A stretch of DNA of 54,703 bases, from contig CAMHJX010000022.1 of the NCBI GenBank assembly GCA_946185535.1, positions 1-54,703 on the forward strand. Direction: 5' to 3'. The notes beneath the pieces were generated by a model, which worked only from the letters and a program-made list of their open reading frames with translations, searched no databases and had not been told where the DNA came from. Shown here piece by piece: positions 1-54,703 of this stretch. Made by a program: the position numbers and the translations under genes. The stretch comes from an uncultured Bacteroidales bacterium. Lineage in GTDB: Bacteria > Bacteroidota > Bacteroidia > Bacteroidales > F082. Positions within the stretch are counted from its first letter, which is position 1. Every line of letters begins with the position of its first letter.

Positions 1-1498
1 CGTTGGCCACGCGGTTGATCTTCTCCTCGCGGAGTTCGGTCATAATCTGGTGGTTTTCAGGATTGGTCGACAGGTTACCCTTGCCGTTTTCCTTTTCCAA
101 ACCACCGACGCGGTGACGCAGGCCAGGCGTGCCCGGGATAGCCCATTCGCGACGCAACCATTTCTCGTCGCGGCGGTAAGGCATATAGACCGGGTCGTTG
201 GCTTTGGCCAACGGAGGCGTGATGCTCGGCAGGTCGGCCATCTTGGGGATGCGGAACACCTCGGAGCCGTTACCCAGTGAACCGTCGCTGAGCATGATGA
301 CAGGAGTCATGTGCTCCATGGCGATACGGGCGGCCTCGAAAGCAGTGTAGAAGCAACCGGCAGAGCTGCGGGCAGCGATGACCACAAGCGGAGCGTCACC
401 ATTGCGGCCATAGAGGGCCTGCATCAGGTCGCTCTGCTCCATCTTGGTCGGCAGACCCGTGGAAGGACCGCCACGCTGCACGTCGATGACGACGAGCGGC
501 AGTTCGGTCATCACGGCCAGACCCAAGGCTTCGCTCTTCAGCGAGAGGCCAGGGCCGGAGGTCGTCGTCACGGCCATGCAGCCCGTGTAGGCGGCGCCGA
601 TCGACGACATGATGCCGGCGATTTCGTCTTCAGCCTGATAGGCCTTGACGTTGAGGTTTTTGTATTTGGTCAGCTCGGCCAAAATGTCGGTGGCAGGCGT
701 GATGGGATACGAACCGAGGAACAACGGGCGGCCCGACTTCTCGCTGGCGGCCATCAAGCCCCAAGCGGCGGCGGTGTTGCCCGTGATGTTGCGGTACTTG
801 CCTTTTTCGAGGTCGGCGGCTTCCACCTTATAAGTATTGGTGAAGAGCTCCCAAGTGTCGGCGTAGTGGTAACCGGCGTCGAGGACGGTGCGGTTGGCCT
901 TGATCACCTGGTCCTTGCCTTTGAACTTCGTCTCGAAATAACGGTAGACCGTGTCGAGTTCGCGGTTGAACAAGTACATCACGATACCGAGGGCGAACAT
1001 GTTCTTCGATTTCAGCATCGACTTGTTGTCCATGCCGAAGTCCTTCAGGGCCTCTTTGGTGAGTTCCGAGATGGGGGCCTTAATGACCTGATAGTCGGCC
1101 AAGGTGCCATCCACGGTGGGGTCAGCGGCATAGCCAGCCTTTTCGAGGGCCTTGTCGGTCATCGAGTCGGAGTCGAAGATGATGATGGTTCCGGGACGGA
1201 GCCAGCGCATGTTCGCCTTGATGGAGGCGGGGTTCATAGCCACGAGGACGTCGCAGAGGTCGCCGGTGGTGTGAACGGGTTTGTGTCCAAAGTGCACTTG
1301 GAAGCCAGAGACGCCAGCCACGGTGCCTTGCGGCGGGCGGATTTCAGCCGGATAGTCCGGGAATGTGGCGAAATCGTTTCCGGCAAATGCTGTTGAATCC
1401 GAAAAAAGATTTCCGGTAAGTTGCATACCATCGCCCGAGTCGCCAGAAAAACGGATGACGACATGTTCAAGGGCTACAACCTTACTTTTTGCTGTCAT
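1..1498 (-). CDS. korA: 2-oxoglutarate:ferredoxin oxidoreductase, alpha (fused gamma-alpha) subunit, 3' part missing
   Basis: Catalytic subunit of a 2-oxoacid:ferredoxin oxidoreductase, which decarboxylates 2-oxoglutarate (or a related 2-oxoacid) to the acyl-CoA and reduces ferredoxin in the cytoplasm. The minus-strand frame is open from ATG at 1498 to the window edge (about 499 codons). It begins MTAKSKVVALEHVVIRFSGD and carries the GDSGDGMQLTG motif of the gamma domain near residues 19-29, then the alpha-type pyrophosphate-binding part. At the left edge it reads NHQIMTELREEKINRVAN, typical of KorA. Bacteroidota KorA is usually a little over 600 residues, so roughly 100 are missing. KorB would be expected next, outside the window. 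The choice of 2-oxoglutarate over branched-chain oxoacids is inferred from overall resemblance. A ferredoxin gene lies divergently 350 bases away. Confidence 0.9.
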   Translation of the reverse strand, partial: MTAKSKVVALEHVVIRFSGDSGDGMQLTGNLFSDSTAFAGNDFATFPDYPAEIRPPQGTVAGVSGFQVHFGHKPVHTTGDLCDVLVAMNPASIKANMRWLRPGTIIIFDSDSMTDKALEKAGYAADPTVDGTLADYQVIKAPISELTKEALKDFGMDNKSMLKSKNMFALGIVMYLFNRELDTVYRYFETKFKGKDQVIKANRTVLDAGYHYADTWELFTNTYKVEAADLEKGKYRNITGNTAAAWGLMAASEKSGRPLFLGSYPITPATDILAELTKYKNLNVKAYQAEDEIAGIMSSIGAAYTGCMAVTTTSGPGLSLKSEALGLAVMTELPLVVIDVQRGGPSTGLPTKMEQSDLMQALYGRNGDAPLVVIAARSSAGCFYTAFEAARIAMEHMTPVIMLSDGSLGNGSEVFRIPKMADLPSITPPLAKANDPVYMPYRRDEKWLRREWAIPGTPGLRHRVGGLEKENGKGNLSTNPENHQIMTELREEKINRVAN

Positions 1499-1504
1499 AT
1501 TTAA

Positions 1505-1623
1505 TGATTTAAAGATTTAATATTCAAGATTTAAAGATTTAAAGATTAGCCTTCAGCCATCAGCAATCAGCTTTCAGCCGGTCTAAACCGAGCTGAGGGC
1601 TGACTACTGAAGGCTGACAGCTT
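1505..1623. repeat. AT-rich direct repeats and a TCAGC/GCTGA array in the korA leader
   Basis: Two kinds of repetition are visible. Next to the korA start codon the sequence is built from repeats of GATTTAAA (1505-1547). Further upstream, 1549-1623 is an array of TCAGC units spaced by two bases, followed by an array of the complementary GCTGA units, so the block can fold back on itself. A near-copy of the TCAGC/GCTGA block lies at 36662-36726 in the queuosine operon. Confidence 0.6.
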
Positions 1624-1635
1624 TTAAATTTGCTG

Positions 1636-1668
1636 CAAAAGTACGTAATAAAAAGGTGCAAACCCAAA
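1636..1668 (-). promoter_or_regulatory. korA promoter
   Basis: On the minus strand TACTTTTG (1643 to 1636) fits the -7 consensus TAnnTTTG, with TTTG (1668 to 1665) 21 bases upstream. It implies an RNA start near 1629 and a leader of about 130 bases that contains the repeat block at 1505-1623. Confidence 0.65.
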
Positions 1669-1798
1669 GAAAACCGCATTTTATTTTCCTTTTTAGAAGT
1701 ACACTGGCAGCTCATTCAATATCAGCACTTTAAGCATTATTATTATTTAGACTGAATAAAAATTTCGTTTTTGGGCTTATTGGCAATGAAAGTTGTAG

Positions 1799-1806
1799 TA
1801 TTTTTG
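1799..1806 (+). promoter_or_regulatory. ferredoxin promoter, -7 element
   Basis: TATTTTTG fits TAnnTTTG and stands about 40 bases before the ferredoxin ATG. No well-spaced TTTG was found at -33. Confidence 0.55.
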
Positions 1807-1847
1807 CGGCACGAAAACTCAAAACAAACCTTAAAATTAAAATCATT

Positions 1848-2015
1848 ATGGCTTACAAAATCACAGACAGCTGCGTTGCTTGCGGCACATGTATTGACGA
1901 ATGCCCAGTGGGCGCTATTTCGGAAGGCGACATCTATGTCATCGACCCTGACACCTGCGTTGGTTGCGGCACATGCGCCGGCGCTTGCCCGAACGAAGCA
2001 ATCGTTGAAGACTAA
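1848..2015 (+). CDS. 2[4Fe-4S] ferredoxin, 55 residues
   Basis: Small soluble electron carrier with two [4Fe-4S] clusters, the usual redox partner of 2-oxoacid:ferredoxin oxidoreductases. The frame starts [20 protein letters not shown] and ends EAIVED followed by TAA. Cysteines 9, 12, 15 and 19 form one CxxCxxCxxxCP cluster motif. Cysteines 37, 40, 43 and 47 form the second. The length matches clostridial-type bacterial ferredoxins. It is monocistronic, with its own promoter upstream and a strong hairpin terminator 31 bases after the stop. Its position back to back with korA suggests it serves that enzyme, but this is inference. A longer frame overlapping the same bases in another phase (1771-2019) is a shadow. 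Confidence 0.95.
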
Positions 2016-2046
2016 TTGAAAAAAGTAACTGCATTAAAAGTAAGGA

Positions 2047-2073
2047 AAAGCCTGCCAAAAACAGGCTTTTTTT
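2047..2073 (+). terminator. intrinsic terminator of the ferredoxin gene
   Basis: AAAGCCTG (2047-2054) and CAGGCTTT (2062-2069) form an 8-bp stem with a 7-base loop, followed by a run of T. Confidence 0.85.
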
Positions 2074-2114
2074 ACTTTTTTTGTCAGTTTTTTAAAGTTT
2101 GGCAAACTATTTGC

Positions 2115-2122
2115 TATATTTG
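2115..2122 (+). promoter_or_regulatory. -7 element before the first tandem lipoprotein
   Basis: TATATTTG fits TAnnTTTG and lies 64 bases before the ATG at 2186. A TTTG at 2098-2101 is too close (13 bases) for the usual -33 spacing. Confidence 0.5.
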
Positions 2123-2185
2123 CCACGTTCTTTGAGAGAAACAAACGTAAACAAATAACCTAATTATTAACTAAAATCATTAAAA

Positions 2186-3061
2186 ATGAAGAAATTAGCT
2201 TTAGCACTTGTGTGCTTCGCCAGCGTTGCTTTCTTTGCAAGCTGCACTAAGACAATCGAACATCCGGAACCTTCAATCGCCATTAAGACGGGTGAGTATT
2301 TCATCACGGGTAGCGTCGATCAACCCACAGTCATTGATTACGACGATGAAAACGCTATCAATTTCAAGTACGGTTTCCATGTTGAAGCCAACTCTGAAAC
2401 CAAGAAAGAACTGAAGAACATGGTGATTACCATGGATGTGATCTCTTATAATGAAGATGGTCAAGAGAATGAAGTTTATTACGACACCATCGACCTTGCT
2501 GGAAAAACTTCCTATGATTTCGAAGATTTTCTCTTCGTACAAGAAAGAGAGATTTACACCGCTATGGAAGGCACAATCAAGGCTGTTGTGACTGACGTTG
2601 ACAACCAAACCAACACCGCCACCGTCGCTTTCAAATGCGAATATGAATATACTCCTGAACCACTGATTGGCCGCACCATTGAATGGATTCGCAGAGGAAA
2701 CAATGTCCTGAACGCTGATGAAATGGCAGAATACGGTTTGATGTGGGATATCACATTCAAGGCCCCGTTTGCCACTATCAAACCCTTGAATAATGATGTT
2801 GTCATGTACTTGTGCAACGGTGACGACTTTGATGACATTGTTAACGTGGACGAAAAGTACACCTATTTCAGCAACCTTGCCGAAAATGCCACCCCAGTTG
2901 AATCCTATCGCAAAATTGATGCTAATTTAGAACATGCTGACTACAACGACATGCTGGCCATCGTCTATGGTGAGAAGTATTCCCTGATCCGCATCAACCA
3001 CGCTGACGTTGAGACTGGATCTTTTGGCACTCAAATCACCATCACCGGTGATGCCAAATAA
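2186..3061 (+). CDS. lipoprotein of unknown function, first of a tandem pair
   Basis: A 291-residue exported lipoprotein. The signal peptide MKKLALALVCFASVAFFASC ends in a lipobox with Cys20 as the lipidation site. Residues about 35-155 look like an all-beta domain rich in Asp, Glu and Thr. The last 130 residues, from the motif GRTIEWIR near residue 165, are rich in acidic pairs (GDDFDDI) and aromatics and end in QITITGDAK. The next gene (3197-4039) carries nearly the same C-terminal domain on a divergent N-terminus, so the two are tandem duplicates. I do not recognise the family. The C-terminal domain looks like a small beta structure, perhaps a binding module. Each copy has its own -7 promoter element and terminator, so they are separate transcripts. 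Most likely outer-membrane or surface located, by inference. Confidence 0.85.
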   Translation: MKKLALALVCFASVAFFASCTKTIEHPEPSIAIKTGEYFITGSVDQPTVIDYDDENAINFKYGFHVEANSETKKELKNMVITMDVISYNEDGQENEVYYDTIDLAGKTSYDFEDFLFVQEREIYTAMEGTIKAVVTDVDNQTNTATVAFKCEYEYTPEPLIGRTIEWIRRGNNVLNADEMAEYGLMWDITFKAPFATIKPLNNDVVMYLCNGDDFDDIVNVDEKYTYFSNLAENATPVESYRKIDANLEHADYNDMLAIVYGEKYSLIRINHADVETGSFGTQITITGDAK

Positions 3062-3086
3062 TGACGCTACAATTATTGCGGAATAT

Positions 3087-3118
3087 AATAGGACGGTTTA
3101 ACACCGTCCTATTTTTTT
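3087..3118 (+). terminator. intrinsic terminator after the first tandem lipoprotein
   Basis: AATAGGACGGT (3087-3097) pairs perfectly with ACCGTCCTATT (3103-3113) across a 5-base loop, and a T run follows. The T run overlaps the -33 element of the next promoter. Confidence 0.9.
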
Positions 3119-3148
3119 GTTCCATTTCCAATGAATTTGCTATTTTTG
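3116..3148 (+). promoter_or_regulatory. promoter of the second tandem lipoprotein
   Basis: TTTG at 3116-3119, a 21-base spacer, then TATTTTTG at 3141-3148: a full Bacteroidota -33/-7 pair, 48 bases before the ATG. Confidence 0.7.
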
Positions 3149-3196
3149 CAAATTATAACTTATTTGTGATATAACAATAACTAAAACACAAAAAAG

Positions 3197-4039
3197 ATGA
3201 AAAAGCCCGCTGTTATATTCTTCATGTTATGCCTTACCAGCATCGCTTTATTAGCTGGCTGCAAGAAAGGAGTCATGCCCGATGAGCCCGAAACCCCAGT
3301 CACGCCTGACAACACGAAACCATCTTTGAGCATAATCAACCAAGAAGGATACATAGCCAATGGCGACACACTCCAATGTGGCACTAGCTACAATTTTGGT
3401 TTCATTGCCCTTTCCAATTCCCAAACAAACGCCGAACTCTCTTCGTTAATCATCCTAATTGATGACGAAGAAAAAACCAACCTTGAATTGAGCGACACTG
3501 AATACATTTATAACGACAGCATTTCTTTCAACAATGACTACCCCATCGACAGAGTCACTATCACAGCTATTTTGAGCGATATTGCTGGAAATAAGGTCTC
3601 CAAATCCCTACAAGTTCATCTCCAAAAAACCAATCCTGAAACGCTGGTTGGCCGCACGATTGAATGGATTCGCAAGGGACAAACTGTTGAGAGCGCAGAA
3701 GAGATGGCTCAATATGGTCTTCAGTGGTCTGGCAGTTACAAGGATATCATGGCCACCATCGAGCCCTTGGATGATGATGTAATTCTTTACTTGTGCGACG
3801 GTGATGATTTTGATGACATCATTTACTGGAGCGACAAGTACGCCTATTTCAACGAACTGGCTGAAACCGCCGATCCTATCGAAAAGTATCGTAACATCAC
3901 CACCAATAACGATTCCAGCTACAACGATATGCTGGCCGTTGTCTATGGCGATGACCTCTTCCTGATCCACATCACCTATGCCGACATCAAAATCGGTAAC
4001 TATGGCACCCAAATCACCATCACTGGTGAAACCAAATAA
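3197..4039 (+). CDS. lipoprotein of unknown function, second of a tandem pair
   Basis: A 280-residue lipoprotein whose signal peptide ends LLAGC, with Cys22 as the predicted lipidation site. A Pro/Glu-rich linker (PDEPETPVTPDN) follows, then an N-terminal beta-rich domain with little identity to that of the preceding gene. The final 130 residues repeat the paralogous domain: GRTIEWIRKG, then YLCDGDDFDDI, and finally the end QITITGETK. The strong C-terminal against weak N-terminal similarity suggests duplication followed by divergence or replacement of the outward-facing half. No enzyme motif is visible. It has its own promoter, and a terminator shared with the convergent GH2 gene follows. Confidence 0.85.
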   Translation: MKKPAVIFFMLCLTSIALLAGCKKGVMPDEPETPVTPDNTKPSLSIINQEGYIANGDTLQCGTSYNFGFIALSNSQTNAELSSLIILIDDEEKTNLELSDTEYIYNDSISFNNDYPIDRVTITAILSDIAGNKVSKSLQVHLQKTNPETLVGRTIEWIRKGQTVESAEEMAQYGLQWSGSYKDIMATIEPLDDDVILYLCDGDDFDDIIYWSDKYAYFNELAETADPIEKYRNITTNNDSSYNDMLAVVYGDDLFLIHITYADIKIGNYGTQITITGETK

Positions 4040-4058
4040 CTCAAACTCATTCAATAAA

Positions 4059-4086
4059 AAAGAGACGCGTCGTAACGTGTCTCTTT
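4059..4086. terminator. bidirectional terminator between lipoprotein and GH2 gene
   Basis: AAAGAGACGCG (4059-4069) pairs with CGTGTCTCTTT (4076-4086) with one G-U pair. T-rich flanks on both strands fit termination from both convergent genes. The stem core GAGACGCG belongs to the AGAGACG palindrome family seen at 38395, 49747 and 54288. Confidence 0.8.
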
Positions 4087-4092
4087 ATTTTA

Positions 4093-5901
4093 TTATTCCG
4101 CAAAAGCATGACTGATTTTCCGGTTGATTTGCAGCAGCCGCTTTTCATCCAGTTTAATGACCGTCCTATCGTATGTCATCAGACCGTTGAGCTCAGTCTC
4201 GCAGTCGGTGGTCTGCGTGTAGACCGCAGCCGAAAAGCCTTGGAAAGCCATCTTGTATAATTGATTAGCGTATTCCACATAGATATCTGTCACTTTTTCC
4301 TCAGTGTCAAACTCCACATAGCCCCAACCTTGGTCTTTCACCCAAGTGTGGCCTTCCACCTTGCGTCCAATGCCTCCATATTCGCCTAAAACCGTGGCGC
4401 GGGTCGGATCATAAAGCACCATCTTCGGCTCGGGATAATGGTGCAGGTCGAGGATATCACCACATTGGTAGAAATTGCCACCTGAAGCAGGATTCACCAA
4501 ACGCGTCGGGTCAAGTTTCTTGGTCATCTCCACGATTTCAGGGGTCTTGAACTGTCCCCACGATTCATTGAAAGGCACCCAAACGCCAATGCATGGCTGC
4601 GACTTCAGGCTATTGATAATCTCGGTCCACTCTTTGATATAGCACTCCTCAGACTCGAGGCTGCGTAAGCTCTCTGGCCCTTGGTAGTATTGCGTTGTTT
4701 GCCACTCGGGGCCGCGACCGCCACTGGGCATGTCTTGCCAGACAATCATTCCAATGCGGTCGCAATGATAGTACCACCGTGCCGGCTCCACTTTCACATG
4801 CTTGCGAATCATATTGAAGCCCAAGTCTTTGGTCTTCTGAATGTCGTAGGCCAAGGCCTCGTCAGTAGGAGCTGTGTAGAGGCCATCGGGCCACCAACCT
4901 TGGTCGAGGGGCCCGAAATGGAAAATCGGGAGGCCATTCAAGGTCAGACGCACAATACCATTCTCATCGCGTTTTGAGCCAAAGCTCCGCATGGCAAAAT
5001 AGCTATCCACTTCATCTATCACCTTGCCTTTACGCAGCACCTTGACTTTCATGTCATACAGGAACGGATGGTCAGGCGTCCAGCGGAGGAATTCCTCTGG
5101 CATGTTCACCTCCACAGGCTGTCCATTGATGGATTTGCCTGTTGCCACTTTCTGTCCTTCATAAGTCACCTCAACCTGATAGAGGTCATCTTTGGTCAGA
5201 TTGGAAAAATCAATTTCGACACTGACCGTAGCCTTATCGAAATTAGGCGTAGTAACAAGGTTTTGGATATAATCCTCGGGGACATATTCGAGCCACACCG
5301 TCTGCCAAATTCCAGTCACAGATGTATAGAAAATGCCACGCGGCTTGATGACCTGCTTTCCGTGTGGGATATAGCTGCTGTTGGTCGGATCCCAAACGCG
5401 GACTACCATGTTGTTTTGTTTGCCCTTCAAAGCTTGTGTAATGTCGAAGGTAAACGGCGTGTAACCACCTGTGTGCGAACCCACTTTGATATCATTCACC
5501 CAGACATCCGTCATCCAATCCACCGCACCGAAATGCAACAGGACACGACCATTTTTCCAATTACCTGGCACAGCAAAAGTCTTCTGATACCAAAGTGCAT
5601 TGTCAGGCCCAACCTCTTTCTGTACCCCAGAAAGTGACGACTCGATGCAGAACGGAACGAGGATGTCACCCTCATAATGGCTAGGAGCCTTCTCCCCTTT
5701 CGTTGTGATGGCATACTGCCATAGGCCATTGAGGGTCTTCCAATCTGGGCGCACCATCATAGGGCGCGGATACTCGGGCAAGGCGTTTTCAGGTGAGACT
5801 TGTTCCGCCCAACGGGTTTTGATTTTGTCGCCAGCCGGGGCATACTGTGCCATGGCAAGGTTTGCTAATAGCATTGGGATTAGTAAGAATTTGATTTTCA
5901 T
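4093..5901 (-). CDS. exported glycoside hydrolase family 2 enzyme (beta-galactosidase/beta-glucuronidase-like)
   Basis: A 602-residue hydrolase of beta-linked sugars, predicted periplasmic. The signal peptide is MKIKFLLIPMLLANLAMAQ. I chose ATG at 5901 because the 17 codons of upstream open frame have no signal character and run into an inverted repeat. Order of domains: jelly-roll sugar-binding domain with LNGLWQYAI and VLLHFGAVDWMTDVWVN (about residues 50-200), an immunoglobulin-like sandwich (about 220-310), then a TIM barrel. The barrel has the acid/base in PFNESWG (Glu446) and the probable nucleophile in GEYGG (Glu507). It lacks the long C-terminal domains of LacZ, so it belongs to the short GH2 group common in Bacteroidota. 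The exact substrate cannot be read from the sequence. No SusC/SusD pair is adjacent. Confidence 0.9.
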   Translation of the reverse strand: MKIKFLLIPMLLANLAMAQYAPAGDKIKTRWAEQVSPENALPEYPRPMMVRPDWKTLNGLWQYAITTKGEKAPSHYEGDILVPFCIESSLSGVQKEVGPDNALWYQKTFAVPGNWKNGRVLLHFGAVDWMTDVWVNDIKVGSHTGGYTPFTFDITQALKGKQNNMVVRVWDPTNSSYIPHGKQVIKPRGIFYTSVTGIWQTVWLEYVPEDYIQNLVTTPNFDKATVSVEIDFSNLTKDDLYQVEVTYEGQKVATGKSINGQPVEVNMPEEFLRWTPDHPFLYDMKVKVLRKGKVIDEVDSYFAMRSFGSKRDENGIVRLTLNGLPIFHFGPLDQGWWPDGLYTAPTDEALAYDIQKTKDLGFNMIRKHVKVEPARWYYHCDRIGMIVWQDMPSGGRGPEWQTTQYYQGPESLRSLESEECYIKEWTEIINSLKSQPCIGVWVPFNESWGQFKTPEIVEMTKKLDPTRLVNPASGGNFYQCGDILDLHHYPEPKMVLYDPTRATVLGEYGGIGRKVEGHTWVKDQGWGYVEFDTEEKVTDIYVEYANQLYKMAFQGFSAAVYTQTTDCETELNGLMTYDRTVIKLDEKRLLQINRKISHAFAE

Positions 5902-5928
5902 ATTATTGTAAGTATTAGTTTCATATAA

Positions 5929-6056
5929 AGATTCCCTTCGGGAATGGAGCATTAACTACGTGTTATCAAGCGGCGGTTTATTACGTCTACATATCGTAAG
6001 GTCTCTTAGCCGCCGCTGGAAACCTTATTTCCGTCTTCCATTCCCGAAGGGAATCT
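5929..6056. repeat. 128-bp element with perfect 20-bp inverted ends and a nested inverted repeat
   Basis: The 20 bases at 5929-5948 are the exact reverse complement of 6037-6056. Each arm is itself a small palindrome (ATTCCC-TTC-GGGAAT). Inside, AGCGGCGG (5969-5976) pairs with CCGCCGCT (6010-6017). The right end touches the stop codon of the gene at 6056-6469. It could be a small non-autonomous mobile element, or a terminator/attenuator ahead of the GH2 gene. Confidence 0.75.
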
Positions 6057-6469
6057 CATTCTTCCATCATTTCCTTATTAAACGCTTCAGCAGCGGCAAT
6101 GAGGCTGTGGACGGCACGAGGAATCAATTCCTCAACCTGTGGCGTGGAGTCGAGCATCTGCTCAAAACACATCCAGACCGAAGACCCTTTATCGTGTTCA
6201 TCCTCAAACTCATAGAGCACAGCCTTAACCACCTTATAGTTCCAATTGACATTGTTGCAAGCCATGATAGCCTCGGCAAAGTTGTCATCGGTCACATCGA
6301 AAACGCCGGGCAGAATCAAGCGGAAAAACAACGGGTCATCTGCATCATTCCATAGGAGGAAATTCCAACCTTCATAGCTGAAATTCAAGCCCAAGTCGTT
6401 CTTTTTTGAGACAACCCCTATGGACTTCAAATACCTTGACACCAAAGTTTTAATGTTCATCACGATCAC
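6056..6469 (-). CDS. small acidic protein coupled to the kinase-AAA gene (YbjN-like?)
   Basis: A 137-residue protein, rich in Asp, Glu and Trp, without signal peptide or membrane segment. The pattern (LGLNFSYEGWNFLLWNDADD, a central FDVTDDNFAEAIMACNNVN, a long C-terminal helix ending in NKEMMEE) resembles the YbjN/secretion-chaperone-like fold, but this is a weak, fold-level impression. Two starts are possible. GTG at 6469 overlaps the stop of the upstream gene (GTGA). ATG at 6460, giving MNIKTL, begins 5 bases after that stop. Either makes it translationally coupled to the kinase-AAA gene, so a direct partnership, for example as a chaperone or adaptor of that protein, is plausible but unproven. 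Confidence 0.75.
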   Translation of the reverse strand: MIVMNIKTLVSRYLKSIGVVSKKNDLGLNFSYEGWNFLLWNDADDPLFFRLILPGVFDVTDDNFAEAIMACNNVNWNYKVVKAVLYEFEDEHDKGSSVWMCFEQMLDSTPQVEELIPRAVHSLIAAAEAFNKEMMEE

Positions 6470-8211
6470 TTTTTGTGGAATCCGATGCGAGTCTTGGTGG
6501 AATAAGTCGGGTTCTTGTATTTCAGTACATCAACGAGGATCTTTTGCGAAATCGGCACGTCATTGTAGGCAGCGGTCATGGCGGCCTCATTGACAGCCTC
6601 CGTAATGTCACCAGCATTGAAGTCGTCTGACATCTTGGCCAGCTCGTCGAAATCGAGTTCCTCGCAAGGACGGTCTTTCAGATGGTCCATGAAGATGTCT
6701 TTTCGAGCCTCAAAATCAGGCTGCGGCACAAAGAACACACGGTCAAAGCAACCGATGCGCATAATGGACTGGTCGATGAGGTCAGGACGATTGGTTGTGG
6801 CTACCACAAGGATGCCCTTTTTGGAGCAATCGTTCATCATGCCGTACAAAGCCGAAATCTGAGGTGTGACATTCTCATCTCCTTCGGCATTCGGATTGGG
6901 TGCCACAAACTCAAGCTCATCGATACAGATGACAAATGGCGCCTTGATTTCGGCAGCATCGAAGACTCGCTGCAAGTTATCCAGCACACCTTCTTGATAG
7001 ATATGCCCAAATTCTGGCCCTCTAATGATAGTATAATTGAAGCCCATCTCCTCTGCAAAACTCTCAAGGACAAGGCTTTTCCCGCATCCAGGAGGACCAT
7101 AAAGCAGCACGCCGTTAATCGTCGGCAACTTGTACAATTTCGCTTTTTCAGGATTCTGCAAAGCGAAGAGCACTTCCTTGCGCAACTGCTCTTTCAGTTC
7201 ATCGCGACCTGTCACATTATCGAAGCCGCTGCCAGTGCCCTTCTTGTAGGTGATGATTGGGCCGCTGTTGTCTTGGCCTTGTGCATCGGTATCCGGTTTT
7301 GCTTCTTCCTCTTCCATTCGTTTCGCCAATTCGGGCATCACCTGCTCAAACAAGGCTTGGGCGAACTCACCTGCCGAAGCAAAACGGTCATCTGGCTTTT
7401 TGGCCAAGGCCTTAAGCAAGATTGCCTTCATATAATCAGGCAACTTCACCTCGTCTGTTTCCAAAATGAGGTCTAGCTTTCTCGCCTTCTTCAACGCATC
7501 GGCAATCTTTTGCTTGTCGCCGTCAAGAACCCTCAAATCCGGTCCCTCCCAAGGCGCCTTACCAAACATCAGGAAATAAAGAAGTGCGCCCGTGGAGAAG
7601 ATGTCACTCTTCACCGTGTAAACCGCGCGGAAGGTTTCAGGGGCACGGAAATAGGGCATCAAATCCTCATCGACAAAAGTCGGGCGGCCTTTAACCATGT
7701 AAGAGATATGACCCAGGTCAATGATGGTCGGCATCAGCATACCGTCATCCAACTCTTGAAGCATGATGTTGGAAGGCCGTATATCATTGTGTATCAATGC
7801 ACGGGAGTGAATAAACGACAAACCGCTCAAAACACAGAGCGTGATTTGCACAGCATCTTCAAGGTCGAAGCGACCCTCTTCCCTGACAGCATCCAAGAGC
7901 AAGGAACCACGGTAGAACTCTGTCACCAGATAATGATAGACCGCGTTGCCTTTTTTCACCTCTCCGTTGTCGACATAACGAACAACATTCTGGTTCTCTT
8001 CGGTGTTCAGTTCCTTGCAGAGTTGTATTTCGTAGACCTCTTTGCCCTCAAAAAGCTGCTCGTGAGGGATGCTCCTAAGGTCGAACACCTTCATGAAGTA
8101 CATCATATCATCGGGACCGAGCACCGTATATGATTCAGCGACAATGCCTTTCTTTATGAACGAGTTGATGACATATTTGCCAATCTTCTCCCCTTTTTTG
8201 AATGTTTGCAT
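6466..8211 (-). CDS. Ser/Thr protein kinase fused to an AAA+ ATPase
   Basis: A 581-residue cytoplasmic two-domain protein. Residues about 10-290 are a eukaryote-like protein kinase: invariant Lys41 in YFMKVFDL, catalytic loop HNDIRPSN (141-148, a non-RD kinase with Asn instead of Arg), DLG in place of DFG (165-167), APE (190-192) and the usual helical C-lobe. A charged linker (EEEEAKPDTDAQGQDN) leads to an AAA+ domain: Walker A GPPGCGKS (372-379), Walker B ICIDE (428-432), sensor-1 region ATTNRPD (471-477) and candidate arginine finger after MRIGCFDR. It resembles the FtsH/Cdc48-type AAA group, without a protease domain. All core residues of both domains appear intact, so both activities are likely. 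Substrates are unknown. It overlaps the small downstream gene by 4 bases. Confidence 0.9.
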   Translation of the reverse strand: MQTFKKGEKIGKYVINSFIKKGIVAESYTVLGPDDMMYFMKVFDLRSIPHEQLFEGKEVYEIQLCKELNTEENQNVVRYVDNGEVKKGNAVYHYLVTEFYRGSLLLDAVREEGRFDLEDAVQITLCVLSGLSFIHSRALIHNDIRPSNIMLQELDDGMLMPTIIDLGHISYMVKGRPTFVDEDLMPYFRAPETFRAVYTVKSDIFSTGALLYFLMFGKAPWEGPDLRVLDGDKQKIADALKKARKLDLILETDEVKLPDYMKAILLKALAKKPDDRFASAGEFAQALFEQVMPELAKRMEEEEAKPDTDAQGQDNSGPIITYKKGTGSGFDNVTGRDELKEQLRKEVLFALQNPEKAKLYKLPTINGVLLYGPPGCGKSLVLESFAEEMGFNYTIIRGPEFGHIYQEGVLDNLQRVFDAAEIKAPFVICIDELEFVAPNPNAEGDENVTPQISALYGMMNDCSKKGILVVATTNRPDLIDQSIMRIGCFDRVFFVPQPDFEARKDIFMDHLKDRPCEELDFDELAKMSDDFNAGDITEAVNEAAMTAAYNDVPISQKILVDVLKYKNPTYSTKTRIGFHKK

Positions 8212-8278
8212 AGTAAATGATTTGTTGGGGCAAAGGTCACGATAATATTTGACATGTGCAATAGTTGAATAAATTATT

Positions 8279-8286
8279 TATTTTTG
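8279..8286 (+). promoter_or_regulatory. -7 element of the membrane AraC-type regulator gene
   Basis: TATTTTTG fits TAnnTTTG. It places the RNA start near 8290-8294, which rules out the ATG at 8288 and favours ATG 8303 or 8306 as translation start. Confidence 0.6.
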
Positions 8287-8302
8287 CATGCTTTTTCCGA
8301 GA

Positions 8303-10012
8303 ATGATGAAAAGATACCTTATTATAAATATAATCATCCTATTAGCATCAGCATCCTTGCATGCAGTACAATCGTCGGAGAACGTAGGCATGACTCAAAA
8401 AAAAATGGAAACCGAGCTACTGCCTGACCTCAATATCCCACGTTATGGCCACTGTACCTTCTTTATCAATGGCGAGCTGACGGTCATCGGAGGACACACC
8501 ACGGGCTTCGTTCCCACAGCCACGGCAGAATATTTCAACAACGGAGCTTGGCATACGGTGCATACGGTCTATGCGCACGACTTCGGCATTGTCGTTCCCA
8601 TGAAATCGGGAAAAGTGCTGGCATTAGGTGGTGCCAATGAGCCGTTGGGCATCGGGCAAACCTACCCGGCAGAATGGTACAACCCTGCTACCCACACTTT
8701 TGAAGGCTTTGGCTGCATGGACATGAAGCGCAGCAACTTCTCCTCCACCGAAATCGACAGCGGACGTGTGGTGATTTCAGGTAACTGGTATAGCGATGAC
8801 TGCATAGAACTGTTTGACGGCCACTCGACCTTTGTTCGCGTCAAGGAGGTGGCAGCAAAGCGTTCCTGTCCCTATATTTTGCGCACATCCAAAGACAATG
8901 TGATGATATTCAGTAGCTTGGATACAAAACACACCAGTGGCATTCGTCCCGACAGCATCATCGTTGACCAACTATGGGGTGAGCCTTTCCACGCGCCTCT
9001 GCTTGACGAATGGCGTCCACTGGCCTACGACATTCCCCGAATAAGCGATTTATGTTTCATCGGCGATGAGACTGCCGGCGACTACGCTTACTTGCTGCCC
9101 GTGAAAAACGCCGAAGGTCAAATAGGCTTCGTCAAGACCTGTGGCACCGACTTCAGCCTGCTTTCTACCACATGCGCGGTGCCAATGATGTTCCAAGGCG
9201 ACAGCATCCAGTATCATTTTCCCGTGGTGGACAGGAAGCGCGGACGAGGCTATTTGGTAGGCTTTAACCGGAAAAGCAAACAGGTCTATGTGTTGCGTGT
9301 GGATTATACGGAGAATCCAGCACCATTGACGCTCTATTATACCGACCCGCTGCTTAACATGGGCCTCTGTTGGCCTGTCCTCAATGATGAAGGCAACCTC
9401 ATCCTTGCCGGTGGCCTCGACAATTCCAACTTTAATCCGCTTGAGTCTGTAGTAATGTTACGCGTCAATCCAGAGGCTCCGATGATGGTTACCCAGACCT
9501 CGTTTCCATGGTTATGGATTGGGCTATGCCTGGCATTTGTGGCAGCACTCCTTGTGTATCTTAGTTTAAATCGCAAGCGAAAGGCTACACAACGCAAAGA
9601 TGACTTGGCGGAAAAGTCTGACGAAGCCAACGAAACAGAAGACCCGACTGCCTCCATGAGACCAACGAGTAGCGTTACAGACGACGAGCTGTTGCAGCGC
9701 GTTTGCCAATTGATGGAGGAAGAGCGTCTTTACTTGAACAGCGGACTGAAAATATCCGATGTGGCAATGGCAGCAGGTTGCAACCGCAATGTCCTGTCGG
9801 CATGTATCAACAGCCTTCGCAACTGTTCGTTCAGCAAATTCGTCAACACCTATCGTGTGGAGCATGCCAAGCAGCTGCTCAGCCAGCCCGACACCCGTGC
9901 CTCGGAGGTATGGATGGAGACTGGATTCGCGAACGAGACGACCTTCTTCCGTGCTTTCAAGGCCATCGTCGGCATGACGCCTTCCGAGTGGAAAATCAGC
10001 AATCAGCTATAA
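8303..10012 (+). CDS. membrane-bound AraC-family regulator with an exported propeller-like sensor
   Basis: About 569 residues in one chain: N-terminal signal/anchor (MMKRYLIINIIILLASASLHA), an exported region of about 370 residues with Kelch-like repeats (GHCTFFINGELTVIGGHT, then KVLALGGANEP, then GNLILAGGLDN), one transmembrane helix (WLWIGLCLAFVAALLVYLSL, about residues 405-424), a charged linker, and a cytoplasmic AraC-type double helix-turn-helix to the end (about 465-565, with ISDVAMAAGCNRNVLSACI and the closing GMTPSEWKI). This is a one-component transmembrane sensor: ligand binding outside would be passed to the DNA-binding domain inside. It lacks the histidine kinase and receiver of hybrid two-component systems. 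Repeated motifs in the downstream gap (10017-10124) are candidate binding sites, which would make the next lipoprotein gene a target. That link is inference. Confidence 0.88.
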   Translation: MMKRYLIINIIILLASASLHAVQSSENVGMTQKKMETELLPDLNIPRYGHCTFFINGELTVIGGHTTGFVPTATAEYFNNGAWHTVHTVYAHDFGIVVPMKSGKVLALGGANEPLGIGQTYPAEWYNPATHTFEGFGCMDMKRSNFSSTEIDSGRVVISGNWYSDDCIELFDGHSTFVRVKEVAAKRSCPYILRTSKDNVMIFSSLDTKHTSGIRPDSIIVDQLWGEPFHAPLLDEWRPLAYDIPRISDLCFIGDETAGDYAYLLPVKNAEGQIGFVKTCGTDFSLLSTTCAVPMMFQGDSIQYHFPVVDRKRGRGYLVGFNRKSKQVYVLRVDYTENPAPLTLYYTDPLLNMGLCWPVLNDEGNLILAGGLDNSNFNPLESVVMLRVNPEAPMMVTQTSFPWLWIGLCLAFVAALLVYLSLNRKRKATQRKDDLAEKSDEANETEDPTASMRPTSSVTDDELLQRVCQLMEEERLYLNSGLKISDVAMAAGCNRNVLSACINSLRNCSFSKFVNTYRVEHAKQLLSQPDTRASEVWMETGFANETTFFRAFKAIVGMTPSEWKISNQL

Positions 10013-10016
10013 ATTT

Positions 10017-10124
10017 GCTTACAATATGTCATTTGTAAGTCCATTTTGACGATTTGTAAGTACACATTCTTTCTCGTATTCCGATTTTTGCCGCGTTGTT
10101 GTGGACAGCGTTTATTGTCTACAA
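10017..10124. promoter_or_regulatory. candidate operator region: phased CTTACAAAT motifs plus an inverted repeat
   Basis: ATTTGTAAGT occurs at 10031-10040 and again at 10052-10061, exactly 21 bases apart, two helical turns. An inverted copy, CTTACAAT, lies at 10018-10025. Further down TTGTGGACA (10099-10107) and TGTCTACAA (10116-10124) form an inverted repeat with one mismatch and an 8-base spacer. Such phased arrays suit AraC-type regulators, and such a gene ends just upstream. Confidence 0.45.
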
Positions 10125-10159
10125 ATTTGAGGAACTATTAATCTTTAAATTTAACCAAT

Positions 10160-11167
10160 ATGAGCAAAATGATGAAGGCAGTAGCAGCCGTAATGCTAAT
10201 GACAGCAGTAGTATTTACCGCAGGATGTAATAAACCAGAAGATGAACCTAATAATAACGATGAGACCGTAACGGTAACGGTTACCACTATCACACCTTCT
10301 AACATCACTACAAAAACCGCAGTTTGTGGAGCTGAGGTCGTTGTAAGCGAAGGTGTTACACTTGAGGAGTTGGGCGTATGCTGGGGTTTACAAGAAAACC
10401 CAACGGCAAGTGAAGAGCATCTTTCCACCGCCCAATGGAACGAGCCTTTCACCTGTAAACTTACTGAACTGAATCACAATACGGTCTATCATGTCCGGGC
10501 ATACGCCAAGAAAGGCTCTGACTATTATTATGGTGCGGATAAAAAATTTACCACTGAGGAACAACCGAGCGGGAATGGTACTTACAACGGCCACGACTAC
10601 ATTGACCTTGGCTTGCCAAGTGGAACATTGTGGGCCACCTGTAATGTATATGCCGAAACACCTGAAGGCTTAGGTAGTTACTTCGCATGGGGTGAAACTA
10701 CGACAAAGGCCGATTACGATTGGAGCACTTACAAGTATTGCAACGGCAGTGAAAACACCTTGACCAAGTATTGCAACGACGCCAACTATGGTTACAACGG
10801 TTATTCTGACGAACTGGTCATTTTGCAACCAGAAGACGACGCTGCCACGGCCAACTGGGGCACGGGCTGGCGCATGCCCACCATTGAGGAATGGGAAGAG
10901 CTAAAAAACAACACCACCAGCACGTGGACTACGCAAAATGATGTGTATGGTAGACTCTTCACTTCAGAAAACGGCAACAGTATTTTCCTGCCAGCCACCC
11001 ACACCTTCCTCTATGGTCAGTATTGGGGAGGCGGTTATTGGTCGAGTTCGCTCTTTTGGCACCCGGATTGTGGGAATCGATTGAGCTTCGGTTCGGGCGC
11101 TGTTGGCACTGGCGGCGAACCTCGCTACGCAGGTCTTTCTGTCCGTCCTGTGCGTTCCATAGAATAA
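10160..11167 (+). CDS. surface lipoprotein with an N-terminal FN3-like and a C-terminal FISUMP-type domain
   Basis: A 335-residue lipoprotein with signal MSKMMKAVAAVMLMTAVVFT and Cys23 of TAGC as lipid anchor. After an acidic, Asn-rich linker and a Thr/Val repeat (TVTVTVTTI), residues about 40-140 resemble a fibronectin-type module (ITTKTAVCGAEVV, then YHVRAYAKKGSDYYYG). The C-terminal 190 residues match the Fibrobacter succinogenes major paralogous domain pattern: YIDLGLPSGTLWATCN, then FAWGET, GTGWRMPTIEEWEEL, GGYWSSSL, and the end GLSVRPVRSIE. The function of that domain is not established; a C-type-lectin-like fold has been suggested for relatives. Expected at the cell surface. It may be controlled by the preceding membrane regulator. 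No reverse transcriptase or template repeat is in the window, so no diversity-generating system is supported. Confidence 0.88.
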   Translation: MSKMMKAVAAVMLMTAVVFTAGCNKPEDEPNNNDETVTVTVTTITPSNITTKTAVCGAEVVVSEGVTLEELGVCWGLQENPTASEEHLSTAQWNEPFTCKLTELNHNTVYHVRAYAKKGSDYYYGADKKFTTEEQPSGNGTYNGHDYIDLGLPSGTLWATCNVYAETPEGLGSYFAWGETTTKADYDWSTYKYCNGSENTLTKYCNDANYGYNGYSDELVILQPEDDAATANWGTGWRMPTIEEWEELKNNTTSTWTTQNDVYGRLFTSENGNSIFLPATHTFLYGQYWGGGYWSSSLFWHPDCGNRLSFGSGAVGTGGEPRYAGLSVRPVRSIE

Positions 11168-11224
11168 TTTCATTTAAGTATAATAGTATATAACCCTCAA
11201 ATCCACCCTCGAAAACTCCAAAGA

Positions 11225-11254
11225 AAAAAGGAGAGCCATACGGTTCTCCTTTTT
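11225..11254. terminator. bidirectional terminator between lipoprotein and gyrB
   Basis: AAAAAGGAGA (11225-11234) pairs with TCTCCTTTTT (11245-11254), stem continued by GCC/GGT. A and T runs flank both sides, serving the two convergent genes. Confidence 0.85.
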
Positions 11255-11278
11255 CATTATTCACTTGACATTCAACGA

Positions 11279-13258
<1,980 letters not shown>

Positions 13259-13288
13259 CTAAAATTTAGCTGTTTTCAATTAAAGGTG

Positions 13289-13322
13289 CAAAGATACGGA
13301 AAATTTCGGCACGAAACACAAA
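13289..13322 (-). promoter_or_regulatory. gyrB promoter
   Basis: Minus-strand TATCTTTG (13296 to 13289) with TTTG (13322 to 13319) 22 bases upstream. The leader would be about 25 bases. Confidence 0.6.
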
Positions 13323-13622
13323 AAAGTTGAGAATTTTGTTTTTTGTCCAAAACGGCTCTACGGGGCTAAAAATAGGCAAATTTCAAAAACGGCCTGTTCC
13401 CTCGCGCACGCGGGAAAGAAAAAGCCCCTTCGACGAGAAGAGGCTTTTCGTGAATTCTAAGAGGCTTTTAGGCAATGATGAATGTGGGGCACCTGTTTTG
13501 GTATCGGCTAAAGCCGAGAAATCTTAAGAAAATCTTAAAAAATCCATCAAAATATTGATTCTTAATGATTTTGAAAGATTTTAATATTGATTTTTGAAAG
13601 AGTTCTTGCAAAGCAATTCCAT
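13323..13622. other. intergenic region between gyrB and a T9SS gene, with one candidate minus-strand terminator
   Basis: No gene is supported here. On the minus strand AAAAGCC-TCTTC (13448 to 13437) pairs with the arm at 13431-13420, and the T-rich tract beyond it suits termination of the T9SS gene transcribed from 14894. CGGCT-AA-AGCCG near 13506 is a short hairpin. From about 13520 to 13615 the sequence is AT-rich with repeated ATATTGATT and GATTTT words. Open frames on the plus strand have no protein-like character. Confidence 0.5.
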
Positions 13623-14894
13623 TTATTCCACGACAACCTTTTGGACTGAACCTTCGTCAGATTTGACGAAGTAGATGCCGGTTCTGAGTGAGATGGAGTG
13701 CCTTGCATTCTCAGAGTGGCTTCTGGCGATGACTTGGCCGAGTGTGTTGAACACAGTCAGGTCAGTCGTTCCTTCGACAGTGAACTCACCGTTCGTAGGA
13801 TTCGGATAGAGTTTGAAGGTTTTGTTTTGATGTTCGCCAATACCGACGATGCCCTCTTCGCTACGGTTAGAGAGCAATCTACTTTCACTCTTGCCATTTT
13901 CAACGCCTTGGACAACGACGTGTCCCTCGTTGAACTGGTTCTCTGAACAGGTGTAGCTAGTGACACTAGCACCGACGAAGTCGATGACTGTCAGGTCACC
14001 ATCCTTGGCACCTGGGTGCCATTCGCAGATGTTGTAGCCGAGCAAGTCATATCCGGTTGGAATGTTCCAGTTGACCTCGATGGTATTGTTGATACCTGTC
14101 AAATAGGCCATGTGGATGGTCTCTTTTGGATAGCTCACAATGGGGCATTCTGTGCCATCTATGGCGACAGCTGTGAGTGTGTAAGTACGGGATGCGGAAC
14201 CACTACCGATATTGTCAGTGAACTGACCGTCAGAGTAGGGGGCTGTGCCGACCTGCATACCGTCACGCTTCACGACGACATGGTCGATGTACTGGGCTTG
14301 TGCTACGGTAGTGGGCCAGGTAATCAAGTTCAAGTTGCTCTCAAGGTCACAGGTAGCTAAGTCGATTTCGACATTGTCTTGTACGATGAAGGTCTGTACG
14401 GATGTAGCACACATATCGGAGACACCACAGGTGTAAGTTCCTGGTTCGGTAACTTCGATGGTCGATGTGGTAGTGCCGGTGTTCCAAAGGTAAGAGTAGG
14501 AACCACTTGGTGCTTCAAGCGTAATGGCTTCTTGCTGACGTTTCCATAGCTGTGAAGTGGCTTCATCTGGGACATTGGGTTCGATGAAGAATACATCGAA
14601 GCCAAAACTGTAGCCACAGCCATAGAACAGACAATCCCTGTATTCTGTCATTACAGCTTTGTCGAATATGACAAAACCCACATTATCAATCCATTCACCA
14701 TTTATTTGCCATGTGCAACTATTACAGCCTTCAGGTGCGTAAAGAATAACTCTATCATACTTGTTTTCGCAAGCACGAATTATTTTGCTTGGCATGTTCC
14801 ACAATTGTGGGATTGTGATGATGGTGTCGTTTTGTGCTTGGACTTTCATTAGGCAGAAAGTCATACAAATGATGGTAAGAAAAAATTTTTTCAT
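13623..14894 (-). CDS. secreted protein with T9SS type A sorting domain
   Basis: A 423-residue protein with signal peptide MKKFFLTIICMTFCLMKVQA. The middle carries beta-sandwich modules: one with SYSYLWNTGTTTSTIEVTEP, which looks like the PKD/Ig-like domain of adhesins, and later fibronectin-like stretches (VVVKRDGMQVGTAPYSDG, then PTGYDLLGYNICEW). The C-terminus is a type IX sorting signal (FKLYPNPTNGEF, then LRTGIYFV, then KVVVE), so it should be exported, crossed through the outer membrane by the T9SS and anchored or released. It has several Cys pairs and no catalytic motif. It lies directly downstream, on the same strand, of the UGA=Gly reading frame; the 88 bases between them are extremely AT-rich. 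A possible ribosome site, AAAGGAAA, precedes the ATG. Confidence 0.9.
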   Translation of the reverse strand: MKKFFLTIICMTFCLMKVQAQNDTIITIPQLWNMPSKIIRACENKYDRVILYAPEGCNSCTWQINGEWIDNVGFVIFDKAVMTEYRDCLFYGCGYSFGFDVFFIEPNVPDEATSQLWKRQQEAITLEAPSGSYSYLWNTGTTTSTIEVTEPGTYTCGVSDMCATSVQTFIVQDNVEIDLATCDLESNLNLITWPTTVAQAQYIDHVVVKRDGMQVGTAPYSDGQFTDNIGSGSASRTYTLTAVAIDGTECPIVSYPKETIHMAYLTGINNTIEVNWNIPTGYDLLGYNICEWHPGAKDGDLTVIDFVGASVTSYTCSENQFNEGHVVVQGVENGKSESRLLSNRSEEGIVGIGEHQNKTFKLYPNPTNGEFTVEGTTDLTVFNTLGQVIARSHSENARHSISLRTGIYFVKSDEGSVQKVVVE

Positions 14895-14909
14895 TTTTTG
14901 TTTCCTTTC

Positions 14910-14993
14910 TTTTATTTTTGATTATTATTATGTTTACATATTATTTTTTATAATCATATAATTTCTTATTTCAAGTCTGTTTTTATTTTTGAT
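14910..14993. repeat. 13-bp direct repeat at the left edge of the anomalous segment
   Basis: TTTTATTTTTGAT occurs at 14910-14922 and again at 14981-14993. The second copy covers the TAA stop of the UGA=Gly frame; the first lies in the leader of the normal T9SS gene. The 58 bases between are almost pure A/T. It may be the microhomology at which foreign and native DNA (or two assembled contigs) join, or simply low complexity. Confidence 0.5.
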
Positions 14994-17616
14994 CTTCTTC
15001 AAGATTAGCAGGAACTGGAATTGGGTACACTGTTCCATTTGGTTTTGGTAATGCACAAGATCAATCATATGTCTCAAATCATAAGTCATTTATCAAATCA
15101 GTACCTTTTAATCCTCTCATTATATCATACCACACATAGTCAACTTTGGTGCTGTTTGGCTTTACACCATCCGCTATACATATAACTAAACTTCATTTAT
15201 AAGAGGCCTTTCTTTCAAGGTACATCATTGTTCAAACATTTGTTGCATCACAGGTTAGTCCTATTGGAAGACAGTTACTACCAACTCTAAGTGAACCATT
15301 TACATCAAGTGTCGCGTATGGATTGTCCGTATTTACCCCAACCATCAATGATTTATATGCATCTTCTTTATCAACATGTATTGGTGTTGGATCAACATTA
15401 TGTCGGAGATGTCATACATTGACAGTTACATTTTCATTTAAACTACATTTCTCTGGGTCATTTAAATCATTTCATCGTACTATGCCCATTCATTCGGTAG
15501 CTGTGCCTCATACGGTTGTATTTCATTTTGAATTATTTGTTTCTTGACAGCTGTAAACATCTTGTAGTGTTGTACCTCGGGTAATACCTCATGAATTTCA
15601 TCATCATGATCAAGGTTCATTATCATCGTATGATCCAGTTCTTTGTGTGAAGTAAACAAATGCTCATCATCTTGTACCAACAGCAAGTTCGTTTTCTCAT
15701 AAGATTTCGTAACTACGATTGATATCTCCTGAAGAATCTCAATCAGCATACATATAAATATAGTTACCTGAACGTCAAGCAAGTATTGGTCAATTTACGC
15801 TAAGTCATCTGACTCTTTTTGAAGTGGCGAGGTCTGTCCTATAAAAATAAAGACCTCAATACATCTTGATACCTGTTTGATTAACAACAAATTCTGGTAT
15901 GTTTTTGTACATGCTTGGTGTATTTTCTGGATTTGCTTTGAATGTTCCTGGTTCTACGAGGACGTTTTGATTTTTTGCTGGTTTGATTGTGTTTGTACTA
16001 GAAATTTCTGTCCATAGACTGTCTCATCATCAAGAAGGTTCTGATGCATTGCATTTTATTTCACATCATGTTCGCTCTATTTCATATGGTTTGTTATAAT
16101 TATTATTATTATTAAGTGACTCATTTATATATTGCAAAAGGGCTTGCATGTTGTAAAAACTGTTGTTTTGCCAATTCCCATCATTCAATTCATCAACTTT
16201 ATAACTTGAGCACATGTATCTACACCGCCCAAATGGGTTTCACTCTACATCTGTTGATCATCATTCACATTGACCTTGGCAGGTTGGTTCTGCTTGGTCA
16301 CAAATAATAGAGCAATCTCAATCATCATAAACTACGTTGGTAAATCGAGTCACATTGTCCTTTATTCTTAGGTAGTATCTAATACAATTTGTATCATCTG
16401 TTTGATCAGTACAGTTTAGATTATTACTATACTCAGTATGTGCTGCATTACATACATCACTATCATCTCAGTCACACTTCCATGTCAAGCTTAATGAAGG
16501 TTGTCTAACACATTTGTATTTACATCGTTGGTCTGGACTTCATACAATATTTAGACTTTCTCATTCTGTTCAATTTGCATTACAAACAATTTGATTATTG
16601 TTATCAAATATGCAATATTTGTTGTTTACAAAGTTTTCTGGTTGTCATAGTGCTACAGTATTACAATTTATTGTATCAACTCATTGTACACAAATTTCTT
16701 GTTCAGCTCCAGGTGTGATTTTGATGTTTGATGTCTCGTCAGGTCTCCAACCAGGATTACCTGCACCGTCAGTTTTCCAAACAAGACCGGTTTGGTTTTG
16801 TGTTGGGCCAATTACATAACCACTTTGATCTAATGCGTTTGGTTTTCGGTTCTGTCTTCGAAATTCTTCGAAGATTGTTCTGACGATATTGTCTATATTT
16901 GATGGTGTTCCTCAATCCGCTCAGTCTCTTATTTGAAAAGTTGCGGCGATTGTATCTTCATCTGTATATATTTCTACAGTAGTGATTCAATTCTCATATC
17001 AAGTATTTATATGGTGTATTCAAGTTCAGCTTGCTCAAGTATTTCCTTGAGGTCAGGTGATTGTTTGGATAATATTTTGTATTGTTATAGTGGTATCATC
17101 GCTTAATGTAAATATGATATCGTTTCCATTAACTTCTCATGAAACTATGTAAGCTCAAGTAGCTCATTGTGCTCAAGTATCTCATTGAGGTCATGTGCTA
17201 GAAATTTGTGATATAACGTCTGCCAATGTTATGGTAGAATCATCACTCAACCCAAACACGATATCGCTTCAGCTAACATATCATGTGACAACATGTGCTC
17301 AAGTGTTTCATTGAGGTCATTGGTTACCTTGGGTTCATGTATATAATACATCTACATCTCTACAATTTTCTCCATTTTCGTCACAGATTTTGTGAACGTT
17401 TAGTTGTCCACCACTCGTGTTGATTTGGAGTTTGAAATTTGAAAGCTCCATACCGGTTTGAGCATCTGGAGAGGCTTTTATAATCAATTTAGTCAAGTTT
17501 AGTGCTCCAAATGGATTTCGGTTTTCCACAAAGAAAGTGTATGCGTTTACCATAGAAAATCCGAGTGTAGCAACGGCTAATAGAGATAAAAGAACTTTTG
17601 TTCCACGGGTTGTCAT
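14983..17616 (-). CDS. 877-residue collagen-like surface/fibre protein readable only with UGA = glycine (code 25)
   Basis: With the standard code this frame ends after 93 codons. With UGA as Gly it runs from ATG 17616 to TAA 14983 with about 56 in-frame UGA and no UAA or UAG. UGA and GGN occupy the same periodic places in collagen-like tracts, for example TGPQGDTGAQGATGA, at residues about 94-106, 142-154 and 188-199. TGG is used separately for Trp, so UGA is Gly and not Trp. N-terminus: MTTRGTKVLLSLLAVATLGF, a signal peptide or membrane anchor. After the tracts comes a repeated module (SGxxxGxDIxFxLSDDxTIT), then a Cys-rich stretch (about 306-540), and a C-terminal part with SLMVGVNTDNPYATLDVNGS (about 756-775) like tail-fibre/adhesin proteins. 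UGA=Gly is known from Absconditabacteria and Gracilibacteria. In a Bacteroidota cell only the first 93 residues could be made. Either a foreign insertion or an assembly chimera. Confidence 0.88.
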
Positions 17617-17957
17617 TGAGGTTTTTGTTAGGAATGCCTTACAACCGCCAACCAAACATGGCTCCGCCCTTTCAGTCACATTCCAAAATTTCAATCCTTT
17701 GCGAAACAATAGTTTACGCAAAACCAGAAATATGACGTTTGGGGGCTTGTCGGATGTTGCAAAGATAGGCATATAATTGAAACACAAAGCATTATGCCGT
17801 CATGAATACGTTGGCGTTTTGTAATAAAATGGTTGTCGGAACGTCAACCGATAATTGTCACTGTTTTCTTGTTTGGAAATATTCTAAATTATCTTAATTG
17901 ATTGATTTTTATATATTTAATATGCATTTTTTCGACTAAAATTCGTATCTTTGCATA
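17617..17957. other. gap between the UGA=Gly gene and the XRE-like gene
   Basis: Besides the minus-strand promoter at 17760-17788, the stretch 17617-17750 is open in frame with the UGA=Gly gene but lies in its presumed leader and shows no recognised domain. The part 17790-17950 is AT-rich without a gene. TATCTTTG on the plus strand (17946-17953) also fits a -7 element and points rightward into the antisense of the XRE-like gene. Confidence 0.45.
17760..17788 (-). promoter_or_regulatory. Bacteroidota-type promoter upstream of the UGA=Gly gene
   Basis: Minus-strand TTTG (17788 to 17785), a 17-base spacer and TATCTTTG (17767 to 17760). It would start RNA near 17753, about 135 bases before the ATG at 17616. 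It matches the promoters of undoubted Bacteroidota genes here, suggesting that the foreign/native junction lies left of it. Confidence 0.55.
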
Positions 17958-18179
17958 TCAAAAATGCTTCAAGATGTATTCGGTGAAGTAATGGAAAAAG
18001 TCGTGGTGGAGGATGAGGCTGATCTTCAGCAGTTGGTCGGTGCTGAGGTAGTCGTGTGCGAGTTGTCGGCAAAGGTTCTGCCGCGAGCAGCCCATCTGGC
18101 TGGCGAGCCAGGCGATGCTCCGCTGCTGTCGGGCAAGTTCCGCTTTGATGAGGTTTCCAATGTGTGGTGCTTTGTCCAT
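17958..18179 (-). CDS. small XRE-like helix-turn-helix protein
   Basis: A 73-residue DNA-binding protein starting MDKAPHIGNLIKAELARQQR. The helix-turn-helix is RSIAWLASQMGCSRQNLCRQ (about residues 20-39), followed by LSTDQLLKISLILHHDFFHYF. This pattern is recurrent in short Bacteroidota regulators in which the whole protein is a single HTH with an aromatic C-terminal tail. The ATG at 18179 fits the family start. A longer frame in another phase on the same strand (17917-18204) is Pro/His-rich and is a shadow. The region just upstream holds interleaved inverted repeats (18186-18336) that may be its own operator. Targets are unknown; such proteins often sit beside nucleases or mobile genes, here an Rpn-type gene. 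Confidence 0.82.
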   Translation of the reverse strand: MDKAPHIGNLIKAELARQQRSIAWLASQMGCSRQNLCRQLAHDYLSTDQLLKISLILHHDFFHYFTEYILKHF

Positions 18180-18185
18180 AATAAA

Positions 18186-18336
18186 GGCGTGAATCTGTTT
18201 TCATGTCGCTTATATTACCCCTTAGGCTCTGGTAACCTGGTTCAGTATATAAGTGGAAAACAGTTCACGCCATTTGGCATGAACTCTTCGTGACTTATTC
18301 CTACTGAACCTAAATTTTACCAGAATTCAAGGGGTT
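18186..18336. repeat. two interleaved inverted repeats upstream of the XRE-like gene
   Basis: Pair A: GGCGTGAATCTGTTTTC (18186-18202) and GAAAACAGTTCACGCC (18256-18271), one bulged base. Pair B: ACCCCTT, CTGGTAA and GGTTCAGTA (18217-18247) against TACTGAACC, TTACCAG and AAGGGGT (18302-18335), an imperfect repeat of about 31 bases. The arms alternate A, B, A', B', so they cannot form two simple hairpins at once. They may be operator sites, a pseudoknot-forming leader, or ends of decayed insertion elements. Confidence 0.6.
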
Positions 18337-18425
18337 GAGGAACAAGAGCGTAAAGCTCTATGGATTAGTTATGTCAGTCTATTCATTTGTCTTTTCTATA
18401 AACTTCCGTTCTTTATCTTGTTGGT

Positions 18426-19301
18426 TTATAATGATTTCAATTCATTTTCGTTCAGGCCTGTCGTGGCAATAATGACGGCATAGTCCACACCAGCGGCTTT
18501 CAGATTGCGGGCAATGTCGAAGGCTTTCTTCCTTTCGCCTTCTCTCAAGCCCTCTTCCTTGCCCTCTCTCAAACCTTCCTCCTTGCCCTCGCGGAAGTGT
18601 TTCACATTACTATTATTAATGTCGTTGTAATCAAACAAAGACTTTTCATATTGCCTACGCTCGTTGGGTTGCATCTTGTCAATCTCAGCATGGCGGAACA
18701 GCGAGGCGAACACCCTTTCTTGCAAGGCGGCAGGACGTTCCATCAACCTTGAAAGATTGCGCAACACAAACAACCACTTGTCGTACAAGGTCACCAACTC
18801 GTCCTCTTGCTTATTGAATTTCGGCAACTCAATGGTAATGAACGACAATTTGTCGTAGAACACTTCCTTGGTCGCCACGTTCATCAGCTTGGCCTCGTGA
18901 TGCACATCCTCACTGTTTATGTCGAAGATGAAATTAAGGATGCCAATCGTATAGACGGGGTTCAACTTGTAGTCCCAGTCGCCGCGCTTGGCTTGCTCGC
19001 GAATGGGAAAGGTGGAATAATACACCATACGGTCAACGAAATAGTCCTGGTCCACGTTCTGCATTTCCACGATGATGTGATCGCCCTTGTCGGTGGTGCA
19101 ATACACATCGAAGATGGCTCGGCGCGAGTACACCACCTCGTCCAAATGCTCAGAGTTCTGGTAGGTGATGTCTGTGATATGGTGCCTGCCTTCGAAAAGG
19201 GCGTTCAGGAACGAAATCAAGTATTCCTTGTTCAGTTCGCTGCCAAAGATGTACTTGAAACCGAAGTCGGTGTAAGGGCTGATATATCGCTGTCCGTTCA
19301 T
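18426..19301 (-). CDS. Rpn family nuclease / PD-(D/E)xK putative transposase
   Basis: A 291-residue protein of the recombination-promoting nuclease family (transposase_31/PDDEXK type), which cleaves DNA and is often found in many copies in Bacteroidota genomes. It starts MNGQRYISPYTDFGFKYIFG, the typical N-terminus. The active-site pattern is Asp65 (IFDVYC), then Glu79 and Gln81 (VEMQ). The region KLNPVYTIGILNFIFD is also conserved in the family. The C-terminus has tandem copies of REGKEEGL, a short charged coiled-coil repeat that often varies in number between relatives; the underlying DNA is two 24-bp units (18541-18564 and 18565-18588) differing at three positions. It is full length and preceded by a good promoter. 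No terminal inverted repeats frame it, so it is not a complete insertion sequence. Confidence 0.88.
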   Translation of the reverse strand: MNGQRYISPYTDFGFKYIFGSELNKEYLISFLNALFEGRHHITDITYQNSEHLDEVVYSRRAIFDVYCTTDKGDHIIVEMQNVDQDYFVDRMVYYSTFPIREQAKRGDWDYKLNPVYTIGILNFIFDINSEDVHHEAKLMNVATKEVFYDKLSFITIELPKFNKQEDELVTLYDKWLFVLRNLSRLMERPAALQERVFASLFRHAEIDKMQPNERRQYEKSLFDYNDINNSNVKHFREGKEEGLREGKEEGLREGERKKAFDIARNLKAAGVDYAVIIATTGLNENELKSL

Positions 19302-19321
19302 GACATGAGGGTTTTACTTTG

Positions 19322-19350
19322 CAAATATAGTAATTATTTTGAAAAGCAAA
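19322..19350 (-). promoter_or_regulatory. promoter of the Rpn-type gene
   Basis: Minus-strand TTTG (19350 to 19347), a 17-base spacer and TATATTTG (19329 to 19322). Confidence 0.65.
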
Positions 19351-19360
19351 CCATAAAAAA

Positions 19361-21088
19361 CTAGAATTTCAGCTTCACACCTGCGAAGAACTGTATGCCT
19401 GTGACAGGATAATTGTAGAACATCTGGTATTTCTGATGCGCCACATTATCCAACAAAGCAAAAGCCGTAATCTGCTCGTTCACTTTGTAGTCGGCACCAA
19501 TGCTGAGGTCGAAGACATCCTTCAGCTTTTCAGCCTTGAAATTGAAATTCTGCCAATCGACCACACCGTCCCAAACCTTGGCATAGCGTCCGCCTTGGTA
19601 AAGGAAGGTGGTGTTGAAAGACAGCTTGTCATCAAAGTCGTAGGTCACTTTCAGCTTGCCTTCGGTCGTAGGACGGTACCATGCGTATTCTTCAGCGGTA
19701 GGCTTGCAATTGTTGTAGGCAAAGCCCAAATCAGCGGTAAGGCTGTTGCGCATCTTGACGCGGGCATCGGCCATGACAGTCACCGTTTGCGTCTCATCAT
19801 ACACGAGTTCAAAAGTATTCATGATGGGATCATAGCCTTGTGGCACTTCGGTTGGGTCAGGGATATGGTAGACATAGAACGGATCGCCAGCCGTTTGGCG
19901 ATAGCGAACGCCCAAATGTAAATCCACAATCTCCATGATGTTGGTGCGCACGCCTCCCTCAAAACCGAGTTTCACATTCTGAACCAGCAAGGAAGGGCTT
20001 AAGTATGAAGTAACGAAAGGATTATCTTCAACCACATCGCTGAAACGCAACAATTTGCGGCCTCCGTTCAATCCCGCATAAAATTCCAGCTTCTTGTCCA
20101 AGACAAACAAGCTACCGCTCAAATCGGGACGAACAGCCAAGAACTTGTCCGTATCAGCGCCCTTCGTGGTTCCATCCAAACGCACGCCAAGATGCAAGCG
20201 ATAAAACTCTTCACTCATCTCAAAGAAAGGATTGACTTTGAACCAAATACGGTCGACCACAAACAATTTGTCGCCTTGTCCCATGCAATAGTCATACTGG
20301 AATCCCAAGTCAACGCCTACCTTTTGAGGATGGCTCTTGTCGCCCCAGAAATTGTCAGCATAACTAAGGGTATATCCTAAATCCAGATTGTGTTCTCTTC
20401 CAAATAGATAGAAATAGTCCACATGGGCAGCGTGTCCCAATTCACCGACACGGGTCGAAGTGGAAACTAGTCCCAAATGCCCACCCAATTTGTTGTAAGT
20501 GATTCTCGGGGCATAGGCCTCAAGCTGCTCCTTGTTCAGCGAGTCCTCCGCCAGATTGATGCCATAGTAGTGGTACATGTCATTCTTGTAATAGACGCCG
20601 CCATCCACCTGGAAACCGTCGAACTTGCTCGTTGTGACATTGATATCAAAGGCATTGTTCATGTAGCCTGATGGTGCGTAATTCTTGATACCGAGCCACG
20701 AGGAGTTATGCTTGATGCCCACACCGAGACCCAAGGTCTTGGTCTGCATAGAGTTGTGCTTATAGAGGAAGATGGGGGAAATCCTTGAGCCGAAACCTGC
20801 CATGAGGAAATTCTCCGTTGGGGTGACAAGCTTGTCGTTTTTCGATGAGAAAGCCGTCGGAGCGATTTTCTCCAAGTCGAGGGCAAACTTCTGCTTGGCG
20901 TCCTTTGGGGTGACTTCCGTGCTTGGGAAGTTGTAAGTGGGCTGAGGCGTCTCAGGGGTGAGCTGCATCTTGTTCACCTTATTCACTTTAGGACGGTATT
21001 TGCCTTCCACGATGACTTGTTCATCGTGCTGTGCGAAGGCGGAGATGGCCAGGAGGGCCAGGGAGAGGATTATGATATATCTTTTCAT
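19361..21088 (-). CDS. outer-membrane beta-barrel protein, TonB-dependent-receptor-like, without plug
   Basis: A 575-residue outer-membrane protein. The start at ATG 21088 gives the signal peptide MKRYIIILSLALLAISAFAQ; the longer open frame adds 11 residues without signal character. After a short periplasmic segment (EQVIVEGKYRPKVNKVNKMQ) the rest is alternating amphipathic strands with aromatic girdles, ending in QFFAGVKLKF. The terminal Phe is the usual barrel-assembly signal. It resembles the barrel of TonB-dependent receptors but lacks the carboxypeptidase-like and plug domains, so it is probably a passive or accessory channel. It follows the 1019-residue TPR gene by 68 bases on the same strand and may be co-transcribed with it. 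The pair recurs in Bacteroidota as a suspected envelope complex; substrate unknown. Confidence 0.82.
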   Translation of the reverse strand: MKRYIIILSLALLAISAFAQHDEQVIVEGKYRPKVNKVNKMQLTPETPQPTYNFPSTEVTPKDAKQKFALDLEKIAPTAFSSKNDKLVTPTENFLMAGFGSRISPIFLYKHNSMQTKTLGLGVGIKHNSSWLGIKNYAPSGYMNNAFDINVTTSKFDGFQVDGGVYYKNDMYHYYGINLAEDSLNKEQLEAYAPRITYNKLGGHLGLVSTSTRVGELGHAAHVDYFYLFGREHNLDLGYTLSYADNFWGDKSHPQKVGVDLGFQYDYCMGQGDKLFVVDRIWFKVNPFFEMSEEFYRLHLGVRLDGTTKGADTDKFLAVRPDLSGSLFVLDKKLEFYAGLNGGRKLLRFSDVVEDNPFVTSYLSPSLLVQNVKLGFEGGVRTNIMEIVDLHLGVRYRQTAGDPFYVYHIPDPTEVPQGYDPIMNTFELVYDETQTVTVMADARVKMRNSLTADLGFAYNNCKPTAEEYAWYRPTTEGKLKVTYDFDDKLSFNTTFLYQGGRYAKVWDGVVDWQNFNFKAEKLKDVFDLSIGADYKVNEQITAFALLDNVAHQKYQMFYNYPVTGIQFFAGVKLKF

Positions 21089-21156
21089 TGCTCTTGTTGT
21101 TAGAGCAGGGACTGATGTCACCTGCTTATTGATGTGTCGCCCCCACGGGGCTTGGT

Positions 21157-24100
21157 TTATTCCATTTCTATAGGTTCGATGCCGTTGCTTTTGCCCACTT
21201 TGGGTTCCTTGCGTTCCACCTCGGCGAGTTTGGCGCGGGCTTCTTGTTTCAGGTCGCTGCCTTTGTAGTTGTCGATGACGCTGCGAAGGGTTTCCTTGGC
21301 CTGGAAATAGTTGTCCTTGGCCACATACACATCAGCCAACGCGATAAACGACTTGGCAACCCAGTAATCATGGTTCGTGAAGTTATCGGCGATATCGAAG
21401 ACCTTATTTTCGGCCTCATCGTATTTTTTCATCTTAATGGAAGCCAAAGCGGAATAATAGGCGCTCTCTGCACCATACACCGACTTGTCGTTGCGCGCAC
21501 TCTTGTCAAGTTTCTCGATGGCCGCACTGTAGTAGCCTTTCTCGAAGTACGACTTGCCCATGATGTGGTTGATCTGATTGACCTGCTCATCGGTCAACTC
21601 ACGCGACTGGCGCATGATTTCACCCATCTCGATAGCCTTGTCGTATTTGCCCATGAAGAAGTTGCTCTTCATGCAGCCTTCGAGGGCTTCGAGTCGCTTG
21701 AGCGGCTCATCTGTGATGCGGAACAGACGCTCGTAGCATTCTCCAGCCTTATTATAATTGCTCTTTTCATACTCGATACGCGCCATCTTCAACAGGGCAT
21801 TGTCAGTGTAGTCGTTGTCGGGTTGCGACAATATATAATTAAGGTGTTCTACGACTTGGTCTTCAGTCCCTACCCTTTCGGCACATTCGAGGCCATAGTA
21901 GTGTGCCTTCAGCAGATAAGCGCCACGCTTGAAGTTGTCGAAATAATACTGCAAGGCGGTCTGGGCTTTCTGATATTGTCCATCAAGGTAGAAGCCCTCA
22001 GCATTGGCAAAGGCCAAGGAATCCTGTTGGGTGACCTTCACCTGACCGCCATTGGCATTGACATAGCCAAAGTACTCATCCAAGTTGTTCTGCTCCATAT
22101 AGATGCTACGGATGATGTTCATGGCTTCGCGTGACTCGTCGGTATTGGGATAGGAGGCCACCAAATTCTTCAAATTAGCCAAGGCCTGGTCATATTGGTT
22201 GTTGTTATAATAGACCATGCCGACCTTCATCATGGCTTGGCGCGTATAACTTGAACGCGGACGATCCTTGATGAGGCGGTTGAAGTTGGCGAGAGCCGAA
22301 CGCTTGTCGCCGTGAACGAGATAGGTATTGCCGATTTCGAACAGTGCCTGCTCATAATAAGGCGTGCTCGGATAGGCCTGAATCAGGTCGTTCAGCATGT
22401 TGATCTTTTGGTTCACATTGCCTTTTGCACCATAGCAAAGGCTTTGTTGATAGAGGGCATAGTCGGCGTTGCGTTTCCCAGGCCGAATGACCTGATCATA
22501 GTAGTTGATGGCATAAGTGTAGTTGCGCTCCATAAAATAGCAGTCACCAAGACGAAGATAGGCATCGGTCTTGAGGTCGTTCTGGCTGCTGTCCTTGGCA
22601 AGACGGATGAAGCTCTTGAAACGCATTATCGCAGCGGTATAATCAGGCTTTTGGTAATAGATGTAGCCCAAATCGTAGTCCGCAAGGTTATACTCCGGCA
22701 TGCTGGTGGCAGATTTCATTCCTTTGAACTGAAGCAGGTACTTGCCCGCCGTGGTGTGGTCGCCCATCTGGTAGGCCGACTCACCCATCCAGAAGCAAGC
22801 CTCAGCTTTCTTGGTCAAGTCTTGGGTGGTGTTCATAATCTTGGAGAAATACTCCTGCGCCTTGTCGAAGTTGCCGTTCTGGAAATGGTCAACACCCGTG
22901 GCATACAGCAAATCGTTGTAAACCGTCTGCAACTCGGCGCTTTTCTTCTTCATCGACTCGAGACGGCTGAGGGCTTCATCGTTTTCCTTCGAGTTGAGCA
23001 GCAAATAAATAGACATCTCTTCTGCTTCGGCCTTGCGCTCCGAATCGGGATGCTCGGCGACAAAGTTGTCAAGCAAGCCCACAGCCTCATTGAAGGGGTC
23101 GGTGCCAGGGATGAGGCTCAGCCGGGCATAGTCAAACAAGGCCTCTTCGGCAAGTTCGACATCGAAGCCCGCAGAATAGGCAGTAAAGAAGGCACTGCGG
23201 GCATATTTCAGCTCATCCGTTTTGGCGTAACACGAAGCTAAATAATAGGAAGCATATTGCGCGAGAATGTCGTTGTTTCCAGCCACCTTCTGCAAATCGG
23301 GAATGGCATCCTTGTAGTTGCCCTTCATCATCTTGCTGACACCCATCTGGTAAAAGGCCTCGCGTGTGGCAGCCCGAGTCAGGTTCTTCTTATAGATGTC
23401 GTAGTATTCCAAGGCCTTGTCGTAGTCCTTCTGTTGGAAATAGGCATCTGCGACAATTTGTGCCATCTCCGCCTTGCGTTTCTTGTCGGCCTGACGGATA
23501 TAGTCGGGACCTTCTTCAATCACCGACTGGTAATCGCCTTTAAGGTAGGCTATCTGCATGATGTAAGAGGGCACCACTTTGGCATAGTCCTTATGGGTTC
23601 GTAGACGGCGGAAGTTGTCCAAAGCCTCGTTATATTTCTCTTTGACATATTGGATATGAGCATAATAGTAACGAGCCGAATCCTTGTATTTTCCTTCGTT
23701 CATCATCAGTCCGTGGAAGAGCGGCATAGCCTTGTCCAACTCATTCGACTGGAAATAAGCATAGCCCATGTTGAACTGCATCTGCTGCGCTTCATCGGTG
23801 GTAAGCGTGAAGGTGTCCGTCTTTTCATAGATGGCCAAAGCCTCCTTGTACTTCTTTTCCTTGAACAAATGGTTGGCATACAAGAAATTGGCGTGTTTCG
23901 CCCAAGTACTGCCCGGATTATCATTCACGAACTGGATGATCTTCGCTGGACCGTCGGCCTGACCCAAATAGAGCGAACTGACCGCCTCATAATATTGCGC
24001 GTCGACGCAACGCTGCGATTTGGCATCAGCTGCTTGGGCGCGATATTGGTTGAAAACGGAGAGCGCTGCACCATATTCCTGATTTTGGAAGAGCAACACA

Positions 24101-24216
24101 CCTTCATTGAAAAGTGCTTCAGGGTCGTAGTTCTCGATATGTTTTTGTGCTGATAATGAAACAGTTAAAATAGTAAACACCACCATTATCATGCCTTTGA
24201 TCAGTCCTGATTTCAT
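21157..24216 (-). CDS. exported tetratricopeptide-repeat protein of 1019 residues
   Basis: A long periplasmic scaffold protein. It begins MKSGLIKGMIMVVFTILTVS with a signal peptide ending near SLSAQ, and the remainder is a continuous array of TPR-type helical pairs of about 34 residues (for example YYEQALFEIGNTYLVHGDKR and DYDKALEYYDIYKKNLTRA), with no catalytic motif. Many repeats resemble the BamD/YbgF type used to bind partner proteins. It ends in a short basic tail (KEPKVGKSNGIEPIEME). The gene precedes the barrel protein on the same strand, so it probably holds that barrel or a peptidoglycan-linked complex in the periplasm; this is inference. Upstream on the minus strand TATTTTCG near 24240 is only an imperfect -7 match. 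Confidence 0.85.
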   Translation of the reverse strand: MKSGLIKGMIMVVFTILTVSLSAQKHIENYDPEALFNEGVLLFQNQEYGAALSVFNQYRAQAADAKSQRCVDAQYYEAVSSLYLGQADGPAKIIQFVNDNPGSTWAKHANFLYANHLFKEKKYKEALAIYEKTDTFTLTTDEAQQMQFNMGYAYFQSNELDKAMPLFHGLMMNEGKYKDSARYYYAHIQYVKEKYNEALDNFRRLRTHKDYAKVVPSYIMQIAYLKGDYQSVIEEGPDYIRQADKKRKAEMAQIVADAYFQQKDYDKALEYYDIYKKNLTRAATREAFYQMGVSKMMKGNYKDAIPDLQKVAGNNDILAQYASYYLASCYAKTDELKYARSAFFTAYSAGFDVELAEEALFDYARLSLIPGTDPFNEAVGLLDNFVAEHPDSERKAEAEEMSIYLLLNSKENDEALSRLESMKKKSAELQTVYNDLLYATGVDHFQNGNFDKAQEYFSKIMNTTQDLTKKAEACFWMGESAYQMGDHTTAGKYLLQFKGMKSATSMPEYNLADYDLGYIYYQKPDYTAAIMRFKSFIRLAKDSSQNDLKTDAYLRLGDCYFMERNYTYAINYYDQVIRPGKRNADYALYQQSLCYGAKGNVNQKINMLNDLIQAYPSTPYYEQALFEIGNTYLVHGDKRSALANFNRLIKDRPRSSYTRQAMMKVGMVYYNNNQYDQALANLKNLVASYPNTDESREAMNIIRSIYMEQNNLDEYFGYVNANGGQVKVTQQDSLAFANAEGFYLDGQYQKAQTALQYYFDNFKRGAYLLKAHYYGLECAERVGTEDQVVEHLNYILSQPDNDYTDNALLKMARIEYEKSNYNKAGECYERLFRITDEPLKRLEALEGCMKSNFFMGKYDKAIEMGEIMRQSRELTDEQVNQINHIMGKSYFEKGYYSAAIEKLDKSARNDKSVYGAESAYYSALASIKMKKYDEAENKVFDIADNFTNHDYWVAKSFIALADVYVAKDNYFQAKETLRSVIDNYKGSDLKQEARAKLAEVERKEPKVGKSNGIEPIEME

Positions 24217-24355
24217 AAGTCAAAATTTGGGCGAAAATACAAAAATCTCTCTTTGGTTTGTAAAAAAGATTAAAATTCGTTCGAAACGACAGTATGAAAA
24301 CGGAATTCATGGGTTTTTATTATCGGTTTGTGGCCGTAAGCACGGAAAAATGCAC

Positions 24356-24363
24356 TACTTTTG
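24356..24363 (+). promoter_or_regulatory. -7 element of the YidE/YbjL-type transporter gene
   Basis: TACTTTTG fits TAnnTTTG. RNA would start near 24370, which supports ATG 24398 rather than the earlier start at 24191 for the transporter. Confidence 0.6.
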
Positions 24364-24397
24364 CCGCAGATATCTAACAACCAAAAACACTACATTT

Positions 24398-25576
24398 ATG
24401 TTGAGTCTTTTCACAGGTTCAGGCATTGGTCCCACCATCCTCTATTTAGCTTTGTCCATCTTCATTGGGCTCCTTTTGGGTAAAATCAAGATCGCCAAAA
24501 TCTCATTGGGCATCACATGGGTGCTCTTTGTTGGCATCGCCTTCAGTGCATGCGGCATCAGTCTTAATGCCGAAATGCTGCATGTCATCAAGGAGTTCGG
24601 GTTGATACTCTTTGTCGTAGCTGTCGGTCTGCAAGTAGGCCCAGGCTTTTTCCGTTCCTTCAAAAAAGGCGGTCTGGCCATGAATTTGATGGCTTTGGTC
24701 AATGTTGCTCTAGGGGTGCTGATTACCGTCATCATCGCCAAAGTTGCACATCAGGATTTGGCTGACATGGCAGGTGTTTACACAGGAGCCATCACCAACA
24801 CGCCGGGTCTTTCAGCTGCACAACAAGCCGTCACCGACTTAGGCATCGAAGGTGCTGCCGACCGACTTGCGGCTGGATATGCCGTGGCCTATCCCTTGGC
24901 TGTGGTAGGCATGATCTTAACCTGTATCTTGCTTCGACCGCTCTGCCGCATCGATTTGGCGAAAGAACCCTTCACCCTCGAAACAACAGCCACTGCAACT
25001 GCCACGAGCAAGAAAGGCAAAGGTGGTTTCCTACTCATCCCCGTGTTTGTCATCATCGCTTTAGGCATCATTATCGGTTCCATCCCGATTCCAGTTGGAA
25101 TGAAAGCGCCTATCAAATTAGGTTTGGCAGGCGGTCCCTTGGTGGTGGCCATCATCGGTGGCTGGCTGGGTGTGAAGAAAGGCTGGTTCAGCACTGAGTT
25201 TACTGAAGGGCAGGGAGTTCATGCGCTTCGCGAAGTGGGTATCGCACTCTTTCTTGCTGGTGTGGGCTTGGGCGCAGGTGGCAAGTTCGTAGAGACCGTC
25301 CAAGTTCATTATATGTGGGTCGTCTACGGTGTCATCATCACCATGGTGCCACCTATCTTGGTCACGCTCTTCGGTCGTTTGGTACTGAAAATGAACTATT
25401 ACACGCTGATGGGCTTCATCGGTGGCAGCCACACCGACCCTCCTACCCTTGCCTTTGCCAACACCGTGGCGCCCGAAAGCTGCAAATTGCCCAACATGGG
25501 CTATGCCACCGTGTATCCCTTGACCATGTTCTTGAGGATTTTCACAGCGCAGCTGTTGGTGTTGCTGGCGGTGTAA
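24398..25576 (+). CDS. putative membrane transporter, YidE/YbjL/AspT-related
   Basis: A 392-residue inner-membrane protein of about ten hydrophobic helices, starting MLSLFTGSGIGPTILYLALS. It shows the duplicated YidE/YbjL membrane domain: first half with LGITWVLFVGIAFSACGISL and VGLQVGPGFFRSFKKGG, then TGAITNTPGLSAAQQAV; second half with EVGIALFLAGVGLGAGGKF, and finally GGSHTDPPTLAFA and YATVYPLTMFLRI. Proteins of this group include aspartate:alanine antiporters (AspT). The central TrkA-C regulatory domains of full-length YidE/YbjL (about 550 residues) are absent; a 20-residue Thr/Ala/Lys linker stands in their place. The transported substrate cannot be inferred. The open frame extends 69 codons upstream, but the promoter position and signal-free sequence argue against that start. 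It converges with rnpB. Confidence 0.85.
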   Translation: MLSLFTGSGIGPTILYLALSIFIGLLLGKIKIAKISLGITWVLFVGIAFSACGISLNAEMLHVIKEFGLILFVVAVGLQVGPGFFRSFKKGGLAMNLMALVNVALGVLITVIIAKVAHQDLADMAGVYTGAITNTPGLSAAQQAVTDLGIEGAADRLAAGYAVAYPLAVVGMILTCILLRPLCRIDLAKEPFTLETTATATATSKKGKGGFLLIPVFVIIALGIIIGSIPIPVGMKAPIKLGLAGGPLVVAIIGGWLGVKKGWFSTEFTEGQGVHALREVGIALFLAGVGLGAGGKFVETVQVHYMWVVYGVIITMVPPILVTLFGRLVLKMNYYTLMGFIGGSHTDPPTLAFANTVAPESCKLPNMGYATVYPLTMFLRIFTAQLLVLLAV

Positions 25577-25587
25577 TACAAAACAAA

Positions 25588-25611
25588 GAAGTCCCGCCAA
25601 AGCGGGACTTC
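25588..25611 (-). terminator. intrinsic terminator of rnpB
   Basis: GAAGTCCCGC (25588-25597) pairs perfectly with GCGGGACTTC (25602-25611) across a 4-base loop. On the minus strand it is followed by a T-rich stretch, so it terminates the RNase P RNA; it may also serve the convergent transporter gene. Confidence 0.85.
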
Positions 25612-25621
25612 CTGTTAGCTA

Positions 25622-26011
25622 ACGACCCAGACGAATAAGCGGGATTCTGTTCCCCTTGCGGGGCGACTGTCATTTCTCTAGACCTGCGGTCGCCCGCAGG
25701 CTCAAGCGCCCTACCCTGAGACGCGGACGAGCAGCCCTCTTGAAGCCCGAAAGCTTCGTTGTCTCTATACTTGGACTTGCAGCCCATAAGGTTTACCTCA
25801 TCGGAATGTCGCCACCCGATGCGTGAGCTCTTACCTCGCGTTTTCACCCTTACCCTTCGACCCTTCGACAAGCTCAGGGCGTAGGGCGGTATGTTTCTGT
25901 GGCACTTGCTGTTGCCCTTGCGGACACCTTCCTGTTAAGAAGTATGGTGCTCTGTGCTGTCCCGACTTTCCTCGCGCCGGCTGTCCCGACCCGCGACAGT
26001 CTGTCTGAATC
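25622..26011 (-). ncRNA. rnpB: RNase P RNA (bacterial type A)
   Basis: Catalytic RNA of RNase P, which matures the 5' ends of tRNAs. On the minus strand the conserved landmarks appear in order: GAGGAAAGTCGGGACA near the 5' end (universal CR-I region), a P12 region, GGGTGAAAACG, the AGAGCTCACGCATC region, and ACAGAATCCCGCTTA near the 3' end (CR-V). The ends were placed by helix P1: the 5' GATTCAGAC (26011 to 26003) pairs fully, with two G-U pairs, with GTCTGGGTC (25632 to 25624). This agrees with an RNA start 7 bases after the -7 element. The P12 helix carries an inserted dispersed repeat (25853-25879). Open frames of about 110 codons across it are spurious. Confidence 0.95.
25853..25879. repeat. 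dispersed CCCTTCGACAAGCTCAGGG repeat inside rnpB
   Basis: CCCTTCGACAAGCTCAGGG (25861-25879), preceded by a partial copy CCCTTCGA (25853-25860), sits where the variable helix P12 is expected. Related copies are at 30380-30427 and 37134-37191. Confidence 0.75.
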
Positions 26012-26017
26012 GCGCTG

Positions 26018-26025
26018 CAAAATTA
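26018..26025 (-). promoter_or_regulatory. rnpB promoter, -7 element
   Basis: Minus-strand TAATTTTG fits TAnnTTTG and ends 7 bases before the predicted first nucleotide of the RNA at 26011. Confidence 0.65.
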
Positions 26026-26053
26026 CAGTTTTTTTTGATACCGAGCCATCAAC

Positions 26054-26567
26054 TTATTGATGAAGCTCCATGCCACGCGCGAAACATGTTTGGCCATGGA
26101 AATCCTCTCCACCTTCCACACCCACATTCTTTCCGTCTTTGCTGGTAATAAACAACCAAGTTTCGCCATTGTCAAGATACTCGAAACGAAGATAACCCTC
26201 AAGAATAAGGTTTGCCTTGGTTTGGCCTGTGCGTTGTCGTATTTTTTTTCTGCAATTCCTTGGGCAAAGTGATGTAATAGTCGCCATAAGCGGTGTTGTT
26301 GGATTTATATTTTATAACATTTTGCCATCAAATGCCCCCTCATTTATCGCTCTCCCACCTGCTCATCCCGCCATGCAGCACCCTCCACCGCCACATTTGC
26401 TCATCGAAGGCCTCCACCGAGTCCTTTTTCAGGCTGTAGGCAGGCTCCTTATCGCTTCGGGTAAGGGTTTTGGCAGGTTCCTTTTGGTCACTTTGCTGGC
26501 ATCCCGCCAGCAGCAGAGCGGCCAAGGCCGCCACTGCTATTATAAAAAACAAGTTCTTATTTCTCAT
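26054..26567 (-). pseudogene. decayed lipoprotein gene with several frame disruptions
   Basis: The first 75 codons (26567-26340) read as a lipoprotein: MRNKNLFFIIAVAALAALLL, then AGC with Cys23 as anchor and a Lys/Asp/Glu-rich stretch ending in SRWESDK and a TGA. Protein-like sequence continues after it, but in shifted frames. INEGAFDGKM is in a second frame around 26335-26305. SNNTAYGDYYITLPKELQKK is back in the first frame around 26310-26240. After an AAAAAAA run, LRFEYLDNGETWLFITSKDG through ARGMELHQ and a TAA at 26054 is in a third frame. The natural reading is one former protein of about 170 residues broken by at least two indels near homopolymers. Recent decay and assembly error are both possible. 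It overlaps the membrane-protein gene before it by ATGA. Confidence 0.65.
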
Positions 26568-26941
26568 TTTTTGAAAATGATTAAAACAAGAATGTAACTA
26601 ATCAATGACATTAGTAAAAATAGAAAAACAAATAAACCTTTTAACCATCTGTATTTTTCATGTCGATATTTTGAATCAAATTCGTAGTAAATCTTTTTAT
26701 TGTTAGGGAATAGTTTTGTAAAGAATAATACTTCAATAAACAATGGTATGCAAAAAAGAACAATTAATAGTTTGTTTAACCCTGCACCAAATTGAAATAA
26801 AACAAATTGTGTTAGAGCCAAAAGATAACCAGTAAAAGCAAAGAACATTAAAAAATATCCTTGTCCGATATAATCATGCATCTTCATTTTCTTGTAGGTA
26901 TATGCTATCCTATATACACAGTAATTGAAAAGCTTTTTCAT
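26564..26941 (-). CDS. small AT-rich integral membrane protein
   Basis: A 125-residue protein with three predicted transmembrane helices (YFLMFFAFTGYLLALTQFVL, LLIVLFCIPLFIEVLFFTKL and GLFVFLFLLMSLISYILVLI), a basic N-terminus (MKKLFNYCVYRIAYTYKKMK) and a charged loop (YYEFDSKYRHEKYRW). I do not recognise the family. Base composition is much more AT-rich than in neighbouring genes, suggesting recent acquisition. It overlaps the decayed lipoprotein gene by 4 bases (ATGA) and was presumably co-translated with it. Lipoprotein plus small membrane protein pairs of this kind occur in polymorphic-toxin immunity and envelope-stress units, but nothing here proves either. Confidence 0.75.
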   Translation of the reverse strand: MKKLFNYCVYRIAYTYKKMKMHDYIGQGYFLMFFAFTGYLLALTQFVLFQFGAGLNKLLIVLFCIPLFIEVLFFTKLFPNNKKIYYEFDSKYRHEKYRWLKGLFVFLFLLMSLISYILVLIIFKK

Positions 26942-26966
26942 GAGTACTTATTAAAAGTTGCTTGTT

Positions 26967-28499
26967 TTATTCTTTTACAAATTTCCCGTCAGCTATTTCT
27001 TTGCCGCCAGAGGTGATGCGATACACATACACCCCCGCATCAAGGTTCTGTGTGTCCACGGTGATGAGGTCGCCTTGCCTAGTGGTGGCGCAGTCGAAGC
27101 ATTTTACTCCCTTCATGTCAAAAATCTGAAGCCTTAATTCGTTATGTTCCGCATGGTTTATCGGGATGTTAAAGATGCCTTTGGTGGGATTCGGATAGGG
27201 CGAAGGATGCGTCTCAGTCTCGTTTTCCTGCACCACATCCCAAGTGATTTCAATGTCCTCGCGACGGAACTTCATGAGTTCGTAATCGGTGTACGGCACC
27301 CCTTGATAATGTTCTCCGGTCATGATACGAACCAAAACAAGGCATCCTCCATCGTTGAATACAGCTGGCACACAAGGGTGGTATCTTGTATTGTCCGTTT
27401 TAATCACTTTGCGTCCGAGCAGGTTCAAATGCTTGTCAAACAATGCAATGTTTAATTGTTGATAGTCGACGACATTATACAAGAATTCGCTGAATGCACT
27501 AAAAGCGAATATTGTTGAATCGTTTACATAGGCCGTGTTTCTTTCTCGTGGCACCCATGAACACGAGTCTATCGGTTCCAAATAGTGTTGGCCATAAACA
27601 TTGCGAGCGGAATCAATTTTATATAAGGTATGGAAAGTGAACGACTGGCCTTTGTATTGCTCTACATCCAAGATAATATGTTGTCCGTCAATCCAATGCC
27701 CATCGCAACTGATATCTGAACATTCCAACCCATCAAGATTCCATAGCAGTTGTTTGGCAACAATGGTATAGGCCGTATCTGCAACCATCATTCCTGGAAA
27801 GCCGCTTGCGTTTTCAAAATTGCCATCCCCAACATATACCATCAAATTGTCTGAATTTGGGGCGTAGGTCATTGATTTTATATCCGATAACCTGACCATC
27901 TGTCTTGGATTATCCACAATCCTCAACAGTTCTCCTCCCTCGTCGAATTCAAAAAAACGCAATACACTATGGTAAAAACCGTTGTACATCGGATCTTCAT
28001 AGCTGGGAGCAGCGGCCAAGAGCACGGTTCCCTTTCTGGTTATGATGGACTTCATCGGGCTTCTATCTTCTGGAAAATCGATCAAATCGGTCACTTCATC
28101 ATCCATGTCGTATGTCCTTGACGACACGCTTTCAAGTTGGCTGTCGAACACATCCACCTGCATGTACCTTTGATAATAGGGGTCGGCGAGGCTGTCATCA
28201 CAGATACCGAATGCCATGTAGTTTCCGTTGTCAAGTTCGATGGCTGAATAATACCGAAGTGCCATCCCAGGCAAATGTATCTGTCGGCTGATATAGTTGC
28301 CATCTTTGTCCACCTTTAGGAGGAATCCGTCCCGGTCAGGGACGGATCCAACATAAAGGATATGTTCGCCGCCATCGACGGCAATCATCTCTTTTGCCAT
28401 TTCTGTTTGATCAACTGACACGGCCCATTCCTGGGCATAACTCGTCGCCGCCATAACCATCAGGCAGCAAAGCATCATGAATTGTTTTGTCGTTTTCAT
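26967..28499 (-). CDS. secreted propeller-like protein with T9SS type A sorting domain
   Basis: A 510-residue secreted protein with signal peptide MKTTKQFMMLCCLMVMAATS ending near YAQ. Residues about 25-410 contain blades typical of a beta-propeller (EHILYVGSVPDRDGFLLKVD, then NYMAFGICDDS, then FNDGGCLVLVRIM), with no recognisable active site. The last 85 residues are the type IX secretion signal (PSPYPNPTKGIFNIPI, then LDAGVYVYRI, then DGKFVKE). It is probably a surface-attached binding protein. It stands alone: a -7 element lies 26 bases upstream, and the AT-rich membrane-protein gene follows 25 bases downstream. Confidence 0.88.
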   Translation of the reverse strand: MKTTKQFMMLCCLMVMAATSYAQEWAVSVDQTEMAKEMIAVDGGEHILYVGSVPDRDGFLLKVDKDGNYISRQIHLPGMALRYYSAIELDNGNYMAFGICDDSLADPYYQRYMQVDVFDSQLESVSSRTYDMDDEVTDLIDFPEDRSPMKSIITRKGTVLLAAAPSYEDPMYNGFYHSVLRFFEFDEGGELLRIVDNPRQMVRLSDIKSMTYAPNSDNLMVYVGDGNFENASGFPGMMVADTAYTIVAKQLLWNLDGLECSDISCDGHWIDGQHIILDVEQYKGQSFTFHTLYKIDSARNVYGQHYLEPIDSCSWVPRERNTAYVNDSTIFAFSAFSEFLYNVVDYQQLNIALFDKHLNLLGRKVIKTDNTRYHPCVPAVFNDGGCLVLVRIMTGEHYQGVPYTDYELMKFRREDIEITWDVVQENETETHPSPYPNPTKGIFNIPINHAEHNELRLQIFDMKGVKCFDCATTRQGDLITVDTQNLDAGVYVYRITSGGKEIADGKFVKE

Positions 28500-28524
28500 A
28501 ACAATTAGGATTTGAAATTTTCGG

Positions 28525-28532
28525 CAAAACTA
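28525..28532 (-). promoter_or_regulatory. -7 element of the T9SS propeller-like gene
   Basis: Minus-strand TAGTTTTG fits TAnnTTTG, 26 bases before the ATG. Confidence 0.55.
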
Positions 28533-28605
28533 CAGCCGTTTCCCCACACCTGTCAAGAAAAACAATGTGCGGATTTGTGCGGGTTTTTGGCTATCGTACC
28601 GATAA

Positions 28606-30501
28606 TCAATTAGATGCAGATTCGCTCGCAAAGCCTCGAAGCGTCACGGAAAGCGGTTCATCGCTGCCAAAAACGCCTTTCAGTTTGCGGCTGCGCTCGC
28701 TCACGGTGTTGTAAGCACGCTGCATCAAGGCGGAGATGTCGGCATCCGAAAGCCCCAGCAGATAGAGGCAGCAATAGTCAAGGTCGCCCTTGGTGAGGTT
28801 GGGATAGGCCTTGGCAAGACGGCTCGTAAACTGGTTGAAGTGGCGGTCGGCAGCCTCGCGCAACGCCATCACCTGCTCCTTGCCCAAGGCATAGTCCTGG
28901 TATAATTTGCAATCCATCTGCGCTTTGAATTGTCCTTCGTTCACCCGCTCCATAATGAGGCGGCAGATAGGCTCATCGTTGAACGACACCGCTTGCGCCT
29001 CCTGTTTCGGCGCACCGTTGCCCGCCCGTTGCCGCATCTGGTCCTTCAGCTCGCGCAGCTCCTGGTTGCTCCGTTTCAGCCTCCCCGACATCGAGGCTTT
29101 CTCCAATCGGTGCGCCTCTCGTTCGGCCTCCATCTGTTGGCTCGCCATGTCGCGTTGCTGCTTCATCTTGCTCCTATAGAACAGCCAAGCCAACAGCGTA
29201 GCCACCGCAACCAGAACGCACACCACGACGATCATCCTGTTCCTCCGCAGCCGCGCTGCCTGCTGCCTTTCGGCCTCGGCTCGCTCTTGCTCCCACTGCA
29301 AATGCTGCTGGAACAGCTCGTTGAGATGTGAGACCCGCTTTTGGCTTTCGGCTGCTGCGGCTACATCTTCTATGATGAATTGGGCATATTGGTTGGCTTT
29401 CAATGTGTCGCCCTCACCAATAGCGACGTCATGCAAAGCCTTTGCTGCAAGCTTTTTTATAATGTCGTCATTTGTAAAATCAAATACTGTTTCCAAATAA
29501 ACCTTGGCAGAATCGAATTGTCTGGCATTAAGATAGATGTCGCCAATGGTTGAATATCGGGTTATTCTTTCGGTTTCGCTTTCAGCTTGTGCTGCCATGC
29601 TTTTCAGACTGGCCAAGGCTTTTATGGTGTCGTGGACTTCATAATAATCAAACAAAGCTTGTGAAGCCATCAAATCCCTGTAAACAATAGTGTTTCTGTC
29701 ATGTAAGGCATTAAACGCCGCATCATAATAGAAAACAACGCTGTCTGGTTTATGCAAGATATGATATTCTAATCCAATTTGATACAAAATATTGGCTTTA
29801 GCGTTGAGTGAAGTCGGCGCAATCTGGTTGTATAACAAGTACTGCTTGGCACAATAAATGGCGGATTCTGGCATAAGTTGGCCTTTGAACATATCAATAA
29901 GACGGCCGTATGTCAAGGCCATAAACCGCGCCTTCTTATCCACCAAATCCTTTTCCGAGAAATGGCTTTCCATAATTCGCAAGGTGTTGAGGTATTCCGT
30001 GCATGCATTCACCAAATCCCCTTGTTCATAATATCCCACACCATTCATATAATGGGCGCGAGCGGATAGGAAAACAATGTTGTCGTTTTGGTTGGGAGAT
30101 TGCGGATCAAGTCCGCAATGACGCCTAGAAGCGTGAAGAATGTCGTTCAGGGTGAAGGTTAGGCTGTCGAAATATGCTACCGCTTTCAACAGATCCTTCC
30201 TATTGCTCTGCCCATAGTCATTCTTAAACAGCAGCTCCGCAATCAGCACCTGGCAATAATGCCCCTCAAACACATCCATACTATCCGCCTTGGGACTTGC
30301 CGCAAACTCCATCATCACCGCCAAAGCACTGTCGGGATGGTGCCATAAAAGGGTGTCAATGGCTGCCAACTCTTGGGTCGGCCCTTCGACGCTTCGACAA
30401 GGCTCAGCGACCACAGGCTCAGGGACCTCAGCTGGTTTAGAGCAAGCCACCAGCATGGCCAGCCCAACCAAAAAGCTCACTATGTGCAAACACCATTTCA
30501 C
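28606..30501 (-). CDS. TPR lipoprotein/membrane regulator with a C-terminal HTH-like region and in-frame repeat insertions
   Basis: A roughly 631-residue membrane sensor-regulator. I use GTG at 30501 (MKWCLHIVSFLVGLAMLVAC, lipobox Cys20), because a -7 element (30513 to 30506) lies inside the longer frame that starts at 30528. Residues about 45-395 are TPR-type helices outside the cytoplasm. They are followed by a Glu/Arg-rich coiled coil, a transmembrane helix (MIVVVCVLVAVATLLAWLFY, about 430), another coiled coil (KRSNQELRELKDQMRQR) and a C-terminal region with LTKGDLDYCCLYLLGLSDAD and YNTVSERSRKLKGVFG. That last part resembles the LuxR-like helix-turn-helix of Bacteroidota TPR regulators. 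Two segments, VPEPVVAEPCRSVEGPTQE (about 26-44) and RRHCGLDPQSPN (about 126-137), are translated dispersed DNA repeats. Signal and targets are unknown. Confidence 0.82.
   Translation of the reverse strand: MKWCLHIVSFLVGLAMLVACSKPAEVPEPVVAEPCRSVEGPTQELAAIDTLLWHHPDSALAVMMEFAASPKADSMDVFEGHYCQVLIAELLFKNDYGQSNRKDLLKAVAYFDSLTFTLNDILHASRRHCGLDPQSPNQNDNIVFLSARAHYMNGVGYYEQGDLVNACTEYLNTLRIMESHFSEKDLVDKKARFMALTYGRLIDMFKGQLMPESAIYCAKQYLLYNQIAPTSLNAKANILYQIGLEYHILHKPDSVVFYYDAAFNALHDRNTIVYRDLMASQALFDYYEVHDTIKALASLKSMAAQAESETERITRYSTIGDIYLNARQFDSAKVYLETVFDFTNDDIIKKLAAKALHDVAIGEGDTLKANQYAQFIIEDVAAAAESQKRVSHLNELFQQHLQWEQERAEAERQQAARLRRNRMIVVVCVLVAVATLLAWLFYRSKMKQQRDMASQQMEAEREAHRLEKASMSGRLKRSNQELRELKDQMRQRAGNGAPKQEAQAVSFNDEPICRLIMERVNEGQFKAQMDCKLYQDYALGKEQVMALREAADRHFNQFTSRLAKAYPNLTKGDLDYCCLYLLGLSDADISALMQRAYNTVSERSRKLKGVFGSDEPLSVTLRGFASESASN
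30099..30119. repeat. ATTGCGGA-TCAAG-TCCGCAAT palindrome inside a coding region
   Basis: An 8-bp perfect stem with a 5-base centre. In the minus-strand reading frame it encodes RHCGLDPQ, a peptide that recurs in unrelated bacterial proteins carrying this repeat. Confidence 0.8.
30380..30427. repeat. dispersed CCCTTCGAC...GGCTCAGGGACC repeat inside a coding region
   Basis: GCCCTTCGACGCTTCGACAA then GGCTCAGCGACCACAGGCTC and AGGGACC: overlapping units of the family found in rnpB and the que operon. In frame it encodes the segment right after the lipobox of the TPR regulator. Confidence 0.7.
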
Positions 30502-30505
30502 GCGG

Positions 30506-30513
30506 CAAAAATA
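30506..30513 (-). promoter_or_regulatory. -7 element of the TPR regulator gene
   Basis: Minus-strand TATTTTTG fits TAnnTTTG. It predicts an RNA start close to the GTG at 30501, so the message may be nearly leaderless. Confidence 0.5.
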
Positions 30514-30537
30514 CTTAAAATCCAACAAATCCTTGCA

Positions 30538-31404
30538 TCATTCCCCAGTCCAAGTCTTTACAAACCGTGGCTTCCCAGCAAAATCCTCCAATACCTCAGC
30601 ATTTGAAAAGCCTATCTTATGGCAAAGCGAAAGCAGCTCCTCCCCCATCCGTTCGTTGATTTCGAACCAAACTTGGCCGCCAGGATTCAACTGCTTTTTG
30701 GCCAAAGCCAAGATTTGGCGGTAAAACCGAAGCGGGTCATCATCGGGAACGAAGAGGGCCTTTTCAGGCTCCCAATCGAGGACATTGGCCTCCATTGAAG
30801 CGCGCTCACTATCACAAACATAAGGTGGATTACTCACCACCAAATCGACGGGCTGGTTGAAATAATCGGATGTGGGATTCAATACATCATCTTGCACGAA
30901 AGACACTTTCGCGCCATTGCTTTCGGCATTCTCCTTGGCGATTTGCAGGGCGTCTCCCGAAACATCGAAGGCGATGACTTCGGCATGGGGGGATTGCTTG
31001 GCCAAGGCGATGGCGATGCAGCCTGAGCCTGTGCCGATGTCCCAGATGCGTATAGTCTTTTCTTTTGGCAGGCTTGTGCCAATTTTTTGCACAAGCTCTT
31101 CTGTTTCGGGGCGTGGGATGAGCACGGCGGGTGACACCTTTAATAATAGTTCGTTGAAACGGGCTATTCCAGTCACATATTGTACTGGTTCACCTGCCAG
31201 TAGGCGCTTGACGGCTTCACTCAGTTGATAATGCTGATGCTCATCGATGCGCAGGTCAGGACTCATCAGTTGCTGGTTCCAATCAATGCCGAAAAGGTCT
31301 TCCAAGAGGATGCGCATCAACTGTTCCGCCTCGCGCTTAGGGAACTTTTCAGCCAAAACTTCCGTGAAGTGGCGTTTTGTTTTTTGCAGATTAAATCCAA
31401 TCAT
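30538..31404 (-). CDS. prmC: peptide chain release factor N5-glutamine methyltransferase
   Basis: A 288-residue enzyme that methylates the glutamine of the GGQ motif in release factors RF1 and RF2, using S-adenosylmethionine. The N-terminal helical domain (residues 1-85) has LMRILLEDLFGIDWNQQLM. The Rossmann domain contains the SAM-binding IWDIGTGSGCIAIALAKQSP (about 119-138), FDVSGDALQIA, and the catalytic VSNPPYVCDSER (about 187-198). LIPRPETEELV (about 95-105) is the family signature. Length and motifs are complete. The plus-strand unit starting at 31494 is divergent. A -7 match (31416 to 31409) lies only 5 bases before the ATG, so its role is uncertain. The TPR regulator gene starts 36 bases downstream with its own -7 element. 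Confidence 0.95.
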   Translation of the reverse strand: MIGFNLQKTKRHFTEVLAEKFPKREAEQLMRILLEDLFGIDWNQQLMSPDLRIDEHQHYQLSEAVKRLLAGEPVQYVTGIARFNELLLKVSPAVLIPRPETEELVQKIGTSLPKEKTIRIWDIGTGSGCIAIALAKQSPHAEVIAFDVSGDALQIAKENAESNGAKVSFVQDDVLNPTSDYFNQPVDLVVSNPPYVCDSERASMEANVLDWEPEKALFVPDDDPLRFYRQILALAKKQLNPGGQVWFEINERMGEELLSLCHKIGFSNAEVLEDFAGKPRFVKTWTGE

Positions 31405-31458
31405 ATTGCAAAATTAGGAATTATGTGAAAAAGAGCAACCTGCATCAAAAAAATTATG

Positions 31459-31466
31459 TATTTTTG
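31459..31466 (+). promoter_or_regulatory. -7 element of the retropepsin operon
   Basis: TATTTTTG fits TAnnTTTG, 27 bases before the first ATG. Confidence 0.6.
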
Positions 31467-31493
31467 CAACGGATTATAAAAAACATATAGACT

Positions 31494-31667
31494 ATGGAAT
31501 TGCAAACCGTCATCCTTGAGAATGATAACCTTATACCAAGTGGAGCAATCGTTGAGGACATGAGTGTCAGACGCTCAAGTATCGCGAAGGTGCTTTGGCG
31601 CAAACCTGACACTCAAGTGCCAAAAAGCGAAGTCATTATCGGCGGTGTTGAAAAATATATTGACTAA
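31494..31667 (+). CDS. 57-residue protein of unknown function, first gene of the retropepsin operon
   Basis: Short frame starting MELQTVILENDNLIPSGAIV and ending GGVEKYID, stop TAA. It has a -7 promoter element 27 bases upstream and is followed after 3 bases by the retropepsin gene, so the two should be translated together. The composition is ordinary for a folded or partly extended cytoplasmic protein, with one Trp and a Lys/Arg-rich centre (SVRRSSIAKVLWRKP). I do not recognise it. It might be a substrate, inhibitor or DNA-binding partner of the protease. It is too short to have been listed among long open frames, but the promoter and spacing support it as a real gene. Confidence 0.65.
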   Translation: MELQTVILENDNLIPSGAIVEDMSVRRSSIAKVLWRKPDTQVPKSEVIIGGVEKYID

Positions 31668-31670
31668 GGT

Positions 31671-32114
31671 ATGGGGGCCATCACAAGACGATTTCAAGAA
31701 AAGGTTGACTGCATTGTCACCGAATGTTATGTATATGCAGCAACAAACCTAACCCGTGGTGATAGCGTTAAGCGGGTGAAAATCATGCGCTCTCTTTGGG
31801 ATACGGGTGCTTCCGTTTCGCTCATTTCTGCACGAGTTGCAAAGGTTTTAGGTCTTACTTCCATAGGAAAATCAGGTGTTTCAGGATATAACGAAGGAAT
31901 TGATGTTAAAGACACTTTCCTTATTCACCTTGGCCTTCCGACTGGTGACATTGTCACTAACATCATGGCAATGGAATTTGAAAGCGATGAGTATGATGTC
32001 GTTATAGGTATGGATGTCATTTGCAACGGCGACTTAGCCATTACCAACAAAGACGACAAAACGACTTTCTCTTTCAGAATTCCGTCCGAGCAGGAAATTG
32101 CTTTTTCAAAATAA
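31671..32114 (+). CDS. retropepsin-like aspartyl protease
   Basis: A 147-residue protein with the retroviral-type aspartyl protease core: catalytic LWDTGASVSLIS (Asp44 in DTGAS) and the second-half motif YDVVIGMDVI, equivalent to the IIGMDIL of this family. The N-terminus MGAITRRFQEKVDCIVTECY has no signal peptide, so it should be cytoplasmic and act as a homodimer, each subunit giving one Asp. Bacterial single-domain retropepsins of this size are mostly uncharacterised. It begins 3 bases after the 57-residue gene, and an EamA-type transporter gene starts 21 bases after its stop, so the unit may have three genes. No phage or retroelement genes are nearby, which argues against a viral relic. 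Confidence 0.85.
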   Translation: MGAITRRFQEKVDCIVTECYVYAATNLTRGDSVKRVKIMRSLWDTGASVSLISARVAKVLGLTSIGKSGVSGYNEGIDVKDTFLIHLGLPTGDIVTNIMAMEFESDEYDVVIGMDVICNGDLAITNKDDKTTFSFRIPSEQEIAFSK

Positions 32115-32135
32115 CAGGAATAGAGATTATTTCCG

Positions 32136-32996
32136 ATGCTTTACCTCATCCTGGCAATACTATTCTCCACTGGCGTCTTCGTGGCCATGCGCCTCTTCGA
32201 GCGCTTCAATCTGGACAACCACCAGGCGCTGATGTGGAACTATGTCTTCGCCACCTGTACGGGATTCCTCATGTGCAAGCAATTCGACACACCCGCTCAG
32301 CTGGTCGGCGAGCCTTGGTTCGGCCTCTCGCTCGTGACAGGCTTCTGGTTCATCTTTACCTATGTGTTGATGACAGCCTCCACCCAACGCTCGGGCGTGA
32401 CGGTCACCTCACTGTCGAGCAAGCTCTCGGTGGTTTTGCCCACTTTGGCTGGCGTGGTGCTGTTCAGCGAGAAACTGAATCTCGTTGCCACTATGGGGAT
32501 TGTACTGGCTTTGGTGGCATTGGTGTTGGTGGTAGGTGGAAAAGGACAAACCGATAAACCAAACAAAACCAATTGGTTACTACCCGTTTTAATCTTTTTC
32601 GGGACAGGTACGGGAGACATTTTGATGAAGCTTACCGAGCAACGCAACCAGGGCGACAATATGAGTTTCATGATTGCCTTCATCTATTTCATCGCCCTGC
32701 TGTTCGGCATCATTCTCGTGGCCTACGACCTCATCCACGGCAAGTCGAAGTGGCAGTGGAAAAGCGCCCTCGGCGGCATAGGTCTAGGCATCATCAACTT
32801 CTTCTCGACCTATAGTGTCTATCATGCCATGCGCTGTTTCGACAATGTAGTGCTCTTCCCCGTTTACAATATCGGTGTGGTCAGCCTCACCGCCCTCACG
32901 GGCAGGCTGCTCTTCAAGGAAAAACTCACTTGGAAGAACTACCTCGGCCTGGCCATCGCCATCATTGCCGTCATCCTCATCACCTTAAAGCCATGA
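32136..32996 (+). CDS. EamA-family (DMT superfamily) transporter
   Basis: A 286-residue inner-membrane protein with ten predicted helices arranged as two EamA repeats. Hydrophobic segments include MLYLILAILFSTGVFVAMRL, TGFWFIFTYVLMTASTQRSG, ATMGIVLALVALVLVVGGKG, FMIAFIYFIALLFGIILVAY and the last, YLGLAIAIIAVILITLKP. The RSGVTVTSLSSKLSVVLPTL and LFSEKLN signatures near residues 85-115, and LTGRLLFKEKLTWKNYLGLA near the end, mark the ends of the two repeats. Members move metabolites, amino acids or nucleotides, and the substrate cannot be told. It follows the retropepsin gene by 21 bases, and its stop overlaps the next gene's ATG (ATGA). Confidence 0.88.
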   Translation: MLYLILAILFSTGVFVAMRLFERFNLDNHQALMWNYVFATCTGFLMCKQFDTPAQLVGEPWFGLSLVTGFWFIFTYVLMTASTQRSGVTVTSLSSKLSVVLPTLAGVVLFSEKLNLVATMGIVLALVALVLVVGGKGQTDKPNKTNWLLPVLIFFGTGTGDILMKLTEQRNQGDNMSFMIAFIYFIALLFGIILVAYDLIHGKSKWQWKSALGGIGLGIINFFSTYSVYHAMRCFDNVVLFPVYNIGVVSLTALTGRLLFKEKLTWKNYLGLAIAIIAVILITLKP

Positions 32997-33604
32997 ACGA
33001 CGACACCTATTATATGTTAGCCACGCGCGGTGAAGGTCTTTACAAGGAAAAAGGCAGCAAGTTCATCGCCGAGACCTTCACCGTGATGAGTGAAGATGAG
33101 GCCAAAGAAGCCGTCGCGTCCGTCAAGAAGAAATACTTCGATGCTCGGCACCATTGTTACGCCTATATGATTGGCCCCGACAAAAAGACCTTCCGCTCAA
33201 GCGACGATGGAGAACCTTCGGGCACAGCTGGCAAACCCATCCTCAACCAGATCCTCTCAAAGGATGTCACTAATGTGTGTGTCATCGTGACCCGCTATTT
33301 CGGCGGCATCAAATTGGGCACTTCGGGGCTCATCAACGCTTATAAAACCGCTGCCCGCGATGCCCTTGACAACGCTCAAGTTGAGGAAAAAACCATAAAT
33401 GATATTTACAGTTTGGAGTTCGAGTATCCTTTGATGAATGAGGTCATGCGCATCATGAAAGAGGAGAATTTGGAGCAGCAAAATTCCCGCTTCGAATTGG
33501 ATTGTTATTTGGAGTTTTCAACAAGAAAAAATTCCGCTTCAAGAATTTTCGAAAAATTCAGCAATTTATTTGGGGTAAAAATAACATACATTAAAACGGT
33601 GTAA
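32993..33604 (+). CDS. YigZ/IMPACT family protein
   Basis: A 203-residue protein of the YigZ family (Impact N-terminal domain, then a small C-terminal domain). It starts MNDDTYYMLATRGEGLYKEK at ATG 32993, which overlaps the stop of the transporter gene (ATGA); an earlier start would add 21 residues that are only transporter DNA in another frame. Signature segments: KGSKFIAETFTV, HHCYAYMIG, SDDGEPSGTAGKPIL, VCVIVTRYFGGIKLGTSGLI and NAYKTAARDAL. Bacterial YigZ is a conserved protein of uncertain role linked to translation stress; IMPACT is its eukaryotic relative. Length is normal and all conserved blocks are present. Confidence 0.92.
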   Translation: MNDDTYYMLATRGEGLYKEKGSKFIAETFTVMSEDEAKEAVASVKKKYFDARHHCYAYMIGPDKKTFRSSDDGEPSGTAGKPILNQILSKDVTNVCVIVTRYFGGIKLGTSGLINAYKTAARDALDNAQVEEKTINDIYSLEFEYPLMNEVMRIMKEENLEQQNSRFELDCYLEFSTRKNSASRIFEKFSNLFGVKITYIKTV

Positions 33605-33819
33605 ATCAATTGTTTATATACTTTTTGCTTTTTCAAAATTTGAAAATCTCGTATTTTAGAAAAAAGAAAATTAAAAATCAATAGAAATTTGATTTTTTTA
33701 TAAACAATTAATCATATACTTTTGCAAGGTCAAAATAAGCCGAAAACACGGCCTGAAACATGACACTCATTCTACTTTTCAAGTAGTGTGAAAGACAATA
33801 AAATAGAGCAAATTTTACG
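33605..33819. promoter_or_regulatory. dnaA upstream region: AT-rich, with a distant inverted repeat, -7 element and leader hairpins
   Basis: AATTGTTTATA (33608-33618) has a perfect inverted partner TATAAACAATT (33699-33709). Each is associated with a TATACTTT(T)TGC motif. The right one, TACTTTTG (33717-33724), fits the -7 consensus and should start the dnaA message about 90 bases before the ATG. In that leader GCCG/CGGC (33740-33752) and CTACTT-TTC-AAGTAG (33772-33786) can form hairpins. I see no cluster of TTATCCACA-like DnaA boxes, so an origin is not supported. Confidence 0.5.
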
Positions 33820-35241
33820 ATGACAAAGGACCATGTGGAAATATGGAATAGCTGTCTGTCTGTGATTAAAGACATCGTCACGGAACAGGGGTATAAGACC
33901 TGGTTCGAACCCATCGTGCCGCTCTCTCTGACCGACAATGTGCTGACCTTGCAAGTGCCCTCACAATTCTTCTACGAATACCTTGAGGCGCATTACATCG
34001 ACCTGCTCAAGACGGTCATCAAACGCTTCGTTGGCGCCAAAGGAAAACTGGAATATAGGATACCCGTAGACAGCACCAACACCTTCGGCTCCATCACCCT
34101 GCCCAGCGCCAACCGCAACTTCCCCAAGAACCCCATTGGTCAACCTGCACCGGAACGACTATCATCGGGCCCCATTAACCCGTTTGTCATCCCCGGACTG
34201 AAGAAGCTGCAAATCGACTCGCAGCTGAACGAGAACTACACCTTCGAAAACTTCATCGAGGGCGAATGCAACCGTCTGGCCCGCACGGCCGGAATGAGAG
34301 TAGCCAAAGAGCCCGGCAAGACCGCCTTCAACCCCTTGGTGATCTATAGCGGCACAGGCTTGGGCAAGACCCACCTTTGCCATGCCATCGGACTGGAAAC
34401 CAAACGTCTGCACCCCGAGAAGACCGTGCTTTATGTGCAAGCCGAACAGCTATCCACGCAGTATGTGACGGCCAACAAGAACAACAACCGTCCCGACTTC
34501 ATCAACTTCTACCAGATGATCGATGTGCTCATCATCGATGACATCCAATTCCTAGCGGGCAAGGCAGGCACCCAAGATGTGTTCTTCCACATCTTCAACC
34601 ACCTGCAGCAGAACAACAAGCAGATTGTCATCACCAGCGACAAATTCCCGAGTGACCTGCAAGGCATGGAAGACCGGTTGCTGTCGCGTTTCAAGTGGGG
34701 CCTGACCGCCGACCTTCAGTCGCCCGACCTTTCCACGCGTACCTCCATCATTCGTGAGAAGCTTCGCGACAACGGCATCACCTTCCCCGAGGATGTGGTG
34801 CAATACATCGCCAGCAATGTGCGCAACAACATCCGCGAGCTGGAAGGCGTGATGAACTCGCTCATGGCACAGTCGCTGCTCAACAAAAAAGCCGTCACCA
34901 TCGACATGGCGCAGCAAATCATCGACCGCTTTGTGCGCAACACCGTCAAGGAGGTCTCGGTGGAATACATTATTAATATTGTCTGCGAGTATTTCAAGAT
35001 CACGCCTGAGCAGATGTCCCTCAACACTCGCAAGCGCCAAGTGGTGCAAGCCCGCCAGATTGCCATGTACCTGTCGAAGAAATACTCCAATGCCAGCCTG
35101 GTTTCCATTGGCCAGCAGTGCGGCAAGAAAGACCACGCCACGGTGCACCATGCCTGCAAGACCATTGCCAACCAGCTGGAAACCGACAAGCAGTTCAAGG
35201 TGATGTTTGCCGACATCGAGAAGAAAATCGCCTTGTCATAA
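33820..35241 (+). CDS. dnaA: chromosomal replication initiator protein DnaA
   Basis: A 473-residue initiator that binds the origin as an ATP-bound oligomer and opens DNA. It starts MTKDHVEIWNSCLSVIKDIV (domain I, the DnaB/DiaA interaction domain). A variable linker follows to about residue 140. The AAA+ domain has Walker A GTGLGKTH (178-185), Walker B IIDDIQFLAGK (from 238) and the sensor region SRFKWGLTADLQSPD. The C-terminal DNA-binding domain carries ARQIAMYLSKKYSNASLVSI and the DnaA signature KDHATVHHACKTI. All catalytic elements are present. It has its own promoter, and the downstream methyltransferase gene begins 11 bases after its stop, probably in the same transcript. gyrB lies 20 kb away and dnaN/recF are not adjacent, the scattered arrangement usual in Bacteroidota. 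Confidence 0.97.
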   Translation: MTKDHVEIWNSCLSVIKDIVTEQGYKTWFEPIVPLSLTDNVLTLQVPSQFFYEYLEAHYIDLLKTVIKRFVGAKGKLEYRIPVDSTNTFGSITLPSANRNFPKNPIGQPAPERLSSGPINPFVIPGLKKLQIDSQLNENYTFENFIEGECNRLARTAGMRVAKEPGKTAFNPLVIYSGTGLGKTHLCHAIGLETKRLHPEKTVLYVQAEQLSTQYVTANKNNNRPDFINFYQMIDVLIIDDIQFLAGKAGTQDVFFHIFNHLQQNNKQIVITSDKFPSDLQGMEDRLLSRFKWGLTADLQSPDLSTRTSIIREKLRDNGITFPEDVVQYIASNVRNNIRELEGVMNSLMAQSLLNKKAVTIDMAQQIIDRFVRNTVKEVSVEYIINIVCEYFKITPEQMSLNTRKRQVVQARQIAMYLSKKYSNASLVSIGQQCGKKDHATVHHACKTIANQLETDKQFKVMFADIEKKIALS

Positions 35242-35252
35242 CCCCACTTTTC

Positions 35253-35999
35253 ATGACCAACAACTTCGGAAAACTCTATCTCGTACCCAACCTGCTTGGC
35301 GCAACGAAACCTGAACAAGTCATCCCTGCCGGAACACTCGAAATCGTTAGGAAACTCAAACATTTCGTTGTGGAGAGCACCCGCACTTCGCGCCGTGTGC
35401 TAAGCCGCATAGGAATGGACAATGCCATCGACGACATCGAATTCATCGAGCTCGACAAGCACAACGCTCGTAACCTCGACCTCATGGAGCACCTTGGTGC
35501 CTGCCTGCAAGGCGAGGACATGGGGCTGATGTCGGAAGCTGGCACACCTTGCATCGCCGACCCAGGCGCATTGGTTGTAGACTTGGCACATTCCGCTGGC
35601 ATACAAGTGGTTCCATTGGTCGGGCCCAATGCCATGATTCTTGCTTTAATGGCCTCGGGCTTCAACGGACAGTCTTTTGCTTTCCATGGCTACTTGCCTA
35701 TCAAGAGTCCTGAGCGACAGAAAGCCATCAAGGACTTGGAGCGTCGTTCGATGGCCAACAACGAGACGGAGCTCTTCATCGAAACACCTTTCCGCAACAA
35801 CGCCATGCTACAGGACTTGTGCAAGAACCTCTACCCTGCCACGCGCGTCTGTGTGGCCTGCAACCTCACCTGCGATGACGAGCTCATCATCAGCCAAAGC
35901 ATCGGGGAATGGAAAGACTATAAAGGTGATTTAAATAAAAAGCCCGCCGTGTTTTTGGTTTACAGCGAGCCGAAGAGGAACTTCCAAAGGAGAAAGTGA
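35253..35999 (+). CDS. RsmI-like SAM-dependent methyltransferase (tetrapyrrole methylase fold)
   Basis: A 248-residue protein of the RsmI family, whose best-known member 2'-O-methylates C1402 of 16S rRNA. The start MTNNFGKLYLVPNLLG at ATG 35253 follows dnaA by 11 bases; the much longer open frame upstream is dnaA in another phase. Family segments: VESTRTSRRVLSRIG, MGLMSEAGTPCIADPGALVV, PLVGPNAMILALMASGFNGQ, FHGYLPIKSPERQ, and FIETPFRN. It is shorter than classic RsmI (about 280) and has LVPNLLG where RsmI has LVATPIGNL, so it may be the Bacteroidota paralogue with a different target. It converges on queE with a single base between the stop codons. Confidence 0.85.
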   Translation: MTNNFGKLYLVPNLLGATKPEQVIPAGTLEIVRKLKHFVVESTRTSRRVLSRIGMDNAIDDIEFIELDKHNARNLDLMEHLGACLQGEDMGLMSEAGTPCIADPGALVVDLAHSAGIQVVPLVGPNAMILALMASGFNGQSFAFHGYLPIKSPERQKAIKDLERRSMANNETELFIETPFRNNAMLQDLCKNLYPATRVCVACNLTCDDELIISQSIGEWKDYKGDLNKKPAVFLVYSEPKRNFQRRK

Positions 36000-36000
36000 C

Positions 36001-36591
36001 TTACGGGATATTCAGCACCCTGTGGACTTGGAGCGAAAGCCGCCAGCCGGGGTTCTGCATCACGGCTTCCACGCAGGCTTTCATATTAGCCTTTCGCTGT
36101 ACTTCGTCTTCACAAAAACATGGCTGCAAGAAACGATGTCGAGCCTCAATGCCATTGTATTGCGCCAAGTCCTGACCAAGATAAACCACCTTCAATTCAT
36201 CACAATGTGTCAAAACACAAGGCTCTAAATTGCCACCTTCAAAGGCAGATTTTGGCGAAAGCGTGACCCAGTCCAAGTTGTTTGGCAATGGTCGCGTACC
36301 ATTGGTTTCAATGGCGATGGTCTTGTTCGTTTTTTGCTTCAGTTCCGCCACAAATGCCACATCAATAAACAAAGAAGGTTCTCCACCGGTCAGCACAAGC
36401 AATGGTGCGACAGGATAGTTATTGACTTCATCCACAATCTCTTGCACCGACATCATCTGCCCGTCCTGATGCTGTGTGTCACAAAAAGCGCAACGCAAGT
36501 TGCAGCCACTGAAACGCACAAAGACCGCAGGCGTTCCAGAGTGGTAACCTTCGCCTTGAAGAGAGTAGAATATTTCGTTAATCTTGTACAA
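36001..36591 (-). CDS. queE: 7-carboxy-7-deazaguanine synthase
   Basis: A 196-residue radical-SAM enzyme that contracts the ring of 6-carboxytetrahydropterin to 7-carboxy-7-deazaguanine (CDG) in queuosine/preQ0 synthesis. It begins MYKINEIFYSLQGEGYHSGT, the QueE start motif. The [4Fe-4S] cluster ligands are Cys30, Cys34 and Cys37 in CNLRCAFCD, the CxxxCxxC form. TGGEPSLFID is the SAM-contact GGE motif, and TIAIETNGTRPLP is also typical. Last gene of the queF-queC-queD-queE run. The 142-base gap before it is filled by repeats. Confidence 0.93.
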   Translation of the reverse strand: MYKINEIFYSLQGEGYHSGTPAVFVRFSGCNLRCAFCDTQHQDGQMMSVQEIVDEVNNYPVAPLLVLTGGEPSLFIDVAFVAELKQKTNKTIAIETNGTRPLPNNLDWVTLSPKSAFEGGNLEPCVLTHCDELKVVYLGQDLAQYNGIEARHRFLQPCFCEDEVQRKANMKACVEAVMQNPGWRLSLQVHRVLNIP

Positions 36592-36733
36592 TGTTGAATC
36601 GTTGATTGTTTAATTGTTTAATTGATTGACCATCAGCTTTAACTTCGTTGAATCTTCGATTTCAGCAATCAGCTCTCAGCTCAGAACCAACCAAGCTGAT
36701 AGCTGACTGCTGATGGCTGATAGCTTATTAAAA
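36592..36733. repeat. repeat-filled queD-queE gap
   Basis: Next to the queE start the sequence repeats TTGTTTAA/TTAATTG words (36598-36627). 36662-36726 is an array of TCAGC units followed by complementary GCTGA units, closely resembling 1549-1623 in the korA leader. No gene fits here. Confidence 0.65.
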
Positions 36734-37087
36734 TCAATCAAAATTTTGCGGGGCATCATCCTTGATGTAGGAAGCCTTGTTGTCGCGCGACTCCCACACA
36801 TCAGCACGATAACAGTTCGGGACAGTGTCGACAATCCACTTGGCCAAGTTCTCGGCTGTAGGATTGAAATCCAAGACCTCATTGATGTTGGCATGGTCTA
36901 TCTTACCGTGAATCAAGCGCTTAATCTCGGTGAAATCGCACACCATGCCGTTGCTGTCGAGCTTTTCGGTACGGCAATACACATTGATCTTCCAGTTGTG
37001 GCCATGTAGGTTCTCGCATTTGCTCTCATAATCGAGATAGAGCTGATGACATGCGGATATTTCTAAGGTTTTTCTGACGTAATACAT
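36734..37087 (-). CDS. queD: 6-carboxy-5,6,7,8-tetrahydropterin synthase
   Basis: A 117-residue enzyme that converts dihydroneopterin triphosphate to 6-carboxytetrahydropterin, the first dedicated step to queuosine. It starts MYYVRKTLEISACHQLYLDY. The zinc ligands are His14, His28 and His30 (the last two in NLHGHNW), and the catalytic Cys is Cys24 (KCENLHGH). VCDFTEIKRLIHGKIDHANI and PTAENLAKWIVD are family signatures. Complete and of the usual length for the short bacterial type. It lies between queC and queE on the same strand, with repeat-rich gaps on both sides. Confidence 0.94.
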   Translation of the reverse strand: MYYVRKTLEISACHQLYLDYESKCENLHGHNWKINVYCRTEKLDSNGMVCDFTEIKRLIHGKIDHANINEVLDFNPTAENLAKWIVDTVPNCYRADVWESRDNKASYIKDDAPQNFD

Positions 37088-37198
37088 ATTCAGTTGGCAG
37101 TTTTCAGTTGTTCAGTTATTCAGTTGAAGCAGGTTGCTGAGCCTGTCGAAGCACCGTCATTATCTGTCGGCCCTTCGACGGGCTCAGGGACCTTAGCT
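37088..37198. repeat. repeat-filled queC-queD gap: AACTGAA array plus a dispersed palindrome
   Basis: Beside the queD start, TCAGTT units spaced by 2-3 bases (37089-37125) read as AACTGAA repeats on the coding strand. Then GAGCCTGTCGAAG (37139-37151) and CTTCGACGGGCTC (37173-37185) form an inverted repeat of the CCCTTCGAC...CTCAGGG family, also present in rnpB and the TPR regulator gene. Confidence 0.75.
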
Positions 37199-37852
37199 TT
37201 ATGATTCATATTCGGTATGGTCTTCGATTCCAGCATCGATCAGCGCCTGACGACGTTCGCGACAGGTGCCGCATTTACCGCAATGCTTCTCGCCACCTTT
37301 GTAGCAAGAATAAGTCTCGGCGTAATCCAAGCCCAAAGCCTTGCCATGCTCTGCGATCTCCTTCTTGCTAAGGTATGTATAAGGTGCAAAGACCTTAATA
37401 TTCTCGTAGGTTCCCGCCGACACGGCCTCCGACATGGCATTGACAAAGCCAGGACGGCAGTCGGGATAGATGGAATGGTCGCCGGCATGGTTGGCAATCA
37501 TCACGCGCTTCAGACCGTTGCTTTCAGCAATACCAGCAGCGATGGCCAACATGATGCCGTTGCGGAAAGGTACCACCGTCGATTTCATGTTCTCGTCATC
37601 GTAGTTGCCTTCAGGAATGTCGTCAGCGGTCATCAGCAGGGCACTCTTGAAATAGCGATGCATGAATTCAAGAGGGACAATGATATGTTTGATGCCAAGG
37701 CGTTGACAATGCGTCACGGCGCACACTCGTTCACGGCCATTTTGGGTAGAGCCATAGTCGAAGGTGATGGCCAAGGCGATTTCGTCCTTGTATTCATACA
37801 ACATCGTGGTGGAGTCCATGCCTCCGGAGATGATGATTACTGCGTCCTTCAT
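37199..37852 (-). CDS. queC: 7-cyano-7-deazaguanine synthase
   Basis: A 217-residue ATP-dependent enzyme that turns 7-carboxy-7-deazaguanine into preQ0 using ammonia. The N-terminal PP-loop IISGGMDSTTML (about 7-18) binds ATP. TFDYGSTQNGRERVCA follows, and VVPFRNGIMLAIAAGIAES is the family core. The zinc site is at the C-terminus: Cys182 of TYSCYKGG, then GEKHCGKCGTCRERR. Full length. Transcribed after queF and before queD. The 36-base gap upstream consists of AACTGAA repeats that occupy the place of a ribosome-binding site. Confidence 0.95.
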   Translation of the reverse strand: MKDAVIIISGGMDSTTMLYEYKDEIALAITFDYGSTQNGRERVCAVTHCQRLGIKHIIVPLEFMHRYFKSALLMTADDIPEGNYDDENMKSTVVPFRNGIMLAIAAGIAESNGLKRVMIANHAGDHSIYPDCRPGFVNAMSEAVSAGTYENIKVFAPYTYLSKKEIAEHGKALGLDYAETYSCYKGGEKHCGKCGTCRERRQALIDAGIEDHTEYES

Positions 37853-37888
37853 TTCAGTTTTCAGTTGTTCAGTTATTCAGTTGTTCAG
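37853..37888. repeat. AACTGAA tandem array between queF and queC
   Basis: The entire gap is made of TCAGTT units spaced by 2-3 bases (coding strand AACTGAA). The same array stands before queD at 37089-37125. Confidence 0.75.
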
Positions 37889-38359
37889 TTAGGAGTTATG
37901 GAAACTGGCAAGGAGACGGGCGCGCACCATGTCCTGATGCTCCGCATCGCCATAGTTGGCGAAGGGCTTGATGGAAATGCCACCACGCGGATTGAACAAT
38001 CCGATGACCTCCAGATACTTAGGATCCATCAGCTTGACCAGGTCCTTCATGATGATGTTCACGCAGTCCTCGTGGAAGTCGCCGTGGTTGCGGAAGCTGA
38101 AGAGATAGAGTTTCAGGCTCTTGCTCTCCACCATCAAGGTACGCGGAATATAGTTGATGATGATGTGTCCAAAATCGGGTTGACCCGTCTTGGGACACAG
38201 CGAGGTAAACTCAGGACAATCCAAGGTCACAAGGTATTCGTTCTCAGGATGTTTGTTTTCAAACGTCTCCAGCACTTCGGGGGTATAATCGTAATTATAC
38301 TGCGTGTTTTGGTTGCCCAGTAAGGTGACACCTTTCAGTTCTTGTTCGTTTCTTGACAT
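37889..38359 (-). CDS. queF: NADPH-dependent 7-cyano-7-deazaguanine reductase
   Basis: A 156-residue enzyme that reduces the nitrile of preQ0 to the amine preQ1. It begins [20 protein letters not shown]. The catalytic Cys55 lies in [13 protein letters not shown] with Asp62. The QueF motif [20 protein letters not shown] (78-97) gives the NADPH and substrate contacts. The length is that of the short, unimodular QueF type. First gene of the que unit, behind a -7 element 17 bases upstream. With queC, queD and queE it gives the whole path from GTP-derived pterin to preQ1, except the folE-type first step. No preQ1 riboswitch fits in its very short leader. Confidence 0.95.
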
Positions 38360-38376
38360 GGTCTATTATTTTGCTG

Positions 38377-38384
38377 CAAAATTA
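38377..38384 (-). promoter_or_regulatory. -7 element of the que operon
   Basis: Minus-strand TAATTTTG fits TAnnTTTG. RNA would start about 11 bases before the queF ATG. Confidence 0.6.
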
Positions 38385-38394
38385 GGAAAAAAAC

Positions 38395-38422
38395 GTAGAG
38401 ACGCAACAATTTGCGTCTCTAC
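38395..38422. terminator. AGAGACG-family palindrome between queF and the POT transporter
   Basis: GTAGAGACGCAA (38395-38406) and TTGCGTCTCTAC (38411-38422) are a perfect 12-bp inverted repeat around CAAT, placed 40 bases after the POT gene's stop on the minus strand. It is the same family as 4059, 49747 and 54288, which all lie at gene ends. It lacks a good T run, so its terminator role is likely but not certain. Confidence 0.6.
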
Positions 38423-38461
38423 AAGATTTCATTCAGATTTGTGACAGATTTGTTTCCAAAA

Positions 38462-40144
38462 TCAGCAACCCGATGTTGCCCGCTCCAGTCGTTTCATGAT
38501 CGAGAAAATGAACACGGCGGAGAGCAGACAGAGCACCACGAGCACGCCCCAGACCATCCAGAGCGGCATACCGGTTCCCCAGATGCGGGCGATGACGGTG
38601 GTGAGGTAATTGCCGATGGCGGTCACGCAGAACCACATGCCCATCATCATGCCCTTGTACTTGGGCGGTGCCACCTTCGTAACGAAGGAGATACCGATGG
38701 GACTCAGCAGCAGCTCGGCGAAAGTCAGCACGAAATAGGTGCTGATGAGCCAATTGGGCGAAACCAAAGTGCTGCTCACACCACCTTGTGCCTTCAGCTC
38801 TGCTGGACTGGCCAAGGGGAAGGAACAGACAACCAAGATAAGGAAGCCCAACGCAGCCACAATCATTCCAAGACCAATCTTGCGCGGCGAGGAAGGCTCC
38901 TTGCCTTTCTTTGCCAAAGCACCAAAAACTGCCATCGAGACGGGCGTCAGGGCAACCACGAAGAAGGGGTTGAACTGCTGGAACTGCTGCGGCAGGATGT
39001 TAATCGGATCGGGCATAACGTGATAGAACGTCCACGCCATAATCCACAAAAACGCCGTTACACCACATAAGATGCCGCGATTTAAAGGCTTGGTGGCCTG
39101 AGCAGCCCCAAACATCGTATAAATCGAGATGGCGACCATCGTCAGCGACCAGATATTGAAGCCAAACCGAGTGAAACCACTTGCCGTGCTTTGCGTGTAG
39201 TCGCGGGCAAAATAGGTCAGGCAAAGACCTGCCTGCTGGAACGACATCCAGAAGAAGATGACCACGGCAAAGACCATCACCAGGGCGGTGATGCGCTCGC
39301 GGGTCTGCTCCTTTGAGAGTTCCGTCACATTCACGGTGGTGCTTTCCATGGCCTTGGCCTGCTTGGTGTTGACATCGGCATGTTTGAACCACTTGCGACA
39401 GCTCAAGTAAATGGCCATCGAGAGGATCAACGAGATGCATGCCACGCCGAAGCCATAGTTATAGGCACCCGACAAAGCATCAATATAACTATTGGCAAAG
39501 CCAGCCAAGTCGTTGACATTGCCGCCTTGCTGCACAGCCAAGGCCTCAAAGGTAGATAAGGCATCGGCAGAAATCGTTCCGTCCAAATACTGGTGCGCCA
39601 GCGAAGGAATCTGTGGCACATAGCTATAGCCCGCCTTACCCAAGAACAAATCCGTCACCTTGGTGGCGGCCATGGGAGCGAACATAGAGCCAATGTTGAT
39701 GGCCATGTAGAACAGGCTGAAACCATTGTCGCGGAAGGCGCTATATTTGGCTTCGTCGTAGAGGTTGCCCACCATCACCTGCAGGTTGCCCTTGAAAAGC
39801 CCTGTGCCGATGGCGATGAGTGCCAATGCGGAGAACATGGTGACCTTTGCCGTAGTCGTTGCCATAGGCACCGCCAGCAGCAAGTAACCTAGGAACATCA
39901 CCACGATGCCCGACTTCACCATCTTGCCGTAGCCGAAACGGTCGGCAAGCATACCACCGATGAGAGGCATGAAATAGACGCATCCGAGGAAGATGCCATA
40001 GATGTTACCCGCTTGTGCTTCGTTATAGCCGAACTTGGCCTGCAGGAAAAGCACAAAGATTGCCAACATGGTGTAGTAGCCGAAGCGTTCGCCCGTGTTG
40101 GCCAATGCGAGGGCGTAAAGCCCTTTGGGATGACCTTTGAACAT
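38462..40144 (-). CDS. POT/PTR family peptide MFS transporter (first of two)
   Basis: A 560-residue proton-coupled di/tripeptide symporter of the inner membrane, with 12-14 predicted helices. It starts MFKGHPKGLYALALANTGER, and the POT signature GERFGYYTMLAIFVLFLQ is in helix 1. YGIFLGCVYFMPLIGGMLAD and ALIAIGTGLFKGNLQVMVGN are the other conserved blocks; the second carries the FKGN form of the PTR2 motif. GDxxN-type segments and the long loop after helix 6 match Bacteroidota members of about 550 residues. It lies next to the four-protease operon on the same strand but has its own promoter. With the second POT gene at 49782-51443 it brackets that operon, which fits uptake of peptides released by secreted proteases. 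Confidence 0.92.
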   Translation of the reverse strand: MFKGHPKGLYALALANTGERFGYYTMLAIFVLFLQAKFGYNEAQAGNIYGIFLGCVYFMPLIGGMLADRFGYGKMVKSGIVVMFLGYLLLAVPMATTTAKVTMFSALALIAIGTGLFKGNLQVMVGNLYDEAKYSAFRDNGFSLFYMAINIGSMFAPMAATKVTDLFLGKAGYSYVPQIPSLAHQYLDGTISADALSTFEALAVQQGGNVNDLAGFANSYIDALSGAYNYGFGVACISLILSMAIYLSCRKWFKHADVNTKQAKAMESTTVNVTELSKEQTRERITALVMVFAVVIFFWMSFQQAGLCLTYFARDYTQSTASGFTRFGFNIWSLTMVAISIYTMFGAAQATKPLNRGILCGVTAFLWIMAWTFYHVMPDPINILPQQFQQFNPFFVVALTPVSMAVFGALAKKGKEPSSPRKIGLGMIVAALGFLILVVCSFPLASPAELKAQGGVSSTLVSPNWLISTYFVLTFAELLLSPIGISFVTKVAPPKYKGMMMGMWFCVTAIGNYLTTVIARIWGTGMPLWMVWGVLVVLCLLSAVFIFSIMKRLERATSGC

Positions 40145-40169
40145 AGTTGATCGTTTTTGTTATTTGCCG

Positions 40170-40200
40170 CAAAGGTAGGAAATTGTTTGAAAACAGCAAA
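40170..40200 (-). promoter_or_regulatory. promoter of the first POT transporter gene
   Basis: Minus-strand TTTG (40200 to 40197), a 19-base spacer and TACCTTTG (40177 to 40170), just upstream of the ATG at 40144. Confidence 0.7.
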
Positions 40201-40203
40201 AAA

Positions 40204-40234
40204 CACGGTGCGCCTCACACTGAGACGCACCGTG
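40204..40234 (-). terminator. terminator of the protease operon
   Basis: CACGGTGCG (40204-40212) pairs with CGCACCGTG (40226-40234), with inner CTCA/TGAG pairs. On the minus strand a run of six T follows, ending the operon after the last protease gene. Confidence 0.85.
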
Positions 40235-40255
40235 ATAGTAAACAAAAACTTTGAG

Positions 40256-41962
40256 TTATAACTTCACAATTTTCTTCAGCGAGGCGCCTCTATCTGTTTC
40301 GATCATAATGAGGTATATTCCGCTCTCCAAATCGTCGATTTTGCATTGTGACCCATTCACACCAAAGACTTTAACCAACTTGCCATCAATCGAAAAGACC
40401 TTGACATTCGTCATCCCTTCACATTCGATATTCACCACATCCTTTGTAGGATTCGGGTAAATGTTGGCTTTGACGTTGCCTTCATCCAACCCATCATAGG
40501 CCTCCACGGCATCGACAGCGGCCAAGGCGTCCACACGGCCACAACCTGTGAGGTTGCTTTTCGTAGGTGTGAGCTTGACGGAAGTCTCTTCAAGAATGCG
40601 GCAGATGTCGGCTGGCGACAGCTCAGGGTTCTTGCTGAGCATCAAGGCGGCGATGCCTGCCACACAAGGCGTTGCTTGAGAGGTGCCGGTCATCGACTTG
40701 TAGCCCGTGTTGGAGGTGTAGTTCAACGACTTGATGCTTTCGCCTGGAGCGCACACGTCGGGACGGATGAGGCCGATGCCAGGGTTGTAAGCGTAGTCTC
40801 CATACTCGGTGTCCTGCCATGTGCATGGCCCGTTGGCGGTGAAGAACGAGGCTTGGTCGTTGTCGTCCACCGACCCAACCACGATAGCGCTACTCAACTC
40901 GCCAGGATTGGCCATTTGGTCGGGATCCAAATAAGGCGGAGGGCAGCTGCCGGGGATGCGCACGTTCTGGGGAATAGGGTATTGGTCCAGGGCAAAGCCT
41001 TCGTTGCCAGCGCAAATGAAACTCGACACGCCAGCGTCCAAAATGGAAACGCAGGTGCGGCGGAAAAGCTCCCTTTCAGTGACGCTCGGATGCACCAAGC
41101 CCATCGACATGCTGATAATGTCGCAGCCATGCTCCACCGACCATTCCATGCCTTCGGCCAACTTCACCGCGCCGCCTGTTCCGTCGGCATTCACGCTCTT
41201 GATGCACATGATTTGCGCATCGGGGGCCACGCCGGTTTGCGAGCCTGCCGTGCCGTCGCCAGCCACGGTACCAGCACAGTGCGTGCCGTGGCCCATGTCG
41301 TCCATCGGGTCGTCATCGTCGTTGCGCACATCGTAGCCGTGATGTGGAAACGCCTCGCCACCGTCCCAAAGATGGTCGGCCAAGTCCAAATGGTTGTAGT
41401 TGACCCCTGCATCAATGATTGAAACCACGATATCTTTCCCTGTATAGCCCAGTTCCCAAACCTTGTCAGCATTGACTTTCAATATGTTGGGCGTGATTTC
41501 ACGGGTTTCGTTGGCTGATGTTGACTTTTCGATGTCATCAATCCATTTTCGCTCAATGTTGTAGCCAATGTGGGCAATGTCATCGCGCTTGGCCAAAACC
41601 AAGATGGTTTCTTTCGTAGCCGAAAAATAAAGGCTGTTCGACATCCAAAGGGTGCGCGGTGCAGTGACTTCACCTTGTTGCTCCATTTCGGCAAGAGCCA
41701 ATTTCAAGTCGCGTTGCGATACTTCGGTGAAGTGCTTCAGTTCGTCGACGACAAATGCCCTACGCTCGGCGCGAGTGGGCAAAGCCGAGGCGCGTTGGCT
41801 CAACGTGTTCCTATCGCAGCGTGATTTCATCAAAACGGTGATTTCAATCATCTCGCTGTCGGTGCGGCGGTTCATCTCTTCCTGCAAAAGCGGGTCGATG
41901 ACTTGGGCTTGCGCAAACATACAAGCCAAAGCCAACGTAATCATAAAAATGGTTTTCTTCAT
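40256..41962 (-). CDS. secreted S8 (subtilisin-like) serine protease with T9SS sorting domain, copy 1
   Basis: A 568-residue extracellular protease. Signal peptide MKKTIFMITLALACMFAQAQ; propeptide-like region about 25-150; S8 domain about 165-490 with Asp184 (IIDAGVNYNH), His225 (MGHGTHCAGT), oxyanion Asn320 (CAGNEG) and Ser428 (MTGTSQATPCVAG). The end is a type IX sorting domain (ANIYPNPTKDVV, then LESGIYLIMI, then KKIVKL). The triad is complete, so it should be active. Last gene of a five-gene run read from 49509; it starts 5 bases after the stop of the preceding protease gene. It is most like copy 3 (44043-45755), sharing the same spacing of triad residues, so these two are probably the most recent duplicates. 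Confidence 0.94.
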   Translation of the reverse strand: MKKTIFMITLALACMFAQAQVIDPLLQEEMNRRTDSEMIEITVLMKSRCDRNTLSQRASALPTRAERRAFVVDELKHFTEVSQRDLKLALAEMEQQGEVTAPRTLWMSNSLYFSATKETILVLAKRDDIAHIGYNIERKWIDDIEKSTSANETREITPNILKVNADKVWELGYTGKDIVVSIIDAGVNYNHLDLADHLWDGGEAFPHHGYDVRNDDDDPMDDMGHGTHCAGTVAGDGTAGSQTGVAPDAQIMCIKSVNADGTGGAVKLAEGMEWSVEHGCDIISMSMGLVHPSVTERELFRRTCVSILDAGVSSFICAGNEGFALDQYPIPQNVRIPGSCPPPYLDPDQMANPGELSSAIVVGSVDDNDQASFFTANGPCTWQDTEYGDYAYNPGIGLIRPDVCAPGESIKSLNYTSNTGYKSMTGTSQATPCVAGIAALMLSKNPELSPADICRILEETSVKLTPTKSNLTGCGRVDALAAVDAVEAYDGLDEGNVKANIYPNPTKDVVNIECEGMTNVKVFSIDGKLVKVFGVNGSQCKIDDLESGIYLIMIETDRGASLKKIVKL

Positions 41963-41967
41963 GGTTT

Positions 41968-43920
41968 TCAGTATTTCACAATTCTTTGGTTCAATGTTCC
42001 ATTTTCCGTTGCAATCTTCAACTGGTAAATGCCATTGCTCAGCCCGTCAATGCTGCACGTTCCGTTGGCGGTGGCAATTTGCTTGACTAACTTCCCGTCC
42101 ATGGCATAGACGTTGACTTCAGTCATGCCTTCGCACTCTACCGTAAAACCACCTGCACTTGGGTTGGGATACACATTGGCTTGGAGCTTGTTCTCGCCAA
42201 CGCCCACGAATGCCAACGAAACGCATGATTTCTGGGTAGGACATTCCGATGGGGCAACACACAACTCGTGGTCGCCGTCCTCAAGTTCAAGGTCGAAGCG
42301 GGGCTCGACTGTGGAGCCGACTTCTTCGCCATCCACAAAGACGAGGTAGCTCTCGGCATCGCCTTCCCAAGTAAGGGTAACGATGTCGTTCTCAATCGTA
42401 TAGTCGAGGTTGGCGACGGGGCCACAGCCATCCATGGCCAAAATGGCGGCCAAGGCATCAATGCGACCTGAGCCGATGTCATTATTCTTGTAGCCGATAG
42501 GGTTCACGGCAGTGGTTTCAAGGATCTCGTCGATTTGTGCAGGCGTGAGGTCAGGGTTCTTGGAAAGCATCAAGGCGATGGTGCCCGTCACGGCAGGGGC
42601 CGCAAACGAGGTGCCGAGGTCGGCCTTATATCCTTCAATATTGGTCCAGTCCAACGATACCACGTTGCCTCCAGGGGCGCTCACGTCGGGCTTGATGAGG
42701 CCAATTTGCGTGGCATCGCCAGCCACGTATGGGTAGTCGGCGTATTCCGGTATATCGGCCCAAGTAGTCGGCCCGCGCGAAGAGAAGGCGCTGACTTGGT
42801 CGTTGTTCTCCGTCGAGCCAACGCAGATGACGCTGCTCAGCCCACCAGGATTGACAGCCTGATCGGGATGGATCCATGGCGAGGGGCAAGTGCCTGGTGC
42901 GCCAGCGTTGTAAGGTATTGGGAGGAAACTTTGGAACTGGCCCATGTTGCCCGAAGTGGAAACCACCACGATACCTGCTGCCAACATGCTGTCGCAACCT
43001 TCACGCATCATGCGGCGATATTGCACGTCGTCGCCCGACTTGCCCAACGACATATTGAGCACCTGTGCGCCATGTTCCATGGCAAACTGCATCCCTTCGC
43101 AAAGGATAAATTCGTTGCTTTCCACATCCGGCTCGTCAGCGAAGACCTTGACTTCCATCAATGTGGCTCCAGGCGCGGCTCCGGTTTGTGTGCCTGCCGC
43201 TCCTGTGCCACAAATGGTGCCTGCCACGTGTGTGCCGTGGCCCCAAGTGTCCATCGGGTCGTTGTTTTGCTCATACACGTCGTAGCCGTGGTACGGAAAT
43301 TCCTCGCCACCGTCCCACATGCGGCCTTGGAGATCGTGGTGGTTGTAGTTGGCGCCCGTGTCGAGATGGCCTACGACAACGCCTTCGCCCGTATAGCCCA
43401 ATTCCCAAACCTTGTCAGCATTGATGATGAGTATGTTTTGGGCGATGCCGCGTGTGATTTCGTTGGGTTGCACGGCAACATTATTGGTCGTTGGTGGAAG
43501 AACCGTGTTTTCGCAATGATAAATGGTCTTGATGTCGGAGCGTTGTGCCAAGTCGTTGATGGCTTGTGTGTTGGCTTCGCAGCCAATGGCATTGGCAATC
43601 CAAAGCGGACGAATGACATCGACCATGCCATTGCGTTGCATCTCTTCGAGAAGACGGAGCAGGTCGGATTGCGAGGCTTCGGCTTGTTGCTTCAGCGTTT
43701 TTACGACGTATTCGCGTCGCTCCTTGTTGGTGGCGAAGGTGTTGGTTACGGCGAGCAAGTCCATAGCCTTGCTTTGTTCCTGCATAATGATGCCGATGCT
43801 GATTTTCTCGTCGTTGCCGCGTTGGTTCATCTCGCGTTGCAGCGATGGGTCGATGGTGGCTTGGGCTATGCCAATCATGCAAAGGCACAGTGCCAGAAGG
43901 GTTAGGATACTTTTCTTCAT
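41968..43920 (-). CDS. secreted S8 serine protease with T9SS sorting domain, copy 2 (longest)
   Basis: A 650-residue extracellular protease. Signal peptide MKKSILTLLALCLCMIGIAQ; propeptide-like region to about 150; S8 domain with Asp187 (HLDTGANYNH), His228 (WGHGTHVAGT), oxyanion Asn325 (STSGNMG) and Ser438 (LGTSFAAPAVTG). It is about 80 residues longer than its neighbours because an extra module (NLDYTIENDIVTLTWEGDAE, then DGDHELCVAPSECPTQKSCV), fibronectin-like, stands between protease and sorting domain (ANVYPNPSAGGF, then LSNGIYQLKI, then NQRIVKY). It is separated from copy 3 upstream by 122 bases, the only sizeable gap in the run, so an internal promoter or processing site may lie there; no clear -7 element was found. 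Confidence 0.94.
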   Translation of the reverse strand: MKKSILTLLALCLCMIGIAQATIDPSLQREMNQRGNDEKISIGIIMQEQSKAMDLLAVTNTFATNKERREYVVKTLKQQAEASQSDLLRLLEEMQRNGMVDVIRPLWIANAIGCEANTQAINDLAQRSDIKTIYHCENTVLPPTTNNVAVQPNEITRGIAQNILIINADKVWELGYTGEGVVVGHLDTGANYNHHDLQGRMWDGGEEFPYHGYDVYEQNNDPMDTWGHGTHVAGTICGTGAAGTQTGAAPGATLMEVKVFADEPDVESNEFILCEGMQFAMEHGAQVLNMSLGKSGDDVQYRRMMREGCDSMLAAGIVVVSTSGNMGQFQSFLPIPYNAGAPGTCPSPWIHPDQAVNPGGLSSVICVGSTENNDQVSAFSSRGPTTWADIPEYADYPYVAGDATQIGLIKPDVSAPGGNVVSLDWTNIEGYKADLGTSFAAPAVTGTIALMLSKNPDLTPAQIDEILETTAVNPIGYKNNDIGSGRIDALAAILAMDGCGPVANLDYTIENDIVTLTWEGDAESYLVFVDGEEVGSTVEPRFDLELEDGDHELCVAPSECPTQKSCVSLAFVGVGENKLQANVYPNPSAGGFTVECEGMTEVNVYAMDGKLVKQIATANGTCSIDGLSNGIYQLKIATENGTLNQRIVKY

Positions 43921-44042
43921 AATAGATTTGAATTTAAGTCTAACTTATTTGGTGCTGGAATTGGCGGAAAATAACGTGAAACAAAAGAAAATGGGGCATT
44001 TCAACATGAAACTCTCAATTCGACGTCGGGAGTTTTGGCCAA

Positions 44043-45755
44043 CTACAGTTTCATCATCCTCTTCGTCACGATTCCGCCGTCCGCCATGACCTTCACCACA
44101 TAAACGCCGCTTTCCAAGCCGCTGATTTGGCATTGCGAGCCGGTGGTGGGCTGGCTTTTCACCAACTTGCCGTCCACGGAATAGACTTCGACGTGTCTCA
44201 TGCCTTCGCAACGGATCGTGAAAACGTCGGCACTGGGGTTGGGATAAATGGCGGCTTTGACGTCGTTCTCCGCAAGGCCGTCGTAAGGCTGCACGGCCTC
44301 GATGGCGGCCAAGGCATCCACGCGGCCCACGCCGGTGAGGTTGCTCTTGTGCTCGGTGAGTTTGACGGAGGTCTCTTCCAGGATGCGACAGATCTCAGCA
44401 GGGGTCAGCTCGGGGTTCTTCTGAAGCATCAGGGCGATGATGCCTGCCACACAGGGCGTCGCCATCGAGGTGCCGTCCATGTTGGTGTAACCGTCGTTGG
44501 TGAGATAGTTGAGCGACTTGATGGCCACTCCAGGACCGCTCACATCGGGACGGATGAGGCCGATGCCGGGGTTGTAGGGATAGTCGCCAAACTCGGAGTC
44601 TTGCCATGTGACGGGACCCTCGCAGGTGAAATAGGCCGCAACGTCGTTATAGTCGACGGCACCCACGGCAATCACGCAGGTCAGGCCGCCAGGGTTCTCC
44701 TGTTGGTCGGGGTCGAGATAAGGTGGAGGGCAGCTGGCAGGCACGCGCACGTTGTCGGGCACTGGGGCATAACCCCATTGCTGCATGTGGCCCTCGTTGC
44801 CGGCACAGACAGCCGCCACAATGCCCGCATCGAGAACGGACTCACACGTGCGACGCAGCAGCTCTTTGTCGGGCATTTCGGCGAGACTCATGCCCAACGA
44901 CATGCTGATGAGGTCGCAGCCGTGCTCCACCGACCATTCCATGCCTCTCGAAATGTTGACCGCACCGCCAAAGCCCGTTGAGTCAATGCTTTTGACGCAC
45001 ATCAGCGTGGCTTCGGGGGCCACACCCGTCAGCGAGCCTGCCGTGCCGTCGCCCAATACGGTGCCGGCGCAGTGTGTGCCGTGATCGAGGTCGTCCATGG
45101 GGTCGAGGTCGCCGTTCACGATGTCGATGCCATGAAGCGGGAACTCCTCACCGCCGTCCCAGAGGTGGTCGGCCACGTCCAAATGGTTGTAGTTGACGCC
45201 CGAATCGACGACGGAAACCAAAACGCCTTCGCCTCGATAGCCCAATTCCCACACCTTGTCGGCATTGACCATCAGCACATTTTGCGTGGTTTCGCGGGTG
45301 GCTTCTGCCACCTTGCACCGTTCGGTCTCGGGAATCAAGTTTTGCTTGTGGCTGAAGGCAATCGTCTTAATGTCAGGCCGTTGCGCAAGGTCTTGAATGG
45401 CGGCTTTGGTGGCCGTGAAGTAAAGCGCGTTGGCCGTCCAAATCGACTGGGCCGACGTGGTCAGGCCGCGACGCTCCATTTCTGAAAGCGTTTGCTTTAG
45501 GTCGTATTGCGACGCCTCGGTGAAGGCTTTCAATTCGTTGATTACAAAAGCCTTGCGTTCTGCTTTGGTAGCAAAGAAATCGGCTTGGCGACACAGCTGT
45601 GTGCGGTCGTATTGCGCTTTCATCAAGACGAAAACCTCAATTTTCTCGTCTTCCGCGCGGCGGTTCATTTCCTCGCTCAGCCTTGGGTCGATGGTTTGGG
45701 CTTGAGCAAAAAGGCTTGCTAATGCCAATGTGATGATTAAAAAGATCTTTTTCAT
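44043..45755 (-). CDS. secreted S8 serine protease with T9SS sorting domain, copy 3
   Basis: A 570-residue extracellular protease. Signal peptide MKKIFLIITLALASLFAQAQ; propeptide-like region to about 150; S8 domain with Asp184 (VVDSGVNYNH), His225 (LDHGTHCAGT), oxyanion Asn320 (CAGNEG) and Ser430 (MDGTSMATPCVAG). Sorting domain AAIYPNPSADVF, then LESGVYVVKV, then KRMMKL at the C-terminus. It is close to copy 1 through the whole length, including CPPPYLDPDQ before the serine. It begins 5 bases after the stop of copy 4. The intact triad and signals point to an active, surface-delivered enzyme. Specificity cannot be read from sequence, but the duplicates differ mostly around the substrate-cleft loops. 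Confidence 0.94.
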   Translation of the reverse strand: MKKIFLIITLALASLFAQAQTIDPRLSEEMNRRAEDEKIEVFVLMKAQYDRTQLCRQADFFATKAERKAFVINELKAFTEASQYDLKQTLSEMERRGLTTSAQSIWTANALYFTATKAAIQDLAQRPDIKTIAFSHKQNLIPETERCKVAEATRETTQNVLMVNADKVWELGYRGEGVLVSVVDSGVNYNHLDVADHLWDGGEEFPLHGIDIVNGDLDPMDDLDHGTHCAGTVLGDGTAGSLTGVAPEATLMCVKSIDSTGFGGAVNISRGMEWSVEHGCDLISMSLGMSLAEMPDKELLRRTCESVLDAGIVAAVCAGNEGHMQQWGYAPVPDNVRVPASCPPPYLDPDQQENPGGLTCVIAVGAVDYNDVAAYFTCEGPVTWQDSEFGDYPYNPGIGLIRPDVSGPGVAIKSLNYLTNDGYTNMDGTSMATPCVAGIIALMLQKNPELTPAEICRILEETSVKLTEHKSNLTGVGRVDALAAIEAVQPYDGLAENDVKAAIYPNPSADVFTIRCEGMRHVEVYSVDGKLVKSQPTTGSQCQISGLESGVYVVKVMADGGIVTKRMMKL

Positions 45756-45760
45756 GGTTC

Positions 45761-47491
45761 TCAGATTTTTATGATCTTTTGGACAAAACTGGAGCTTCCG
45801 TTCATGACTTGCAACATGTAAACGCCGCTTTCAAGGCCATCGATTTGATAGCTGTCGCGGTCGACACGGATGCTACGCACCAAACGTCCGTCGATGGCGT
45901 AAATGTCGATTTGGCTCATCCCTTCGCAACTCACGGTGAAACTGCCCGTGGTTGGATTGGGATACACCTGAACCGACTGCAATTCAGCCTCTTCCACATT
46001 GTCGTAATCCACGGCATTGACTGCGGCCAAGGCATCCACGACGCCTGATCCGAAGTTGTTGCTCTTATGCTCAGTGAGCTTCAAGGCGGTGTTTTCCAGG
46101 ATTTCGTCGATTTGTGCAGGGGTTAGGTTAGGGTTTTTGGAGAGCATCAGGGCTATGGTGCCAGCCACACAGGGTGAGGCAGCCGAGGTGCCGCTGAAAA
46201 GGGTATAGCCGCTGTTGTTCCCATGGTCGAGGGTGGTGATTTCGTTGCCAGGCGCGCAGATGTCGGGGCGAATCAACCCGATTTCAGTCGTGCTGCCAGC
46301 GGTGTAGGGATAGTCGTTGTATTCGGCCACGTCCATCCATTGCGATGGCCCTACTGACGAGATTTCGTTGAAGCCGTTGTCGGAAAGAACGGAGCCAACG
46401 CAAACCACGCAGCTCGTGCCGCCTGCATTCACCATTTGGTCGGGATGCAGATGGGGCGGCGGGCAGTCGCCAGGGGTGTAGATGTTGTACGGCACGGGAA
46501 TCATGAACTGCACCGAGCCCACGTTGCCAGCGCAAGCTGCAGCAACGACGCCGGCAGCCAAAGTGTTGTCGCAGGCCTGCCGCATCATCAGTTTTTGGGC
46601 TGGTTCGGGCTTGGGACGGCCCAACGACATGTTGAGCACATCAGCACCATTCTCGATGGCGAACTGCATCGCGGCGACCCAAGGCGTCTCTTCGCCAACG
46701 CCGTCGTCTCTGAAGGCTTTCAAGACCATGATGGTGGCATCGGGAGCCACGCCGGTCTTTGTCCCGCCAGCACCTGTTCCGCAAACGATGCCTGCCACCT
46801 CGGTGCCGTGGCCGTAAATATCATCGGGGTCGTTGTCATTGTAATAGAAATCGTAGCCGTGGTGGGGGTATTCGCTACCGCCATCCCAAAACCGACCGGA
46901 CAAGTCCTCATGGTCGAGACGCACACCTGTATCGATGATGGCGACGAGCACGCCTTGGCCCGTGTAGCCCAAATCCCAAACGGGCGGCACGTCGATTTGG
47001 TACAAAAACTCGGCAATGTTGCGGTCACCGTTTTTCACAGCGGGTTTGACCTCACCGTCGGCAATCCATTGGGTTTCTTCGCGATAGGCGATGGTCTTGA
47101 TGCCTCGCTGTTGCTCAATGCTGTTGATGGCCGTATTGGTGGCTTGGCAGCTGATGGCATTCACGAGCCAGAGCGACTGGATGTCGGCCACCATATCGTG
47201 TTGCTTCATCTCCTCAAGCAGGCCAAGCAGCTCGGCTTGCGAGGTTTCGGCCTGACGCTTCAGCGTTTCAACCACGAAGGCGCGACGCTCTTGTTTGGTG
47301 GCAAAGAAGTTGGCCTCGCGGCTTAATGCCGTTGCGTCAGATTGTTCGTTCATCAGGACGACGATTTTGATTTTCTCGTTGTCGCCCCGCTTGCCCATCT
47401 CCTCGCGTAGCGCAGGGTCGATGGTGGGCATGGCTGCAAAGCCGATGATGCCTACGAGCAGGGCAATGGAAGTAAGCACAAACTTTTTCAT
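45761..47491 (-). CDS. secreted S8 serine protease with T9SS sorting domain, copy 4
   Basis: A 576-residue extracellular protease. Signal peptide MKKFVLTSIALLVGIIGFAA; propeptide-like region to about 165; S8 domain with Asp187 (IIDTGVRLDH), His228 (YGHGTEVAGI), oxyanion Asn323 (CAGNVG) and Ser435 (FSGTSAASPCVAG). The usual HGTH is HGTE here: the catalytic first His is kept, the second is replaced by Glu, which may alter the active-site surroundings but should not abolish activity. Sorting domain VQVYPNPTTGSF, then LESGVYMLQV, then QKIIKI. It starts 11 bases after the stop of the Omp28-like gene. Its triad spacing and the region before the serine (CPPPHLHPDQ) group it with copy 2 rather than with 1 and 3. 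Confidence 0.94.
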   Translation of the reverse strand: MKKFVLTSIALLVGIIGFAAMPTIDPALREEMGKRGDNEKIKIVVLMNEQSDATALSREANFFATKQERRAFVVETLKRQAETSQAELLGLLEEMKQHDMVADIQSLWLVNAISCQATNTAINSIEQQRGIKTIAYREETQWIADGEVKPAVKNGDRNIAEFLYQIDVPPVWDLGYTGQGVLVAIIDTGVRLDHEDLSGRFWDGGSEYPHHGYDFYYNDNDPDDIYGHGTEVAGIVCGTGAGGTKTGVAPDATIMVLKAFRDDGVGEETPWVAAMQFAIENGADVLNMSLGRPKPEPAQKLMMRQACDNTLAAGVVAAACAGNVGSVQFMIPVPYNIYTPGDCPPPHLHPDQMVNAGGTSCVVCVGSVLSDNGFNEISSVGPSQWMDVAEYNDYPYTAGSTTEIGLIRPDICAPGNEITTLDHGNNSGYTLFSGTSAASPCVAGTIALMLSKNPNLTPAQIDEILENTALKLTEHKSNNFGSGVVDALAAVNAVDYDNVEEAELQSVQVYPNPTTGSFTVSCEGMSQIDIYAIDGRLVRSIRVDRDSYQIDGLESGVYMLQVMNGSSSFVQKIIKI

Positions 47492-47502
47492 AAAATATTG
47501 AT

Positions 47503-49509
47503 TTAATGATTGATAATGACTTTTGTATTTCTCATGGTTCCTTTTTCGTCTGTAGCGACCAAGTGATAGAGACCGTTGGGGAGGTCATTCACAGGGATTT
47601 GCTGAACGTTTCCAAAGGCTTTGACCAATTGGCCTAAAGCGTTGTACATCATGATTTTATTGGGCATAAACCCTTGGATATAAACGACTTCCGAAGCTGG
47701 ATTGGGATACAAACCGAGGGAGCCGAAATCTTGTTCATCAACGTTCCAAGTCGAATTGTCGGTGGCAACGGCTTTCACGGAGGTGATCCCATCGCCATAA
47801 ACAGCCTGCACTTGCACGCAATGGAAGTCCTCGCCTGGCGCGACGCTGAAGGTGTGGCTTGTCTCGTTGCTGTTTTCGGCCACCAGGGTTTCGTTCATCC
47901 AAATGTTATAGCCTATTGGAGTGCTTCCCGCAGGCGCGTTCCATTCGGCGTTGAGCGTGTTGCCTTCTTTGTTGAGGGTTAGCTGCTCCGGTGCAAAAGG
48001 ATGGTTGGGCGTTTCGAACAAGAAATGGCTGTTATAGACCTTCTTGGTGTCGTAATTCTGGATCCAGACGGCCACTTCGAGGTCGTCCATTTCCTCCACG
48101 TGGGTACTACTCATGTCGTGGTCGAAACTCAAATGGTGGATTTCGCCAGCGCGGAGCGAGAGCGTGGTGCCTTGTGCATTGGGCAGCATCTTCATCATCA
48201 CATGGTGGAATGAAGTCTCGCCGTTGATGGTGGCGTTGTTGTGCGTGGTCTTTTCGCTTACGGCCACGTAAACTCGCACATCGTCCAAATCAGCAAAGGC
48301 CATCAGGTCGGCGGTGACGTGGATCGTATTGCCTTCCACCGAATAAGCTCCCTCGATTTCCACGGCTGAAGGTGTGTCGTAATGACTGTCGAAGTCACTC
48401 TGTGTCACTGGGTTAAATTCGTAATCTACGGCATCCATGAAAAGGGTGGGAAGGGAAATCACGCCGTAATAGGTCTTTCTTACGCCGCATTCTGAGGTAT
48501 AATAAGGGTCGCCAGGGGCGGGCCAGTTCATCTGGTATTTCACGTAGGTGTATTTGCCGGGATTGCTGTTGCAGAAGGTCTCCATCTGCTGGCTCAGTTG
48601 CGGGCAGGTGCCGCAGCTCGAGCTGGTGAAGTGCTCGAACATCGGAAACCGTTGCGTGGTCACGCAGGCGATGGAGGTCTTTTGCGTGAGCGTGTTGTTC
48701 GTGAGGTCATCGTCTTCTGTACCGTTTACCTTCACGATGCCCATCGTGAGCGTGTAGGTGTCGGGGATGAGGTGGGCAGGCACGTCGAAGTTCAGGTTGG
48801 CATGGGTGTTGGCCGGAATGTTGACGTTGAAGGTCTGCGAAACGGGTGTCTGGTCATCGAATTGGTAATAGCCTTCCACGGAGGTGACCGTCGTGCTGCC
48901 CGTGTTGAACAGGCGCATCCCTACGTCGAAGCTGCGACTGACTTGAACCGCCTCGGTTGTGATGGCCGACAGCTCGATGTCGAGGTCGCGTTGCACAAAG
49001 GCGGCAATGTCGTCGATGTAGGCATCGCTGTAGTTGGCGCCTTGCGTGTTGGTGAAGAAGATGCAGAATTTCACGTTGGCCTTGCCCATGTCTTCGGTGG
49101 CAATCTCTTGGCTGATTTCGTGATTGCCAGTCGCCCCGAAGTTTTGCACCCAGCCTTCGTGCCAATGGCCGCCGTTGTCGGATGAAGTGGCGATGCCAAT
49201 GTTCATGGCCGTACCCCATTTCTCGTAGCGGAGCTTGAAAGAAAACGTAAGGCTCTCAACCCCTGTCAAATCGACGGAGGGCGAAATCAGGCGCCATGTT
49301 TGGGGAGTGTTGCAGTAGAACTTAATTTCGTTGGGCGTGCCACCCGCCTTGTTGGTCTCCGAAATGGACCAAAACGAGATGTTGGTGCCCACCACGCTCC
49401 AGCCGTTGGGCAGGAAGGTGTCGTCGAACTGCTCGAACAGGTAGATGCTACTGCGGGCGGCTGGCGACAGCGCAAGCAGGAAGCAAAGCATGAACAGGAA
49501 CTTTTTCAT
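47503..49509 (-). CDS. secreted multidomain protein: choice-of-anchor-J-like, Omp28/thioredoxin-like, FN3 and T9SS sorting domains
   Basis: A 668-residue protein and the first gene of the protease operon. Signal peptide MKKFLFMLCFLLALSPAARS. Residues about 25-180 resemble a choice-of-anchor-J/MAM jelly roll (FEQFDDTFLPNGWSVVGTN, then YIDDIAAFV). About 180-280 is a beta sandwich. About 285-500 is an Omp28-like, thioredoxin-fold domain with FEHFTSSSCGTCPQLSQQME, whose CGTC could be redox active. A fibronectin-like module (GSTPIGYNIWMNETLVAENS) follows, and then the sorting domain (LGLYPNPASEVVYIQG, then LPNGLYHLVA, then TKVIINH). It could help fold or anchor the disulfide-containing proteases encoded downstream; that is inferred from co-transcription only. 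Confidence 0.9.
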   Translation of the reverse strand: MKKFLFMLCFLLALSPAARSSIYLFEQFDDTFLPNGWSVVGTNISFWSISETNKAGGTPNEIKFYCNTPQTWRLISPSVDLTGVESLTFSFKLRYEKWGTAMNIGIATSSDNGGHWHEGWVQNFGATGNHEISQEIATEDMGKANVKFCIFFTNTQGANYSDAYIDDIAAFVQRDLDIELSAITTEAVQVSRSFDVGMRLFNTGSTTVTSVEGYYQFDDQTPVSQTFNVNIPANTHANLNFDVPAHLIPDTYTLTMGIVKVNGTEDDDLTNNTLTQKTSIACVTTQRFPMFEHFTSSSCGTCPQLSQQMETFCNSNPGKYTYVKYQMNWPAPGDPYYTSECGVRKTYYGVISLPTLFMDAVDYEFNPVTQSDFDSHYDTPSAVEIEGAYSVEGNTIHVTADLMAFADLDDVRVYVAVSEKTTHNNATINGETSFHHVMMKMLPNAQGTTLSLRAGEIHHLSFDHDMSSTHVEEMDDLEVAVWIQNYDTKKVYNSHFLFETPNHPFAPEQLTLNKEGNTLNAEWNAPAGSTPIGYNIWMNETLVAENSNETSHTFSVAPGEDFHCVQVQAVYGDGITSVKAVATDNSTWNVDEQDFGSLGLYPNPASEVVYIQGFMPNKIMMYNALGQLVKAFGNVQQIPVNDLPNGLYHLVATDEKGTMRNTKVIINH

Positions 49510-49558
49510 GGTTTTTTGTTTTTGAGATTATTATATTGGAACCCTATTATATTAGGTG

Positions 49559-49566
49559 CAAAATTA
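49559..49566 (-). promoter_or_regulatory. -7 element of the protease operon
   Basis: Minus-strand TAATTTTG fits TAnnTTTG, 50 bases before the ATG of the Omp28-like gene. No well-spaced TTTG at -33. A short inverted repeat TGTTG/CAACA (49590-49607) lies just upstream. Confidence 0.6.
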
Positions 49567-49701
49567 GAGAAAAAAACAACAGCCTAGTGTGTTGTTTAAA
49601 CGCAACAACTTTCCCTGCCCTGTGTCACGCTTGGACATTCGATTTTCTCAATTCAGGAATTTGTGAGAAAACTTTTCAGTAATATGTGGGCGTAGGCACA
49701 T

Positions 49702-49729
49702 AAAAAGCCGACATCGCTGCCGGCTTTTT
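49702..49729. terminator. hairpin terminator downstream of the second POT gene
   Basis: AAAAAGCCG (49702-49710) pairs perfectly with CGGCTTTTT (49721-49729), with A/T runs on both sides. It lies between the stop of the POT gene (minus strand) and the protease operon promoter. Confidence 0.85.
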
Positions 49730-49746
49730 ACCTAAATTGATATTGC

Positions 49747-49769
49747 AGAGACGCGAGATTTGCGTCTCT
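49747..49769. terminator. AGAGACG-family palindrome at the end of the second POT gene
   Basis: AGAGACGC (49747-49754) and GCGTCTCT (49762-49769) form an 8-bp stem, 13 bases after the POT stop codon. A second, stronger hairpin follows at 49702-49729. Confidence 0.6.
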
Positions 49770-49781
49770 AGAACCAAATTA

Positions 49782-51443
49782 TTATTTAGCGACTCTCTCA
49801 AGCCATTTCACCATGCCGAGCATGATGGACATAGAGAGGAGGCAAATCAAGGCGAAGACTCCCCATGTCATCCACTGGTGCGGGAAAGATTCCAACATCT
49901 TAACACCGAGGAAGATCAAGAGGTTGCCAATAGCAGTGGCTGACAGCCACAAACCTTGGCACAAACCCACCATATGACGCGGAGCAATCTTGGAAACGAA
50001 TGACAATCCCAAAGGTGAGATGAACAGCTCAGCCACGGTAAGGAAGAAATAGGTCACAATCATCACCCACGGTCCAGTCTTCATAGCAATCTTTTCAGCT
50101 TCGGGCAGAGCCTTGAAAGCATTGTCAGACGGATAGTTATGAGCCACTGCGATGATAATCAAGAAGAGATAGGCGCATGCAGCGATAAACATACCCAAGG
50201 CAATTTTCTTAGGAGTGGACACTTCCTTGCCTTTGCGAATGAGGGATGCAAAGACCCACATGATGATAGGCGTCAGCACAATCACGAAGAACGGATTGAT
50301 GAATTGCAAAATCTCAGGCGCGAGAGCGCTGGTATCCACGAAGTCGCGGGCAAAGACAGTAAGCGATTGGGCGTTCTGGTGGAAGGAGAACCAGAAGAAC
50401 ACAGCGATACCGAGCACAGCATACAGAGCAGCCATACGCTGCTTGATTTCTTTGGCGTCGGCAAGACGCTCAGCTTCGGTATACTCTTGCGTATCAGCCT
50501 TGACCTTCTTCACCGGATTCGGCAACTTGTGCTTGACAGCGATGAAAATTGACAGGGAGATCAACATGGCCAGCACCGAAACGATGAAGGACAAATGCAC
50601 ACCCGTGTTATAGACCTGCAGGTAGTTTTGGCAAAAACCAGAGAGGTTCTCCGTGGCTCCCGAAAAGCCTTGAGTCAGTGCCGTGAGGTTATCCATGTCA
50701 TTGCCTTCAGCTGTACCCATAATGAACTTATGGCACAAACGCGGAAGGTCGGCATTGTAGATCAAACCTTTGGTCTTCAGCCACCATTCGCGGATGAGAG
50801 GTGCCACAAACGGGGCAATCACGCCACCGATGTTGATGAACACATAGAAAATCTGGAAACCGCTGTCGCGCTTCTCCTTGGCCGCAGCAAGAGCCTCGGG
50901 ACCTTTCTTGGCAGCTTCAGCCTCGAAATCATCGTACAGCTGACCTACGACGGCCTGCAGATTACCCTTGAAGAGACCGTTACCACAGGCAATGAGCAGC
51001 AAGGCAAGCATTGCAAGGACAAAGGGCCATGACATGGCGTTGCCACCTTGGCTGAATACCGGGATGGACAGCAATCCATAACCGATGGCCATCACGACGA
51101 TACCAGAAATGATTGTCTTCTTGTAATTCTGTGTACGGTCGGCGATGATACCACCAGGAAGGGCAAGGACATAAATCAAGAAATAGAACACTGCAAAGAT
51201 AAAGCCCGATGTTGTGTCGGAAAGACCAAATTTGGAGCAAATGAACAGCACCAAGACGGCGTTCATGATGTAATAGCCGAAGCGCTCGCCCATATTACTC
51301 AAGGCAGCGGCAATAAGGCCTTTAGGATGTTCTTTCTTGGCCTTGTTCAAGTAAAAGATCAAGAAAGGGATGACAATGATTAAGATCATGACAAAGACCA
51401 CCATCATCCTGTGGTTCTGCCAAAGATTTGCTAATGTACCCAT
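49782..51443 (-). CDS. POT/PTR family peptide MFS transporter (second of two)
   Basis: A 553-residue proton-coupled oligopeptide symporter of the inner membrane. Compared with the first copy it has an extra N-terminal hydrophobic helix (MVVFVMILIIVIPFLIFYLN) before the signature KGLIAAALSNMGERFGYYIM. Later blocks match the family: FYFLIYVLALPGGIIADRTQ, ACGNGLFKGNLQAVVGQLYD, then FYVFINIGGVIAPFVAPLI and HQWMTWGVFALICLLSMSIM near the end. Identity to the first copy is clear but moderate, so the duplication is old and the two may differ in peptide preference. It has its own full promoter and two hairpins after the stop, so it is transcribed separately from the protease operon that follows on the same strand. 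Confidence 0.92.
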   Translation of the reverse strand: MGTLANLWQNHRMMVVFVMILIIVIPFLIFYLNKAKKEHPKGLIAAALSNMGERFGYYIMNAVLVLFICSKFGLSDTTSGFIFAVFYFLIYVLALPGGIIADRTQNYKKTIISGIVVMAIGYGLLSIPVFSQGGNAMSWPFVLAMLALLLIACGNGLFKGNLQAVVGQLYDDFEAEAAKKGPEALAAAKEKRDSGFQIFYVFINIGGVIAPFVAPLIREWWLKTKGLIYNADLPRLCHKFIMGTAEGNDMDNLTALTQGFSGATENLSGFCQNYLQVYNTGVHLSFIVSVLAMLISLSIFIAVKHKLPNPVKKVKADTQEYTEAERLADAKEIKQRMAALYAVLGIAVFFWFSFHQNAQSLTVFARDFVDTSALAPEILQFINPFFVIVLTPIIMWVFASLIRKGKEVSTPKKIALGMFIAACAYLFLIIIAVAHNYPSDNAFKALPEAEKIAMKTGPWVMIVTYFFLTVAELFISPLGLSFVSKIAPRHMVGLCQGLWLSATAIGNLLIFLGVKMLESFPHQWMTWGVFALICLLSMSIMLGMVKWLERVAK

Positions 51444-51504
51444 AATTGAGATTTTAAATGATTATTGAATTATTGAATAGATTTCTCGTTTTCCAATTAA
51501 CGGA

Positions 51505-51537
51505 CAAAAATAGGAAAATAATCAATGCCGTCGCAAA
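51505..51537 (-). promoter_or_regulatory. promoter of the second POT transporter gene
   Basis: Minus-strand TTTG (51537 to 51534), a 21-base spacer and TATTTTTG (51512 to 51505). The leader of about 55 bases contains two TTCAATAA repeats next to the start. Confidence 0.7.
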
Positions 51538-51574
51538 AATGGAGAAAAAAGTCCGAGCATAGCTGAAAAAACAC

Positions 51575-51582
51575 TACTTTTG
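51575..51582 (+). promoter_or_regulatory. -7 element of valS
   Basis: TACTTTTG fits TAnnTTTG. It implies an RNA start near 51589, which excludes starts upstream of ATG 51601. Confidence 0.6.
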
Positions 51583-51600
51583 CGCTTCATTTTTACGACT

Positions 51601-54279
51601 ATGGAAATCAGCAGCAAATACAGCCCTCAGGAAGTTGAAGGCAAATGGTACGAACACTGGATGGACAAGAACTACTTCCACTCCACGCCAGACGAACGCG
51701 AACCCTACACCATCGTGATCCCGCCGCCCAATGTGACCGGCGTGCTTCACATGGGCCACATGATGAACAACACGATCCAGGACATCCTGATCCGCCGCGC
51801 CCGCATGCAAGGCAAGAACGCCTGCTGGGTGCCCGGCACCGACCACGCCTCCATCGCCACCGAAGCCAAGGTGGTGAACAAGCTGGCGCAACAGGGCATC
51901 AAGAAAACGGACATCGGCCGCGAGGAGTTCCTCAAGCACGCTTGGGACTGGACCCACGAGCACGGTGGCATCATCCTCAAGCAGCTGCGCCGCCTGGGTT
52001 GCTCCTGCGACTGGGAACGCACCTCGTTCACCATGGACGACATCCGCTCAAAGAGCGTCATCCGCGCCTTCGTCGACCTCTATAACAAAGGCCTGATTTA
52101 CCGTGGTGTACGCATGGTCAACTGGGACCCAAAAGCCTTAACCGCCTTGAGCGACGAGGAAGTCATCTTCAAGGATGAGCACAGCAAGCTGTTCTACCTC
52201 CGCTATTACCTCCACGAGGACGATGGCACAGGTGCCACGGGCGCCGAAGGCGAAATCATCCACACAGACGAGCAAGGTCGCCGCTACGCGGTGGTGGCCA
52301 CAACGCGTCCCGAGACCATCATGGGCGACACGGCCATGTGCATCAACCCTGCCGACCCCAAGAACCAATGGCTGCGCGGCAAGAAAGTCGTGGTGCCGTT
52401 GGTCAACCGCGTCATCCCCGTCATCGAGGACGATTACGTCGACATCGAGTTCGGTACGGGCTGTCTGAAGGTCACTCCCGCCCACGATGTGAACGACTAT
52501 ATGTTGGGCGAGAAACACAACCTACAGAGCATCAACATCTTCAACGATGACGCCACCCTGAGCGAAGCCGCTGGCATGTACATCGGCATGAGCCGCGAGG
52601 ACTGCCGCAAGCAGATCATCATCGACATGAAGGAAGCCGGTCTGCTGGAGAAAATCGAGGACTATAATAATAAGGTGGGTTACTCCGAGCGTACCAATGT
52701 GCCGATCGAGCCGAAGCTCTCGATGCAGTGGTTCCTCAAGATGGAACACCTCGCCGACATCGCACTGAAACCTGTGTTGAATGGCGACATCAAGTTCTAT
52801 CCCGCCAAATATGTCAACCTCTATCGTCACTGGTTGGAGAACATCAAGGACTGGTGCATCAGCCGTCAGCTGTGGTGGGGCCACCAGATTCCGGCCTACT
52901 ACCTGCCCGAAGGCGGTTTCGTGGTCGCCGAGACGCCCGAAGAAGCCTTGAAACTTGCCATCGAGAAGACGGGTAACAAGAATTTGACCCTCAAAGACTT
53001 GCGTCAAGACGACGATGCCTTGGACACTTGGTTCAGCTCATGGCTGTGGCCTTTGTCGCTCTTCAACGGCATCCTTGACCCCGACAACGCCGAGTTCAAG
53101 TACTACTACCCCACCAACGACCTCATCACCGCCCCCGACATCATCTTCTTCTGGGTGGCCCGCATGATCATGGCTGGTGAGGAATACCAAGGTGAAGTGC
53201 CGTTCAAGAATGTGTATTTCACGGGTATCGTGAGAGACAAGTTAGGTCGCAAGATGTCCAAGTCCTTAGGCAACTCCCCCGACCCGATCGAGCTCATCGA
53301 CAAGTTCGGTGCTGATGGCGTGCGTATGGGCATGATGCTCAGCGCCCCTGCCGGCAACGACATCCTTTTCGACGAGGCCCTCTGCGAACAAGGCCGCAAC
53401 TTCTGCAACAAGATCTGGAACGCCTTGCGTCTGGTGAAAGGCTGGAATGTAGACGAAAACGCAGCACAACCCGAAGCTGCCAAGATGGCCGTGAAGTGGT
53501 TTGAGGCGCGCTTCAACCAAGTGTTGGCCGAGACCAACGACAACATCGATAAGTACCGTCTCAGCGACGCCCTGATGGGCATCTACAAACTCACTTGGGA
53601 CGACTTCTGCTCGTGGTACCTCGAGATGGTGAAGGCTCCGCAAGGCCAGGGCATCGACCCCATGACCTACGCCGCCACCATCAAGTTCTTTGAGAACCTC
53701 ATGCTCTTGCTGCACCCCTTTATGCCCTTCATCACCGAGGAGATCTGGCACGCCATCGCCGAACGCAAAGACGGAGACGATATTATTGTGGCACAGCAGC
53801 CTGCCGCCCAACCCTTTGACGAGCAAATCCTCAAGCAGATGGAGTTCACCCAAGAGGTCATCAACAACGTCCGCAAGGTGCGCTCCGACAAGAACATCGC
53901 TTTCCGCGATGCCATCCAACTCGTGGTGAAGGGTACCGCCAACAAGGACTTCGACTGCGTCATTGCCAAGCTCTGCAACGTGAGCGAGGTGAGTTATGTG
54001 GCCGATGCTCCCGCTGGTGCCTTCGGCTTCATCGTGGGCAGCACCGAGTTCTTCGTGCCGCTCACTGGCAGCGTCGATGTAGAGGCCGAAATCAAGAAAC
54101 TGGAAGAGGAACTAAAATACGCCCAAGGCTTCCTGAAGAGCGTTGAGGCCAAACTCTCCAACGAACGCTTCGTGAATGGCGCTCCTGCCGCCGTCGTCGA
54201 CAAGGAACGCAAGAAAAAAGCCGATGCCGAAGCCAAGATTGCTGTGATTGAGCAGCAGCTGGCTGGGCTGAGAGGATGA
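51601..54279 (+). CDS. valS: valyl-tRNA synthetase
   Basis: An 892-residue class I aminoacyl-tRNA synthetase that charges tRNA-Val and edits misactivated threonine. ATG 51601 was chosen because the -7 element overlaps the longer frame beginning at 51580; [20 protein letters not shown] is a typical ValRS start. The ATP-binding HIGH motif is HMGH (50-53, in [13 protein letters not shown]) and KMSKS is at 551-555 ([14 protein letters not shown]). The editing domain with [13 protein letters not shown] lies between them. An anticodon-binding domain follows, and the C-terminus is the coiled coil specific to ValRS ([20 protein letters not shown], then [20 protein letters not shown]). Every domain is present. 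The third codon positions are strongly G/C, as expected for a highly expressed gene here. Confidence 0.97.
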
Positions 54280-54287
54280 TTAAATGG

Positions 54288-54315
54288 GTAGAGACGGTGC
54301 ATGCACCGTCTCTAC
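54288..54315 (+). terminator. 28-bp perfect AGAGACG-family palindrome after valS
   Basis: GTAGAGACGGTGCA (54288-54301) is followed directly by its exact reverse complement to 54315, 8 bases after the valS stop. It can form a hairpin or cruciform; the sequence after it is A-rich rather than T-rich. Confidence 0.65.
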
Positions 54316-54326
54316 AATACAAAACA

Positions 54327-54362
54327 AATCGGGTTTCATCATTTGGTTGATGAAGCCCGATT
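54327..54362. terminator. hairpin terminator between valS and the partial gene
   Basis: AATCGGGTTTCATCA (54327-54341) pairs with TGATGAAGCCCGATT (54348-54362) with one G-U pair across a 6-base loop. It suits termination from both convergent genes. Confidence 0.75.
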
Positions 54363-54414
54363 CGTTTAATTGCGCATTGTCAATATCAGCATGATATATT
54401 TGTTCTCTTTAAAT

Positions 54415-54703
54415 TTATTTGTCATTCATGTATGACAGCAAAAATGAAGAATAGCTCTTGTTTGATGTTTTTTTGTATGCTTTATTTAAAGCACTTCGCC
54501 CCGAAACAAAATCCCCAAGTTTACTCTCGGCATAATCGCAAATATGGCTGATTATTTCTATTTCCTCATTATCACATTGAGACTTTACATTTTTCAATTG
54601 AGCACACATATTACAGATTTGTATCAATTCATTTCTCCCAGGTTGTTTCTCCTGTTTTCCGCGATTTTCAGTTGTGATTTTATAAGTGCTTAAATTCCAG
54701 TAG
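54415..54703 (-). CDS. C-terminal part of an unknown AT-rich gene
   Basis: The minus-strand frame is open from the right window edge to TAA at 54415, about 95 codons; the true start is outside the window. An internal TTG at 54627 is not a convincing start. Visible sequence: YWNLSTYKITTENRGKQEK at the edge, then LIQICNMCAQLKNVKSQC, IEIISHICDYAESKLGDFVS, ending in SKSYSSFLLSYMNDK-like residues. It is rich in Ser, Lys, Asn and Cys, probably helical and cytoplasmic. Codon use is markedly more AT-rich than valS, suggesting an accessory gene. I do not recognise the family. Confidence 0.6.
   Translation of the reverse strand, partial: YWNLSTYKITTENRGKQEKQPGRNELIQICNMCAQLKNVKSQCDNEEIEIISHICDYAESKLGDFVSGRSALNKAYKKTSNKSYSSFLLSYMNDK

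Follow-up and report, generated by a model that had tools for sequence, protein, structure and literature searches.

A UGA-glycine gene recurrently joined to T9SS-family genes in standard-code Bacteroidales suggests gene transfer across a genetic-code barrier

A changed genetic code is often taken to mean that an organism is genetically isolated. The code 25 genes of Absconditabacteria (SR1) and Gracilibacteria read UGA as glycine. PMC8629427 reports that UGA = glycine is common to Gracilibacteria, that Absconditabacteria combine it with CGA and CGG as tryptophan and that CGG means tryptophan in some Gracilibacteria as well. The same source describes Chloroflexi assemblies contaminated by Absconditabacteria contigs, with in-frame TGA in a limited part of the assembly. 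PMC10746230 covers code-25 phages of SR1 and phages that possibly infect both SR1/Gracilibacteria and standard-code bacteria, i.e. genetic traffic between the two kinds of bacteria; the shared phages avoid in-frame TGA. For river mats PMC8406219 gives moderate support, from coverage correlations, for an association between Absconditabacteria and Bacteroidetes. One-sided, homology-facilitated illegitimate recombination, with one near-constant and one variable joint per insertion, is described in PMC3240628.

We analysed a stretch of 54,703 nucleotides (hereafter the window), which is contig C22 of the Bacteroidales genome G000 (3.67 Mb, 86 contigs, 93% complete, 0.55% contaminated). It contains a recoded gene that resembles code 25 genes: in the recoded segments studied here TGA is the commonest glycine codon, GC is low, TGG is kept, and CGG and CGA possibly mean tryptophan. 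The chromosome around it, however, is that of a standard-code member of the Bacteroidota which has RF2 and in which we found no tRNA to match. Unlike in the Chloroflexi case, there is a physical joint between recoded and host genes, and at six of the seven loci the adjoining gene comes from one and the same family. Unlike the shared phages, it is a TGA-rich surface gene with a signal-peptide-like start and no phage genome. The loci show one near-constant and one variable joint, a form that homology-facilitated illegitimate recombination would give; here the donor would be of another code, the insertion recurs at one gene family and the process is proposed from the anatomy only. The features are collected in Table 1.

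Table 1. Recoded loci and features of the window with position, strand and evidence
Feature	Position	Strand	Evidence
Seven recoded loci	G000:C22 (window), G022:C81, G038:C25, G115:C125, G095:C316, G095:C365, G018 (C33 + C92)
gyrB, standard-code host gene, far side of T9SS gene	11279..13255	-	annotation search
Standard-code secreted protein, 423 aa, Por_Secre_tail (T9SS sorting domain), family that flanks the recoded genes	13623..14894	-	domain search, paralogs
AT-rich spacer, recoded stop to T9SS start	14895..14982	-	GC 0.14 including stop codon
Recoded gene, 877 codons, 56 TGA (= Gly), stop TAA	14983..17616	-	translation, chance test, relatives
Collagen-like tract 3, codons 188-199	17020..17055	-	translation
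Collagen-like tract 2, codons 142-154	17155..17193	-	translation
Collagen-like tract 1, codons 94-108	17293..17337	-	translation; Pfam Collagen E 0.08, below cut-off
First in-frame TGA, codon 94, predicted host stop	17335..17337	-	translation
Signal-peptide-like start, codons 1-25	17542..17616	-	judged by eye; G095:C316 N-terminus alike
X element, 39 nt upstream of recoded ATG	17656..17681	-	comparison of loci
Small helix-turn-helix-like (HTH) ORF	17958..18179	-	name given by eye, Pfam without a hit; precedes X at several other loci
PD-(D/E)XK nuclease family transposase (PF12784)	18426..19301	-	Pfam

The original prediction, made from the letters of the window, had described one minus-strand frame from 17616 to a TAA at 14983 with about 56 UGA and neither UAA nor UAG. 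This is exact: translation with table 25 gave a single frame with zero TAA or TAG before the final TAA. In 2000 first-order Markov sequences with the length and dinucleotide composition of the real gene the longest TAA/TAG-free frame reached 450 codons (99th percentile 274) versus the 877 observed. As the first in-frame TGA is codon 94, a standard-code host should make 93 residues only, the same limit that had been predicted. A comparison of the GC content with that of the flanks had also been proposed: we observed ∼0.35 across 14.5–17.5 kb, which is below the 0.41–0.48 of the adjoining 1-kb windows, and 0.38–0.60 in the remainder of the contig. In both full-length recoded genes the first 93 codons are poor in TGA, with 0 of 7 glycines in the window (17338–17616) and 1 of 6 in G095:C316 (L121 1257–1535) encoded in this way. 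Beyond these codons TGA is the commonest glycine codon.

The host keeps TGA as a stop. We picked 25 long ORFs by hand from the table-11 list; the stop is TAA in 15 of them, TGA in 8 and TAG in 2. In the host genome prfB gave a match above the cut-off. We detected no UCA anticodon among the 36 tRNA genes found in this 93% complete genome, all typed by ARAGORN. The glycine anticodons seen were TCC and CCC; GCC was not seen either. Because the genome is incomplete and this glycine tRNA went unseen too, the missing UGA-reading tRNA counts as support and not as proof.

Across nine recoded segments we counted 285 TGA and 209 GGN codons. To infer the meaning of TGA we masked it in the alignments of relatives and kept only positions with similar flanks. 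For the 81 remaining positions glycine scored 145 and the next residue, serine, 39; GGA and GGT, masked and filtered likewise, also came out as glycine, with 36 of 56 sense codons right in the control and TGG miscalled as arginine. The unfiltered inference suffered from noise, its control recovering 31 of 57 sense codons, and placed serine (61) above glycine (−31), which speaks against the transfer of an SR1-type gene that we propose below. In the raw pair counts glycine was the commonest residue opposite TGA (66), followed by threonine (47) and serine (40). The predicted reading of UGA as glycine is supported by the filtered alignment, whereas the unfiltered version called serine.

Without the filter CGA and CGG were found opposite tryptophan in 9 pairs (6 distinct codons) and opposite arginine in 2. 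With the filter CGG was read as tryptophan (5 positions), CGA as asparagine (17 positions) and the two pooled as tyrosine, in the same control that miscalled TGG. This pattern may point towards Absconditabacteria, as a hint only. The statement that TGG still encodes tryptophan holds in so far as TGG is in use (6 codons in the window gene); it may be incomplete, as CGA and CGG possibly encode tryptophan too. The same counts bear on the identity of the donor. It may have been a member of the Gracilibacteria or of an undescribed lineage with UGA = glycine, which we consider unlikely. The shared meaning of UGA described in PMC8629427 would fit such a donor, and the 9 tryptophan pairs versus 2 arginine pairs speak against it. 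This last point is weakened by the filtered counts, in which CGA is not tryptophan, and by those Gracilibacteria that also use CGG for tryptophan.

The protein had been described as coherent. Its three collagen-like tracts and, judged by eye, its signal-like start are present, but the Pfam Collagen match stayed below the threshold. The protein of G095:C316 is 64% identical to that of the window over query residues 1–98. Searches of Pfam, PHROGs and PDB sequences with the recoded protein returned no usable family; weak PHROG matches covered the collagen tracts, one of them to a tail fibre family (best E 2.2e-4). An AlphaFold model of the 877-residue protein (six sequences) was discarded with a mean pLDDT of 35.2 and a pTM of 0.26. 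The fibre matches, the collagen-like architecture and the existence of code-25 phages of SR1 (PMC10746230) would all be compatible with a code-25 phage or another mobile element as the donor in place of an SR1 chromosome. We give this origin only a small probability. A signal-peptide-like start argues against it, the neighbours are gyrB, a T9SS protein and PDDEXK_2 and not phage structural genes, and no relative was found in viral contigs (three scans), 50,697 phage records or plasmids by searches that may be weak for a TGA-rich gene.

In the window PDDEXK_2, the HTH-like ORF, X, the recoded gene and the T9SS gene follow each other in this order on one strand. We take the PF12784 nuclease to be Rpn-like. 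In the spacer we noted a promoter-like pair that matches at 10 of 12 positions (shuffle P 0.056) and the sequence GAAAGGA, which resembles a Shine-Dalgarno motif; no Rfam gathering score was reached over 13000–19500. Elsewhere in the window there is a series of T9SS-secreted proteins at 40256–47491 with at least three subtilases (40256–41962, 41968–43920 and 45761–47491), and at 2186–4039 two ORFs of 291 and 280 aa with a GC of 0.38–0.43 and no Pfam match at E 1e-5.

TGA-bearing homologues occur at seven loci in six genomes. Five of these genomes (G000, G022, G095, G018 and G115) belong to the host genus and were found among 99 genomes of that genus with two queries that hit 4 genomes each. 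The sixth, G038, represents another family of the same order. Among 60 genomes of relatives internal-TGA homologues were present in G000, G022 and G038. With the first query the sample of the order (393 genomes) gave TGA-bearing matches only in G000 and G038 and matches without TGA in 11 other genomes, the sample of the phylum (395 genomes) gave one only in G000 and matches without TGA in 16 others, and the family of G038 gave one in 1 of 8 genomes. The second query was run within the genus only, and copies with a different C-terminus could escape beyond it. A rule-based scan of 577 kb, comprising most of the fetched loci and partly overlapping, returned 7 frames, all at known recoded loci and two of them from the same gene. 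The rule asked for at least 150 codons without TAA/TAG, TGA at 3% of codons or more, GC below 0.42 and less than 50% under table-11 frames; the recoded frames of G115, G095:C365 and G018:C92 failed it. A pattern scan of genome contigs gave 62 matches and confirmed only two Bacteroidales MAGs (G022 and G038), the back-translated patterns being unlikely to use TGA for glycine. In the open literature, as distinct from subscription papers and preprints, we found no earlier report of code-25 genes in Bacteroidota chromosomes. A rumen habitat of these Bacteroidales is suggested by record titles for G022 and G038 and by kinship for the others.

The seven loci show that the joining was repeated: the 3' joint at the T9SS leader is nearly constant, the 5' joints vary, and the code-25 frames are mostly intact. 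A gene of the T9SS family, which uses the standard code and is multi-copy in several genomes, lies directly downstream of the recoded gene in six of the seven loci, and ∼90–120 AT-rich bases separate the recoded stop from it in six loci. The exception is G095:C365, which contains a two-N gap and in which other DNA, and no T9SS gene, lies between the recoded part and the end of the contig. For G018, C33 holds the left part and C92 the right end, with the recoded C-terminus at the contig end; we infer that both belong to one gene. G095 and G018 have a common joint of recoded gene, spacer and T9SS gene that is 90% identical over 338 bases. In the spacers the promoter matches reached a shuffle P of 0.004 in G095 and G018, which are mutual homologues, and of ∼0.06 in the window, the second G022 spacer and G038; among the eight spacers tested those of the first G022 ORF, G115 and G095:C365 were not above chance. 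As donor-type promoters are unconvincing in most spacers, we make no claim that the T9SS gene is transcribed from a promoter of the donor. Compared with G018, 12 bases are missing from the T9SS gene of G095:C316 (L121 ∼3150–3166), among them the start codon.

At the other end, only the genes of the window and of G095:C316 are full-length from an ATG. The copies in G115, G018, G038 and G095:C365 are 5'-truncated, as is the first of two tandem recoded ORFs in G022:C81. In the second G022 ORF (L010 3279–5495) ∼65 T9SS codons are fused in frame to a recoded body without a start of its own. This fusion is flanked by the other recoded ORF upstream and by another T9SS gene downstream. Four features go beyond the original prediction, namely the T9SS gene as the target, the module of HTH ORF and X, the copies truncated at their 5' ends and this fusion of T9SS and recoded parts.

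The original prediction had left a choice between gene movement from a recoded bacterium and a chimeric contig. An assembly or binning chimera, in which SR1 reads were joined to Bacteroidales contigs, has some features in its favour: the genomes of G022 and G038 are MAGs, the GC of the recoded part differs, G095:C365 has its two-N gap and G018 is split over two contigs. Furthermore, T9SS genes are repeats that break contigs; C7 and C37 of G022 (L050 and L053) both start at residue 204 of T9SS-family genes, which suggests that a repeated C-terminal part interrupts the assembly. Nevertheless we regard a chimera as very improbable, because the arrangement recurs in seven loci of six genomes and the copy in G038 lies 30 kb inside a contig of 330,736 bp. 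The left flanks are homologous between species, and the joint shared by G095 and G018 likewise speaks against it. This recurrence, the position beside one family in six of seven loci and the native-like left flanks favour movement of the gene.

In all seven recoded loci the left flanks match T9SS-paralog loci without a recoded gene. An empty paralogous site, G095:C183, consists of an Rpn remnant, an HTH ORF, X, 68 nt and the T9SS gene. We searched eight genomes for X with up to 3 mismatches and detected 8 sites in 6 genomes, 5 at recoded loci, 2 at unrecoded T9SS loci and 1 elsewhere (G082), with no site in G106 and G038. In G095:C316 X is recovered only with 4 mismatches. X and the recoded gene are almost contiguous in G018 and lie 39 nt apart in the window, ∼0.7 kb in G095:C365 and ∼1.6 kb in G022. 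With regard to a transposon or integron cassette, X is single at each locus and never occurs as an inverted pair, and the ends of the insert differ among loci. Site-specific insertion at X was considered: X marks the locus, yet the 5' joint lies at a variable distance from it, and X is therefore not established as an attachment site. Between G018 and G115, 586 of 652 left-flank bases are identical; this match stops with the final base of X, and the two recoded genes are ∼22% alike. Inspection by eye showed that the stretch from X to the recoded gene contains short, GC-rich palindromic repeats in G115, G095 and G022 (L071, L121 and L010).

In a tree of 43 T9SS rows the six copies linked to recoded genes appear in four places among unlinked paralogs, with the bootstrap not fully settled. 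Hence either the joining recurred or a unit moved. The T9SS sister pairs, window with G038 and G095 with G018, are also the closest pairs of recoded genes. This coincidence may reflect inheritance as a unit, a later replacement of the recoded body by fresh DNA from a donor, or encounters of related donors with related recipients; it is not what random independent insertions predict.

We also studied the integrity of the frames. By similarity the frame stays consistent to the stop in five loci (window, G022, G038, G115 and G095:C316). It changes at the two-N gap in G095:C365, and in G018:C33 (L172 1–65, minus strand) the 17 codons next to the contig end include two stops at a place where G095 is open; they may reflect decay, divergence or an assembly edge. 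Across 3,880 recoded codons the number of TAA/TAG is 0, which is partly true by construction since the segments had been picked as open frames. Neutral change over these codons is expected to add 4.45 TAA/TAG per 1% divergence, so the intact copies are unlikely to have resided there neutrally for long. The dN/dS values were 0.46 for window and G038 (319 codons) and 0.42 for G095 and G018 (141 codons). They indicate constraint at some point in the history of the gene, most simply in the donor. Next to the joint that G095 and G018 share, dN (0.066) exceeds dS (0.041) over the final 40 codons, which speaks against constraint in the new host.

These results bear on another reading, that the recoded and the T9SS gene are inherited as a unit under selection in Bacteroidales, with UGA translated through under some condition. 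The coinciding sister pairs, both dN/dS values, the five consistent frames and the in-frame fusion to the T9SS signal region in G022 are compatible with it. We consider it improbable, as most copies lack their 5' part, two stops interrupt the frame in G018:C33, which lowers the odds slightly, dN exceeds dS in the last 40 codons next to the joint, and constraint on the donor side before transfer explains the same dN/dS. In addition TGA is a stop for a host that has prfB and, in a 93% complete MAG, no UGA-reading tRNA among the 36 found. If such a two-code unit were exchanged and selected among rumen Bacteroidales, its UGA frame might sometimes be decoded or the unit might shuttle back to SR1 cells. 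We attach little probability to this; if true, the unit would be an exchange locus between epibiont and host across the code barrier.

The explanation that we consider probable is the recurrent transfer of an Absconditabacteria (SR1)-type collagen-like surface-fibre gene with UGA = glycine into standard-code rumen Bacteroidales, with joining on the T9SS side and mostly as recent passenger DNA. SR1 DNA from a co-resident cell would be taken up by the Bacteroidales cell. One side may recombine by homology, either with the T9SS leader or with a resident recoded 3' end and its spacer, and the other side may join illegitimately, as in homology-facilitated illegitimate recombination. Once a recoded 3' end lies beside the T9SS gene, it would offer homology to the next SR1 fragment. 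To judge from the signal-like start, the collagen-like tracts and the fibre-like C-terminus the protein is probably a surface fibre of SR1; in the Bacteroidales host it is predicted to be unreadable past codon 93 and would be mostly a recent passenger. Several observations stand against this explanation besides the sister pairs and the unfiltered call of serine. G095:C365 has no 3' T9SS gene, G038 has no X and G095:C316 has X only in a form with 4 mismatches; donor-type promoters are unconvincing in most spacers; and there was no Absconditabacteria homologue among the 62 matches of the genome-contig scan and no relative in the viral, phage and plasmid searches, all of which may be weak for a TGA-rich gene.

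The loci suggest that genes cross the genetic-code barrier more than once. Code-25 genes have apparently made their way into a second phylum on several occasions, in most cases next to members of one gene family, so that the traffic from CPR epibionts to possible hosts can be studied directly. These recoded loci are invisible to standard annotation. They may also serve as a signal for host prediction: the Bacteroidales genus in which SR1-type genes lie next to a gene for a secreted protein would be a candidate partner for SR1 in the rumen.
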